Source: Linum tenue (lineage: Eukaryota > Streptophyta > Magnoliopsida > Malpighiales > Linaceae). Taken from it: a stretch of 64,000 nucleotides of DNA. Where the stretch lies: positions 29,609,633-29,673,632 of the forward strand of contig CAMGYJ010000009.1 in assembly GCA_946122785.1 (NCBI GenBank). The letters run 5' to 3'. The position numbers and the translations under genes were made by a program. Positions within the stretch are counted from its first letter, which is position 1. Every line of letters starts with the position of its first letter. The notes below the pieces were generated by a model. That model had not been told where the DNA came from, ran no database searches, and saw only the letters and a program-made list of their open reading frames with translations. This document shows positions 1 through 64,000 of the stretch, one piece after another.

Positions 1-491
1 AAAAGGTGAAGGCGGATTGCATCATCTGGAACACCATTCAGCTTGAACCCGTTCGTCAGCTGCAGAAAACGGGACAGGTGTACCCGGGCTTCCTCATCCT
101 TCAAGCCATGGAACTGGATAGAGGTGGTGATGAGTTGAATCCAGCATGGCTTGATCTCGAAGTTGTTTGCAGGAATGGGCGGATAGAGGATGACCGGGCG
201 GATGTCAGCAATCCGTGGAGTATAGAAGTACTCCAAGGTGGGACCCGGTGGTGGCGGATGATGATGGTTCCCAGGTCCCGGGGGGTTTTGGTCGTTCCCC
301 AGGATCTGGTTGTGAGGAGGCGGGTTCTGATCGCCTTCCATCTCGTGCTCGTCCTCGGAGTCGCTGGTCAATTGGCCGTCTCGGCGCTCCACCGTAGCCA
401 GTCTAGCTCGCTGTTGTCTCCGAAGTTGTTTGCAGGTGCGCTCAATCTCAGGATTCAACGGCAGTAAACTTCCCGACTGGCTACGGGTCAT
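1..491 (-). CDS. Gag of an Athila-like Ty3/Gypsy retrotransposon, partial
   Basis: On the minus strand an uninterrupted frame runs from an ATG at 491-489 to the window edge (163 codons and 2 bases). It has a charged N-terminus, a Pro/His-rich linker, then a core containing NNFEIKP, IQFHGLKDEEARVHL, FLQLTNGFKLNGV and DDAIRLHLF. These are the hallmarks of Athila-type Gag, the structural protein that packages element RNA in the cytoplasm. The ATG lies about 120 bases downstream of the primer-binding site, as expected. No stop or frameshift is visible, so this part could be young. The rest of gag-pol lies left of the window. Family and strand are well supported by the tRNA-Asp site and LTR on the same side; I have not compared it with a database. 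Confidence 0.85.
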   Translation of the reverse strand, partial: MTRSQSGSLLPLNPEIERTCKQLRRQQRARLATVERRDGQLTSDSEDEHEMEGDQNPPPHNQILGNDQNPPGPGNHHHPPPPGPTLEYFYTPRIADIRPVILYPPIPANNFEIKPCWIQLITTSIQFHGLKDEEARVHLSRFLQLTNGFKLNGVPDDAIRLHL

Positions 492-614
492 GCACTATCT
501 GCACACAATCAAACAAAGCAAACCCCGTGAAGGCACAAGTGGGAAAGACAAAACTCAATGCAAAAATGAAAATGCCAAAGTAACAGAAATCACTTTTCTT
601 CAACAACCTAGCCG

Positions 615-632
615 TCCCCGGCAACGGCGCCA
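615..632 (-). other. Primer-binding site, tRNA-Asp type
   Basis: The minus strand reads TGGCGCCGTTGCCGGGGA, which complements the 3' end of plant tRNA-Asp with its CCA. This primer is typical of Athila/Tat Gypsy elements. Six bases separate it from the LTR end at 639. It fixes the orientation: LTR to the right, gag to the left, transcription leftward. Bases 492-614 are the untranslated gag leader. Confidence 0.9.
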
Positions 633-638
633 AAAACT

Positions 639-1979
639 TGACTCACTCCTACTGTCACCCTAGAAAATGGCCAAGTATAACCACTTCCTAAAGCGTAGTA
701 TAGCGGGTCGGGTTTTAATGTCAACCCAGGTCCTAGATGTGATGACTACTCGGTGAATTCTTGTTATTTAGCGGTGAACTTTTAGTGAAACTCAAGCAAA
801 CAAAACACAAAGCAAGTAAACGGTTTGTTGTCAAGTCAAGAGAGGTCACCCGGATATGGTTTCCCCCTAGACTGCAGTTAAGTCGGATTGCATTTTACCA
901 AGTTCAGTTTTCATGAAAGTTATACTGCGGAAGGTTCTCAATTAGCCTGAAGTCTCGACTAAAGGTCTCCAGACCCTCTCAATCTGAGTCTCTAGCGGGC
1001 GACTAACCTCCACCGGAGTAAACAGATTGAGGCCCTAATGAACCAAACCTCCACTACCGAATCGACTTCGGTACAGAATAGCGAATTGGCTCCTCGACTA
1101 AAGTCACCAATTCGCTACCTTCGATTAAGGGTACTCTATCAACCTAGGCAGATATTCTCATTCCAGGTTAAAGCAGAAACAACAGGAATTTGATCAGGAT
1201 TCAAGTCATTCAATCAATCAAACCTCAATCGAATATAATCAATTCACAAACACTGTACTTGGGTTCATACAATCAGACCTAGCATACAAATCTAGGGTTC
1301 TCCATACCCAGATGAATGGGGAAACTACTCCATAGAGAAAGAAGCAAAAGCAGATTCAGACACGGAAATCATACTGTGAAGTTGGATTCCTGCTTCTGGA
1401 CGTTTAATCGCACTTCTCCAAGCTCAAGACGGGCTCCAATGGTGTTGAAGATCGATCTATGGCGCTTGAGAACTCTGGTTCGACGCTTTCTCTCTCTAGG
1501 TATCGGTTTCTCTCTCAAAAACTCGGAACCCTTTGAAAATTGGCCTTCTTCTTGTTTTATCAGCTGCCTGTCGCGATACCCGGTCAAAATACCCGGTCGG
1601 GTATTTTATGGTTCGACCGGGTATTTTATGAAACGCACCGTCTGACTAAGGGAAAAATACCCGGTCTACCACCAAAATCCCCGACCGGGGATTTATCGCC
1701 ATCGCCCGGGCCCCCTTCTGCTTCTCACGGGTGTCCGAAGGAGGAAATACCCGGTCGAGGTCAGAATATAACCGGTCGGGTATTTCTTCCTTTGACCGGG
1801 TATTTTGGTCCAGCAGCATCCTTTGTCCAATCTTCGCTCCTTTCGATCCAGAACTCGTTCCTTCGCCTCGATTCCAACGCCGGGACCTGAAATATGACAT
1901 AAACACACAACCTAGCGTAAAATCGGCTTAAAATACGAGATTCCTCATCACAAACGACTTCAGAATAGGGGTGAAAACA
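639..1979 (-). mobile_element. 5' LTR of the Athila-like element
   Basis: Read on the minus strand, the LTR starts TGTTTTCACCCC at 1979 and ends GAGTCA at 639, just outside the primer-binding site, giving 1341 bp with TG...CA ends. Immediately to the right begins unrelated sequence from a second retrotransposon. The second LTR and the TSD cannot be checked because the element leaves the window. No long coding frame is expected; the short frames in 1316-1931 are chance. The right boundary rests on the TG start and the change of sequence character, so it may be off by a few bases. Confidence 0.65.
1577..1812. repeat. Cluster of ACCCGGTC/GACCGGGT palindromic units inside the LTR
   Basis: About nine copies of AATACCCGGTC, or its inverse GACCGGGTATT, lie in about 235 bp, several joined head to head as ACCCGGTCGGGT. 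Spacing is irregular, so this is not a simple tandem repeat. It sits in the middle of the LTR, probably in U3, where arrays of binding sites or hairpins would affect transcription. The function is inferred; only the repetition is seen. Confidence 0.75.
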
Positions 1980-1997
1980 TGTATGATTATCGGTCTA

Positions 1998-3140
1998 TCA
2001 CCCGAGCATACTGCCCTTCTTCCAGGAGGTGGGCTCCGCCATGGACCCGCTCGCCCATTCCCCGGGAGTGGGTTTAACATAAAAAAATTGCTCGAACCAA
2101 GTCTTCTTCAACTTGGGCGAGCCATACACAAAGCCATCGGGGCGGTTGTCGCGCCGCTGGATAGAAAGACAGTCGCTCCGCGTGGTGGCCTCCTTGATTT
2201 TGTACATCTTCCTGAATAGGCCATAGGTGGGCTCGATATTAAGCCTTTTGCACGCGAAACGGAGACAGCTCGCGTGCATGATGACCGATGGGGAGAGCCG
2301 CCCGACGGAGCACTTAAGGCGCTCATATATAGCGCACAGCAACGGGTCGATGGGGAATTTGAACCCCATCACCCAGTATTCCGCATAGACGCCGAACCAC
2401 CCCGGGGGACAATTGCCCACCATGCTGCGCACCGACGGAGCAGCGTATTCCCAATTGGGGGGCAAACCCAGCCCGCGGACCAACTCCTCCACATCGTCCA
2501 CGTCATATGTAGAGGAGTGCTCGGGCCCGCGCATGAGGTTGTCCGACGGCGCCGGCTGATCACCCCACATCTCGGCCCACTCAATCACCCGATATGCAGC
2601 GCCGACGCCTTGCGGCCCCAGGCGGGCCATGGCCTCGGTAACGCGCTCAACGGCGCGAGGCGCGAATTACGCGCCAAAGTCCCCTTGCGCCATCTCGTCG
2701 GCGACTTCATCGTCGTCAGCGACTTCATCGGCGGCGACTCCATCGGTGGCGACTCCATCGTTGGCAACTTCATCGTCAACGTCCGGCCCACCATCCTGAT
2801 TACGCCGGATGATCAGTACCCCCCGAGCTGGCCGCATCGCTTCCCCACTCCCGGAGGTGATTATACCCACATCAGAGGAGATCCCGGCCCCATCGCCTGA
2901 CCTAGCCTCGAACGACGGCGTCGCCGGAATCCCACCGTCACCACCGCCGTCTCCGCCGTCAGATCCGCCATTCCAATCCTCAGAACCACCGTTCCCGTCA
3001 CCGGAACGGTCAGAAGAACTGTGCGAGAGAGGGGAGAAATTACCTTCTTCGCCTTGCACGACCTCAGCCTCGTTGTTGTTGATGCTAGACATGATACCGA
3101 CTCGAAACTTAGCAACAGCAGAAGAGAATTGAGGTTGCAA
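1998..3140 (-). pseudogene. Antisense extra ORF of a Tat-like Gypsy element, broken by one stop
   Basis: One minus-strand frame runs from about 3092 (ATG before SSINNNEAEV; an earlier ATG at 3140 is possible) to a stop at 1998, interrupted only by TAA at 2669-2667. The N-terminal half is low-complexity and acidic (Ser/Gly/Asp-rich). The C-terminal half has PPGWFGVYAEYWVMGFKFPI, LSPSVIMHASCLRF and a terminal FFYVKP, the pattern of the plant retrotransposon-associated domain found in many Tat elements. Such elements are known to carry extra ORFs between pol and the 3' LTR in antisense, which fits the + strand LTR at 3792. The role is unknown. The sequence ends 20 bases before the Athila LTR, so the rest of the Tat element was probably displaced by that insertion. 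Domain assignment is from memory of the family. Confidence 0.6.
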
Positions 3141-3791
3141 AAGGAGGAGAGAAATCTCAGGGAAAGAAAAAAGAGGCGATAATCGAAAGAAACAGGTGAA
3201 CCCTCCCTTCCCACAACAATCCTATATTTATAGTCGGTCAGGGGGAAAGCAAAGGGCCAAAGTCGGCCAGCGGAATGCGAAGGGTTAAAGCCACATAGGG
3301 ATCCGTAACCGTCAGATCCCACCAAATCTTTTTGAAATTCAAAAAATCCCCGCCCAAGTAGCCTAATCACACAGTGACACGTGGATACCTACCATCATAG
3401 GCACTAGTCGGCGACGCCACAAGTGCCGCGCACCGCCTGGGGGGCACGACACACCTGCGAAGAAAGAAAAACGCGCCTCGCGCCGCGCGCGCCGCGCGGG
3501 GAAGACAACCCCATACGCGCGTCATGACTAATCCTCAATGCGGGGAGATACGCGCGTAACAAAGCCCAACAACGAGCGCGCTTTAGCACAACGCGTCGCC
3601 GGTTCAAAGTATCGCGCACGGAGAAGAACCCAAACACGAGCGCACGTAGGAGCCAACCAATCGCGACAAGCGGAGTAAACAAGCGGAATAAGCCCAAAGG
3701 ACCCGCCTCACGGAGATCGCACAGGCCCGAGTCTGTCAAGAAGAAACCCAAACAGGGGGCGTTCACAAAACACCCCCTGATGGGGGGCAAT
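3141..3791 (+). other. 3' non-coding internal region and polypurine tract of the Tat-like element
   Basis: No convincing coding sequence is visible. The region is GC-rich from 3400 to 3780, with many CGCG runs. It ends in the purine-rich TGATGGGGGGCAA directly before the TG of the LTR, the expected place for second-strand priming on the + strand. The minus-strand frame at 3404-3832 is uninterrupted but arginine-rich and runs into the LTR, so I treat it as chance. Confidence 0.5.
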
Positions 3792-4390
3792 TGTTGGGCA
3801 TATGACTCGGGCCTAGCCGCGCCAAGGAACAAGTCGGGCCCAGCCGCGTCAAGGAACAGTGCGCGACTAAATATACCCCGATGTGGCAGCGCGAAGACCC
3901 CGAGCGCGACACCTCGTCGTAGTTAACAACGTCTTGGCGCGAAGAGCTTAGGCGCAGAATGGGTTACATGCGCCAAGTGAGAGCATAGCGTAGGCTAAAC
4001 CAAGGGACAAGGAAAGCGTAGCTTTCCTCCCCAGAAGGTAGTCACATCAGGCCCATGGATAGGCCTCTGACACGTCCTAGGTAGAGGGATGACCAGGACA
4101 TGGCCTAAAATCCTTAGTATGTTAGTGGTCACATCATTGTATCCTCGCATGAGTCAACCACTCACCCACCACCATGAAGCCTATAAATACGGCATTTACT
4201 ACGGTGGGTGAGGGGATCGCATTTTTTGGGCATTCTCTCTCTATAGCAACAACTTCTCTCTCTAAAAAGGGGACTCACTTTCCCGTCAAACTCTCCAATT
4301 CTCCTCCCTCTGATCAATCCCCACGCTTGCGTTCTTCTTGACCCGAACTCTCACCCGAATCTAACTCCTACACTCAGTTAGGTTCAAACA
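3792..4390 (+). mobile_element. 3' LTR of the Tat-like Gypsy element
   Basis: The LTR begins TGTTGGGCATATG after the polypurine tract and ends GGTTCAAACA at 4390 (599 bp, TG...CA). A TATA box (CCTATAAATACGG, about 4171-4183) sits on the + strand, followed by a pyrimidine-rich stretch at 4230-4265 that would be the start of R. Both support + orientation. Its partner 5' LTR is not in the window, so age and TSD cannot be assessed. Confidence 0.7.
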
Positions 4391-4424
4391 GTTTTCCATT
4401 TTAGCATCCGATGAATAATATAGA

Positions 4425-5460
4425 AGAGAAATGCTAGAAATCTCAAACTTTTTAGCAAATAAGAAAAGAGTTTTGTTTGTTTTTATAGGGCTTGACCCAA
4501 TCAATTAATTTTATTCTTTTTAATGATAGGTTTTATTTTTAGAGAGCTAATCTAAACGAAAAAAAAAAATGTATAGAAACAAACTAAAAGGTTGCATTCA
4601 TTATTATTAACTTAGATTTATGTGTTATTAATGATAATGACGATTGAAAGTGTTAACATAAGGTACGTCATTTATAATTAGAACTTGCCCACCATGAAAG
4701 GATGAGAGCTATCCATGTGCTGATGTGACAGTAATTTAGTTTTGAATAATACCTAAAGTGAAGATGAAAGACAATGGTAGATCAAGAAGGGCAATTTAAA
4801 ACCCTGCCACCATAATATGAAAGTACTTAAAAATGGAAAGAAGAGTAGAACCCGACCGGTTAATCACAAGCAGCCAAATACCGTTGGAGAAGAGAGGTCA
4901 GTCATCAGCTGCGGATCACGGGAGAATAGGGAGTTGTCGTCACTACTTGGCTTGTTTTACTTCGTATTCTCAATGATAAGAACTTTTTTTGCCAATAGGA
5001 AAAATATGTTACAACTACTCAATTGTTTCTCATCTAATTGCTGCCTCTTGTAACTGACGCAATGAAAAAACTCTATATGTCTTACCATTTTCCTTACATG
5101 TATGATGTATCTATGCATAAAATAGCAGAGAAGAAAATAGACATGCTAGAAATCTCAAAATTTTGAGTGTATAAGAAGAGAGTTTTGTTTGTTTTATAGG
5201 GCTTGACCCAATTTTTATCTTTTATTTTTTCCAATTTCCAATTTTAATTTTAGAGAGATCATCTATACTTGGAAAACCAATAGAAACAAACCAAAAGATT
5301 GCATTCATTGTTATTAACTTAATGCACATTTTAATGATAATAATGATGATTTTAAGTGTAAAGAAAAAAAAATTATAATTAGAACTTGTCCACCATGGAT
5401 GAATGAGAGTCATCCATGTGCTTATGTGGCAAAGATTTAGTTTTGAATTCCTATAATATT
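4425..5460. repeat. Direct duplication, about 330 bp, two diverged copies
   Basis: Copy 1 (about 4425-4760) and copy 2 (about 5140-5460) share blocks in the same order: GCTAGAAATCTCAAA, GAGTTTTGTTTGTTTT, ATAGGGCTTGACCCAAT, AGAAACAAACCAAAAG, GATTGCATTCATT, AGAACTTG(T/C)CCACCATG, and GTGACAGTAATTTAGTTTTGAAT. They differ by many substitutions and small indels, so the event is old. 4761-5139 between them and 5461-5771 hold nothing I recognise. No coding potential is seen. Confidence 0.75.
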
Positions 5461-5779
5461 AAGTAAGGAAGGATATATATACCAAGACTATCAATTACAA
5501 TAAGTACAGTCACGTCATCTTTGGAAGTGCGTTAATGTCTTGATGACACTAATGTGAGGATTAGAAGATGAAAAGGCTAAATCATCGAAATTTGCTAATG
5601 GTGTTATTAAGCACGTGCATGATTAGTTCTGTTGACAATTTCTAGGAAATTTTTGCAGCAATTGTTTTTTTGGGTGAAAAGTTGAAAACCTTTCAACATT
5701 TCTTGTCCCCTGAGTAGTGACGGCCCATCAAGGCACCAACGGCCACTTATTAAGAAGGCTATATTACTATTGAGATAAG

Positions 5780-6221
5780 TAGGGGTGGCTATACGGTCCG
5801 GTCTGGTTAAATTGGCCCAAATTGATCCGTTCCAGTCCGATTTTTTTGAAAATATAAGGACCGAAGATTGGATTGGATACAGTCCGGTCTTGATCCGGTC
5901 CGATCTTGACCCGGTCCGGTCCCAATTCGATCTTGATTTTATATTGACATTGTGGGAATTTGAGTGGCCTAAGGCCTAAAAGGGTGAGGAGTTGGTTAAG
6001 TTTTGTACTAAGTGCAAAGGTTTGTGACCGTTTATGCAAATTACACTTAAGTTTTGGGTGTTGAGCTCTCTTATCCGATTTTTATCCGGTTTTTTACCTC
6101 AAATCTAAGCCCAAAGATTGGATTGGATTGTTTACTATCCGATCCTGGTCCAGTCTCGGTCCGGGTTATACGGTCCGGTTTCCGGTTTTTTATCCGGTCC
6201 CGGTCCAAATAGCCAGCCCTA
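5780..6221. mobile_element. hAT-type MITE with perfect 8-bp TSD
   Basis: The ends are TAGGGGTGGCTATACGG and, inverted, TAGGGCTGGCTATTTGG, an imperfect terminal repeat. It is flanked on both sides by GAGATAAG (5772-5779 and 6222-6229), the 8-bp duplication typical of hAT insertion. The interior is built from GGTCCGGT-like words on both arms and does not code. The element is 442 bp and depends on a transposase made elsewhere. Confidence 0.9.
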
Positions 6222-6576
6222 GAGATAAGGGTTGGATTAGATGCATCAATTAAAAAATACAATTGTCTGCCTCACTCCAAATAATTGTAATTGTATCAAA
6301 ACGAGTCAATTGAAATCTCCTAATATAATTGTTGTATCTAAAATGTGTGCTGCAAAATGGATCAATTTGGCCAAATGATTTCAAAATGAAACAATTGAGT
6401 TAAATTGATCAATTAGAATTTCTCATCCAAACGACTTGCTTTTATTGGGTGTTTGGAAAGGGGGAAATCTACCGAGGTGGACATTGGTGTAAAAAATCCA
6501 AGATTGAGTCTCTATGTCGGATTTTTTTTCCAGAAATAGCACCATTAAAAAAATAATTACAAAAATAGCACCCAGC

Positions 6577-7900
6577 TCACACAAATTCCAAAAATAGCAC
6601 CATTTTTAAAAAATCGCAGCTTGAGACAGATGTGTTCACACACAGCGCATTACTGTCGATGGGCAGATGGGTTAGGATGGTGATGTCCTTTAGTGTGACG
6701 GTGCACTCTCCTTCGCGAAAGTTGACGCAATGTGTTTCTTTTCGCCATCTCTCCACCAATGCGGTGATGAGTCGACGGTAGATTTTTATACCTGAAAAAT
6801 GCCTAATCGACTCCAACCGTGCCTTTTTGAGAAAGGGCAAGATAGTGTCATTCCATGGGAGCACATTGGTCGAACCCCTGTAGCGAATTATTTGGTGTGC
6901 CTCCTAGCGAAAATTTTAACGTTACCATAAGTTTATGATATACTAGTATCAATGTTTTTTATAAATAAATAAATAAAAATAAATTATTTAAATTTCACCA
7001 TATTTTTATTATGAATCTATTATAACAAACAATTTAAAATAATTCAAGGTTGTTTCCAAGATATATACATAATTTCATAAAACAAACATAATCAATTAAT
7101 TAAAATAAATAACAATTTAAATGAATAATAATTAAACAGATACATATTCAAATATTTTAAATTAATAAAATTAATTTTGTACATATACACATAAATCCAT
7201 GATATTATTTTGTAAATCGTATTGGTTGTTTTAAATAATTTAATCGAATACAATACAATACTCGTTAGACTCTTAGAAGAGGTATACATCTTCTTAGAAA
7301 TGCAACCTTTTTGACAGAAAAAGGGGATCCAAGGATCGCTTAAAACTCAATTTTCCTAGGGAATGGAAGGATCTGATAATCGCTTAAAATCTCATTTCCT
7401 TAGGCATGCATCTCTTTATAAAGAGTCTAAGTAAGTGGCGTTATGTATTCAATTAAATTATTGAAAACAATCATTCAACCAATACGATTAAAAATGATCA
7501 AATTTATTTTATATTCCACTAAGTACGTTAGCAAAATAAAAGAATGAGTGAATGACAAATGATGAAGAATTGTATGTACCTCGTGATCGTTCCAAACATC
7601 CCTTGAACGATGGTTGGGTTGGTCGTACGACACGGTTGGATCACTAGGTCCTTGATCAACATAATATTGTTGGTTGTATATATCTACGTCATCCTCAACC
7701 TACGAGAGAATAACAACAAGGTTAGTACATAGATGAATTAAAAAGGTTATAACAACAACAAAAAATTGGTAAAATGAGTACGTATCGCTTGAAATTCATC
7801 ATAATAAAATCCCTTTACTTGGAACCACTCATCCATTTTTTTGCGAAAGTCAGACAGAGATTCGACGGGTTTTGAAAGAAAAACCAAAGAAATGTTTTTT
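6577..7900 (-). pseudogene. Plant mobile domain (PMD/MAIN-like) gene remnant
   Basis: Three minus-strand exon-like blocks follow each other. About 7900-7795 encodes ESLSDFRKKMDEWFQ. About 7700-7585 encodes YYVDQGPSDPTVSYDQPNHR and ends VWNDHE before a GTACAT donor. About 6905-6577 encodes HQIIRYRGSTNVLPWNDTI, LITALVERWRKETH and the PMD signature ECTVTLKDITILTHLPID. The PMD occurs in MAIN-family nuclear proteins and in transposon-encoded proteins. The third block breaks off after HLPID into an AT-rich tail, and the first and second blocks do not join in phase, so this is a fragment. The exon starts are approximate. Confidence 0.65.
6906..7584. other. AT-rich spacer or intron of the PMD remnant
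   Basis: This is AT-rich sequence without a credible frame, lying between two PMD exon-like blocks and probably the remains of an intron with later insertions. A short direct repeat (AGGGGATCCAAGGATCGCTTA-like and GGAAGGATCTGATAATCGCTTA-like, 7320-7400) is visible. Confidence 0.4.
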
Positions 7901-8236
7901 TATGGCAGATTGGACTTTGCCGCAACCAACAGACACTATTTCCTAAGCTTTTTGAGGGAGGGGGATGGATAGAGAGATAATTTTAGAGAGACAGAAGAAT
8001 GGGTTGTGGTGTGAATAAATGGAGAGGGGGTAGGGGGTTTTATAGCACTCAGACTGCACCCTCTAGGGGCGGTTTAGTAATTTCACCCTCACCAAAATCT
8101 CATCTCAAGGGCGTGGTTCACGCAACTCGAGGAGCAAACTGTTCCCCTAACGCGCGGTTCTGGATTCTTGACGCGGATCGTTGGATCAACAAAAAATCAT
8201 TTTTAGTAGGAGTAAAAAAAAAGGTGTATGGATCAT

Positions 8237-8601
8237 TGTATCAACAATCCAATATACCGTAGCCAAGTTCGATATGAATATAGATAAAGCTAGAATTAAT
8301 TAGACTAGAGCAATAGAGTATTAAACAATCAAACTCGCATTGAACAAAAGTAGAGCACAAAATTTAACGTGGTTCAGCCTCTCAGAAAAACTTTACTCCA
8401 TGGTAATTAACTTGATGTTTTGTCTTATTCAATTCACCTGCTATATACTCTAATTAAGGGATATATTGTCGGCCATGCACAAGGCCTAACCACAAAGCGT
8501 GTGCATCTAATCATCGTCCAGTCCTCACAATATAACATATATACAATTTGGTCCCTTGACATAACGTAACTATATGTATAATATACCTTTCAATATATTC
8601 A
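8237..8601 (-). mobile_element. 3' LTR of a Ty1/Copia element
   Basis: On the minus strand the LTR starts TGAATATATTG at 8601, right after the polypurine stretch TTTGAGGGGGTAT (8614-8602), and ends near GATACA at 8237. It contains TTTAACGTGGTTCAGCC, a word common in plant Copia LTRs. The left boundary is inferred only from a CA end. No second LTR is seen. Confidence 0.6.
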
Positions 8602-8614
8602 ATACCCCCTCAAA

Positions 8615-8780
8615 GTGATGGTGCTTGACGCAACATCAATTTGTGTGAAAGAAACCTAACCAATGCCGGCTCATGGAGAATGCTTTAGTAAGAAGATCTG
8701 CTGGTTACTCGTCTGTCGTAATATACTGCAACTGAAGTCATCCATTTGATACTAACTGACGAATGTAATGAATATATAGA
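8615..8780 (-). pseudogene. C-terminal end of Copia polyprotein (RNase H), decayed
   Basis: The minus strand encodes HYIRQLVSNG, LQLQYITTDE, PADLLTKAFS and MSRHWLGFFHTN, the end of a plant Copia RNase H domain, directly upstream of the polypurine tract and LTR. Stops occur at two places (after SNG and after TTDE). The upstream pol sequence is missing, so only the 3' end of the element survives here. Confidence 0.75.
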
Positions 8781-9409
8781 GCTCAACTATTCACCTCTAA
8801 ACCGGCCAATTGTCATCCCTTAAAAAATCTAATGTACAGGAAGAAGGTATAAGTATACGATATACGAATGTATAGTTTGTCCTTGAGTGTGGTAGTTTAT
8901 AGGCCTAAACTTTTATAGATCGTGGTTGTAATAGGTTCATATTGATTGCACTTGAGTCATGTACTCTTGATGGTATTTAATAAAAATAAAACCTACTCTT
9001 CATTAAAGAACGTACGAATCCAATCAAAATTGTCATTCACTACCTATTGATTTCGATGATAAACATACAAATTTTCTTATTCTTACTATACAACAAAATT
9101 TTGCTGAATAGGATTTAGATATATTATGTAATGTTACCGGTGATCACTTATCGGATGTTGTTAATTGTGACTTGCGAGTTACGTGGTGCAGGTCCCTATC
9201 CCTGTCCCTGTCTCTAATTTTGATTTCTAATTAGGGAAGACGGAAGACCTGAGCGTCACTGTCAGCAAGGAGGTGGAAATTGTTAAATTCAGATTAATCA
9301 ATGAAAAAAAAAACCCTTATTAATTCGAGATACCAAAATCAATTAAATACTAGCTACGTAAATTATGTGGACATAATTATCAATCATTATTGGATTATTA
9401 TAAAGTAAA

Positions 9410-9417
9410 TATAAATA
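9410..9417 (+). promoter_or_regulatory. TATA box of the SPX-MFS gene
   Basis: TATAAATA lies about 30 bases upstream of a pyrimidine-rich leader (from about 9440). No start codon lies between the inferred start and the end of leader exon 1, so the leader has no upstream ORF in the spliced form. The 8781-9409 region upstream has no recognisable gene, and I found no perfect GNATATNC motif in it. Confidence 0.55.
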
Positions 9418-9439
9418 ACTCCTCCACTGCCTTACTCCA

Positions 9440-11188
9440 TCACTCTCACGGAACGGAACTAGCCCGCCAGCAGGCAGGCAGCTACAAACCCACACACACC
9501 CGACCCGTATCTCTGTCTCTCTTCTCCTTCTTCCTTCAACCTTGTTCTGCTGAATCTCCAGAGAGGGGAAAGCTTTTGCCTTCTTCTCGTCCTCCCAAGA
9601 TTCAAGATCCACTTTTTTCTCGGAAACCAATCGCGAGCCAACCAAAACAATCACCGGAAAAGGGACAAATTCCCTTTTCAATTCTCTAATTCTCCTCGAG
9701 GAGCTCCTCCTCGCCTCTCGAATACGTTTTGAGGTACCGTGAATTGTTCGTACTTTCTATCTCTCTCGCAATCGGATTTTCTTGGCCTGTTGATTGCTGC
9801 TTTCCCCTGTTTTGAACGCGTTCCTTTCGGCGGTTCGATGCCAATGCGAGCTACGCCCGTAGGTAGTTCGCAGTCGGAGAGGGATTTTCTTCCCTTTCGT
9901 TGCTTAATCTTGTTAACGCTTGCCGTTTTCCGTCGTCTGTTTGGTTGCTGAGGAAATTTTGTCTCAAATGGAAGTGTGGTTTAACGTTTTTTCCCCATCT
10001 CAAACTGGTGATTTCGATTTGGTTGCCCCCCTCTCTCTTTAGCTCCATAGAACTTTCCACTCCACTCACTTTGTCTCAGCGACCAAACACGGGTGAAGTG
10101 ATTTGGGAGAAGGCAGAATTCTTTATGTAAAGCTCTCTTGCTCTGTTATTGAGCATTTGAGTGTGTGAAGTGACGTTCCTTCTATAGTTCCTTGAGGACT
10201 TCTGCAATACTCTGAATTTCGACTTCAGATATTGTTTATCTGATCTAAAATTACTTGAAGCTCAATCATTTCTCATTTGAGAAGTGAATCAATTCAAACC
10301 TACTCTTAAGGTTTTCAATCTTTTTCAGCTTAGTTCATACGGCAGAGATTGCTCCCTGACCACCTGTTGGGTCAAATTTGAGCTGTAATTCCTGAAAGTA
10401 ACTTGAGGGGGCTGTTTGTGGGAGAGAGTCTTATAGTTATAGAGGTTAAACGGGCAAACCACGCAGCCTGAAACATGTTTAGGTTGGCGCCTTGAAGGTG
10501 AAGAGTAGTGTAAAAAAAGCAAAACTTTAGCTACTTTCTTGGATTTTACTTCCAGTGGAATATCTATCTTTTTCTATGTCCTTTGTTTGGGTCAACTGCC
10601 CTTTTCTCTGTTGACCTTAAAGTTTAGAACTTGAACTTGTGGTATACTAAATTCTCTCATAAGATTATTTATATTTCATAGGCTGCATAAACATGAGCTG
10701 ATGGAAATAGCTTAGTTTGCAGTAGGTAGCAGGTTATGGCATGATTCTGGTCTTATCTAATGGGTGTTTTAATATAGTGCAAGTTCTGATTGTGTGATAC
10801 GCCGTACGCTGTTCTTTCTACTTGTTGATTTCTTCCCTACTGTAGCTATGAGCTTGATAATGGGAACTATTTTCTTCCTTTTGGTATGCCTGAATGTGCT
10901 GCGACTAAAATCAGGCAACAAATTTGGACAGTAGGCTGCATATTTGTATCAAGCATCTTAAAGCAGAGGACAACTTAGAAGTGTTTGTGTGTGTAAAGTT
11001 ATTTTGCCAAAAATCGGATGTGCCACAAGATTGAGGGAGATGTTTCACTGATTATCAATCTGGTTCTCTGTTTCACAAGAACAGAGTTTCATTCTGTTAT
11101 TACTTATTACAAAGCAAGCTGTAACACTGTTATCATTGCTGTCTTTCTCTTACTCAGGTCTTTGTAGCCTTTTCTTTTGTCGGAGAAG
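9440..11188 (+). other. 5' UTR with a 1.4-kb leader intron
   Basis: Leader exon 1 (about 9440-9733) is CT-rich and ends GAG|GTACCG. The intron spans 9734-11157 and ends TTACTCAG. Leader exon 2 (11158-11188) runs into the ATG. A long first intron in the UTR is common in highly expressed plant genes. The frames inside it (for example 9739-9951 and 9900-10130) are not supported as genes. The junctions are inferred from splice consensus. Confidence 0.6.
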
Positions 11189-14100
11189 ATGGTTGCCTTT
11201 GGGAAAAAGCTAAAGGAGAGGCAAATTCAAGAATGGCAAGGGTACGTTGCAGTCACATACTGTCACATTAATGCAGTTTGTTTGGTTGCAATGAACTTAA
11301 CGAGAAATTATATACCAGAAATTTCTCGTTCTAGTGTAAAAAATGAAGGAGTCATCTCTTTCTTTTGATGACTTTGATATCTGTAGTCACTCTCTTTTAT
11401 GGAAACAGTTTGCAAGAGCGATGGTATAATTCTGTTATGTCCTTAAAATTTTTGTCATCTATTTATTGAACTTGTAAGGTTTCCAATTTATTTCTCATTG
11501 AAATTCACAAGGAAGTGCCCTTTACTTTGTCTTTACAGTTTCCTTATGGTATTTGTTTTTTCCTGTTCAGATACTATATCAACTACAAATTGATGAAGAA
11601 GAGAGTGAAACAATATGGCCACCAAATTGAAGTTGGAACACTAGATCGGCGCCATGTTCTCAAGGACTTCTCGAGAATGCTTGATTGTCAGGTACTTATT
11701 AATGCATGAGAGTCTGATTATGCTTTTTGTAATTGGCTATCTCTAGAAAATTTAGATTACGTATTCACTGATCTACCAATTACTTCAGATTGAAAAGATA
11801 GTCCTGTTTCTGTTGGAGCAACAAGGGCTACTTGCAGGAAGGATAGCCAAGCTTAACGAAGATCAGGATGCTCTACAACAAGAGCCAGATATAGCGAAGC
11901 TATCCCAGTTGCGGGAAAATTATAGGGATGTCGGGAGGGACCTTTTGAAGCTTCTTTTCTTTGTTGAAATAAATGCTGTGGGCCTGCGTAAGATCCTGAA
12001 GAAGTTTGATAAACGTTTCGGTTATCGATTCACCGATTACTATGTGAAGACTCGAGCTAATCATCCTTATTCCCAGCTTCAGCAAGTGTTCAAGCATGTG
12101 GTAAAATGCCACTCATACGCATTATCATATGATTCTGCCAGAGATTGATTACAGATCCCAAAGTGGGACTGTCCTTCCCATCCAAGTCTTGTTTAACTTA
12201 TTACTGGAAGTGCAGGGTCTTGGGGCAGTTGTTGGAGCCATATCCCGCAATCTTCATGAACTTCAGGAGCATCAAGGAAGTTTCTTATCCATTTATGATC
12301 AATCTGTGCTTCCGCTTGAGGTTATTGTTTGCTCCTTTCTGTTTAAGTTTTGAGTTTGTGATATCAAGTTGTGACAGCACTCACATGGCCAAAGACTGAT
12401 AGTAAACATATCTCTTAACAGGACTCTGTTGTTGATGCAATGAAAGCGGCAGTTGACCGGTTAAGCCACTCAACCAACTTCTTGAACTTCTTGGCACAAC
12501 ATGCACTTATTATGCAAGAGGAGCTTCCAACTCCCATTGAGGAGAGCATTGATGATAAGAGATACCATTTTATGTCTCTTATCCTGAATCTGGCAAACAC
12601 ATTCCTTTATATGATAAACACCTATATTATAGTACCCACAGCAGATGACTACTCCATGAGCCTTGGTGCACCGGCAACAGTTTGTGGTATTGTGATTGGA
12701 TCAATGGCTGTTGCTCAAGTCTTCTCTTCAGTATACTTCAGTGCATGGTCCAATAGATCATACTTCAGGCCTCTTGTGTTCAGCAGCATCGCTCTTCTGA
12801 TCGGAAATGTCATGTATGCAATGGCTTATGATTTCAAGTCAATCACAATACTTCTGTTAGGCCGGCTTTTCTGTGGGTAAGTAATTATTCAACTCCTGAA
12901 TATATATCTGCTTATTGTGTACCAAGAAAAAAAAATCAGGTCTATTCTCCTACTGTTTTTTTATTTTATTTTTGTAATTGTTAAACTATCAGTAAGTTAA
13001 TATGGCTCAGAGGGCTCTGAAGCAAAAAGGTTGGCAACTGCAATATGATATTATGAAGTCACTTAAATCTCATTAGTGGACTGATGTTAGCGCGCCAACT
13101 GGTTCATTATTGCTTTGATGTTACAGTAAATTACTCCTTGTACTGCAGGTTGGGTTCTGCTAGAGCTGTGAACCGGCGTTATATCAGTGATTGTGTGCCA
13201 CTTAAGCTACGTATGCAAGCTTCAGCAGGTTTTGTTAGTGCAAGTGCTCTCGGGATGGCCTGTGGCCCGGCTCTTGCTGGCTTACTTCAAACGGAGTTTA
13301 AAATTTACAAGTTCACATTCAATCAGAACACTTTACCAGGCTGGGTTATGGCTGTGGGTTGGTTCTTTTATATGATATGGCTGTGCATCTCATTTAGAGA
13401 GCCTTTTCGCCCGACACAAGATACCAATGTAGCTCCACAAACCAGTGATGGTAAACTTCTCCCCATTCCATGTATTGCATACATAATGTCATGTTTGTTT
13501 CATCTCAATCAATAATAATCTACTGCCTGCCATTGCTTGGGTCTGTTATCTTGGTAGAAGGCCACTACTTGTTTTCTGCATCTCTTACAGATAAAAAAGC
13601 TTATAACCAATGTTACACAACTCTGTAAGTTCAGATTGTGAGTCTAAAATATTAATTAAACATGGGGTACCTAGAAGCTTGTGTGAAGGAACTTCATGCT
13701 TAAAGAAACTTTGTGGAAGGATAAGTTATATGATATGATTTTCTATATATCCATAACTTGATAATTGAACTTGCTTTTTACAGTGAGTCTATTTGTCATA
13801 AGATATTCCATTTTAATTTAAATTTCAACTAATTCTAGTTCTTAAATTCTAGTCTATTGTTATATCAGATGGATTTTTAAATGAAAATGCAAAAGGAAAA
13901 TGATGACAGTTATGCCTTTTACTACACCAGGCATAAATTCTGCCAAACCATTTGGTTTAGCTTCAGCTTAAGTAACTCATAAGTTGGTATAGATAGCCCC
14001 ATATTTGGTTTAGCTTCAGCTTAAGTCACTCATAAGTGGGATAGACATCCCCATTATGCTTATACTCTGGTCCTTAGACTCTGCATGAGATTTACAGTTC

Positions 14101-15196
14101 AGTTGCTCAATCACCCGAATACTCGCTCTTCGATAATAATTTTGGTCTCGTGTTGAAAGCAGAACCAACGAGAAATGATGCTCTTGAGAAAGGTCTTCAG
14201 CAGCCATTGCTACCAAGTACAGAAGCCAATCAAGATGATGAAGATTGTGGGAGTGATGATGAATCTGAGGGATCCAGAGGACCAGCTAACTCACTTCGCT
14301 CTGCTTATAGGCTATTGACACCTTCTGTAAAGGTAAGATGAAGATGTATCTCTATACTTTATGAAACGTACAAGTGTTTTTTAACAACTTTATTTTTTAC
14401 CATTTGATAACTCTCTTGCCTGAATTGCAAAAACAGGTTCAGTTGTTAATATATTTCATGCTCAAGTACGCCATGGAGATTTTATTATCAGAGTCTAGTG
14501 TCGTCACAACGTACTACTTCGGTTGGTCTACTAGCTCAGTGGCAATATTTCTCGCCTGCTTAGGCCTCACTGTCCTTCCAGTGAATATCATTGTTGGAAG
14601 CTATATCAGTAACATGTTTGAAGATAGGTATAAGCCCATTATCTCTTCTGTCTTCCGGGATTCAATTCTATCTTGGTAGCAGCTCGAAATCATCATACTG
14701 ATTACCATTTCTTCGTCGTTGATCTCATTGGCAGGCAAATCTTACTAGCATCAGAAATCATGGTCTGTGTAGGCATACTCCTAAGCTTCCACATCTTAGT
14801 TCCATACACCGTGCCACAATACGTGTGCTCAGGACTCATTATGTTTGTCTCGGCCGAAGTACTAGAAGGTAAAGTATTCTACTCCCTTGCAATGCGAATT
14901 CAGTACTGTCATGATGAATTGAGCTTACTTGGTAACTTACTGCATACCTACTTCCAGGCGTCAACTTATCGTTGCTCTCGCGAGTCATGTCATCGAGGCT
15001 CTCACAGGGAACATACAACGGTGGACTACTCTCGACGGAGGCAGGTACCTTAGCTCGTGTGGTGGCAGACGTAACAATCACAATGGCGGGGTACTTGGGG
15101 CAGAAAACGCTGTTGAATGTGACTCTTCTACCTTCCCTTGTCATTTGCATAACCTCCATCCTCGCCACGTGCTTCACCTACAACTCGCTATATTGA
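11189..15196 (+). CDS. PHT5: Vacuolar phosphate transporter, SPX-MFS (PHT5/VPT) family
   Basis: Ten exons join in frame through GT-AG sites: 11189-11241, 11571-11691, 11789-12100, 12216-12320, 12422-12876, 13149-13450, 14163-14332, 14437-14627, 14735-14868 and 14958-15196, giving 693 residues, the usual family length. Residues 1-162 form the SPX domain, which senses inositol pyrophosphates. The basic cluster is present: Y19/Y20, K24, K27-K28 and the helix [10 protein letters not shown] (125-134). From about 247 a major facilitator domain begins ([19 protein letters not shown]), split by an acidic Asp/Glu/Ser-rich loop at about 465-490; the second half ends TCFTYNSLY. The family imports phosphate into the vacuole across the tonoplast. 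The ATG was chosen because [18 protein letters not shown] is the conserved SPX start. No break is visible. Which paralogue (PHT5;1 to 5;3) it is cannot be said from sequence alone. Confidence 0.95.
13950..14055. repeat. 53-bp tandem duplication in intron 6 of the transporter
   Basis: ATTTGGTTTAGCTTCAGCTT begins at 13950 and again at 14003. The two copies continue AAGT(A/C)ACTCATAAGT(T/G)GG before diverging slightly. The intron is otherwise normal and ends GAAAGCAG at 14162. Confidence 0.85.
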
Positions 15197-15400
15197 TTCT
15201 GTAGACTTATATCTATCACATTAGTAAAGCGAAGCAGCCAAATTTTGGTGTTTCTTCGCTTATAGCTATGTGATTAGGTAGTCTTCTTCTCCTTCTTGTT
15301 CTTCTGTGTCGGATCAGTTCTCCTGTATATTTGGTAGAAACCCAGCTCCATTAATTTCTCCATTGTTCTTAATAAAAATGTAGACGCACACCAACCTAGC
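15197..15400 (+). terminator. 3' UTR and poly(A) signal region of the transporter
   Basis: A T-rich stretch follows the TGA, and AATAAA occurs at 15371-15376. The cleavage site probably lies within the next 30 bases. 15401-16030 beyond it holds nothing I recognise. Confidence 0.55.
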
Positions 15401-16039
15401 TAGCCTAGCAGCATGTCCATTAAAGCGTTTGAGAACTGAGCCAGCTGCTTGCTGCCTCTAGCATAAGTAGATGGATTTATTTACTGTGAATTTGTTTTCT
15501 TCAGAATTCCTCACCAATCATATCCTTGGCCCCCAATGCTTCAATGCATATCATCTCCACTCAATGGTTACAAATAATTTACGATTTTTTACTGCTCCTT
15601 CGCCGGTTCCCAGAGGTTCGTGTCATAATTTACCGCACGTGGATGGTCATAAATAACTAGATACGAAGCAAACAAGAAACGAGATCCACACGCCGTAAAT
15701 TTTGACACGAAACTAGAAAACCAACGATACCACTTTAAATTTGGAGACAAAGGGAGGTGCAGACTTGGTTATACCTTGACCAGTTTGATGAGGGGATTAG
15801 TATCTATTACTATGTCTCATAGATAGGAAGAGTGTCCCTCTAAGCAATCCTAATACTCACCCATATATCCATCCACCTCCCTTTCTTTACAACTTCCAAC
15901 CAATCTTCCCTTCAACTTAGGGACATGGGAAACGAGAACAAACCCATATAATCAACATGAACAAATTTTTAGGCTAGTTTGCTTCCTCTCCCTATTCTCC
16001 TCCTAATCATCTTGTTTGAAGTTTAGTCTAAAAAAGAAG

Positions 16040-16235
16040 AATGAAAGGAAAGTTAACAACATTTATCAGTGTTTCACCCGTACCATACTGGTGGTTTGAC
16101 CGTAAAAATCTTATATCGGAGACTAAATCGATAGACGGTTTTAACAGTATGAAACGATCGAACCACGGTTCCAGTATAAAATACCCTATTACTGACTTTT
16201 CTCCTACAACCTCCTGCATGATTTCGCAATGCATA
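16040..16235. repeat. Dispersed repeat, copy 1
   Basis: This stretch shares TACCCTATTACTGA(C/T)TTT, (C/A)TACAACCTCC and GGTTTTAA(C/T)AGTAT with about 27295-27455, in the same order. The open frames on both strands here are chance products of the repeat. A TIR is not clear. It is probably a non-autonomous transposon copy. Confidence 0.6.
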
Positions 16236-16284
16236 TCTACAAACAAATTTTTGTTTTGGACCCATTTCCCCAATCATTTTTAAG

Positions 16285-16740
16285 CAAGGTTGTCAACCCG
16301 CTGGCTGACCTGGACCCGGTCGAGCTAGTGGGTCCAGGGTTAATGGGTCAACCGTTTTAGCCCGGTTTGGCCCGAAAATATGAAAAGAGTCATTATATTG
16401 TACTTATCCTGATAAATTATATAAAATCTTATCTAACATATGAGTTATAATATATAATATGACACCAAAATAACATATCGTACTTAGATCCAACATATAG
16501 TGAAAATTCACACACACTTATATAACATCAATATTCAAATGTTCAACTTACGATTCCAAAGATTGAGTTAGGCGAAAAGAAAAATCGAAAAATAGGCGCA
16601 TTTCGCAAACTAAAGAAAAAAATGACATAATTTGACCTCAAACCCGATACCTTGTAGTAGTCGACCCAACTGGTGCGTGCGGCCCATTTTTCTCATCGGG
16701 TCAGGGTCAAAATCGGTCGACCCATGGGTTGACAACCTTG
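16285..16740. mobile_element. TIR element (456 bp) cutting off the end of the Ulp1 gene
   Basis: Both ends carry CAAGGTTGTCAACCC in inverted orientation (16285-16299 and 16726-16740). GC-rich subterminal words (GGTCGACCC, CCGGTT) flank an AT-rich centre. I could not find a matching TSD (TTTTTAAG against TTGATATA), so the superfamily is open; the TIR resembles hAT-like MITEs. It abuts the Ulp1 catalytic domain and supplies that frame's last codons and stop. Confidence 0.75.
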
Positions 16741-17084
16741 TTGATATAGTTCAAGTCTGCCCATCTGGTTTTCCAATTTCGCTCCCTCTTTCCTGCCCAA
16801 AACTCAATGAAGTTCAAAGCAAAAACACCACATGAAATATAGTCGTTTTGTCTGAATCCAAGATCGAAATTCCAAGGGAACTCTTCAAAGTTGTATATCC
16901 TGTTAACCTCCCACCCAACGAAAGCCTGGACATATTTCACCAACTCCCTTCCTATGGTCTGATAGCGCGAATCATCCCAATCATGTTGCAGACTATTCAT
17001 CAATTGAAACTCCTTGTGCAGTAAATCAATGCAGTACACGACATAGTGATTGCCAACACAGAGGGGAAAGAACCACTGCACGAC

Positions 17085-17455
17085 AAGTGAATACATAACA
17101 TGTTAATAATATTCATTCATTTGTTAATAACAGGCGTGGTATATATTAAAAATCAAAGTTACTAATAGATATTAATAATCTCATCTTTTGTACGTTGTTA
17201 CTAATAATTATTAATAATGGCGGTTAATTTGTTAATAATGGCGGATAACTTGTTAATAATAGTCGAAAACCGTATTAATAACCAATGTCACGGCAAGTGA
17301 GTACATAATATGTTAATAATATCCATTCATTTGTTAATAACAGGCGATATATATATTAAAAGTCAAATATACTAATAGCTATTAATAACCTGTTAAAAAA
17401 AGGCGGATAATTTGTTAATAATAGGCGAACACCATATTAATAACCATAGTACGTA
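17085..17455. repeat. Tandem duplication of about 210 bp in the last intron of the Ulp1 gene
   Basis: CAAGTGAATACATAACATG at 17083 recurs as CAAGTGAGTACATAATATG near 17293. Both are followed by TTAATAATAT(T/C)CATTCATTTG and TTAATAACAGGCG. The unit is itself made of TTAATAA-(T/C)-GGCG words. The copies differ by scattered changes. One copy of the acceptor region is used by the last exon. Confidence 0.8.
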
Positions 17456-18599
17456 TAAAAGAAGGGATAGGATACATACAAATTGGCATTTCGTGAATGT
17501 CTTGTCTTCCAACCATGGGTACAGGAGGAATTCATCAATCAATGTATTGCGGTATTCTTGCTGAGTCAATTCCACCGGTGCCTCTTCACCAGGTTTTAGT
17601 TGTGCTAACTTCTCATCCATTTTTACAATTAGTGTTTGCTGCAAAACAGAACGATAGAAGGATGGGGTTAGCCACAATGGTCAAGAAAATTATGGAGTTA
17701 AAAGTTTGGGTAATACACTTACAACAAATAGGCATGAGAAAATCCATCTACCGACCACCCCATTGGTGTTACGAACCTCGACACGGTTGAGAAAATCTAA
17801 ATAACAATCTATAAAGCTATCCTCTATAAAGGAACCAGGATTGTTGATTTTGTATCCATCTTTGTGAGGGAAATGGTGTTATCCTGCAGCTTCCTCAACT
17901 CTTCATTCCTATATGGGGAAATAGAAAACATCAAGAAATGGTGGATTAGTAAATACAAAATTTGGTAGAGAAAATATATATATTGAAATCGGAGGCGTGT
18001 AAATAGAAGTGTACCATTCCCCTGGACCTTGCCAAGCATAACAAAGTGCCAGGTCCTCTCATAAATTCCCGTCAATGTAGAAAACATCGATAGGTTTTGG
18101 TTTAGCTCGTGACGCTTCTCCTTAGCAGGCACTTCTTCAACACCCTCATGTTGCTTCTCGTTAGGAGGTACCTCTTTCGAAACATCAACTCCCTTCTCCT
18201 TAACAGGTACAACTTTAGCAACTACCTTGGATTGATTTGCAGTGAATGGCGTCCTTACATATTTGGACTTTTTGACATCCCTCTTAGGCCTGGTTTCAAA
18301 ATCATCATCTGAGGGTACAACTAGGGGCTGAGATCTCTTCTTTCGTTTGTATACACGAGTCTTCACAGGTTGGTCCACTATGTACTCTGCAGCACCTCAA
18401 AATTGGCAATAAATAATTAGGTGTGCAGGTGTTAAAAATCCATTCATTTTGAATAATAATGAATAAGCAGCATGTTAATAATCAAAGCACAGTTCACATT
18501 CTTTAATTCAAACATGAGGCACATAATTGTTTCTAAAAAAAAGTGTATACAACGAATATATTTCGGAATTAGATTACTTACCGACTGTATCATTGTTTG

Positions 18600-19000
18600 C
18601 ACCAATACCAGATAATCCTCGTAGCTGGGACGCAGATTCATGGTCAGACGCAAGCCCCAGTTGAGATGCATTGACACCTCCCTTATCCTTTGTTACTGAA
18701 AGATTCAGATATGATTAATAATAATCATGCCAATACAGATGACGGGAGAAAACAATTTTATACGGAGCAAACGTGCTATTTGAATCATAAATAAGAAGTA
18801 TCTAACCAACATCGTCGTTTTGGGATAGAGACTCATGGTCAGACGCAAGTCCCTCTTCAGATGCATTGACACCTCCCTTATCCTTTGTTACTGAAAGAAC
18901 CAGATACGATTAATAATAATCATGCCAATATAGATGACGTGAAAAACAATTTTATACGGAGCTAAACATGATATTTGAATCATAAGAAAGATGTATCTTA
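18600..19000 (-). repeat. Tandem exon-intron duplication in the Ulp1 gene
   Basis: Two copies of a roughly 195-bp unit each hold an AG acceptor, a coding block (VTKDKGGVNAS-EEG/QLG-LASDHES) and the following intron. The blocks have GTTAG and GTAAG donors. The copies share GAACCAGAT/GATTCAGAT, GATTAATAATAATCATGCCAATA and TTTATACGGAGC in the intron. The repeat would have added a Ser/Asp/Glu-rich segment to the protein. Confidence 0.75.
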
Positions 19001-20639
19001 CCAGAAACGTCATTCTTGGATAGTGACTCATTCCGGCCATGAGATTCCTCATCAGAATCCGACGATTCAGCCCCACGCTTATCAAGCTCAACCTTACAGT
19101 CTCTGATTACACGACGTAGCAAGATAGCTTGACTACACAACACATCTAGTGACATACATGCATTGTCCCGCATAGCCACAATCTAAATGTATAAAAAAAT
19201 GTAACTAATTAATAATGGGGAATGACAACTGTTATTAAAATGTATGTTAATAATGTTTGCATAATGGTTAACAACAGTGAATATGATAGTTAAAATCACA
19301 ACAAACGTATTAAAATTAATATAAGAACATACCTTATATTGAAATTTGGTGGAACTTACCTCGCTAGTTTCCATGTGGTCAAGCCTCAAGCACAAGGCCC
19401 CAAAAATGGATCCCGACCCCAAAGAACCCTCATGCTCTTCCTCATTGTCACGCATCACATCCGCCCTTACCTTCCTAGCGATTTCCAATACTTCAGGCTG
19501 GGTGGTAGCTACTGTATTATCCTCCTTCGTTGTAGTGCCAAAAAAAGTCTTAGTCATAGGCTGAGAGGTCTTGAGTATGGGCACAGCTCGTAGTTCACTA
19601 GCATTCCGCAGCACCTCTGACTTGCGTGTTGATACACGAGAATCTGCCCAATACGAACAACTGGGGATCAATGTAGTCATAAACCCCTCTCTACCAAGGA
19701 CACTTGTCCGATCCAGAAAAGCACAAATGAGGAAGTGAACATCCCCCTCCACGTACTTCCTCGATTTATTTTTCATAAAAGCCGCACGCAGGCAACTGAT
19801 CATATGCCCACACCAGTTGTACTTGGTAAACTCGTCAACTAAGCGTCCCCTCATAAATCCCAAGTACTGATGACCCGCATTCCATTGGGGTCTAGCAAAT
19901 ATCCAATTGTCAGGAGGATGCACATTTGCACCCACGATTGGTCGTCATCAGTCCTATGCATAACTTCTTTCAACTTCACATTCTCTGGGCTGACACGACG
20001 TATGCCCAGACGTTCTGCCCACTTTTTAGAGGTAGGCGCTTGAAAGTAATCAAGTTGAGGAGAATTAGTACCCCGAGGCAACCCATAAACGCGTGCAATA
20101 TCAGACTCTGTGATGCGTAAACTCTGCCCGCCTGGCATACTGAAAGACATATTCCGGTGATCGAAATGTTGTGCAATCATCCTCAAGTAATCCTGATCAA
20201 TGTTGTGCATCGTCAAATTCAACACAAAACCAAACCCATACCCCTGAATTAGAGCAGCTCGAGCCGGAGTAATATTTTCCACCATCTTTATAACCTGAGA
20301 CATACTACATCTGTGGCTGAGTCTATCTCCATTATTTTCAACTGACTCGGTCAGCTTTTTCTCAGATGTTTCTTTGTTCGGCACAGTCTTACGGGAGGTG
20401 TTTTTGGTTCGAGCCATGATGTTGATAACCTACGTAATTGACATTAAAAAAACGGTGAATCAGATTGTTAACAACATGTAAAGTTTCATTATAAAAATGA
20501 TGCACGAAAATGTTAATAACACATTCAATTTATGTAAAATAAATTTCATGATTTAATTAAAATGCTAATAATAAAAATATAAGAAATACTACCCACGTTA
20601 ATGACCTAAACCATTCTGATTAACGATAACGATAATAAC

Positions 20640-20815
20640 TGTACTTATTATCGGTTAACATTAGATAATAATAATGTTAATAACACGTTAATATGTTAAC
20701 ATTAGATAATAATAATGTTAATAATAATGTTAATAACACGTTAGATAATATTAATGTTAAAAACACGTTAACATTAGATAATAATAATTTTAATAACACG
20801 TTAATACCCAAACAT
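20640..20815. repeat. AT-rich minisatellite (AACACGTTAACATTAGATAATAAT-like)
   Basis: About four to five degenerate units of GTTAACATTAGATAATAATAATGTTAATAACAC follow each other upstream of exon 1 of the Ulp1 gene. They contain many copies of TTAATAA and ACGTTAA. The same TTAATAA words fill that gene's introns. Confidence 0.8.
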
Positions 20816-20829
20816 AAAAAACCACATAC

Positions 20830-21060
20830 CTGCCGTGAAGCTACGGGGAGATGAAGACCGCCGTCGATAGTTTGTCGGGATAAACTCCTCAAAGTCTGGT
20901 CGCCGTCAATAGTTTTGTCTGGTCGCCGCCTGGTGACTGCCTGGTCGCCGATGAAGCTACGGGGAGATGAAGCCCGCCGTCGATAGTTTTGTCTGGTCGT
21001 CGCCGGGTCGCCGCCTGGTGACTGCCTGGTCGCCGCCGAAAAAAGAGACGTGTCGCCGGC
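20830..21060. repeat. GC-rich tandem duplication, about 115 bp
   Basis: GAAGCTACGGGGAGATGAAG and GCCTGGTGACTGCCTGGTCG each occur twice (near 20838/20953 and 20928/21016). The words TCTGGTCGCCG and CGTCGATAGTTT recur between them. This GC-rich block contrasts with the AT-rich sequence on both sides and may be the 5' leader or a terminal region of the transposon that carries the Ulp1 gene. 21061-21342 is AT-rich with no feature. Confidence 0.7.
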
Positions 21061-21916
21061 CGTTGTTCAGCAACTCACCTTCTTACGTAAAAAAAAAAAA
21101 CCTAAAGTGAAACTAATAAAACCCTACCGCATGCTACGTGAATAAACGGCAGGTAATTAATTAAAATACACTCATTAATTAATTAAAAATTTCTAATGCC
21201 AAACTACCCTTACCTACCTAAAAACGGCTCAACAACCATTAACTAATATCAATCAATCCAATGGCCGAAAATCACTTAAGGAACTCCTTAAGGATTTGAC
21301 CTTAAGGGCCTGAACCTATCTCTAGTATCGTCATATAGCAATATGGGTTGCAGCAGCGGTAATGTTGGCCGGCGCCGGCGGAGCAGTTCCATCTTTGCTG
21401 CTTACTCTTTTTTATATTTTATTTATGAATTGCATTTCTTTTTCGACGCTCCAATTCCAACTGACCGGCCAACTCATACTCTCTCCTTCTTCCTTGGATG
21501 CACTCTCTCTGCCTCTCAGCAAGGTACCTGTCTATATATCTTACAAATTTCATCACAGAATTATATATGAGATGCAAAATTTTCGAAAAGACATCAATGC
21601 TACAAATTTTAGGCCCTGATTAGTATTATTGTTGGTTTTTGGTTGTCTGTGTTACAGCTATAAAAAAAGCAGGGACTAAAATACGTGTTAAGTTAGATTT
21701 TTATTTTTGTTGTGCAATAGGTTGTGACAACTAGATCCAAATCAAGGAAACCAGGATTTATAGCGTTTTGTTGCCCATAAATTTATGATATTTAGCTTAA
21801 CTATTATTTAATAAATTTGGTTAAATGCTTACCAAAAATTGTGCATACATTCGCTCATATGCCTGCATATAGTTTAACAAAATTCATCCAAAATCTCATT
21901 TCAGTGCACTAATTTC

Positions 21917-23746
21917 ATTTTGTGGCAGCTAGAGAAACGGTTAATAGCCCCGCTTCAGGGATGGGCTCAACGCTCATTGTCTGTGGCAGCTAGAGAAACA
22001 CTGATCAAGTCTGTGGCTTCTGCACTACCGCTGCATGTGATGTCCTGCTTTAAGCTGCCCCTCTCTCTTTGTCGAACTTTGGATAGGCTGGTAGCGCGTT
22101 TTTGATGGGGTGTGGACGATGGTCACTCTCGCATCCGTTGGATGTCTTGGCGTAGGATGTGTCAGAGTAAGCATGAGGGTGGAATGGGGTTTCGTAGATT
22201 TGAGTTCTTCAATCAAGCGCTTCTTGCTAAGGTTGGCTGGCGGATTCTGACTGATCCCTAGTCCCTCCTAGCACAGGTGTATAAAGGGAAGTATTTTCCT
22301 CGTGGTGACTTTCTTTCTGCGACTCCTCGCTCTCGACCTTCATGGGGGTGGCAGAGTATCCTGTATGGGAGGCAATCGTTGGTTCCGGGTATTAGATGGT
22401 AGATTGGGGATGGGCGAGGGGTGGCGGCGTTGACAGATAATTGGATTCCCTCGCTCCACCCTGATCCCCCCAGGTTTAATCATCGGATTCTTGCTGAGGG
22501 AATGGGTTTGAAGGTGGCTGAGTTCATCTGTCCGACTGAGGGGTGTTGGTTACTGGATAAGCTTGGGGAATGGTTCCCTCCTAAGGTCTGTCGTGCTATC
22601 CGTGGGATTCCTCTGGCCAGAAGGGAGATCGATGATAAACAGGTCTGGCATGAGACAGGTGATGAGATTTTCACTGTGAAATCTGCGTATCACCTGGCTG
22701 TTCGCCTGGATCAGCAATCTGGAGGTTGGCGCCCGTTGGTGAGTTGGATGGACCGGGGAAGCTGGAAGCGGGTGTGGAACTTGGCTATTTCGCCTAAGTT
22801 GAAGGTGTTTCTATGACAAGTTCTGCATAGGTTCCTCCCCACAACGGAAGCTCTCATTGGCAGGAAGGTGGATGTTCATCCTCGTTGCCCGGTGTGCTGG
22901 GCTGCGTAGAAACTATGGAACATCTATTTTTCGACTGCTGTGTGGCTCGTGTTTTGTGGGATTTAACGGGGTTAGAGCATGTGGGCCAGGGGTTGCCTCG
23001 GCTCACTTTTCCTCTCTTCCTCAAGAACCTTTTGGCCATCGTTAGGAACCTTCCCAGGTCATGGCAATTGTAGCGGTACTCTGAAGGATCTGGAAGTCTC
23101 GAAACTGGGTAGTCTTTGAGGGCAAGCAGTTTGGGCTACAAGCCCTTCTTCGGCAATATCACCAGCTAGTGCGGGAGTGGGATTCGCTTCCAAAGGAGGG
23201 TGTGGGGTATGCCCCTGTGCGGGTCACCTCCGATGTGCCACCTGGTAGCCAGAACCAACTCATTTGTAGGTGGGATGGGGCCGTGAGGTTAGGGTCCCAT
23301 TCGGCCGGAGGGGTGGTGCTGCTAAGCCCGGACGGGGCGGTGGTCGGTGCGAGGGGGGTGTGTTTTCCAGAGGTTGATGAACCAATGCTGGTAGAGGTGT
23401 TGGCCCTCAGGGAAGCAATCCTCTGGTGTCGGAGCAGAGGCTGTCTCTTGGTCCGTTTTGAGCGGGATGCGAAGGTGGTGGTGGATAGACTTCTTTTGGC
23501 TTAGGGGAGTGATAGTACGGCGGGTGCTATTTTCCGTGAGGTGTTGCTCTACTTGGCTGAGAATGCGGGGTTTAGTGTTCAGTTCGTTGGTCGGCGTAGT
23601 AACAGGGTAGCCCATTTGGTGGCTAGAAATGCCCTTTCTTTGTACCCGATAGCGAGTCGTTCTTTTGATTTTGTAGCCTGGTTGAGGCAGGCGATGTAAT
23701 GATCTATTTTTGAGTATCAATATATGATTATCTTTTGTAAAAATAA
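21917..23746 (+). mobile_element. 5'-truncated L1-type LINE with 14-bp TSD
   Basis: AGTGCACTAATTTC flanks it at 21903-21916 and 23747-23760. The body encodes the end of the reverse-transcriptase ORF in plant L1 order: SVAARETLIKSVASALP, GGMGFRRFEFFNQALLAKVG, the zf-RVT region (WKRVWNLAISPKLKVF, PRCPVCW, ETMEHLFFDC), then an RNase H domain (CRWDGAVRLGSHSAGG, EVLALREAILWC, FVGRRSNRVAHLVARNA). Several stops and shifts (for example near 22104, 22260, 22815) make it inactive. The tail is A-rich (TTTTGTAAAAATAA). It lies in intron 1 of the GMC pseudogene. Confidence 0.93.
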
Positions 23747-23924
23747 AGTGCACTAATTTCGTTAAAAATAGACTTCAATTTATATTGGTCAAAATAAGAC
23801 AAATTTAAAGAAATCGCCACGAGTTTTATCTTGGTATCATTCGTGCGATTAAACAGGTCAGAATTACACTTTCGTCAGCGACGCTGAAGATATCGTACTA
23901 CGACTACATCATCGTGGGAGGAAG

Positions 23925-24592
23925 CAGTGACAGATCCAAAAATTTTACATAGGAGTGTCCTCTTAAAACATAAATTAAATAATTTTTAAATAAGAAAATA
24001 TCTGACTCGTACAAGTTAAAAAAGTCCACGATGTGTTTTCATATTCATAAATAATTGTAGAATACACTTTGTGTCTACAATGCTAACAAAATTTCTCTGC
24101 ATATCCTACTAGACAATCATTCACGAAATGATGGCATATTCGATTTCTAATCTTGTTCTTGATGTAACCCAAAGCTGAAAAAGACTCTTTCAACACTTGT
24201 CGTACAACCATAAAAATAATACAAATTAAGGGTAGCTTGAGATTAGTTTAAATATTGTTAGGTTTTAAAAATAATTAGGGAATGACATTTTACTATTAGA
24301 CAGTGTTTAAAATCAAACAACAAATGAGTTGTAATTTAATGGAAATTATATTTACTAATAATAATAATAATAGTGTTCTAGGTTTGAATTATCCAAACTA
24401 CCACTTATATTCTCATACGCAAACTAAAAATGAGAGTAGGATAATCATTTTTTCAAATTATAAGGGTGTCCCCTACTATCAATTTATATATTTTTTTTGT
24501 CCATACATAAATTACCATAGGGGTTGAACAATCGTATTTCCGAAATTTAGGGGTGCCCCGGGACACCCCAAAGTCCCCTTGGTCCGCCCCTA
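23925..24592. mobile_element. hAT-like non-autonomous element in GMC exon 2
   Basis: The ends (CAGTGACAGATCCAA and, inverted, TAGGGGCGGACCAAG) form an imperfect TIR like a common plant family that starts AGTGGCGGATCCA. The flanks GGAGGAAG (23917-23924) and GGAGCAGG (24593-24600) agree at 6 of 8 bases and may be the diverged TSD. The interior is AT-rich, with GGGTGTCC/GGACACCCC near both ends. No transposase frame is seen. Confidence 0.65.
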
Positions 24593-24600
24593 GGAGCAGG

Positions 24601-25576
24601 TTAGAGAGAACCCTCCTTAACTTAAGAGGCTCTATTAGAGATGGGGTTCCTTGGGCATTCTATGCCCCTAGTCTAGGTTAGTTAAAGGTCAAACCTCCTA
24701 ATTTGTATTAAACACTTAGAGTTTGGTTGTGGGTGGTCGTCCGAACTCCAATTCGAGGGTGAAGTCGAACCATTCCTTAGTCGATAGGTTAAGAGGGTCA
24801 CATCTGTGGCTTGGATCGTATCCCATTCCTCAACCTAGAGTCTAAGAGGGTAACTTTGGTTGCTTGTTAGACTTCCCAGTGGTTTATGACCCCCTAACCA
24901 CACACGGTCGTTCGATTCTTCAAGTCATAATTGTTAGCTAGGGGGAGCAACACCCGTATGAAGTTTTCTCAAATAGAGTCAAATCCATTTTACCTTTGCA
25001 AATTAATTTAGTTTTCAACCTTTGTTTTCACCAAAACTGATCCGCTAGATAATGTTTCAAATAGTCGAAGTAGCGGTAAATGGATCGGCCCGGGTCGATA
25101 TTTAAACATACTTGCCCTATATTGCACCCATCTAAGGTTAATACTTGAACCTTAGGTGAGATTTTATTGTGATTGTTAGAGCGAGTCAATCGTTGAGCCG
25201 TCATGAATTGACTTACCACTTGAACCGCATTGGCGATATCTGGCCGGGTACGCACCCGATACAACAGACTATCCAAAATACTCTGGTAGTGAGATCCATT
25301 TGAAAGCAACTCTCAATACGAAACCAGACTCTAATAACATGTCAAACTATACGAAACTGAAATTGAACACAAACACACACGATTTATGTGGTTGCCCCAG
25401 TTATAATAGCTGAGACTCGTCCACAGAGAAATCTTATTATAGCTGAGAAATCTTATTAGAGTTTTAGTCGCACAAATACAACCAAAGAGCTTAGTTACAC
25501 AAATTCGGGTACACTCCAAAGGTAAGAACCCTCTACAGTCGACCCAATTTAGTATAAATCTTCATCAAGTTTTGAC
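24601..25576 (-). mobile_element. LTR-retrotransposon remnant with Copia RT fragment
   Basis: On the minus strand, an LTR-like stretch (about 25568-25340, with CACGATTTATGTGGTTGCCCC) ends in TTGACA. A tRNA-Met-like primer site (TGTTATTAGAGTC) follows. Shortly after comes the end of a Copia reverse transcriptase (about 25309-25200): YQSILDSLLYRVRTRPDIA and VVSQFM. Most of gag-pol is missing between primer site and RT. 24601-25020 is unassigned and may be the rest of the element. A matching second LTR is not evident. Confidence 0.6.
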
Positions 25577-26502
25577 ATTTATCCCCAAATCGAGCAGATC
25601 GGTCAGCTGTCGACGCTGCCACCAAATCAGAGGACGCCGGAGGCCCTGGAGAGGGCAATTTACAACATGAGCAAGCTGGACAGAGCAGCCTTCAGGGGAG
25701 GGTTCATCCTCGAAAATATCATGGGTTCGATCTCAACAGGGCATTTGGAACTGACATCCAAGAACCCTAATGTAAACCCGTTTGTGACATTCAACTACTT
25801 CAAGCTCCCATAGGACCTGGCGAGGTGCGTTCAGGGGATGTCGACCATAGAGAGAGTGATTGGTTCTAAACCATTCTCCAAGTTCAGGTACAACACTTTG
25901 TCAGTCCCACAGCTGCTCAACATGACAGCAAGCGCACCTCGTCGGTGTCGTTGGAGCAATTCTGCAAGGACACTGTGATGACCATATGGCATTACCATAA
26001 AGGGTGACAGGTTGGTGTTGTGGTTGGTTGTGATTACAAGGTTCTTGGTGTTGATTCCTTGAGGGTTATTGATGGATCTATTTTTAACTAGCAATTTGCC
26101 CAGCCAGTTGGCCAGGTGTGCGTATTTCATATTGTATCACTAAATGCCATCCTGAATTTGTCATAATCGGTCTAATTTTATAAAAGAGAGCACATATACG
26201 CCTTTTTCGTTCTAAAGCCTTAATAACAAACCAACCACATTGTACATCCTCCCCTTCAATCTTCTCTGTCTCTGTCGCCTGCTCCGCCCTTTTTGAACGT
26301 AGTCCACTGTTAGGCAGAGAGAGGGGACTAAGGTCAGTCTACTTTCAAGTCGAGGGATACCTAAGCCAGCATGTTATCGGGCGATGTAGGAAGCCAATCA
26401 GGGATGCTTGCTTCGTGGATTTGAAAAATGAAGATTTTCGTATAACTTGGATTTTGAAAACCCATGGATATATGAGGGTTTTGGGTTCATTATGGATTTA
26501 AT

Positions 26503-26845
26503 AAACACCAATGTTTGTTTGATGGATTTCATGATGTATTTTGTTAATTAAATTTGTATGTATGAAGTAATACCTTTATTTCCCTCAATGATATAAGAAG
26601 AGAAAGCAAATATGTAGGGTAGGTTGGTAAAAAATGATGGACTTCAAAATTCATGATCAATTTCCACCTAAAGAGATGTGTTTTCAAGTCCATGGGGCCC
26701 TCAAAGTTCATGGGCCCCACAGATTTGTTACCGCTAAATACTTGAAGCCAACAATGGATTTTGTACAAAGTCCATCATGGATCCAAATCCATCACCAAAT
26801 CCTTCACCAAACCCATCAAGCAAACAACCCTTTATTGGGTAACTG
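26503..26845. mobile_element. MITE-like inverted repeat element
   Basis: TGTTTGTTTGATGGATTTC at the left and AAACCCATCAAGCAAACAA at the right form an imperfect inverted repeat. The interior is rich in ATGGA/TCCAT words that would fold back. A TSD is not clear. The small frames on both strands are products of the repeat. 26092-26502 and 26846-27290 show no gene. Confidence 0.55.
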
Positions 26846-27294
26846 TATCCAATGGTCTTGACTCATATTGGACCCAAATGAACTCATATGCACTCTTAAT
26901 AATTTTGGTTCTGGGTTGAGTTTGAATTTTGGTTTATTTTGTTATTGTATAAGTTTGACAGATTTGGTTATGATATTGTATTCCATAATTAAGAAAACAA
27001 TAGATCAATTTGGTTCAATAATTACTATAATAACCATTTGAACGCTTCTATTTAAGGAGGAGAAGATGGCAAGGAATAGTGTGAGAAGGCGTGAGTTGAT
27101 AATTTCTTGAATGTGGACTTATATAGTATAAGCGCAATCAAGTTGGATGGTAGGAGTAGAATATTCAGATTAGGGATACCTAGATTCAGGATAAGAATAT
27201 AGTAAGGAAAACATCGATGTTGTATTATATAAAGCCTCCTCCTGGCCAAATTAGCAAGTGCATGATTGAGCCCTCTTCCCTTAAACACAATGTT

Positions 27295-27455
27295 TTAAAA
27301 CCGTATCTACTGTCTAGTTAGATCGGAAATATCAGGTACCAGAGCCCAACTTGTAAGCGGTTTTAATAGTATAAAGTAGCCAACACTTTTAGTACAAATT
27401 ACCCTATTACTGATTTTCAATACAACCTCCGGTGTAGTTTTCAATTTTTGCTTAA
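27295..27455. repeat. Dispersed repeat, copy 2
   Basis: This is the second copy of the repeat at 16040-16235 (GCGGTTTTAATAGTAT, AATTACCCTATTACTGATTTT, TACAACCTCCGG). About 27456-28556 beyond it is AT-rich and unassigned. Confidence 0.6.
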
Positions 27456-28556
27456 ACAAAGAGACAATATAATTGCACAACCCAAAATGGTAAATAATTT
27501 TTTTTATAGATACGAGTAATATATTTTTAATTCATTATAAGGTGTTACTTGAGAAATTCGAACCAAACCTTGAGGTTGGAGTCTTTTAATATAAAGAGTT
27601 ATAAGATTATACTCATATTATATAATATTCGTTGGGCACATATTATATAATATTCATATTGCTAGTCTCGGCTTGAGAAATTAGCAAATTAGGTACTTTT
27701 TTTAAGAAAGGTCAAATATATACTCTTTTAGTTCCCCGATTATTGTTTAACAGGCTTTTAATCGGCCCATAAAAAACAACATATTGGGTATTAGTTCCTC
27801 GTATTGAATTAATATATCATTTTAGTTTATGGTTTGTCAAAAATGCCCCTCAGCTAATCAGGGTTGCTTTCCGGTGGGTGGCTGAGATGGCATAAATCTT
27901 ATTTACACTCCTGTATATATATTTGTGTTGATGATGCCTCCCCTGGGACTAACACTAAAGCCACTGTCAGTCTGTCATGATGCTTGGAAGGTGAGAAGAG
28001 AAAGTTGTGTAGTGTATTAGAAATGGATCTACTTTGTATTTGTTTGTGGATTGTGTTAAGTGTTTGGGGTCATTTGTTTGGTCTTTGGTGTGCAGGTACA
28101 TGGGAGTTACTATGCTGACTGAAAGGCTTGCAAGTGCTTAAGAAGGCTTGAAATAAGTTCTCATATAGTTGTTGGGAAGCTGGCCAAGTGATCAATAGTA
28201 ACCCTTAAGACATATTAGTTTGGTATCATGCTTATGAAATTAATGAGCATCTTGTCCTCTCACTTTTAAGGGGTTCATATATTTGCTTCTATCCTGTTGC
28301 TGTGACCTAATTCTATAATGTAGGTCTGATACTGTTGTAATTCTAATTTAATGTCAAAATTAATTTTTTTATTACATTAATATTTTGAGATCACGAATCT
28401 AATGATGGTCGGTCGTATCTAAACCGTAAATGTACTCTATAAAAAAAAAGACAGAAAATGGACTGCCTTACCATACTTTCCCACTGTTCCTAAAAAATTT
28501 GATGAATCTCATCCATCAACCCCAGTTGATTATGGTTGTCACTGTTGTCCTTTGAC

Positions 28557-29211
28557 GGATCTGGCGTTCACGAAACTGGGTTGTCTTTGAGGGCAAGCAG
28601 TTTAGTATTCCAGCTTTTATGTGACAATTCCACCAGCAGTACCAGGAATGGGCCAGCTTGCCGGTAGATAGAGGTCATCAATCTCCTATTCAACCAATGG
28701 TGATGGCCCCAGATTGCCCTATAATATGTATGCGGGATGGGGTAACCAAAGTTGCATCTCATTCGGCTGGTGGGATGATTGTCAAGAATCAGGCTAGGGA
28801 GATTCTCCTTGCTAAAGGGGTTCAGTTCATTGGGATTGATGATCCATTGGTTGTTGAGGTTCTCTCTCTTTCCGGGAGGCTATTCTCTGGTGCAGGGCTT
28901 CCGGGTTTACGGAGGTACGCTTTGAAGGAGATGCTAAACTGATTATTGATAAGGTTAACCAATCAGATACCAGGGATAGCCGGATAGGTGCGCTTCTAAA
29001 GGAAATTATGGTATGCTTGGAACTTCAGAATGAGTTCTCTGTGCTATTTGTAGGTAGGAGTAGTAATAGCCCACTTGGTGGCTAAAAAAATCATTCACTT
29101 ATACCCGACTACGAATTGTTTTATTATTATTTTATGGCCTGATTAAATTTTAGGATGTAACTATCTTCATCGGATCAATATATTGATTACCATTTGTCAT
29201 TAAAAAAAAAA
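28557..29211 (+). mobile_element. LINE 3' fragment with RNase H and poly(A) tail
   Basis: It encodes WRSRNWVVFEGKQF, then the RNase H start CMRDGVTKVASHSAGGMIV, VVEVLSL and FVGRSSN, with frame breaks, and ends CAATATATTGATTACC followed by AAAAAAAAAAA near 29200-29211. It belongs to the same family as the LINE at 21917. The sharp left edge suggests 5' truncation. No TSD was found. Confidence 0.85.
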
Positions 29212-29550
29212 AGAATTAGAGGCAATATGACATGTGATATGCGGTATGCCCTTCCTTCATCAGCGCTGCCAGCCTAACTAAGATTGAGTAGAGAGAAGAA
29301 AGTGGAAAGATATGAGAAAGGTAATTAAAGAAAGAGCATCTATTGCTTCCTCCTGCATATATCCACATTGGCTTTTTTTCTCCTCTTTTCCTCATCTCTC
29401 TGAAAACATCTGTTGAGCAATATATATCACAATAGGGCTCTCTCTCTCTCCTTATAATTTTATTTTGGAGATATGAAAATTTTCAAGGAATGGCGTGGAA
29501 AACAGGCCAAGGATAACTCTTGTGAGTCTCTTACCCCAAAAGATCAGATT

Positions 29551-29558
29551 GGATATCC
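29551..29558 (+). promoter_or_regulatory. P1BS element 1 (PHR-binding site)
   Basis: GGATATCC matches GNATATNC exactly. PHR-family MYB factors bind this palindrome to switch on phosphate-starvation genes. It lies about 86 bases upstream of the MIR399 TATA box. Confidence 0.8.
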
Positions 29559-29569
29559 ATTATCCAACA

Positions 29570-29577
29570 GCATATGC
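29570..29577 (+). promoter_or_regulatory. P1BS element 2 (PHR-binding site)
   Basis: GCATATGC is a second exact GNATATNC match, 19 bases after the first. Paired P1BS sites close to the TATA box are typical of strongly phosphate-responsive MIR399 promoters. Confidence 0.75.
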
Positions 29578-29643
29578 TTCCCAATAATCCCTTGTCCTTG
29601 GTTTATTCTTTTGTGCTAGCTGTAGGCACCCGGGCCTTAAATG

Positions 29644-29649
29644 TATAAA
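29644..29649 (+). promoter_or_regulatory. TATA box of MIR399
   Basis: TATAAA precedes the hairpin by about 65 bases, placing transcription start near 29675. It follows the two P1BS sites on the same strand. Confidence 0.65.
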
Positions 29650-29710
29650 ATCCTCTGTGCCCTCTCTTTACCACACTGCCTTCAGAGACATATCACAATT
29701 TATTAGTAAG

Positions 29711-29830
29711 TGAACTAGTCGTGGGGATACTCTCCTTTTGGCAGGTCGGTTGCAGTATTTACTGGGTCACTCATTTTCTTCCCTGATGGATGACCCGCCA
29801 AAGGAGAGTTGCCCTTTGACTTCTTCAGCT
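29711..29830 (+). ncRNA. MIR399: MIR399 precursor hairpin
   Basis: The mature 21-mer CGCCAAAGGAGAGTTGCCCT(T) lies on the 3' arm at 29796-29816, the arm used by all miR399 genes; family members typically read TGCCAAAGGAGANTTGCCC. The 5' arm (about 29724-29745, starting GGGATACTCTCC and ending TTGGCAGG) pairs with it almost fully, with one bulged T at 29739 and mismatches near 29727-29728 and 29743. It resembles known miR399 star strands. AGTC at 29717-29720 pairs with GACT at 29818-29821 and extends the stem. The loop (29747-29792) can form a small stem, GGGTCA with TGACCC. miR399 guides cleavage of PHO2 mRNA and moves from shoot to root under phosphate starvation. The first base C instead of T is a minor variant. 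Confidence 0.93.
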
Positions 29831-29849
29831 TAAGGTACGTGTAGCTAGA

Positions 29850-30664
29850 GATCAACCTCCATCGCCACAGCCACAACCGCAGCCGCCATTGATGCATGCA
29901 TGAGAAATGCTAGCCTTGTAGAGGTAATGGGTGCTTAATGAGTATGTTTCTTTTCGTCATCACTTACCTTTTCCTCCTTTTTGGTATGGTTGTTTCATAG
30001 ATCGATGAATCGGAGTGCTTTGAAACAACAAGAATTAGAGTGAATTGGCTTAATTTGTCTGCTGTAGCTAAAGTTAACTAATTGTTATTCAAATTCCTAT
30101 GGACGAAATGGTTGCTACCTATATAGTTATGTACTACTTTATGTCCAAAAAATGAAACAGAAAGAAAAGTAATTAGCTATTACTACCTACCTAGTGTTCT
30201 TCTTCATACAAAGAAAGGGTGATGGTTATCAGCTTGTTTTCCATGTTAATTAACGTGTGCATGAGTTTAGCTAGAGCGATCACATATCCACTCTTTAAAC
30301 ATTTATGCTGATGATGTTCATAAAAGGATTGTGTTCTATGTGTGAGCGAGGTATTAAAGGGATTGTTCCTAAATACATAGATTTTTTTAGGTTTGTGGAT
30401 TCTGACATCGATATATACACTTATGAAAAAAAAAAAAAATCATTAAGATATTGATCAGGTTGTATGTCTCTAATCACCTGCTATATGATGATTAAAATGA
30501 TATGAAATTGTAGCGGGTAACTCAAGCTGTTAAGTTGATGTATTGTGATAAATATATGTATTATAATACACATGTATTGATGTGATTGGTGTAATGTAGA
30601 TTAGAGTGTTTGTATATGTAAATTGCCTTTTCTATAATTGAAAATTAAAGTCATTTTCTAATGA
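29850..30664. other. Intergenic region, nothing recognised
   Basis: AT-rich sequence with a poly(A) run near 30428. I see no coding exon, RNA gene or transposon end. Confidence 0.4.
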
Positions 30665-30824
30665 AGGTTCGTTTGGTTTTGGTATTGTTTGGTTGAGATA
30701 GTTACAATGCATGCATTGTGCATAATGCATTATTTTTTCGCCCCATTTTCTGCACAAAAAATACATGCATTGTTTTGGTGATATGATGGAAACTATCACT
30801 AAAAAATGAGTGATAGTAATATCT

Positions 30825-31227
30825 TTTTTATAGATAAAGGTGAACTAATATTGCAAATAATACACCAGAGGTGTATGGAAGAGATACAGAGGAAGAGAGA
30901 AGAGGAGCCACATACGGCCCTCAAATTCAAAGGGTAACAAAGAAGGCAAAAGCAGAAAAAAAAAAAAAGAAGCCAAAGAGTTCAAAGCTGCAAGAGCGCA
31001 AATAGAAAAAATATTAAGAAACATGAGAGCAACTCTATCCAACAACATATTCAGCCAAACACCTCCTGCAAAAAAGTCCTGCTAACATAAACAAATACCC
31101 GCACATGCACATAGTAGTCATGCACAAGACTGTTCTTTTCCAGAAGACACCTGATCAAGTAGTCTGGGCAACTCGACTGTAGGGACAAAGCTGCAATAAA
31201 CGGGAAAGCCTAATTTCTTTATTCTCG
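30825..31227 (-). mobile_element. Short 5'-truncated LINE inside the MITE
   Basis: The flanks TGATAGTAATATCT (30811-30824) and TAATAGTAATACCT (31228-31241) are a 14-bp TSD with two differences. The minus strand ends TTCACCTTTATCTATAAAAAA, a LINE-like tail, preceded by a hydrophobic short frame (30845-31048) that is typical of LINE 3' sequence and not a gene in itself. Confidence 0.7.
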
Positions 31228-31314
31228 TAATAGTAATACCTCTACTAAAATTTTAGATTGTTAAAATAGTTTTGAGGAGATTGTTGGATTCCTTTTCTGT
31301 TCCAATTGTACCCC

Positions 31315-32271
31315 TGATAAGTCCCAAACCTCGAGCTAAGCTTTTGGTTGATCGGATTTGGGGCTCGTATGAACAAAAACAAGGAATTGGTAGGATGGAG
31401 ATCGATCGTACAACTTCGCTCCAAGAATTGGGAAGGGGCTCGATCGATTAAGGTCGCAACTCGCCCACAATTGAGGTGATTACTCAATTGATGCAGAGCT
31501 CGCTTGATTGATGGAGTCCAATCCACGCAAACAAGGACAATTCACGAGATCAAACTCTATGAACAAAAGTAATCTTCGAATAAAACTTGATTTCAATTAC
31601 AATGCTCTCGACGCTTAAATAAACTCTAGCTAGGTGTATCTAATAAGGAAAAGAAATCCTACAACGATTAGAACTCAAAAAGAAACCAAACTAACAAGGA
31701 AAGAACGTAAATTTCCTAAAAGTCCACTAATCCTAATCCTATACGCATTCGGATTACAGCTTCCCAAAGTGAGAAATTGCAATCTCGATACGATCTTTAG
31801 CCTCTTCGCACGAGTGCTTCCAGAACCTAAACCACTTATCCAATTCCTTGTCGTTGTAGCCTGATATCTGCACTTTGATGTGGAACAAACCTCGGAGACG
31901 GATTCCCAGCCAATCGTCCAGAATCGAGTCTCAAAGTGACCTCCTTGATCACGCATCCTGCCTTAGCCAAATCTGCCAGGAATTCCAGTTCTGCCATACA
32001 CTTTTGGATCTCCTTGAAAATGGTCTTCTGGACTTGAAACTGAGCTTCCAAGCATACCATCATGTAGAAAAGCATATTAGGTTCAAAAAAAAAAAAAAAC
32101 CCCACCAAGCTCCCACTTTCATCAAGCCATGCGTGCCGACCAAACTCACAAAGTACCCTAGCTGAAATCAGTAAAGGACTTATCCAATTTTGATGGTCTC
32201 GTTTCTTGATCAAAGCAACTTTTGTTTCAATGCACTGTAGCTTATAGGGGGGTGTAATTGAGATCATATAA
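31315..32271 (-). repeat. 3' LTR of the short Gypsy element
   Basis: It starts on the minus strand as TTATATGATCTC (the other LTR has TGATATGATCTC, so the terminal G is mutated) and ends GACTTATCA. A longer A-run at about 32087 distinguishes it from the 5' copy. Confidence 0.85.
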
Positions 32272-32732
32272 GGCCCCCTCTCTTGAAAAAGTGTTGCCCT
32301 CAACACTTCAACCTTCCTCTGCTCAAATCGGGCACAAAACTGAGCCCAGATTGGATCGAAAGTTGCCTGCCATAACTCTCTTTGCTGCCAGATGAGGTCA
32401 ACAGTGTTATTGAAGACAAAAATTGGGGCTTTCGAATCAACGCATGCCCAGCTGAATTCTCCTGGTCCGAGAGCTTCGCCATACTTCAAATCGTCGTCCT
32501 GGATAGGTCGGGAGGCTCGATTCATCATTATCGCCTTCGAATTGATCCGATCGTTTTCCCCGCCAACGTTAACCTTCAAAAACGAAGAACCCAGAATTGT
32601 TGATGTCGAATTGGGCGTTTGCTCCGTGGGTATCTCCAGGTTGAATTGATTACTTTCACACGTTCCTGGGATCATCAGCAACTGTCCTGCACCGGCCCCT
32701 AGCGTCGAATCATCATCGTTCGTTCCACCCAA
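31836..32732 (-). CDS. Unrecognised ORF crossing the polypurine tract into the 3' LTR
   Basis: The frame is 298 codons, open from MGGTNDDDSTLGAG to a stop inside the LTR. It has LIWQQRELWQATFDPIWAQF and a possible coiled segment (EQRKVEVLRATLFQERG). Its C-terminal half is encoded by the LTR, and the 5' LTR keeps a matching but shorter frame (35372-35776). I recognise no domain. It may be a fused remnant left by loss of pol, or a chance frame. Confidence 0.3.
   Translation of the reverse strand: MGGTNDDDSTLGAGAGQLLMIPGTCESNQFNLEIPTEQTPNSTSTILGSSFLKVNVGGENDRINSKAIMMNRASRPIQDDDLKYGEALGPGEFSWACVDSKAPIFVFNNTVDLIWQQRELWQATFDPIWAQFCARFEQRKVEVLRATLFQERGPYMISITPPYKLQCIETKVALIKKRDHQNWISPLLISARVLCEFGRHAWLDESGSLVGFFFFFEPNMLFYMMVCLEAQFQVQKTIFKEIQKCMAELEFLADLAKAGCVIKEVTLRLDSGRLAGNPSPRFVPHQSADIRLQRQGIG
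32272..32288 (-). other. Polypurine tract of the short Gypsy element
   Basis: The minus strand reads CAAGAGAGGGGGCC immediately before the 3' LTR, marking second-strand synthesis start and confirming minus orientation. Confidence 0.75.
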
Positions 32733-33082
32733 TAGACCCGATTTTTGTTCGTAGTTGCCCGTTTCCAGACAAGTTTAGCGCGAATTGGATCCATCAATCC
32801 CGCATCAATCGACTCAATCCAAACAGGGGTGGAGCTTTCCAGGGTGTCGTGGATTGAAACGATGTTTTTGGTCAGGTTCGAGGTGGCCTCGAATGCTCCA
32901 ACCCATTTTCCCTCTCTCACACTCTGCTTCTTCGACCACCTGCAGAGGCAACAACGCCGCGGCGCCCTTACCCTCTTGAAAACAGTGAGCATGAACCTTC
33001 GAGTTAAGAGCGTGATGCCTCAATGATCGTCGAGACTCACCGAATCAGATCCTCCGTTTAATCTTCGACGACCTGCTACCAA

Positions 33083-33625
33083 TTATTGCTGGTCTTCTCG
33101 AGCCTCTGCTGGCGTTAATGGTTTTAGCAGGATACTCTTTCCACCATGCCGAACTTTATAACAGTTGGTGTCGCCATAATGGCCGACGCCTCTGTCAAAT
33201 TTCCAAGGGCGGCCCAAAAGAAGATGGGTGGCTTGCATTGGCGCGACATCAAACTTCATCTCGTCCTTGTACTCTCCATTTTCAAATTCCACAAGAGTTT
33301 GCCGCTGAACTTTCATCACACCATATTCATTTAACCAATGTAAGTTATATGGCTGTGGATGCCGAGTTGTGGTCAATCCCAACCTGCGAACGACGTCCTC
33401 GCTAACGACATTAGCACAACTACCGCCATCGACGATTACAGATGGCAATTGCCCCTTGACACAGGAACGAGTCTGAAAAGGGTTTTCGCGTTGGTCTGCC
33501 TCAGGATGGCTTGTAGTTGTTAGTGCCCTTCGATTGACAGTAAACAACTTGCCCGGTGGCGGAAGGATTTCGGCCTGGATTTCTTCGTCGATCTTGTCCC
33601 CATCAGAATCGCTTACAGTTTTCAC
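33083..33625 (-). CDS. Gypsy aspartic protease
   Basis: The frame contains RENPFQTRSCVKGQLP, the active site VIVDGGSCANVVS (DGG in place of DTG/DSG, normal in some plant Gypsy lineages), LGLTTTRHPQPYNLHWLNE and HLLLGRPWKFD. It processes Gag-Pol in the particle. No stop is visible, but the RT region that should follow is absent. Confidence 0.85.
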   Translation of the reverse strand: MKTVSDSDGDKIDEEIQAEILPPPGKLFTVNRRALTTTSHPEADQRENPFQTRSCVKGQLPSVIVDGGSCANVVSEDVVRRLGLTTTRHPQPYNLHWLNEYGVMKVQRQTLVEFENGEYKDEMKFDVAPMQATHLLLGRPWKFDRGVGHYGDTNCYKVRHGGKSILLKPLTPAEAREDQQ

Positions 33626-33689
33626 CGGGGCTTCCTCCTCTTCAGAATAGTAATCCCCATCCCTAAGCAGTAAGCACTAGTGCCTTTCG

Positions 33690-34795
33690 ATTTGGACATT
33701 GATTCACCTTGTGCCCACGACCAAAGTATTTAAATCACTGGATTTGAGCACTAGAGCCCTCATTCTTGGCTGGGGTACTGCGAGCTGCTGGCTTCTCGAT
33801 CTCAGCTCGTAATGGGGTCGAAACCAGAGCTGGGAACTGTGCCTGAGCTGGCATTGCTAGAAGATTGAAATCGTCTACTAGTGGCGACCTTGAGCTGCCT
33901 TTCCACTTTGATGGCTAAGTGAACAACTTCCTCTAGTTCAACGAAAGCTCGTAGCTCAACCTCCTGGCGAATCTCGCGGTTTAAGCAATGAAGAAAACGC
34001 GCAATTGTTGCCTCTCGATCTTCTCAGACATCGGCGCGCATCATGAGTAATTCAAACTCACGATAGTAGTCTTCAACGGAACGGACACCTTGCCTTAATC
34101 CTTGCAACGTCTCATGTAAGTCCCGCTGATAATAACCAGGAACAAACCGGTCGCGCATAAGACCTCGCAACTCCGTCCAAGTGGTCACCTCTGGATGGAG
34201 GTTTTGTCAACGTCGGAGCTGGGTCTTTTCCCACCAATGTACTGCATAGTCAGTGAACTCATAGGTGACGAGGGACACCTTCTGATGCTCTGAGTATTCC
34301 CTGCATTGAAAGAACAAGGTAATCTTACGCTCCCAGTCCAAATACATGGAGGCTTTGTTCGTACCAGAAAATGACAACACTTGCTGTTTAACGCCTCTTA
34401 GCTCGGCTACATTGTGCCCTTGTCCTGCTCCTGGTGGGGCAACTCGAGATTTCCCTAAATTTGATTTCGTTCAGGTACCTGATCTTCCCCTGCAACGTCC
34501 CTCCACTGAACAGGGATGTTTACAGTTGTTCGAATTTCGGCCAATTGTTGGTTCAGATTGTCGAGCTAGGTTTGAATCGTAGCGTTCTGTTGTGCCAGAA
34601 TCGTCTGCAGCAACTCCGCGAGACCAGCCTGCTCCGTCATGGCAGGACCTTCATCAATCCCAACCCTCTTCTCTGTAACGGATTTCTTCTTCTTCCCCTG
34701 TGATGTTATCAGAACAGCAGCAGGGTCACAATCCGTTGGACCCTTCGATCTGGTCCACCTTGTTGGACCAGCGCCGCCTTCCGTTGACGATGTTA
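33690..34795 (-). pseudogene. Gag of the short Gypsy element, with stops
   Basis: The minus strand encodes an N-terminal Gln-rich segment (MTEQAGLAELLQTILAQQNA), a TAG at 34568-34566, the retrotransposon Gag core (GTNKASMYLDWERKI, FTDYAVHWWEKTQL, MRDRFVPGYYQRDLHETLQG, GVRSVEDYYREFELLMMRAD, then a stop), and a zinc-knuckle remnant (FKYFGRGHKVNQCP, where the second Cys is Phe). It is decayed in at least three places. Confidence 0.75.
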
Positions 34796-34817
34796 TGAAC
34801 GCCACTGAGTAGAACCA

Positions 34818-34831
34818 GATTCTGATTACCA
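34818..34831 (-). other. Primer-binding site of the short Gypsy element
   Basis: The minus strand reads TGGTAATCAGAATC two bases after the LTR end. This is close to the initiator tRNA-Met primer site TGGTATCAGAGC, with one inserted A and one change. Confidence 0.7.
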
Positions 34832-34833
34832 CT

Positions 34834-35780
34834 TGATAAGTCCCAAACCTCGAGCTAATCTTTTGGTTGATCGGATTTGGGGCTCGTATGAACAAAAACA
34901 GGGAATTGGTAGGATGGAGATCGATCGTACAACTTCGCGCCAAGAATTGGGAAGGGGCTCGATCGATTAAGGTCGCAACTCGCCACAATTGAGGTGATTA
35001 CCCAATTGATGCAGAGTTCGCTTGATTGATGGAATACAATCCACGCAAACAAAGACAATTCATGAGATCAAACTCAATGAACAAAAGTAATCTTCGAATA
35101 AAACTTGAATTCAATTACAATGCTCTCGACGCTTAAATAAACTCTAGCTAGGTGTATCTAATAAGGAAAAGAAATCCTACAACGATTAGAACTCAAACAG
35201 AAACCAAACTAACAAGGAAAGAACGAAAATTCCCTAACAGTCCACTAATCCTAATCCTACACGGATTTGGATTACGGCTTCCCAAAGTCAGAAATTGCAA
35301 TCTCGATACGATCTTTGGCCTCTTCGCACGAGTGCTTCCAGAACCTAAACCACTTATCCAATTCCTTTTCGTTATAGCCTGAAATCTGCACTTTGATGTG
35401 GAACAAACCTCGGAGACGGATTCCCAGCCAATCGTCCAGAATCGAGTCTCAAAGTGACCTCCTTGATCACGCATCTTGCCTTAGCCAAATCTGCCAGGAA
35501 TTCCAGTTCTGCCATACACTTTTGGATCGCCTTGAAAATGGTCTTCTGGACTTGAAACTGAGCTTCCAAGCGTACCATCATGTAGAAAAGCATCTCAGGT
35601 TCAAAACAAACCACCAAGCTCTCATTTTCATCAAGCCATGCGTGCCGACCAAACTCACAAAGTACCCTACTTGAAACCAGTAAATGACTTAGCCAATTTT
35701 GATAGTCTCGTTCCTTAATCAAAGCAATTTTTGTTTCAATGCATTGTAGCTTATAGAGGGGCGTAATTGAGATCATATCA
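34834..35780 (-). repeat. 5' LTR of the short Gypsy element
   Basis: It starts TGATATGATCTC at 35780 and ends GACTTATCA at 34834 on the minus strand. It has clean TG...CA ends and matches the 31315 LTR over its whole length. Confidence 0.9.
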
Positions 35781-36429
35781 ACTCCTAGTTATATAACATG
35801 TTGAATACTAAAAGTGATCTTTTTCGTTTGTAATATAACACGTTGAATACTAAAAAAACTATCACCAAAACCAAACAATGTAAAGTACATTACATCATTT
35901 TATTTAATTGCCTGTATATTACAATGCATGCATTGATCACAATACATTGATTTAAAAATTACCAAAACCAAACGACCCCGAAATGTCACTTATACTCTTC
36001 CTTCTCAATGCAAAAATTGCTTTTAAAACATAAAAGTTTGAACTTACAATCATTCATTTTGAATAATTGTTTGTGTCATATTAAGCAAACAATACATATA
36101 TTGTGTATGCATAAAAAGCGAGATGTTCTACAGATAGCAAGCTACTAAATGATTTAAAATTGAAAAAATTAAGTTTCTTATCGATTTTATTTTGGTTTAA
36201 AACGGCGAAAACAAACTCGCAGTCCTATTTGCGAGTACTATTGGGCTAGATAATTTGGGGTTGAATGCTATAATAACGTAAAATTTTATTATTATTTTAG
36301 ACTGGCATTTATTTTGGATATCAGTTAATGTATAGTTTGACCCTGAGGCTGATATCTCATGAATATATTTGTCATATTCTACAACTAAATGACATGCAAT
36401 TGAGTACTACGGGTGGTTTGAATGTATTT

Positions 36430-37475
36430 AAAAAAGTAATGTAGTAATGTCTAATTATTATTCAAACTTTTTCAAGATTCTTTTATCTTCTCCAAACCTA
36501 TAGAAATTCTATTTATTATCCAAACGTATTGTAACTGATCAAAGTCTGGGCATTCATTATGTTGCTGTTACTTATTTCGTAACGAAGCTCCACGTAAACA
36601 TCCACATCAGCGTACACGTCAGAAATCAATATTTAAATGTATTTTATTGTTATAAATTTAAGGATAATGTCTATTTATTACCCAAACCTTTTCCAGATTC
36701 TTTTACTTTATTCAAACCTATTGGAATACTATTTATTATTCAAACCTATTGGCCTCGCGTCGGAAGAAAGTTGAAGGGATGAGCGGAGCTAGGGCGAAGT
36801 GAAGATGAATTCTTACTTGTTGACGATGCTATCGTCATCGTCGCCTCTGCCTCGAACGTCATCCTTTTCTCTTCTACCAGCGACGGCCCGACCGAAGGGT
36901 GACATGGAGTGGATGAAGGGATTGATAGATGGACGGGATGGTGGTCATATGAGCTTGTTAGGTTCGTCGATATGTCAGGGTGTACGAAGAAGAAGAAGAA
37001 GAAGAAGAAGAAGAATGGAAGGTCGGGGAATATGCAGGAGAAGGTTTTTTTTTCATTTTCTCATCTATTTTATGATTTAATTAGTTTTTTAAATTAAAAA
37101 TAAAAATGATGGGATGGTGACTGCCACGTTGGCATCCAACTCAGACTCGTGATGTTGAGTCAACAATATTAACAGAATTGTTAACGATGAGTTAATGTTT
37201 GGTTAATAAATAGTATTCCAATAGGTTTGGATAAAATAAAAGAATTTGAAATTTTTTTTGGGTAATAAATAGACATTACCTGTTTTTAATTAAAAACATA
37301 TGCCCTCTCAAATCGCCACGTTGGCTTGCAGCTCGGACTAATGCTGTTAAGTCGACAAACGTAACGGAACATTTAATGATGGGTATGAGTTAATTAATAA
37401 ATAGAATTTCGATAAGTATGGATAAAATAAAAGAATCTTGAAAAGGTTTGGATAATAAATAGATATTACCCATTT
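36430..37475. repeat. Nested fold-back element with two pairs of inverted arms
   Basis: The outer arm (about 36440-36530) pairs with about 37385-37470, and the inner arm (about 36655-36755) pairs with about 37190-37290. All contain TATTTATTA-(C/T)-CCAAAC and CAGATTCTTTTA/AAGATTCTTTTA words. The right side is also a direct repeat of about 185 bp (37108-37290 and 37300-37470, sharing GCCACGTTGGC and GTTAA-(G)TCGACAA/GTCAACAA). The centre has a GAA repeat and a non-conserved frame. 35980-36429 and 37476-37734 have no feature. Confidence 0.7.
36986..37015. repeat. GAA trinucleotide repeat
   Basis: About ten GAA/AAG units in a row in the centre of the fold-back element. Confidence 0.9.
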
Positions 37476-37734
37476 ATAAACAAGACAATTATGCTACAGG
37501 TTCCGTAAAAAACTAGACAATTCGAATTGTATGCCTCTATCTAGACAAATGAAATTGCATAAAAACAAATCAATTTTAAATTCCTAAGTCAAATAGCTTT
37601 ATTCAATTTTATGATGTCAAATTGAACAAATTTGATTTAATTGTCTCAAAACAAAATAGTTGGGTAGAATTGATTTGTCAGAATTTTTCTCTTAAACATG
37701 ATAAATTAAAAAACTTACTTTTCTTTAGCAAAAA

Positions 37735-40640
37735 TCATATATTGATTAAAAGAATAAACAGTTACATCCGGGAGTTCAGCCAGGTCTATAAATAAATAAA
37801 AAACTTCATGGGCTACCCTATTGTTACACCGACCTACAAATCGAACACTAAACAATGCACGATTTCTTCAAGAATAGCCCCCATCCAGTTATCTCAGATA
37901 TCTGCCTAATTGATCTTCTCAATAATGACCTTGGCATCGCCTTCGAACCTCATTCCGTGAATCCATGGCTTAGGCACCACATAATAGTCTCCCTGAGCAC
38001 AAGCAGTTCGACCACCATGGGGTCATCAATCAATGGAAATTGAATCTCTTTAGCCAAAACGATTTCCCTAGTTGGATTCATAATAACCATCCTACCGGCC
38101 GAATGAGACCCACTCCTTGTAGCCCCATCCCACATACAAACAATCATAGTAGTCCCACCAGGACCCAAGTGCTGTATCAACGGGACGAAAGACCGAGGTA
38201 TGAAATCTACTGATAAGTTTATCCACTCCTCATATTGCTGGTTAAATTGACGCATCATGACAGGGATCCCAAACTGTTTACCCTCAAAGACAACCCAGTT
38301 ATGAGACCGCCAGATCCTCCATAGGATGGCAACAACTGCCATGAATAAAGAAGGTTGGTGTATTAATGACATCAACTTTTTAAGAAAGAGTGGGAATGTA
38401 TGACGAGGCAACCTTTGACCAAGATATTCCAGACCCGCATAGTGCCAAATGGCCCGCACCACTGGGCAATAGAGAAAAAAGTGTTCCATTGTTTCTGAGT
38501 CTGCCCAGCAAACTGGGCATCTGGGGAGCATATGAACATCCTGCTCTCTTAGGGCTTCCGTAGTTGGTAGGATTCGGTGGCATATTTGCCAGACAAAAAC
38601 TTTCAATTTGGGCGGAATATTAGCCTCCCATAACCGAATCCAGCTGGTTTTATCCATCCAACTAGCCATGGACCTCCAACGCCCACTTTGCTTGTCAAGT
38701 GAGACATCAAAATGGTAAGCCGAATTAACGGTGAAAACCCCATCAGCCGTGTCATGCCAAATCAGTCTATCCTACACATTCTGACGCAGCAGATGAATAG
38801 ATTTGATGGCACGAGAGGTAGGTGGGTCAAACCACTGACTGAGTTTTAAGTCACACCAGCTCCCTTCCCCTGACTGATAACCTCAGCTACTGGCGGGTGA
38901 CCCCCGTCCAGTAACACCTAGGGACTATACACTAGGGGCCAGGGATGTAACCGAGGAACCCAATTGGAATGAAGTAGAGAAGAAGTCTCACCATTCTCAA
39001 TTTGCCATCTTAACCCCATCTCCAACAACTGCCAACCATAGAGGATACTTTGCCAGCCCCACGAAGGGCGGGAGTGAGCCATGGCAGTGAGGAAGGTCCC
39101 ATTCGGAAAGTACTTTCCTTTATAAACCTGGGCTAAAAAGGAGTGAGGTTCATTGAGGATACACCATCCAATTTTGGCTAATAGAGCATGATTAAAATGT
39201 TCAAATCTACGAAATCCTATACACCCATCATGTTTACTTCTGCGCATATTGCGCTAGGATATCCACCAAATCCTTGACTGGCCCTCTTCAACACCCCACC
39301 AGAAGCTGGCAACGTGTTTGTCTAGGAGCCGACACAGACACAGAGGTAGCTTAAAACATGACATAACATGCAAAGGAAATGCTAAAGCAATTGATTTAAT
39401 CAAAGTTTCCTTAGATGCCTAAGATAATGTCCTCTATTTCCATCCCTGAAGTCGCCCAATCAACTTATCCTCCAAATATCGGAAAGTAGCCATTTTAGAT
39501 CAAGTAATAAGCGTTGGTAATGCCAGATATTTTTCATGGACCCCCCACCGCCTCGACCCTGATAATCTGAGCTAAGAACTCTTGGCCTGGTAGAGCAATA
39601 TTTTTACTAAAGCAACCTGCTGATTTGGCCAAGTTCACCTTCTAGCCACTGAGTTCCTCATAGTCATTCAAGACCTTGATCAAATTCTCACATTCCTGGA
39701 GAGATCCACACAGGAATAAATAAGAATCATCTGCAAAAAACAGATGTGAGATCTTGGGAGCTCGAGGGGCCACTTTTACTCCTTCAAGTTTTTTCTCCGA
39801 AATGGCCTTACAAAGAAGCGCAACGAACCCCTCCATGCATATTACAAACACAGAGGAGAGAGAGAATCCCCTGTCGGAGACCTCTAGAAGGAGAGAAGAA
39901 CCCAGAAGGGGTGCCATTCATGAGTACCAAAAACAACGTTGACCTGAGGCATTCATGTATCCATCCTCTCCAAACTGAGTTAAAACTTAAAACCCATCTT
40001 ATCCAAAACTGCAAAAAGAAATGGCCATTCGACTCTATCATAGGCCTTTTCCATGTCAACCTATAAAGACATGTACCCTTTATTTTTACGGATTTTGATT
40101 TTCAAGTAATGCATTAACTCATGTCCAAGGAGGATATTCTCAACTATTTATCATTCACGGATAAAGGCATTTTGACAGTCCGAAATGATCTGTGGTAAGA
40201 GGCAAGCAAGCCTTTCAGCCATGATTTTGGTTATAACTTTATAAACAAACTGGCATAAGCTGATTGGGCGTAGTTGTCTCATAGTCTCCATGTTATCCAC
40301 TTTAGGGATCAATGTGAGCCAAGTATGATTGAAGCTCCGGAGCATCTTACTCGTTGTAAAGAACGAGCAGACTGCTTCAATCACCAAGCTTCCCACAATA
40401 TCCCAGAAGGCTTTAAACAATTTTCCAGTGAAACCATCAGACCCCGGTGCCTGCTTAGATCCCATGGAAGAGACCTTTTTTCTTACTTCATTAGGGAGGA
40501 CTTTCGCCGTCAGACTGGCATTCATTTCCGGTGTAACACTATAAGCGATGGGAAGAGCAACCACCGGATCAAAACTATTAAGCATATGATTTTCCGAGGT
40601 AAAAAGAGTCTGATAAAAATTATTGGCAGAAGATTGAGCT
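37735..40640 (-). mobile_element. L1-type LINE, long but decayed
   Basis: Read leftward, it encodes ANNFYQTLFTSENHMLNSF, the RT core (GSKQAPGSDGFTGKLFKAFW, TLIPKVDNMETMRQLRPISL, CQNAFIRE, the FADD box in SHLFFADDSYLF), FEHFNHALLAKIGW, the zf-RVT region (WMDKTSWIRLWEANIPPKL, PRCPVCWADSETMEHFF) and RNase H (CMWDGATRSGSHSAG). Several frame changes and stops separate these blocks. The endonuclease part is missing. The 3' end has AATCAATATATGAT as in the other LINEs here. It lies directly left of a transposase fragment, which suggests insertion there. No TSD is certain. Confidence 0.88.
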
Positions 40641-41571
40641 TACAACCACTGCATTTCAACACATTTGGCCATGTACCGACATGAGGTAAACTGCTGCACT
40701 TGTAAATTTTATGTTATTCTTCAATTGTAATCAGTTTACATGTTTTAATGCAACGTTTTGGTGTTAATTGCATGGTAGATAAATTAAACTGGAAAAGAAC
40801 CTGATCCAATCGAAATGTTCAGACGTTTCCATGTGAAGGACAAAAATTAGGTTAGCTCTAAGGCAAAAGACCTGCATGTAAGTCCAATACTGTTGGCTAC
40901 TTTGTGCAACAATACATGCTATTTTTTTTATATATATGTTAGATGTATTTACCTCTTCATTAGAATGTTTGTACAAGTTTTTGTTGTCTTTTTTATCGAT
41001 ATTAATGTTATTTACCATATGATTAGGATAGTATGATAGAAGCAGAGGCTGAAAAGGTATCCCAAGGGGAAGAACCAAGCATATTTGCCATCTATCAAGA
41101 AGTGATAGGATCACAATGCCCCAAGCGTGTTCTAGGGATCAATGGGTATCATGGGGTGAGCTCGGTTGATGTCTTCGGTCCCCCATCGAGTCAGGGTTGC
41201 AACAAGCGTTGTCAGGAGGAGCGAACCAAAGAAAGGGAAAAGAATTATGAGAAAATTAAGAAGTTGGAGAATGAGATCCTAGATGTGAGGAATGCAGTCC
41301 CTCACATCGTTGAATCTATGTTGCAGAGGCCAGAGGCTTGGAGTGCGGTTGCCAGAGTCATTCGTAATTACTTTGCTGCCATGTTTTCTTTTGTACTTCT
41401 TACATAATTTTCGATGCTATGTAATATGGGCATTTAAGTTAATATACTTGTTATATTCTCTATAGGATATCAACAATGAAGCCAACGGGGAACATGGTCG
41501 AGTTAGCGAAAGTTAGGATAACGATGAGTTCGACGACAAGTCCGGTGAGGAGACTGCTGCTGCTTCATGAA
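40641..41571 (+). pseudogene. CACTA (En/Spm) Transposase_24-like fragment
   Basis: A short block ending THLAMYRHE lies before a GTAAAC donor (about 40641-40685). The next exon (41032-41400) has SMIEAEAEKVSQGEEPSIFA, GSQCPKRVLGINGYHG and a Lys/Glu coiled coil (KEREKNYEKIKKLENEIL). A third block (41466-41571) is acidic and contains one TAG. The order fits the C-terminus of the plant Ptta/En/Spm transposase family. The N-terminal part is missing, where the LINE now lies. Confidence 0.55.
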
Positions 41572-41808
41572 TTTATTTTAATGTTACCGTAGGATTCTAA
41601 GTAGGGCTTGAATTTTGGGATATTTTGTGTCTTTTTTCGAGGGTGTTAAGACTTATGAATTTTGGATGTTTGGTCGCAGCTGGTGGCTACTTGATTGACA
41701 GTTAATATAAGTCAATTTTGGAATATTACCTTCTACCGCATCTCCCACACTTCCTCTTCTTTTTCTTATGTTGTTTTTTAGCCTTTCTTTTTCTACATCC
41801 CTTGAACA

Positions 41809-43960
41809 TCACTTTTTGGGGTTGAGGACTCTTTCGAACTCCTTAGGTATTACCATCGATTCCCTTTCAGTCGGAGTTGTTCTCATCATTTCCAACTTGT
41901 CCCTCACTGCTGTCAACCCCCCTCGAGCAACCTGGAAAGATAGAGGAGTCTCTGCCCCCATTAGGAAAATATGTGTAGCCAAGAACTGGAGTGACCCATA
42001 TATGGTGTTGAAAGAATGATCATCCCCCAACTTACGTGGCGGTGGCATATTGTCTATTGACTTTGGGTTCTTTGAGCAACGTTTAAGTACCAGTTTCCCA
42101 GGAAGACTTTTCACTCGTTCTTCTTTCAACACACAGAGCATATGAGTGCAGGGAATTCCAACACTGTTAATTTTTTACAGCTGCACTCCATATCCTTTGT
42201 TTCAAGGTTGCATTTTACCTCCACAACCTTCTGTTTGTTGAACATACTTAAACTATAGGTGTGTATGTTTCCATCCTCAGATTGAGTGTTCTTTATGCAC
42301 CCAATAACCTGCTCTAGTTCACTTCTGAATTTAAGAAATGCAGCTTTCGAGAACAACTTAACTGCACTTTCTTCAAGGGGTCTAAGCATGGTGCTCTTTA
42401 GCGGGGTTAAACCATAATTAGATTTAAAATCTAATTTGATCTCTGTTTCCCTCAAATCCCTACACCAACGGTCATACTGAATGAAAAAGTCAAGCAAACA
42501 GCGTCTCTCCTCCAAATATCTTCCAACAAATGAATTTATACCTTCGTTTCTTGATGTGGTTGTCAGCCCAGCAAAGTAGTGGGAGCGCAAGTATGTGTCC
42601 ACTCATTCTCCGCGTCTCCCAAATAAATTTTTAGTCACCCATTGGTTGTTCTGTAGACCACATTTTTCCACTAATGCCTTCCATTTCTCTTCAAATTCTT
42701 CTTGCTCATAATCAGCAGTTACAAATGTGCTCCATTGGGGTTCGAAGTCAGGGCTATTCTTCACCTTGCCCTTGATATTCTTTGAAAGATGCCATGGACA
42801 AAGCCGGTGTTGCATCTAGAAACACAGTAGCAATATCATTCCTCATTGCTTTATCCCCGTCTGTTACAACTGTATGCAAGTCCTTTCCACCCAACATTTC
42901 CTTCAATATCTCCAAAGCCCACTTGTAGCTCCCTTCAGTCTCATTAGCTAACAATGCACTCCCAAATAAGCAACTCGTGAAATGATGGTTGATACTTGAA
43001 ATAGCAAGTGCTTCTCAACTTGTTTAGAGATTATAAAATTGAATATACGAACCAAAGGTGTGTACCTGTGAAAATAACAAGAGGCATATTGTAAATATTT
43101 TTTTGTATGTCGTGTCAAATGCGAGCAACTCTCCAAAGCACGAGAGGTCGGCTATGCTCATACTGTCTGCCCAGAATAAACTGTGGAGCCTATCTTCCTC
43201 ATCAGTAGTGTATCTGAGGATGAAGTGTGTGTCCGTACTTTTCTTCGATTCAAGATAGGCTAGTGCGGCTGCTGCATCACTAGGACATAGCCTTTCATTG
43301 TGATCTCGGGTGCTGAAATTCATCCCATATTTTACTGTGTACCCAACTTTGTCATGTCCTCCAGCACTATGCACAACAAGCTTTATGATTTGAGAAGGTT
43401 TCATACCTGCATTCTTCTTAAATCTAAAGTCTGCCTTGTCAGCCTCTGTTAACCCTCGTTGTGATCTCAGGTGATGAGTACACTGTCGATTAATTGGCAT
43501 ATGATTGTGATCTTCTTTAAATATATCCACTATCCATTTTGAATCATTCTTGTTAAATGCCACACGCATTTTTGCTTTACAACCAAATCTGGTCTCCATA
43601 GGGGAGTCTCTCTTTTTCTCTCCTTTGTTGGGGGCTCTATGTCCCTCACAAGAACAAACGAAAGCTCCAGTAGTAACCTCTCCCTTGCTGTTCTGAACTT
43701 TCTTTGAGCGCCTAACAGAGAATCCCCGAGCCCTTGCATAATAATTTTAGAAGTTGTAAGCTTCTTCGAAGTCGTTAAATATCTGGCCGATTTTAGGAGG
43801 ATCTAAAATCACATCTTCGATCCGAGTCGTTTCTCCATTCGGAATGCCATTGCGTGTTTCTCCTGTTTCCTCTAAATTCTCAAGGTCATCTTCGATGGCA
43901 CTGTTACGAGGATGTTCTTCTTCTTCCATCGATACAATGGCTGCAAATTTCTTTGGTTGA
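41809..43960 (-). pseudogene. FAR1/FHY3-like (MULE-derived) gene, inactivated
   Basis: From about 43930 (MEEEEHPRNSAIEDD) the minus strand shows the FAR1 DNA-binding region (FNDFEEAYNF, TAA at 43749-43747, then NYYARARGFSVRRSKK), ETRFGCKAKMRVAF, the MULE transposase core (ELLAFDTTYK, then a frame change in an A-run near 43108, NIYNMPLVIFT), an intron, CLFGSALLANETEGSYKWAL, VVTDGDKAMRNDIATVFLDA, a frame change, HRLCPWHLSKNIKG, TGA in place of Trp near 42602, YLRSHYFAGLTTTSRNEGIN, and a SWIM finger reading CSC... then GIPCTHMLC after another frame change. FAR1-family proteins are transcription factors derived from a transposase. Two stops and at least three shifts mean it is dead. Confidence 0.88.
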
Positions 43961-44390
43961 GGGTCTCGGCAGAGTGGGATACTGACTATAGGTGGTTTGG
44001 TAGGGTTGCAGGCGGCGGAACATGTATGTACGTACAAGAATTATGCCCAACCTGCTGTTGGAAACATATTTTCAGCCCTCTGTCGTTTTGTCTTTGTTAA
44101 GAATGATTATTTTAGTACTTAAATTCAAGTTAGTTACATTATTATTTTAATACTTTTGGTAGCTTAATCTTCCACTTTAATTAATGATTTGTTAATTGAA
44201 TTTCTAAGTTCATTTAATAAAGTAGATAAATATTACACTAATTTTAATTAATGATAAAAGATTTTCTCGTATAGCTTTAATAGAATTTTCTAATTTAACT
44301 TAATATGGTAGATAAATATTACACTTACCATAAAGATAAAAACACTCTACATCCCCCATATTAAGACGTGTGAACCCTCTTTATGATTTC

Positions 44391-46880
44391 AGGAATACCC
44401 AGCTCTGTGACGGCAGGATTAGAAGAGCACAGTTCCGCACCATTCTGTGAAGCTGGAACAGAAGAGGACCATGGGAAAGCCAGGGTAAGTCAATTATATA
44501 CACGAGGAAGAAGGGCACCATCGTAAAGTCTCTCTTTCTTATAAATTCCTCGTCTATTCATTATGATTTCTTTTTTATCTCAGGGACAAGAACAAGATGC
44601 AGAACGTTACGGGCAGCGGGATAATGACAAGATCAAAGGCGCGATCTTCCGTTATAATGGTTTGTCAGTTTACATGTTTTCCATATCTCCATCGTTGGCA
44701 GCTTATTTTTCGTTAAAAACTAAAGAACGGCGTTTGTTTTTATTACTATGAATGTAGGAGCCGGAGAAGGATGCATCTCCGGTAAAGAAAGCTAGAATTG
44801 AAGTCGGTGTGATCCCTCCATCGACTCCGGGATCAAATATGATTGTTCTTGATGGCGAATCGAGGGGAGATGGTAATGCTTTTGTTTGGAAAAGCCGTAC
44901 ATTATTTTCTTCCCTGCAATTCACCGAAAAGGTATTTTTATCCACCCCACTAATATTTTTCTGCCATAAAACGAAATCAGTGGTTTATATTTTTATCGAA
45001 CCCACTAATATTCTTTCATCTTCTATTGCAGGCAGAAACTAAGTTTAGGCTGCCTCACGATGTCAACTACAGTGAGGAGGAAATCAAACTTTCTCCCTAC
45101 ATATTTGCAGCAGACCTTCCGCTAAAAGAGGTCTTAGTCGATACCATGATGAAATCCTATACACGAAAGGCGCTATGGTCCCTCTGCCATAACTCCAATG
45201 TTGATGTTGATGTAAGTTTTAATACGAATTATTGGCAAATTTTTTAGTAAGGCAGCAGATAAGGAACCAAGTTTACATGTGCTTTCTTTGTGCTTGTATC
45301 TGCTATGTTCCACCTGGCTTCTGTATCTTCTTCTTCTTCCACCTGGATTCTGTTTCTTTGCCTCTTTCCACCCAGCTTCCTTAACTCCCCTAGTGTTCCC
45401 AAGTTACTAATAATGAGCAAAAAAGACAAGGAACCAACTGTATATGTGTCTTTCTTTGTACTTGTATCTAGTGTAGGATGGCGTTTGCGTCTTTCAATTC
45501 TATCAAAACAATCAAAATGTTGATCTTCTAATATGCTTTCTTTGCTTCTCATTTTCAATAGAGTTAGTAACAGATTGCACCTTACCTCTCTTCTTACCGT
45601 TCAACTCGTATAATATCAATCTCATAAAATTTGTTCAACCTGGTTGGTTGGTGTATCAGGTAATTACAACAATGACTTGCCACTTGACCCTGGACGAAAT
45701 TTCGATGGATGCTGGCCATGGAAGAAGAGTATGTTTTCTGCCTACTGAACTGCAGGCACATATTGATTTACCTTGTACATTTATTTTAGGTGAAATATAT
45801 TGTTTTTTCTATGGTATATAATGAACGTTTAATTATGCTAATTTAATCAAATCATGATTAGGAAATGATACTTAACTATGGCATGACACCGAAAAAATAT
45901 TTAGAGTGTTACGGTACAAAGTTTCTCACAAGAGCTCACACCTGCAGAAAGGTTTTCTTCTGCATTTCACTTTTGGCTTCCTCATTAATTGTTTCTAGCT
46001 ATTGTTTGAAGGTATATGTGAATAATTTTTTCTCCAATCAAGCTATTTAACTTTTTCATAACTGGAATGTCAAATATGGTCTACTGATTTTGATCTTTCT
46101 TGTCGTAATGTAGTTGTGTCTGCCAATGAATGATATGATGCATGATGATGACATTCATTGGTATTTAGTTTTCATCGTGATGGATGAAAAGCAAGTCCAT
46201 ATCTTAGATTCATATCCTTCTAAAGAGCGCCAAACACCTCGTAAAGATGCAGTACAAACTATGGTATGGTCAGAATTAGTGCGTGGAATACGATTATATT
46301 TGTGAACTGGATTTTTGTTCTCTACTATTTGTAATAAAGTTACTCCTTATGTAGATTGGATTTCTCGATGCCTTGTTTGAGGATCTTTATTTACAAGTGG
46401 AACAAATGTGTGATCCCCCAGTGATGAAGTAGTTCTCTTTGACAATTCCTTCAGTTCCTGAACAACGTCACGAGTAAGAATCATTCCTCATGCATAAATT
46501 CGGAAACATACTTACATACTCACAACTCATATGCTTCATCTAAATTTATGTAGGTATGACAGTGGCGTTTGGGTGTGCGTTTGGGTGATGGTTGCAACTT
46601 GGGATGGAGATTATTTTATATGGGTAAGCAACAATTCACTTGTTTGAACTTGTAGTTAGACAACCTAGTGAATTTGCTATTGAGATCCATTGTCATTGTG
46701 AAAAAATTTCAGCCATGTGGAGATATGAGGAGAATGCAACTAGCTTTGTATCTGGTCAAACAACCTGCAAATTACATAAGACATGTGGTCATCAAGGAAG
46801 CAAATAGGAATGCGCCGAGGTTTGAACTCGAGACTCATACGTACAAGGAAGAAAATCGAAAGAGACTGAACAAGAACTAG
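44391..46880 (+). pseudogene. Second Ulp1-like (C48) protease gene, Cys replaced and one stop
   Basis: Small exons encode an acidic/basic N-terminus (EPEKDASPVKKARIEVGVIP), then ETKFRLPHDVNYSEEEIKLS, MILNYGMTPKKYLE, the protease His/Asp part DDDIHWYLVFIVMDEKQVHI followed by LDSYPSK, then IGFLDALFEDLYLQVEQM, TAG at 46430-46432, and YDSGVWVCVWVM. In active Ulp1 the last motif is DCGVWV, so the nucleophile Cys is Ser here. The gene is divergent from the FAR1-like pseudogene, with 0.35 kb between them, as in some Mutator elements that carry a Ulp1 gene next to the transposase. Exon ends follow GT-AG sites but are approximate. Confidence 0.7.
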
Positions 46881-47620
46881 AGCTATATGGAGATAGTGCT
46901 TCCAGTCTTTGTGTTCTATGTTGAACTTGTTTGTTTTTTGAACTAGTTAAGTTTATGGTTTTAGAATCTTTTGGTCTCTATGTTTAGATCCACAACATCG
47001 ACACATTTGGTACATTTCTTCTGACGGTGGCAACAGGGGAGATTACTAGTCGTTCCATGCTTCCATTGGAGATGGCCCTCGTCGTTGCTCTTTACTATAA
47101 TTTGGAGAGACATCTTATTTTAAGAGAATGCTAAAAACTATTTTTGCCTCTCTCGTGGATTTGTTTTTGTTTAAACGCATGGAATGTGATTGTCCCAGTT
47201 TGTCAATCTTGCTATGCTTTTGAGTAGAGTAGGGGCAGCAGAGGGGACTAAGTAAGTAGGAACCTGCTGCTCGTATGATCATCACTTGTTAACGTGCATT
47301 CCTCTGAAAGGTGTGTTAATAAAGGTGAAACTTGAAGTGGTTGATGACAGTGTTAGCATCACTGAAATAGTGATGACAGTGTTAGCCGAATGAAGTGGGC
47401 AATTGGCAGTAGACCAGTGGTATATATATGGTGTCGATCTCTTGGTGATTTTAAGGGATGGGTGAATGGTGATATTGATTTGGGATAGTGGATTTGTGGT
47501 TGAATGATGAAAATGCAGCATTTGGGTGAATGGTGATATTGTGATAGTGGATTAGTGAAATTCCCCTTCATTTTGATTCGACTAAAAAGGCAGCATTTTT
47601 GATTTTTTAGTGGCTTATTT
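46881..47620. other. Region without gene; short direct repeats
   Basis: GTGATGACAGTGTTAGC occurs at about 47344 and 47371 with small changes, and GGTGAATGGTGATATTG occurs near 47461 and 47525. No coding exon is credible. Confidence 0.45.
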
Positions 47621-47624
47621 ATGA

Positions 47625-47780
47625 AGTTTCGGTATATCGGTTACCGATTATCCGGTATACCGGTATACCGACTCAAAACCGGTATCGGTATTCGGTGGTC
47701 ACAATTTCACTTTTCGGTATACCGAATACCGGATAATCGGTAATCGGTATACCGGATACCGACCGTTTACCACCCCTAGA
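47625..47780. repeat. Palindromic GGTATACCGG cluster, probable hAT MITE end
   Basis: GGTATACCG, its half sites and GGTAATCGGTAT occur about ten times and fold into hairpins. The right edge ACCACCCCTA is the inverse of TAGGGGTGGT, a hAT-like terminus. A left terminus is not found. Confidence 0.55.
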
Positions 47781-47917
47781 CATGGTTGTTTATTGTAAGT
47801 CTGGTGAAGCATTTAAACAGGTATAACTTACCTAACTAACCAAACATTAAAGCCATTGAAAGTTCTATAGAGCATTGATGATCAGTTAATCGCTTCTCTT
47901 TTTCCCTTGCACTTAGG

Positions 47918-48060
47918 TTGTTGAAATGAATGTTAAAGTTGAAGATCCCGGAAAAGATAATGTACACAATAATGCATTCTACCCAGAAGAGGAACTTCTC
48001 AGGACTGAATTGCAGGCAATGTGTGACTGCAATCCTCTCTCGGCTCGCCATTGGATTGTG
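47918..48060 (+). other. Exon-like block of unknown origin
   Basis: The frame [40 protein letters not shown] is acidic and protein-like, preceded by CACTTAG and followed by a GTGAGT-like donor (GATTGTGAGTAA). I do not recognise it. It may be an exon of the Ulp1-like gene or a captured fragment. Confidence 0.3.
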
Positions 48061-48147
48061 AGTAATAAAAAACATGATCAAATCACCTTTCAATTTTTGA
48101 TCATTTTTGCTTGCTCCTGATCCTTGTTCATAACCAGCCTAGTTATT

Positions 48148-48569
48148 CTGCTAACTTGAAAATTCGTTAGTATATACTAACTAATATCCAAAATATATGA
48201 ACTAATATCCAAGTCTGCTGAGTATCTAGATAACACATACTAGTATTCAAAACATCACAAACTAGTATCCAGATAACAGATACCAACTAATATCCACAAT
48301 CAACCAACTAGTATTCAATATGGATACTCTTATGTGTTATCTGGATACTCTTAAGTGTTATCGGGATACTAATTATGTGTTATATGGATACTATTCTGTG
48401 TTGTCTAGATATTAGTTTGTGAATTTGGGATAATAGTTGATTCATGGTGGATATCAGTTAGCAAACTTTGAATACTAGTCTGTGCTCTCTAGATACTTTA
48501 GTACTTGGATACTAGTTCATGTATTTTGGATATCAGTTAGTATCTGCTAACGAATTTTCAAGTTAGCAG
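48148..48569. mobile_element. Long-TIR MITE, copy A
   Basis: The two ends carry CTGCTAACTTGAAAATTCGT in perfect inverted orientation and pairing continues inward. The interior consists of about twenty copies of (A)CTAGTATCCA and TGGATACTAGT-like words plus TAACACATAA. A second copy in opposite orientation is at 53863-54293. Confidence 0.88.
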
Positions 48570-48599
48570 ATTAACTTTCCCCGTTCATGACATGTTGAC

Positions 48600-50610
48600 C
48601 AGATTAGGAACACAAGAACTGTGAACCGAACCGGACAACTCACAGGCTACAAACTAGTACCTGGATCAAACTGCCTGCCATTAGCTGGGTCAGAAGCAAA
48701 GTTCCTCAGAAGGGCTGCCTTCTTGAAACATAACCTCTGGGTTACAGCATATTCCTGGGACTAAATGTATCATGGAAGAGAGTTCCCTAATCAAAACACG
48801 CGAGCAGGGGAAGGATTGGCCACTTGGGTCAAGCAGAATCGCCCATTGACCTTTTCCAAATTTTATGTAATCAGCATATGTGTATGTAATCAATAATCTA
48901 ATCCAGCCGAGATTGTGAATGTTCTCCATCATAATCATAGGATCAGTGGTTCGAAACCTTTCATGAATTAAAGATTTTTTTTCCTCCCCCAGCACAACCA
49001 CTTCAATATCTTCTTTTCTCGTTCCTCTTCTTCTTCCCCAATATCTCCCTGTATATTTTCTCAGTTTCGATTATCATCTCCGGTCATTAGAATTAAGTTC
49101 AGGGGACGCACGATCGTTGCGAAAGGGAGCAATCCGCTAGGAGCTTATCCAACACCTCTCTCTTCTCCTCCAAGCCCACGACACCAATCCAATCGCTTTC
49201 ACTCTCATTCGCATGACCCAATTGCCGACCTCGCCGTAATCCCATCCCCATCTCTCTACGTCGGAAACCCCACGTTCTATAGGCACCCACATCCCACCAG
49301 AAACCCCTACCGTCCGGAGCTCGGGTGCGGCAGCCGGTCAACGAATTCTCCAGCAGCCTCTCCCTGACATTGATCGAGACAACCCCAACTCATCAGCGTG
49401 ATTGAACCCTTGATGGGAGGAAACTCTGCCTCGAATTTTCCCCCTTTAATTTCTTTTCGATCTTGTCGTATACAGAACGACGATGTGAGGAAACTAATCG
49501 CCTAGTATCCCGATTCCGGCAATGGTCGTACCGCAACCTCTGTTTTCCACGACATCCTTTTGTGGTCGTACGCCGTCAACTAATTCTGGTGGACACTTTA
49601 GGGTTTTAGGTTATGGTTGTTGGATTAGGATGATGATTGTAAAATTGAGTGTAGTTAATGGGGGTAGTTGTGATGAACTGATGATGAATCGATGATGATG
49701 GTCGAAGGGCTTGGGGTACGGGTGGATGAACTTGAAGATCCACATTACAATGGAATTTTATTATCAATTATATAAATCTTCGTTTTCAATAAAACCCTCT
49801 AGGAAATAAAGGTATCATACGAGAAAATATAATAGTAATTATTGTTGGGGGGCTTCATAGCACGTATAATTATTTAAAGGGTTCAATTTAGATTAGATCT
49901 ACGGTGCAAAGCACCTGGAGTATGCTATGCGTCTGGAGCGAGTCTGAACTCCGATTAATTGAGTTAGTGAATTGGGGACTGGGATTCACCCACTAATTAA
50001 CCAAAATCTATACCCCGCTTCACGTTTAACTGTTAAATCCACATTCGTACCCATGAATCCATGACTTCAATAATTTAGTAATAATGGACATTCTAGTGCG
50101 GTAGTGAATTACGTTGTACAACCCCTCATTGTTGAGGCTCTCCCGGCCGCCAACATCGCTGACCATTGCGGTATCGGCTCCAATCGTTCTTGATCGTACA
50201 TCCCGATCGTGCCGCCACAATTTTCCGATAGGTCGATCACCACCAGTCCACCACCCGACCGCCGCCAGCCCCTACCGAGCTCCGCCGCCTCAGCTGCGCC
50301 TTGCTTCCTCTTCTCCCCACGATGCAGTACAGATGATGAAGATGTATGGACGGGTAGTGGTGTTTGCTGTGGATCGACTGGTGGAAAACAAGAAGACCGA
50401 GCGGTAGGGTTTTTGGTTTCTTCCTGGGAGATGCCGAATAAGGAGGGGAACGAGCTCCAAAAAGCAACGTTTAGGGCTAGGTTAAATTAGAGTTAATTTG
50501 GCTTATTTAGAATAAAATAATAGAAATTAGTTTTAAGTATAAAACCCAATGAGCAACCGGTGTTGCTGTAACCAAACCGTCATCCGACTCATCTACCTAT
50601 CTATCTATCT
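48600..50610. other. Region without supported genes
   Basis: It contains a minus-strand frame at 48690-49001 (MVVLGEEKKSLIHERF...) and another at 49099-49341, a GATGAT-rich stretch (49620-49710), and CT-rich stretches near 49010-49050. None has a domain or splice context I can support. It may be promoter or UTR of a lost gene. Confidence 0.3.
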
Positions 50611-51717
50611 ATCTCTACTATACTTATAATATGCCGAAGGGAAAAACGGGAACCCTATTTCAAATTTCCTGCAACGAGAGTGAAAGTAGAAAGGACATTT
50701 TGGTGATACGTACTGAGATTCAAACCATGACCATTTTAAAGAAAGGCAAGGATCATAACCAATCACACTAAGTACATTTGTTGTATCCTTTTAAATTAAA
50801 AACATATAATAGCAGGGTGGAAAATTTTTTCCCCCATTTTAAATTCCCTGCTCCAGGAGCGTTTGTAGGAAGGGAAGAATAGGGAGTGTCAATTTTTTTC
50901 TCTTTTCTTTGTGGAACGAGCCAACTTACCGTACACATGCGGATTTAAACGGGTCCAGGAGTGTCAATTTTTTCTTTATACCCTTTTATTTCTCCGTGGT
51001 GATAAAATATATATGAAAAGGCAAAAATAATACTCCTTTTTATTGTTAAAAATAAAAAATTTAACAATAAACTAATGCATGGTATCTAATGGGCTAACCG
51101 CTAACCATAAAATAAAAGAGTTGAATGGGCCTGACCTACATGGGATTTGGCCATCAAGTAAAACAAATGAACATCATTGGTTTGTCATTCTAAAACAAGC
51201 TATTTTCTCTGGAATAATATATATTATGCTATTATTTTATATTTTAGTGGCTAAAATATGATCTATTTTAAAGTTATTCAATGGTTCAACCTTGACCAAC
51301 CCAATTAGTCCAATTTTTATCATTTCAAATATATATTTTATAATTATTTGACATCATAATGATCAAATTATAGTGTATTTTATAGGGAATCGTTTGGTAT
51401 TTGTTAGTGAAAAACTAAACATAAAGATCTATTTGGTTATTTTAAACATTAAAACGATCCTAAACATTTTCAGTTCCTTTTGAATTTCTATGGTTTTATT
51501 CCCGAATAAGTGATGTGCAAATGGCGAATTGTAGTCGTCTCTTTTCTTTCAATATTTTTTTATTTTCAAATAAAAAGTTTAAAAGTAAAGAATAATTAGA
51601 ATTTGGCATGGGTCGGTCAAACAGGTTGAATTTCAAGTTTTGGCCCGTTTATTTTATGCATTGCAAATTTATTAGCATGTTGATGGAAATGGCTTGGAAA
51701 AAAGACATAAGTTGTAC

Positions 51718-51987
51718 CTTTGCAGAAATGTCCTCAAATGTTTGAATGCTTTGTGAATCAGGTTCCGTGACTTTTGTGATGGTGTATGTGCTTGACGATT
51801 GCTCGATGTTGTAACTACTTAATTTGAGAGTAAATCTTTTGATTTTCCCTATGAGTTGTGATACCAGTTCTGGTGGTTGCAGCATGTTGTCGTTGTTGGC
51901 GTGTAAAAGTTGTTCCGCCGTGATGCTAAATACCTTTCTTTCTTTTTTAACAAATTGTGTAGTAGTGCTATGAAACAGACCACCCAT
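51718..51987 (-). pseudogene. Replication protein A (RPA70)-like exon inside the Helitron
   Basis: The minus strand encodes FSITAEQLLHANNDN, ELVSQLIGKIKRFTLKLSSY and TYTITKVTEPDSQ, similar to the C-terminal OB-fold of RPA1-like proteins that plant Helitrons often carry. It ends DISAK before a GTACAA donor. Neighbouring exons are not evident. RPA binds single-stranded DNA; here it is a fragment. Confidence 0.5.
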
Positions 51988-52400
51988 GAACGCTACGCTT
52001 ATTATGGTCTGTTCTTACTTCCGGTGGTGAGAAATTGTGAATTGAGAATCATATTCGCCAACCGCACAGTGTCTGGCTGGTGGCTGCTTATTGTGCTCTC
52101 TAGAGCTATGAAATAGCTCTCCCCATGAACGTTACCCTTAAGAGTTCATAACTTTGCGAAAATCCAAATTTAGGCAATCAAAGGTGGTGGATGTGTGATG
52201 ATTTTTTATGGCTTAATAGTTTGTTAATTGGATATCTGATCTTTGTATGATTAGAGGGGATGTTTGCTTAACAGAATAATCTATTTTAATTCATGTTTAT
52301 TTTTAACACGAACGTTAGTAACTCAAAACCTTCGAGACACATATCAACTACTGCATTGTATCATTTTGCCTGGGTGCTTGCTGTGTTGTCAAACTTCTTT

Positions 52401-52423
52401 GCTGCTGCTGCTGCTGCTGCTGC
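52401..52423. repeat. GCT trinucleotide repeat
   Basis: Seven to eight GCT units. The poly-Ala frame that reads through it is not supported as a gene. Confidence 0.9.
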
Positions 52424-53862
52424 ATTTACACTAACAGGGGAATTAAGAACCCATGAATATTTCCGTTTGACACAAACAAGAGGACTTACTTCTAAATCGT
52501 GCACTAAAGATGATTGGAGGAAACATCTCTGTTGCAGTTGATATACTGGAGACCATAACAAAAGCAACGTGTAACATCAAAACCAACCATCTAAACTATT
52601 AGCATTGTTGCTTTACTCTTTTTTTCGTGGTTGAGTCTCCTTCAAAAAATTTGGTTTGATTTTAGAAAATTTTGCTTCTGTAGTCCTGTCTTGCCACCAA
52701 CGCGTTCAGTAGATGGAGATGGCAAAGGCGAAGGCTATTTTTGTGTTGTGGTTGCTAGTTTAGGGATCGGTTTGTGAAGAAGAGGGAGAAGAGAGGGGGA
52801 AAGGGAAATGCAGGAGAGGGGGATAACTCTTTTCTCCGACAAAAATGGAGTGAAGAAAGGAATTATGATCAGTAAGAATATGGTTATCTTACATAACGGT
52901 CATTATTCTGTTTGAATTGAGCTTGGGAGGCAGTGATGAGGACGAGCTGCAACCAATTCATAGTGATAAGAGTGCTATGAACTGTGATCATGTCTTATTT
53001 CAAGTTAGAAGATAGTTTCAGTATAAGGATTATTTAATTTGACAAGTTGTTTCGTCCATGATTCTTGGTAGTTTCAGTGCCATTCTAGCCATTGTTTAGT
53101 CTGTAATTTTTGAGAATTGATGTGCGAGTAATGACTTTCACTTAGCTTCAACTATTATGTGTTTATTTATTGGCATGTGATAGAATTCTCTTTTCCTTTT
53201 CTTTGAATTCAGTTTCATACTCTAATTGTATCATTTGTACATAGGCAAAACATGCTCGAGATGACAACTCGCTGATATGGCTGGTGCAAGGAATGAAGCC
53301 ATCATTAGAATTCAGACCGACAACGGGGAGGGATGCCCAAGACTAATTCAATGATGATTGATGATGGTATAATAAAAACTGCAGTCTGCATCAACACCAA
53401 TTTCTAGGCCTAAATAAAGTTATTCAACCCAGAACTCTGTTTAGCGCTAAAAATTGCCCTCACCCAACCTTGATCCTGTTTGACCCACTTCTGAAGAGTC
53501 AAGATATATGACTAATCCTCTCCGTTCGTATTTTCTTATTGACTCTTTCTGACCCTTTAGGTTGGGGCGGGTCGGGAAGAATCGGATTAGTGGGTCGATC
53601 CTAATCAAGTGGAATCCCCATCCCTTCACTCTCACTTGCTTTCTCTCCCATTACACAAGTGGGTAACTTACAGTAATCCGGCCAATGGCCCGGGTAATAA
53701 GCTAGTTCATTTATTATTTGCCGAACCCACACCCTAATTAACACTGCCAAAAAATTCTAGCACATTAGCGAAGAGGGGTTTATATGTAGAATCCTCCTAA
53801 CACTTATTTATGGAGATTCTCCGTCCAAACATGCTCCATTCAAAATTTCAGGAAAAGTTAAG

Positions 53863-54293
53863 CTGCTAACTTGAAGATTCGTTAGCAGATACTAATTATA
53901 TCCAAAATACATGAACTATTATCCAAGTACTAAAGTATGTAGAGAGCACAGACAAGTATTAAAGGTTTGCTAACGGATACCCACCATGAATCAACTATTA
54001 TCCCAAATTCACAAACTAATATCTAGACAACATAGAATAGTATCCATACATCACATAATTAGTATTCAGATAACACATAAGAGTATCCAAATAATACATA
54101 AGAGTATCCATATTGAATACCAGTTGGTTGATTGTGGATATTAGTTAGTATCTGCTATCTGGATACTAGTTTGTGATGTTTTGAATACTAGTTTGTGCTA
54201 TCTAGATACTTTAGTAAAATCAGTAGACTTAAATACTAGTTCATACATTTTGGATATTAGTTAGTATATACTAACGAATCTTCAAGTTAGCAT
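53863..54293. mobile_element. Long-TIR MITE, copy B (inverted relative to copy A)
   Basis: The ends carry CTGCTAACTTGAAGATTCGT in inverted orientation with minor changes. Read forward it matches the reverse complement of the 48148 copy over its whole length, for example CCACCATGAATCAACTATTA and ACAAACTAATATCTAGACAA. Both copies are about 425 bp and about 90 percent alike by eye. Confidence 0.88.
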
Positions 54294-54439
54294 AATAACT
54301 AGGCTGAAAAATTTCTAACTCTATGAGAGAACTTAGGGAGGATATTTTTGTCATGTGTATTTATTATAACAAAAATAAAACAAACTCCACGCATAAACCC
54401 TATAAGTGACTATTGCTCTAAAAAAAGTTCTTTCTTAAT

Positions 54440-54600
54440 AATTAAATAATTGACAAGTAATGGATTATTATCACTCTTCACGTCTCAACTAATTATCACA
54501 TTTCTATTTGATAAATCATTTAAAAATAAAACTATTATCACTAAACCCGTCTCAATTAATTATTATATATTTTCTTTGATAAATCATTTAAAAAATAACA
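54440..54600. repeat. Short tandem duplication, about 75 bp
   Basis: GTCTCAA(C/T)TAATTAT(C/T)A is followed by TTTGATAAATCATTTAAAAA twice in a row. No gene is present. Confidence 0.7.
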
Positions 54601-54699
54601 TCCGTGAGAATAGTAAATTTTATTACAATATCTCAGGCATTTAATTAGAGATCTCCACTTAGCACATTCTCTTCTTAATTTTCAATACCCTAACATTAC

Positions 54700-54840
54700 C
54701 CAATGATATTTATTATTTTTATTTCAATTTAAAATTTACATATTTTGGCATAGAAACATTATATTTAATGGGATTTTCACAATTATATTCATTCAAATAT
54801 AATTTAAATTAAAAACTTATTCTTCTAAAAACATGGTCAT
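54700..54840. repeat. Dispersed repeat shared with 63540-63660
   Basis: TTTCAATTT-AAA, TTACATATTT, ATTTATATTTAATG-like, and AAACATGGT occur in the same order at both places. This copy is cut on its right by the hAT element at 54850. Confidence 0.55.
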
Positions 54841-55599
54841 AGTTATGTGTATAGGTGTCAATCATGCGGGTTCGGGCTGGGTTCAATCGGGTTCGGGTTC
54901 AAACGGGTTGCGGGTTCATCGGGTTCGGGTTCAAACGGGTTGTGGGTTAGTCGGGTTGCGGGTTCATCGGGTTCGGGTTCAATCGGGTTGCGGGCAAATC
55001 ATGTTGCGGGTTCATCGGGTTTTGGGTCGGGCGGGTTGCGGGCGGATCGGGTTTCGGGTTGTTCGGGCCAGCACATCAAGTAACTTAACTCATTACCAAC
55101 TTACACATTTTATTACACTAATTTAAAATATTTTCTCAACTTTTTAACCAATTTATTTCTACCTCGTATATATACTTTATTTTTTTTAAAAAAACTAGTC
55201 AAAATGTTAAATCAATTTGTATGATTTGCAAACTTGTTATGTAATTAATCATAATTGGTAAAGTATTATAGCTAATAGTAATGGTGATATCAATATTTGC
55301 AACCAAAAGACAACATTAATTGTTTATTTGATATTTTAGTATTAATTCAGTAGTAATTGGATTAAAGTATCTCGTCTAGTATAACCATGCAAATCTGGTA
55401 TTTGGCGTGTGGTATTTGGCAAAAGCATAGTGATAAAAGGAGTTATTTCGAAATAACTCATTGCCCAAATAACTTTAGTAAACTGTTGCCAAACGAGTTA
55501 TTTGTAAAATTGTTCGAATTATCCTAAAAGTTGAACCATTAAAGATTAGCTATCAAATTTAGTAAAATTATTGTGATTTCAATCATAACTTACTCAATA

Positions 55600-56090
55600 G
55601 CATATATCCTATACACTTAACCTTACCCTCAATCAACAATATTAAGTTAGTATATGTTGTTGATTGTATACCCTAAACCATCAATACATTATACACTAAC
55701 CACATAACCTATACTCTATACCCTAACCATATGTCTTTGAGTTGTGATTTTGCTAGTATAGTTAATTTAAAAGTGAAATTCATACTTTGATTTTCAAAAC
55801 ATAGATAAAAAGTGATATTTGCTAATTGTTATACCCTAACCATATATCCTATACTTTACACCACATACCTTGTACCTAACCACGTACCATAAACATAAAT
55901 TAAAAAGGGATCTCCTGCCGTTAAAGACTTCAAATGACTTCAAGTGAACATATGTTAATAAAAAACTTAGAACAGTCAAAACCATCAATATCTTATACCC
56001 TAACCATATACACCCTAAACCATATGTACCTTATACCTTATACCCTATACCCTAACCATATACTTTATATCCTAAACAACGAACCGTCAA
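55600..56090. repeat. Degenerate TACCCTAACCATATA minisatellite
   Basis: ATACCCTAACCATAT, CCTATAC(A/T), and CCCTAAACCAT recur about fifteen times at irregular spacing inside the hAT element. CCCTAAA is also the plant telomere unit, but here it is not in head-to-tail register. Confidence 0.65.
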
Positions 56091-56269
56091 AGATTACTTA
56101 TCAAGTTTAGTATAAATTGTTGTAACTAATGGTTAATTTATTTATTAGCCCATAAATAATTACATACATATATATATTAGCCTTCAAAGCATATAAGAAT
56201 AATTTTAACTAGTCATGCCCTCCATATAAAAGTTAAAGATTCATATTTCAAAAACTAAAATTATGAAAA

Positions 56270-56640
56270 ACCAAAAAATTGAAAACACCAAATTTGTTTC
56301 CTTCTTTCTTTTCACAAAAATACTAAAATTTCCCTCCTTCTTTCTACTTCCATACATTAGAAAACTCAATTTTCCCTCCTCTTTCTCTTCCATAAAATTA
56401 AAAGAACCAAATTACTCTCTTCTTTCCTTCTACAACAAGTTGAAAACTCAAAAGTTTCCCTCCTTATTTCTCTTTCATATACAAAAGAATCAAACTTTCC
56501 CAATTCTTTCTCTTCCCACATATCAAAACCACCAAAATTCCCACTTGTTGCTTTTCTAAAAAATTCAAAGAACCAAATTTCCCTCTTCTTTCTCTTCCCA
56601 AAAACTTGAATACACCAAAATTTCATTCTTCATTTAAAAA
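56270..56640. repeat. Pyrimidine-rich minisatellite, about 50-bp units
   Basis: Seven or so degenerate units of the form AAC-CAAATTTCCCTC-CTTCTTTCTCTTCC, with an A-rich half and a CT-rich half. Frames on both strands are by-products. Confidence 0.7.
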
Positions 56641-57542
56641 CATCAAATTACCAAATACATTACTTTACTTTATTTATATTTAATTGATAATTTTATTGAA
56701 TAGTTAAATTAACCAAAATTTTAATTTATCTATTATATTAATATTGTCATGATCTCAAGTGACCTTCATGTTTCAATTTTTATAATTTTCTTAAAATACG
56801 TAAAATCAAGTGAGTTTCATATTTTTTAAATTTCCTATACGAAATGAAAAAATAATTTTACTTAAGTTTAGAATGAAAAACTTTATTTTGAAAAACTATG
56901 TATTGTATATTTTTATAATTATTCAAGTGGATTAGATGAAATTCGGGTTGAGTCGGTCGGGTTACGGGTTAGGCAGGTTGCGGGTTAATCGTGTTGCGGG
57001 TCAATCGGGTTCGGGTTAATCGGGTTGCGGGTTAATCGGGTTGCGGGTCGGGCGGGTTACGGGTTGTTGACTTTTAGTCAATTCGGGTTGCGGGTCGGGT
57101 TGATCGGGCGGGTTAATCGGGTCGGGCTATGTTTTGACACCTATAGTTACGTGTTCGGTTCCTCTACAACAATCAACAGTATAATTTATAGCTGAAAAGT
57201 AAAACTGCAACCCCATTCAAATTTTCCTGCCCATAGAGTGATTTTAGGAAGCTGATGTGGCAGGATGTTAAGCGGGAAAAAAATAAAACTCCCCGCCCAG
57301 AACTAAGAAACCGTCCCTCCTTCCACAAAAAAAAAAAAAAGAAACCGTCCCTCCCCAACTTTTCTCCTGGTTTCCCACGTTAATTTTCATTTAGTTTTCG
57401 TTTGACTGAAATTAAGCCCACCTTTTCTACTGGTTATTAAGAGAGAGAAGAAACTCACGGAAAGGGAAGCGCAATTGCAAGCACATTACACAGAGAGAGA
57501 GGGGGAAAGGTGAAAGGGAGGAGAAGGAAGGAGGTTACTTAC

Positions 57543-57740
57543 CCTTTTACAGATACGATCTGCGGAAGGAATGGAAGAAGCGATTAGGCAGGCGCAGAGG
57601 AGCTTCCCGTTGGCGGTAAAGTAGAAAGCGTCGGGGTTTCCATGGTTGGGGACCAAGGAGAGCTTTAGGGAGCGGAGGGTTTGGGGCTGCGATGGATCGA
57701 ATGTTAGGGTTTGGCGGCGGCGGGAATTTGGGGTTCTGAG
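57543..57740 (-). other. Exon-like block of unknown gene
   Basis: The minus frame TLTFDPSQPQTLRSLKLS, NPDAFYFTANGKLLCACLIA, SSIPSADRICKR ends at a good GTAAGT donor (57542). No ATG precedes it in frame: a TAG lies upstream. It looks protein-like but I do not recognise it. The + strand here (57740-58110) may instead be a leader. Both are uncertain. Confidence 0.25.
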
Positions 57741-58797
57741 GAGAACCTGGATCTATTTGGGGTGCATATTTGCGGGTAAACTTTCTAAGGTTTGGGAAGA
57801 CAAAATTGAATCGTGTAATTGAGGAGAGAAATCGGAAGAACACCGTCTCCCCCGCCGCCACGAACCCTGCTTCTTCTTTCTTCTCTGCTTCAGGCTCTAG
57901 AAGGTCGCTCCAAATCGCTCCAGCTACTCTTGGATGGGTTTGTTCTATTTCTCCCCCTTTCATTAACTCTTTACATTCTGGGTTCAATTCATATTCATTG
58001 CATTCTGAACGAGGGTGCTTTCCAAGACCCTAAGTTATTCAAATCTTTACAAAAAGAGGGCATTTTGTTCCCATTCCAAAGCTTTGTCCAAATAGGAAGC
58101 TAATTATGATACTGGAATCGACAGCTTCCAGCGACAAAGACGAAACCAGGAAAACACAGAAGTAAAAGAAAGATGGAGTCGCTGTCAAATTCTATTCAGT
58201 TAGAGTTAGTTAACTCTTTTCAGCATCACTGTTATTTTTAATGTTTGTTGTACATTAGCTCTGATGACTTTGAATGGTCCTAGGTAAACAAAGTTGCATA
58301 GCTATGAATGATAACATGATGAGCTGAATCGTCACTGTAAATGCTTGAAATTGTGTTAATTCCTGACCCCGACTCCGAAATTTCCCCTCCCAACCCTGAA
58401 CTCCCCTGCCATTTTAAAAAAAGAGAAAGAGTACATTAGTAATGACTAATGTAGGGAAACTGATGATATGATCTCATTGTCTAGGCATGTTGCTGCTTCA
58501 CATCATGCGCTTAGCGTGTGAAGGGGAACCTTAAATCCCACTCTATATTTAGCTCCGAGTTGTTAGCTATACCCGCTAACAATCATCTTGAAGAACCTTA
58601 GGCGTTCATTTTTTTCTCGCCCGAAAATTTCAATCCTGCTGAACCGTTGTAAAGATCTTTGCACAACTTTCAAATTGCACTATGATCCTGACCTGCCTCC
58701 CATTTGTTAAGCTTGAATCTTGATGAATGTTTGGGAAACTGTGGTTTGATGCGGTGATGTTGAAATATTTATGTTTGGAAATCTTGCTGCTCTGCAG

Positions 58798-58911
58798 GCA
58801 GCGTCTAAGCTGATAAAGAGCTCAGTTTTGCCGACTCTTGAAGAATACAGACCCATAATTCTGTCATCTCTCAAGTTCTCCAAGTTTACTTTTGGTACAG
58901 TTTCCCCTTAG
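58798..58911 (+). pseudogene. Synaptotagmin (SMP-domain) exon fragment
   Basis: After the acceptor CTCTGCAG the frame reads AASKLIKSSVLPTLEEYRPI then ILSSLKFSKFTFGTVSP and TAG. This is the well-conserved SMP-domain stretch of plant synaptotagmins, where family members continue with PQFTG. The stop comes from a small deletion. The remaining exons are absent. Plant synaptotagmins tether the ER to the plasma membrane; this is a stray exon. Confidence 0.75.
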
Positions 58912-58919
58912 TCAGGTTG

Positions 58920-60656
58920 GTCATCTTCTTTCTTTTCTATTGTGATTAGTTTGAGATTCGAAGTAGAGAATTGTGTTCCAATCGTATAATATTTTTTTCC
59001 GTATGCTCTGAACTCAATAGAGTCATGATTTGTGAAGTATCTTTTAAGAACATTGGTGCAGCTACCTAGGTCATGTAACTAAGGATAAAGTATGCATTTA
59101 TACTTGGTGGTAAGAGTTTTATTGCCCTTGCAAAATTGCAGGACTCGGAACTGAACTTACCACAAGTAGTCCATGTTGGATTAGAAAAGGCTGCCTCTTG
59201 ATTCCATCACCACCTCTGCTCCCATCTCTACCTTATGGTATTCTCTGCATATTTAGTATGAACCCATAATGGGATATTCAGGTAACATCTTACATCAATG
59301 TCTTGGTATTTGTATCCATGAACCAGATTAGAAGAAGCACATATCCCAATTGGGTGGGCTCAATCACTACATATTTTCTCCTCTCCTCCACAGAGGACCC
59401 GGACCCAACCTGAAGCCATGAGTGTAGAAGAGAAGGAACCATTTATGTGAAAGCTAAGTGGACCTTGAACCTGGATAAAGAGACCGTTGTAAGTATCGAA
59501 CGGTAAGTGGGGAGAGAGGGTAGTATATGATTGCAAATATAATTTGCTAGGATTGGTTGCTGCTCTACTCAATTGACAGTTAATTGGTTTTGGAGAAGTA
59601 TATGATTCCATGGGGCAACAACATCAATGGTTATTATGTCTCTAAATTGGTTTTTCACTTTCTATGCTGGCCCTTAATCCTTTTTGCCTATAGTGACAAG
59701 GTCAGTTTCTACACCCTCCCTTCTTTTCTCTCTTCTGTTGGCAGCAAAGTTGTGGCCGGTATGAATTTAGTTTAAGTCAGCAGAAGATGGAATTAGTAGG
59801 CGTCCAGACTGACTAGGGTGATAGTGTATAGTTTCTTGGGGTTTTGAACTCATTTTTCAATATTCTTCAACTGGTTATTCAATTCAAAAGCAACAAAGTT
59901 CCATGCTAAGTTACTCTCCTTATTGGATCTTTTAGTTGTGTATAATTCTTGGTTTCGTGATATGGTATTGGAGATATGAGCAGGTGAGGTTTGGAACGGA
60001 CCAGAGCATTAGCAGCAGTTGGTTGTGAGATGGTATGTGTAAAATGGAATCATGGTAATTACTTGGCTCTGCTCATATAGGTAGGCTATATTTGAACCTC
60101 AAGGGAAGAATTCTCTTGCCACTTTTTAAGCTTTTTGTTTAGGTTTCCAACATCAATGTGTGCCTGCTTTATGTCAACATAATCAATCTTAATTGAAAGC
60201 AATACTTCCCACTTTGTACACTCAATTTTTCTGTGTTTCACGGCTTTCTTATCTAACTTTTTTTGTTTCTAAATTGCCTCTATTTTGGATATAACTTGCA
60301 GTTTAGGCTATGTAATCAACAACTAATGATTTAATCCATGACCTTCAGAATAACGGTTTGAGTTTACATTTTCCTTATGTCATTAGTGCTTATAAGTAAT
60401 TTGTTGAGTTCTTATGCTAATGTACGGTCTCTTTTTTCTTTTTTTCCTTTAGTAGTTTGGTCCAAAGAAATCATGTGATCATCATTTTTTCTTAAGATCA
60501 CTAGGTTCATCGATTTAGTTTGGCAATCAAGCATTTAACCTTCGTTTAGTTCCTAATTGAGAGCGTAAGATCATTTGTATAATAATAGTATATGCCTCCG
60601 ATACTGTGTTAAGATGGAACTGAAATGAGTTTGATGTAATATCTTTGTTTGGTCCA
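58920..60656. other. Region without supported genes
   Basis: AT-rich sequence with intron-like composition. Small frames at 59360-59611 and 59584-59775 lack domains. It may be captured intron sequence of the synaptotagmin-derived fragment. Confidence 0.35.
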
Positions 60657-60664
60657 CTTTTATT

Positions 60665-61137
60665 CAGTGTTCAAGAAGACGCGATTAATCTCTCGCCTAG
60701 GCACGATTAATAGCTGGGCAGGAGGAAATCACCCAGTCTAGCCCTGGGTGATTGATCTAGGCACCTGGGCACTCGGAGACGTGTTTTCACTTTGGTGGGC
60801 GACGCCCAGAACAACTAATAAAGGGGAAATTGTAGTCTTTCTGTGAAAATCCCAAACCCTATTCTATTTCACATTTCCATTCGACTAGCCGCTCCCCTCA
60901 TTGACCACCAATGAGATCCCTCCTCATGGTTGGCGACTTGGGATGTTTGGGATTGTGGAAAATGGTTGTATGTATATTTGAATGGATGAATAATGATATG
61001 ACGACTTGAGTTTTTGTGGAATATGGCTTATATATCATTTTTTTTTTACGTTTAATCTCGCCTAGACAAGGACAAATCGGCATGGGTTTGGCGGTGCCTC
61101 CTCGCCTAGATAGCGCCTAGCGTCTTCTTGAACATTG
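60665..61137. mobile_element. hAT MITE with perfect 8-bp TSD
   Basis: CTTTTATT flanks both sides (60657-60664 and 61138-61145). The inverted ends are CAGTGTTCAAGAAGACGC and CAATGTTCAAGAAGACGC. Inner words TCTCGCCTAGGCAC and GCCTCCTCGCCTAGA are shared by the arms. The element is 473 bp and non-coding. Confidence 0.93.
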
Positions 61138-61165
61138 CTTTTATTTGGGAGTAATAGTCGTCTTT

Positions 61166-61935
61166 TTTTGTTGTTGGTAAAAAAGAGAGCTCAGACGGAC
61201 GCTCTAATCCTTAACTATTAATCATATTTAGGATCTGAGTCCCAAGCGCGTCAAAGTACAACCAGTAGTTGAGCATATGACTTGGGTTATCCACAAACCA
61301 GATCCCAAAATGAATAGTGTGTCCAAGTGAAGCCAAATAGTCCGCTACATAATTTCTCTCCCAGAACACATGCTCTAGCTGACTTCCCAGTCTTGAGCCA
61401 GCAGCTGTCGCACCTCTGCGACTAAAGTATGATGAGGATGACTGGAAGAATCGCCATTGACGAGGGCGAGCGTCGTTGCCGAATCTGTTTGCAGCTGAAG
61501 TTGTTGGATCCCTGTGTCCCAAGTCATGCTGAGTCCATGAAAAATCCCCGCCAGTTCAGCATGGATGATCGAGCCACCACCCAGATTGGCCGTAAAAGCT
61601 CTCACAAACTGACAGTCCTGTCCGCATAACGCTCCTCCTGCTGCTGAGTTCCCTTGGCTTGTGTTAACAGAGCCATCAATATTCAAACAGGTCCTTCCCT
61701 GCAGAGGTGGTTCCCAGCCAACTAGCCAAGCATCATTTCCACCCGCTCTGTAGCCTCCCCGAGAACCTGCCCAATCCTCCTGGAAGATTGATCAATCTGC
61801 ACTCGCATTTGCTGGATTTGGTAGGCTAACTGGGTTGTCGGCGCCAATAGTCTCTCGAAGACCCAGAGGTTTCTATTTTTCCATAGTTGCCAACAGAAAG
61901 TAGCGAAGAGGGATGCGTCTATCGGTCTATGGTAT
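61166..61935 (-). mobile_element. LINE 3' fragment with RNase H domain
   Basis: TAATAGTCGTCTTT (61152-61165) and TAATAGTCATCTTT (61936-61949) form a 14-bp TSD with one difference. Leftward it encodes FATFCWQLWKNRNLWVFE, CLNIDGSVNTSQGNSAAGG, AELAGIFHGLSMTW, LQTDSATTLAL, a frame change near 61380, then EHVFWERNYVADYLASLGH, the RNase H domain at the end of a plant LINE ORF2. It has a different RNase H type from the other LINEs here. The tail is AACAACAAAAAAA. Confidence 0.9.
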
Positions 61936-61949
61936 TAATAGTCATCTTT

Positions 61950-63380
61950 ATCACTATGCTTTTCATTTTATTTGTTGCTTCTAATTATAATGATCAACAG
62001 ATAAGTCAATAAAATATGTGATCGCGTTGACCTATCAATCAATTTGGAATTGTGCAAATTGTTCAAAATAAACACTATTTCAAGAGACATTGTTTTATGC
62101 AGGTATAACAGATCCATTCTCTACTAGCAAAAGCGAAGTCAATCATTTGCCTGGAGGGAGGGAAACATCTTTGGGAATCTTCTTGAAATTCCCCGACTTT
62201 TATTGTTGATCATCTGACCTTCCAAAAATAGCGATGAGCATAATGTAATTGTCCATTTTTTTGCAAGAGGATAATAGATTATTACCAACTAATTCACTAA
62301 TAATTCTTGAGCTTTACGGATGGTATTCTTTTTAATTAATTTTATTTATTATAGTAATTTATTGTTGTAAATTTTCACTTCATAATGTTAGTATACGTGT
62401 AACTATGAACATAATTGTTGAAAGCGTACTAATATTTGTGGATACGCGAAACCTTATATGCTATGAAATAGGTGGCAGACACAAGGACTGTCGTAAATTT
62501 AGCATATGTTATACTATCGAGCTAAAGGCCGAGCACAAAGCTAAGAACAAATTTATGAGCACACAAATTTTTGAAAAAAAAGTTTTTATTTGTTGGTGGC
62601 ACATATTTGTTATAAATTTTTAGAATCTTTCAAATGACATAGTAGACAAATCTATAAGTGTTGACTTTTAGATATCAAAGGCAACACCAAAATTAATTAT
62701 AAAAAATCCATATTGATTTTCTAAAATCATGAATCTTTTTCAGAAACTTAATTTTCACAACAAATGATTGTATGTTTGAATTATAGAGTGCCTTATTTAA
62801 TTAAAATTTTTGAAGAAATAATTGGAATATTTCAGATATGTCCATTATAATAGCATTGTACTATCCGTATACATTAATGTTAGCTATTAACAACCACAAC
62901 TCCTTTTGGAGATATATATTATTTAAAAGTGAATTATTAGTTAATAATTTGTATTTTCTCAATTAGTACCTAATGGTTGTCGACCATAAAATTTGAATCC
63001 TTTATTTGATAAATTTTATCCCTCCAAATTACTAATAGGGAAAATCCCTTGGAGTTTATAATTAATACTTCAATGCTTAATTATTTTATTTTCATGGATA
63101 TAATAGAAAAATAAGTGAATAATATCAAATTTTATGAAGAAATATTTTTGAAGTAATTTATTCTAACAATAGGAAGTGATTTTTTTTCTTACATGTAAAA
63201 AATATATAGACAACAGTAAGCGATAGCATGATCAATACAAATACATATAAACTAACTAATGTAACAATCAATAATTCGCACAAATATTAGTTTCAACCCA
63301 CTAATAAATTATTTAGACGATCCCAAATTATTTGAAAATATGAAAAAAAGATTAATATAAAAATATAATAAATAAAACTA
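61950..63380. other. AT-rich region, nothing recognised
   Basis: The sequence is strongly AT-rich up to the Helitron 3' end. The frame at 62405-62623 has no domain. Confidence 0.4.
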
Positions 63381-63539
63381 AATTCATCCGACCAACGGGT
63401 CGGGTAAAAAGCTAGTGATATATAAATACACCAATGTACTATGAAATTTGTACATTCTTATTATACTTTTTTGTACCCCATCGTGTTTTTTATGAATATT
63501 TTTTTTGTAACCCACCGTTACTAAATAGTATGTATCCTT

Positions 63540-63660
63540 TCATTTTCAATTTCAAAGTTACATATTTGCATATAAAATTTATATTTAATGTGACTTAGAC
63601 AATGATTTGCATTCTGATATAGTGTAAAAAAAAACATTTAAAAACATGGTAGCAGACATA
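63540..63660. repeat. Dispersed repeat, second copy of 54700-54840
   Basis: It shares TTTCAATTT, TTACATATTT, TATATTTAATG and AAAACATGGT in order with the 54700 copy. It lies just outside the Helitron end. 63661-64000 shows nothing further. Confidence 0.5.
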
Positions 63661-64000
63661 GAATGATACATAATTACACCAATACGGTATAAAATCGGAA
63701 AATTTTGGGTGTAATTTTTAGTTCATTGATAGAGTGAAAATTGAAATCATTATGGTATTGTTTTATACCACAATAATATTCAAAAGTCTCTGTGATGATA
63801 TTGCTGATAGACTTGCATTTTTTTTGTTTTATAGAATATAAAATTGAAGTTATTTATAGATCATATAAAATATATAAATATTCAATTATTGTATAGTGTG
63901 GAGCCAATACTTGAAAAATAGTAGATCGGATGTCTTTGATTTGCTTTTACAAAAAAGAAATTGTAAGTATTAATAGTTATTAACTATGTTGTTGTATGGA

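Follow-up and report, generated by a model that had tools for sequence, protein, structure and literature searches.

The 64,000-nt stretch of Linum tenue DNA analysed here (the window) very probably contains a functional MIR399 gene, at 29551–29832. Judging from the sequence, we put the probability that it represents an intact flowering-plant MIR399 gene, acting through the phosphate-starvation pathway, at roughly 0.93. Four features together lead us to this reading: the identity of a 21-mer, the hairpin that contains it, the pairing of the star strand, and the layout of P1BS sites and TATA box upstream. The gene, unremarkable in itself, adds one member to a well-known family and is useful for annotating L. 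tenue. The interest of the locus lies mainly in a possible conserved neighbourhood with an SPX-MFS phosphate transporter gene. The elements of the predicted MIR399 gene are as follows.

29551..29558, no strand assigned: P1BS-type site GGATATCC, an exact match to the palindromic consensus GNATATNC
29570..29577, no strand assigned: P1BS-type site GCATATGC, an exact match to GNATATNC
29644..29649, plus strand: TATA box TATAAA, the only TATAWA in the window with two P1BS sites within 120 nt upstream (a limit set post hoc)
29707..29832, plus strand: predicted MIR399 precursor hairpin, bounded by the outermost MFE pairs; core stem 29717–29821
29724..29745, plus strand: putative miR399*, 5′ arm, 22 nt with one extra U; ends placed from a 2-nt 3′ overhang
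29796..29816, plus strand: mature miR399 CGCCAAAGGAGAGUUGCCCUU, 3′ arm; the same as mol-miR399a and miR399a, from which its ends are taken

Mature sequence and precursor hairpin

Members of the miR399 family have a mature sequence of about 21 nt, and one is found at 29796–29816 (+), where the window reads CGCCAAAGGAGAGTTGCCCTT. It differs at two positions from what we take to be the miR399b/c consensus. It also contains the window's sole match to a miR399 pattern with 18 bases specified, searched with up to three mismatches allowed; the match has one mismatch, and shuffles of the window gave a mean of 0.05 matches, with at least one in 4 of 100. AGO1 favours a 5′ U; the first base here is C, which counts against a MIR399 gene. 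In the published material available to us, Moringa mol-miR399a is the same at 21 of 21 bases (PMC4773123), a miR399a reported in nuts is likewise identical (PMC6704100), and the 19-base core recurs in 35 published papers. The mature sequence of grape vvi-MIR399I, CGCCAAAGGAGAGUUGCCCUG, begins with the same 5′ C and is one base apart, the last being G in grape and U here (PMC2831844, in the part available). Elsewhere in the 64-kb window, a search at up to six mismatches found no further miR399 copy except a six-mismatch match to the consensus at 3193, and a search at up to five mismatches found no miR399 target site other than the locus's own complement.

Folding of 29700–29835 gives −53.5 kcal/mol (z −5.1), with 0 of 200 shuffles as good. 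The trimmed stem, 29717–29822, folds at −46.4 kcal/mol, a value reached by none of 2000 dinucleotide shuffles, the best of which (−46.3) was just 0.1 kcal/mol weaker. The stem-loop carries the mature sequence on its 3′ arm, opposite a well-paired star. In the ensemble, 29797–29809 and 29812–29815 are paired to the 5′ arm with a probability of at least 0.98, and C29796, U29810, G29811 and U29816 of the mature sequence are not. In the MFE structure, C29796 does not face the star but forms a pair with G29764, towards the loop, which counts against a MIR399 gene. When the star is placed at 29724–29745, leaving 2-nt 3′ overhangs, 16 of 19 facing bases of the miR399/miR399* duplex pair, with one 1-nt bulge formed by the extra U in the star. 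A plant miRNA duplex may have up to five mismatches and asymmetric bulges of up to 3 nt in all, and the predicted duplex at 29724–29816 lies within these limits. An earlier note on this DNA had proposed a conserved miR399 sequence on the 3′ arm, a stable hairpin on folding of 29700–29835, and a well-paired star at about 29724–29745 with a likely 2-nt overhang. The first two are confirmed, the 21-mer being identical to a listed miR399a, and the pairing agrees with the third, for which the exact ends are predicted.

The same note remarked that the hairpin is intact with transposons on both sides, and we do find transposon-like remnants flanking an intact stem. One could suppose, then, that this MIR399 copy is decaying or silent, its expression having been lost as transposons closed in. 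The end of a LINE-like remnant lies some 340 bp upstream of the first P1BS site, an LTR-like element begins about 1.5 kb past the hairpin, and the star arm carries a 2-nt internal loop in addition to its extra U. However, a gene free of selection would be expected to have lost some of its mature sequence, stem, P1BS sites and TATA box, whereas here the mature sequence is unchanged relative to the listed miR399a, and the stem, both P1BS sites and the TATA box are all intact. We regard such decay as improbable.

Stability of the hairpin was rejected as proof of MIR399 when taken alone, because other loci in the window fold as well. In a scan of 8520 folded segments of 110 nt, the hairpin stands on line 14 among the best 25 loci, tied with the 13th; the higher-ranked loci include G+C-rich ones as well as a plain inverted repeat with lower G+C at 47641–47750. 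The existence of such equally or more stable hairpins could suggest that the putative precursor is a chance or transposon-derived inverted repeat with an accidental miR399-like 21-mer, an idea we find hardly credible, given that the 21-mer has one mismatch to a pattern with a chance mean of 0.05 even at three, that arm, duplex and promoter all suit a MIR399 gene, and that self-comparison of the window (pieces of at least 60 bases, E ≤1e-8) reveals no repeat covering the hairpin.

Promoter, strand and proposed action

The two exact P1BS sites start 93 and 74 bases before the TATAAA at 29644, in agreement with the earlier note, which had placed two exact GNATATNC sites 70–90 bases before a TATA box. 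Transcription would be expected to start near 29670–29680, about 25–35 nt downstream of the TATA box. By itself, GNATATNC occurs in the window at chance level (15 found, 16.7 expected), which counts against its significance, so the sites count only as a pair beside the TATA box and hairpin. Of the window's 202 TATAWA sites (98 plus, 104 minus), that at 29644 is the only one preceded by two GNATATNC at a distance of up to 120 nt, this limit having been chosen after the sites were known. In the part of PMC6296076 available to us, GNATATNC is given as the PHR1 site, and eleven MIR399 promoters of Arabidopsis and N. benthamiana are tabulated, each with one to three P1BS sites; all but that of Arabidopsis miR399c (10 of 11) have a TATA box. 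The window's layout, with both predicted P1BS sites upstream of the TATA box, is thus the family norm. The description of it as a complete phosphate-starvation regulatory unit can be kept in part: mature sequence, arm, duplex and promoter layout all fit MIR399, and completeness is a presumption.

At the gathering score, Rfam gave no match anywhere in the window, which counts against a MIR399 gene. At a relaxed threshold, RF00445 (MIR399) matched 29712–29826 weakly on both strands, with 33.2 bits on the minus strand and 31.7 bits on the plus strand (E = 3.8e-5 for an 801-base stretch), short of the gathering score of 57. We regard that score as a threshold for annotation, not as something by which the family is defined, and the locus is therefore still filed as MIR399.

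Rfam's preference for the minus strand (33.2 versus 31.7 bits) invites the view that the hairpin is transcribed in that direction, its reverse complement also being MIR399-like. The minus-strand fold has −43.1 kcal/mol, its 3′ arm, CCTGCCAAAAGGAGAGTATCCC, resembles miR399, and minus-strand TATAWA sites are present at 30120, 30412 and 30827. Yet this arm departs from miR399 by an extra A and by other changes, while on the plus strand the listed sequence is exact; none of the minus-strand TATAWA sites has two P1BS sites within 120 nt upstream, and the nearest GNATATNC on the promoter side of that strand is at 37028. Minus-strand transcription of the hairpin seems to us extremely improbable. What settles the plus strand is not Rfam but the promoter motifs and the occurrence of the exact 21-mer in the 3′ arm of that strand.

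DCL1, AGO1 and PHO1 have roles in the miR399 pathway. If the plus-strand MIR399 gene acts as others of its family do, low phosphate would bring PHR1-type MYB factors to the two P1BS sites and promote transcription from the TATA box, DCL1 would dice the hairpin, and the 3′-arm 21-mer would guide AGO1 to the PHO2 (UBC24) mRNA, leading to its cleavage. With PHO2 down, PHT1 transporters would no longer be degraded and phosphate uptake would rise; PHO1 would also be spared from degradation, increasing root-to-shoot phosphate movement. The steps involving PHO2, PHT1 and miR399 are established (PMC7941915, in the part available). What the window itself shows is a mature sequence, a hairpin, the promoter motifs and a neighbouring SPX-MFS gene; that this gene is induced, its transcript diced, and the 21-mer loaded and directed at PHO2 is inferred from the known family.

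The neighbouring SPX-MFS gene

11189..15196, plus strand: SPX-MFS (PHT5/VPT-type) phosphate transporter gene, 10 coding exons, 693 aa

Exon edges of this gene were picked by eye and then joined; all nine introns are GT..AG, and the frame is open to the stop. An SPX domain (51.9 bits) is followed by an MFS domain (MFS_1, 78 bits) in the one 693-aa protein, both over the Pfam cut-offs, and the SPX part matches 5ijj_A. Proteins of this class are PHT5/VPT vacuolar phosphate transporters, with AtPHT5;1 being At1g63010 (PMC4821872, in the part available). As read from its coding sequence, the gene is complete and is predicted to encode a vacuolar phosphate transporter of this type. At up to five mismatches, neither miR827 (in what we take to be its sequence) nor a miR827 target was found in the 64-kb window. 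GNATATNC is absent from positions 1 to 16892, a range that covers the gene.

The SPX-MFS gene lies 14.5 kb upstream of MIR399, on the same strand. Arabidopsis locus numbers follow chromosome order, so that At1g63005 and At1g63010 should adjoin. The former is miR399b (PMC7909446, in the part available), whose number comes directly before that of PHT5;1; an SPX-MFS gene neighbours MIR399 here too. Arabidopsis MIR399B belongs to the same mature family and has a promoter with a TATA box and two P1BS sites, as here (PMC6296076, in the part available), although its mature sequence (UGCC...CUG) differs from the window's in the first and last base. Unlike at the Arabidopsis locus, 14.5 kb with transposon fragments separate the two genes in the window. 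The Arabidopsis numbering, together with the SPX-MFS neighbour here, suggests that the pair may be ancient neighbours, and the simplest reading is that an old MIR399–PHT5 neighbourhood may have been pulled apart here by transposon insertions. We entertain only tentatively, at a little below even odds, the fuller proposal that the two are ancient neighbours kept both here and in Arabidopsis despite the transposon-filled gap, and perhaps make up a conserved phosphate locus with shared regulation or chromatin. Should eudicots in general share the linkage, one MIR399 copy would be identified as old, and co-regulation of the two genes could be put to a natural test.

A literature search, with supplements and subscription papers outside its scope, found no published statement that MIR399 and VPT1/PHT5 adjoin. 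The grape VPT1 (PHT5;1) gene is VIT_202s0025g04540. In the available parts of the sources, the miR399b paper (PMC7909446) does not mention VPT1, PHT5 or SPX, the source for At1g63010 (PMC4821872) does not mention miR399, and a Citrus paper on miR399 gives no positions; the chromosomal position of grape MIR399I was likewise sought and not found in the literature consulted.

Transposon-like elements between and around the genes

The following transposon-like elements lie between the two genes or beside MIR399.

16707–17096: Ulp1-type peptidase frame, Pfam match; presumably transposon-borne
23085–23501: RNase H-type LINE piece, Pfam match
28858..29212, plus strand: LINE-like remnant, with an RNase H-type frame at 28858–29082, then an 11-A run
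31309..35778, minus strand: LTR-retrotransposon-like direct repeats, 31309–32269 and 34827–35778, about 960 bp each and 94.2% identical; downstream of MIR399

Between the SPX-MFS stop and the first P1BS site (15197–29550) there are 39 open frames of at least 75 aa. A Pfam scan of all 39 gave three matches, each transposon-like, and nothing for the other 36. The frame at 16710–17102 was scanned as its ATG-started ORF, 16707–17096. A further host gene between SPX-MFS and MIR399 was considered and rejected, none appearing among these 39 frames, a scan that has short-exon genes outside its reach.

Within the LINE-like remnant, RVT_3 scores 28.3 bits against a cut-off of 21.6. The search for its target-site duplication gave only unconvincing A-rich 14-mers with two mismatches, at 16030, 16031, 19540 and 24267. 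For the LTR-like pair, no target-site duplication was seen by eye; between the repeats, on the minus strand, there is a weak match to gag-asp protease, below the cut-off.

Farther downstream, the inverted repeat at 47641–47750 is very stable (−53.6 kcal/mol, G+C 0.44), has cggtataccg-type motifs, and looks like a small foldback element. Another inverted pair, 48135–48581 and 53851–54306, is 90.8% identical over 457 bases, each member having internal inverted similarity; a foldback element may be present here in two copies.
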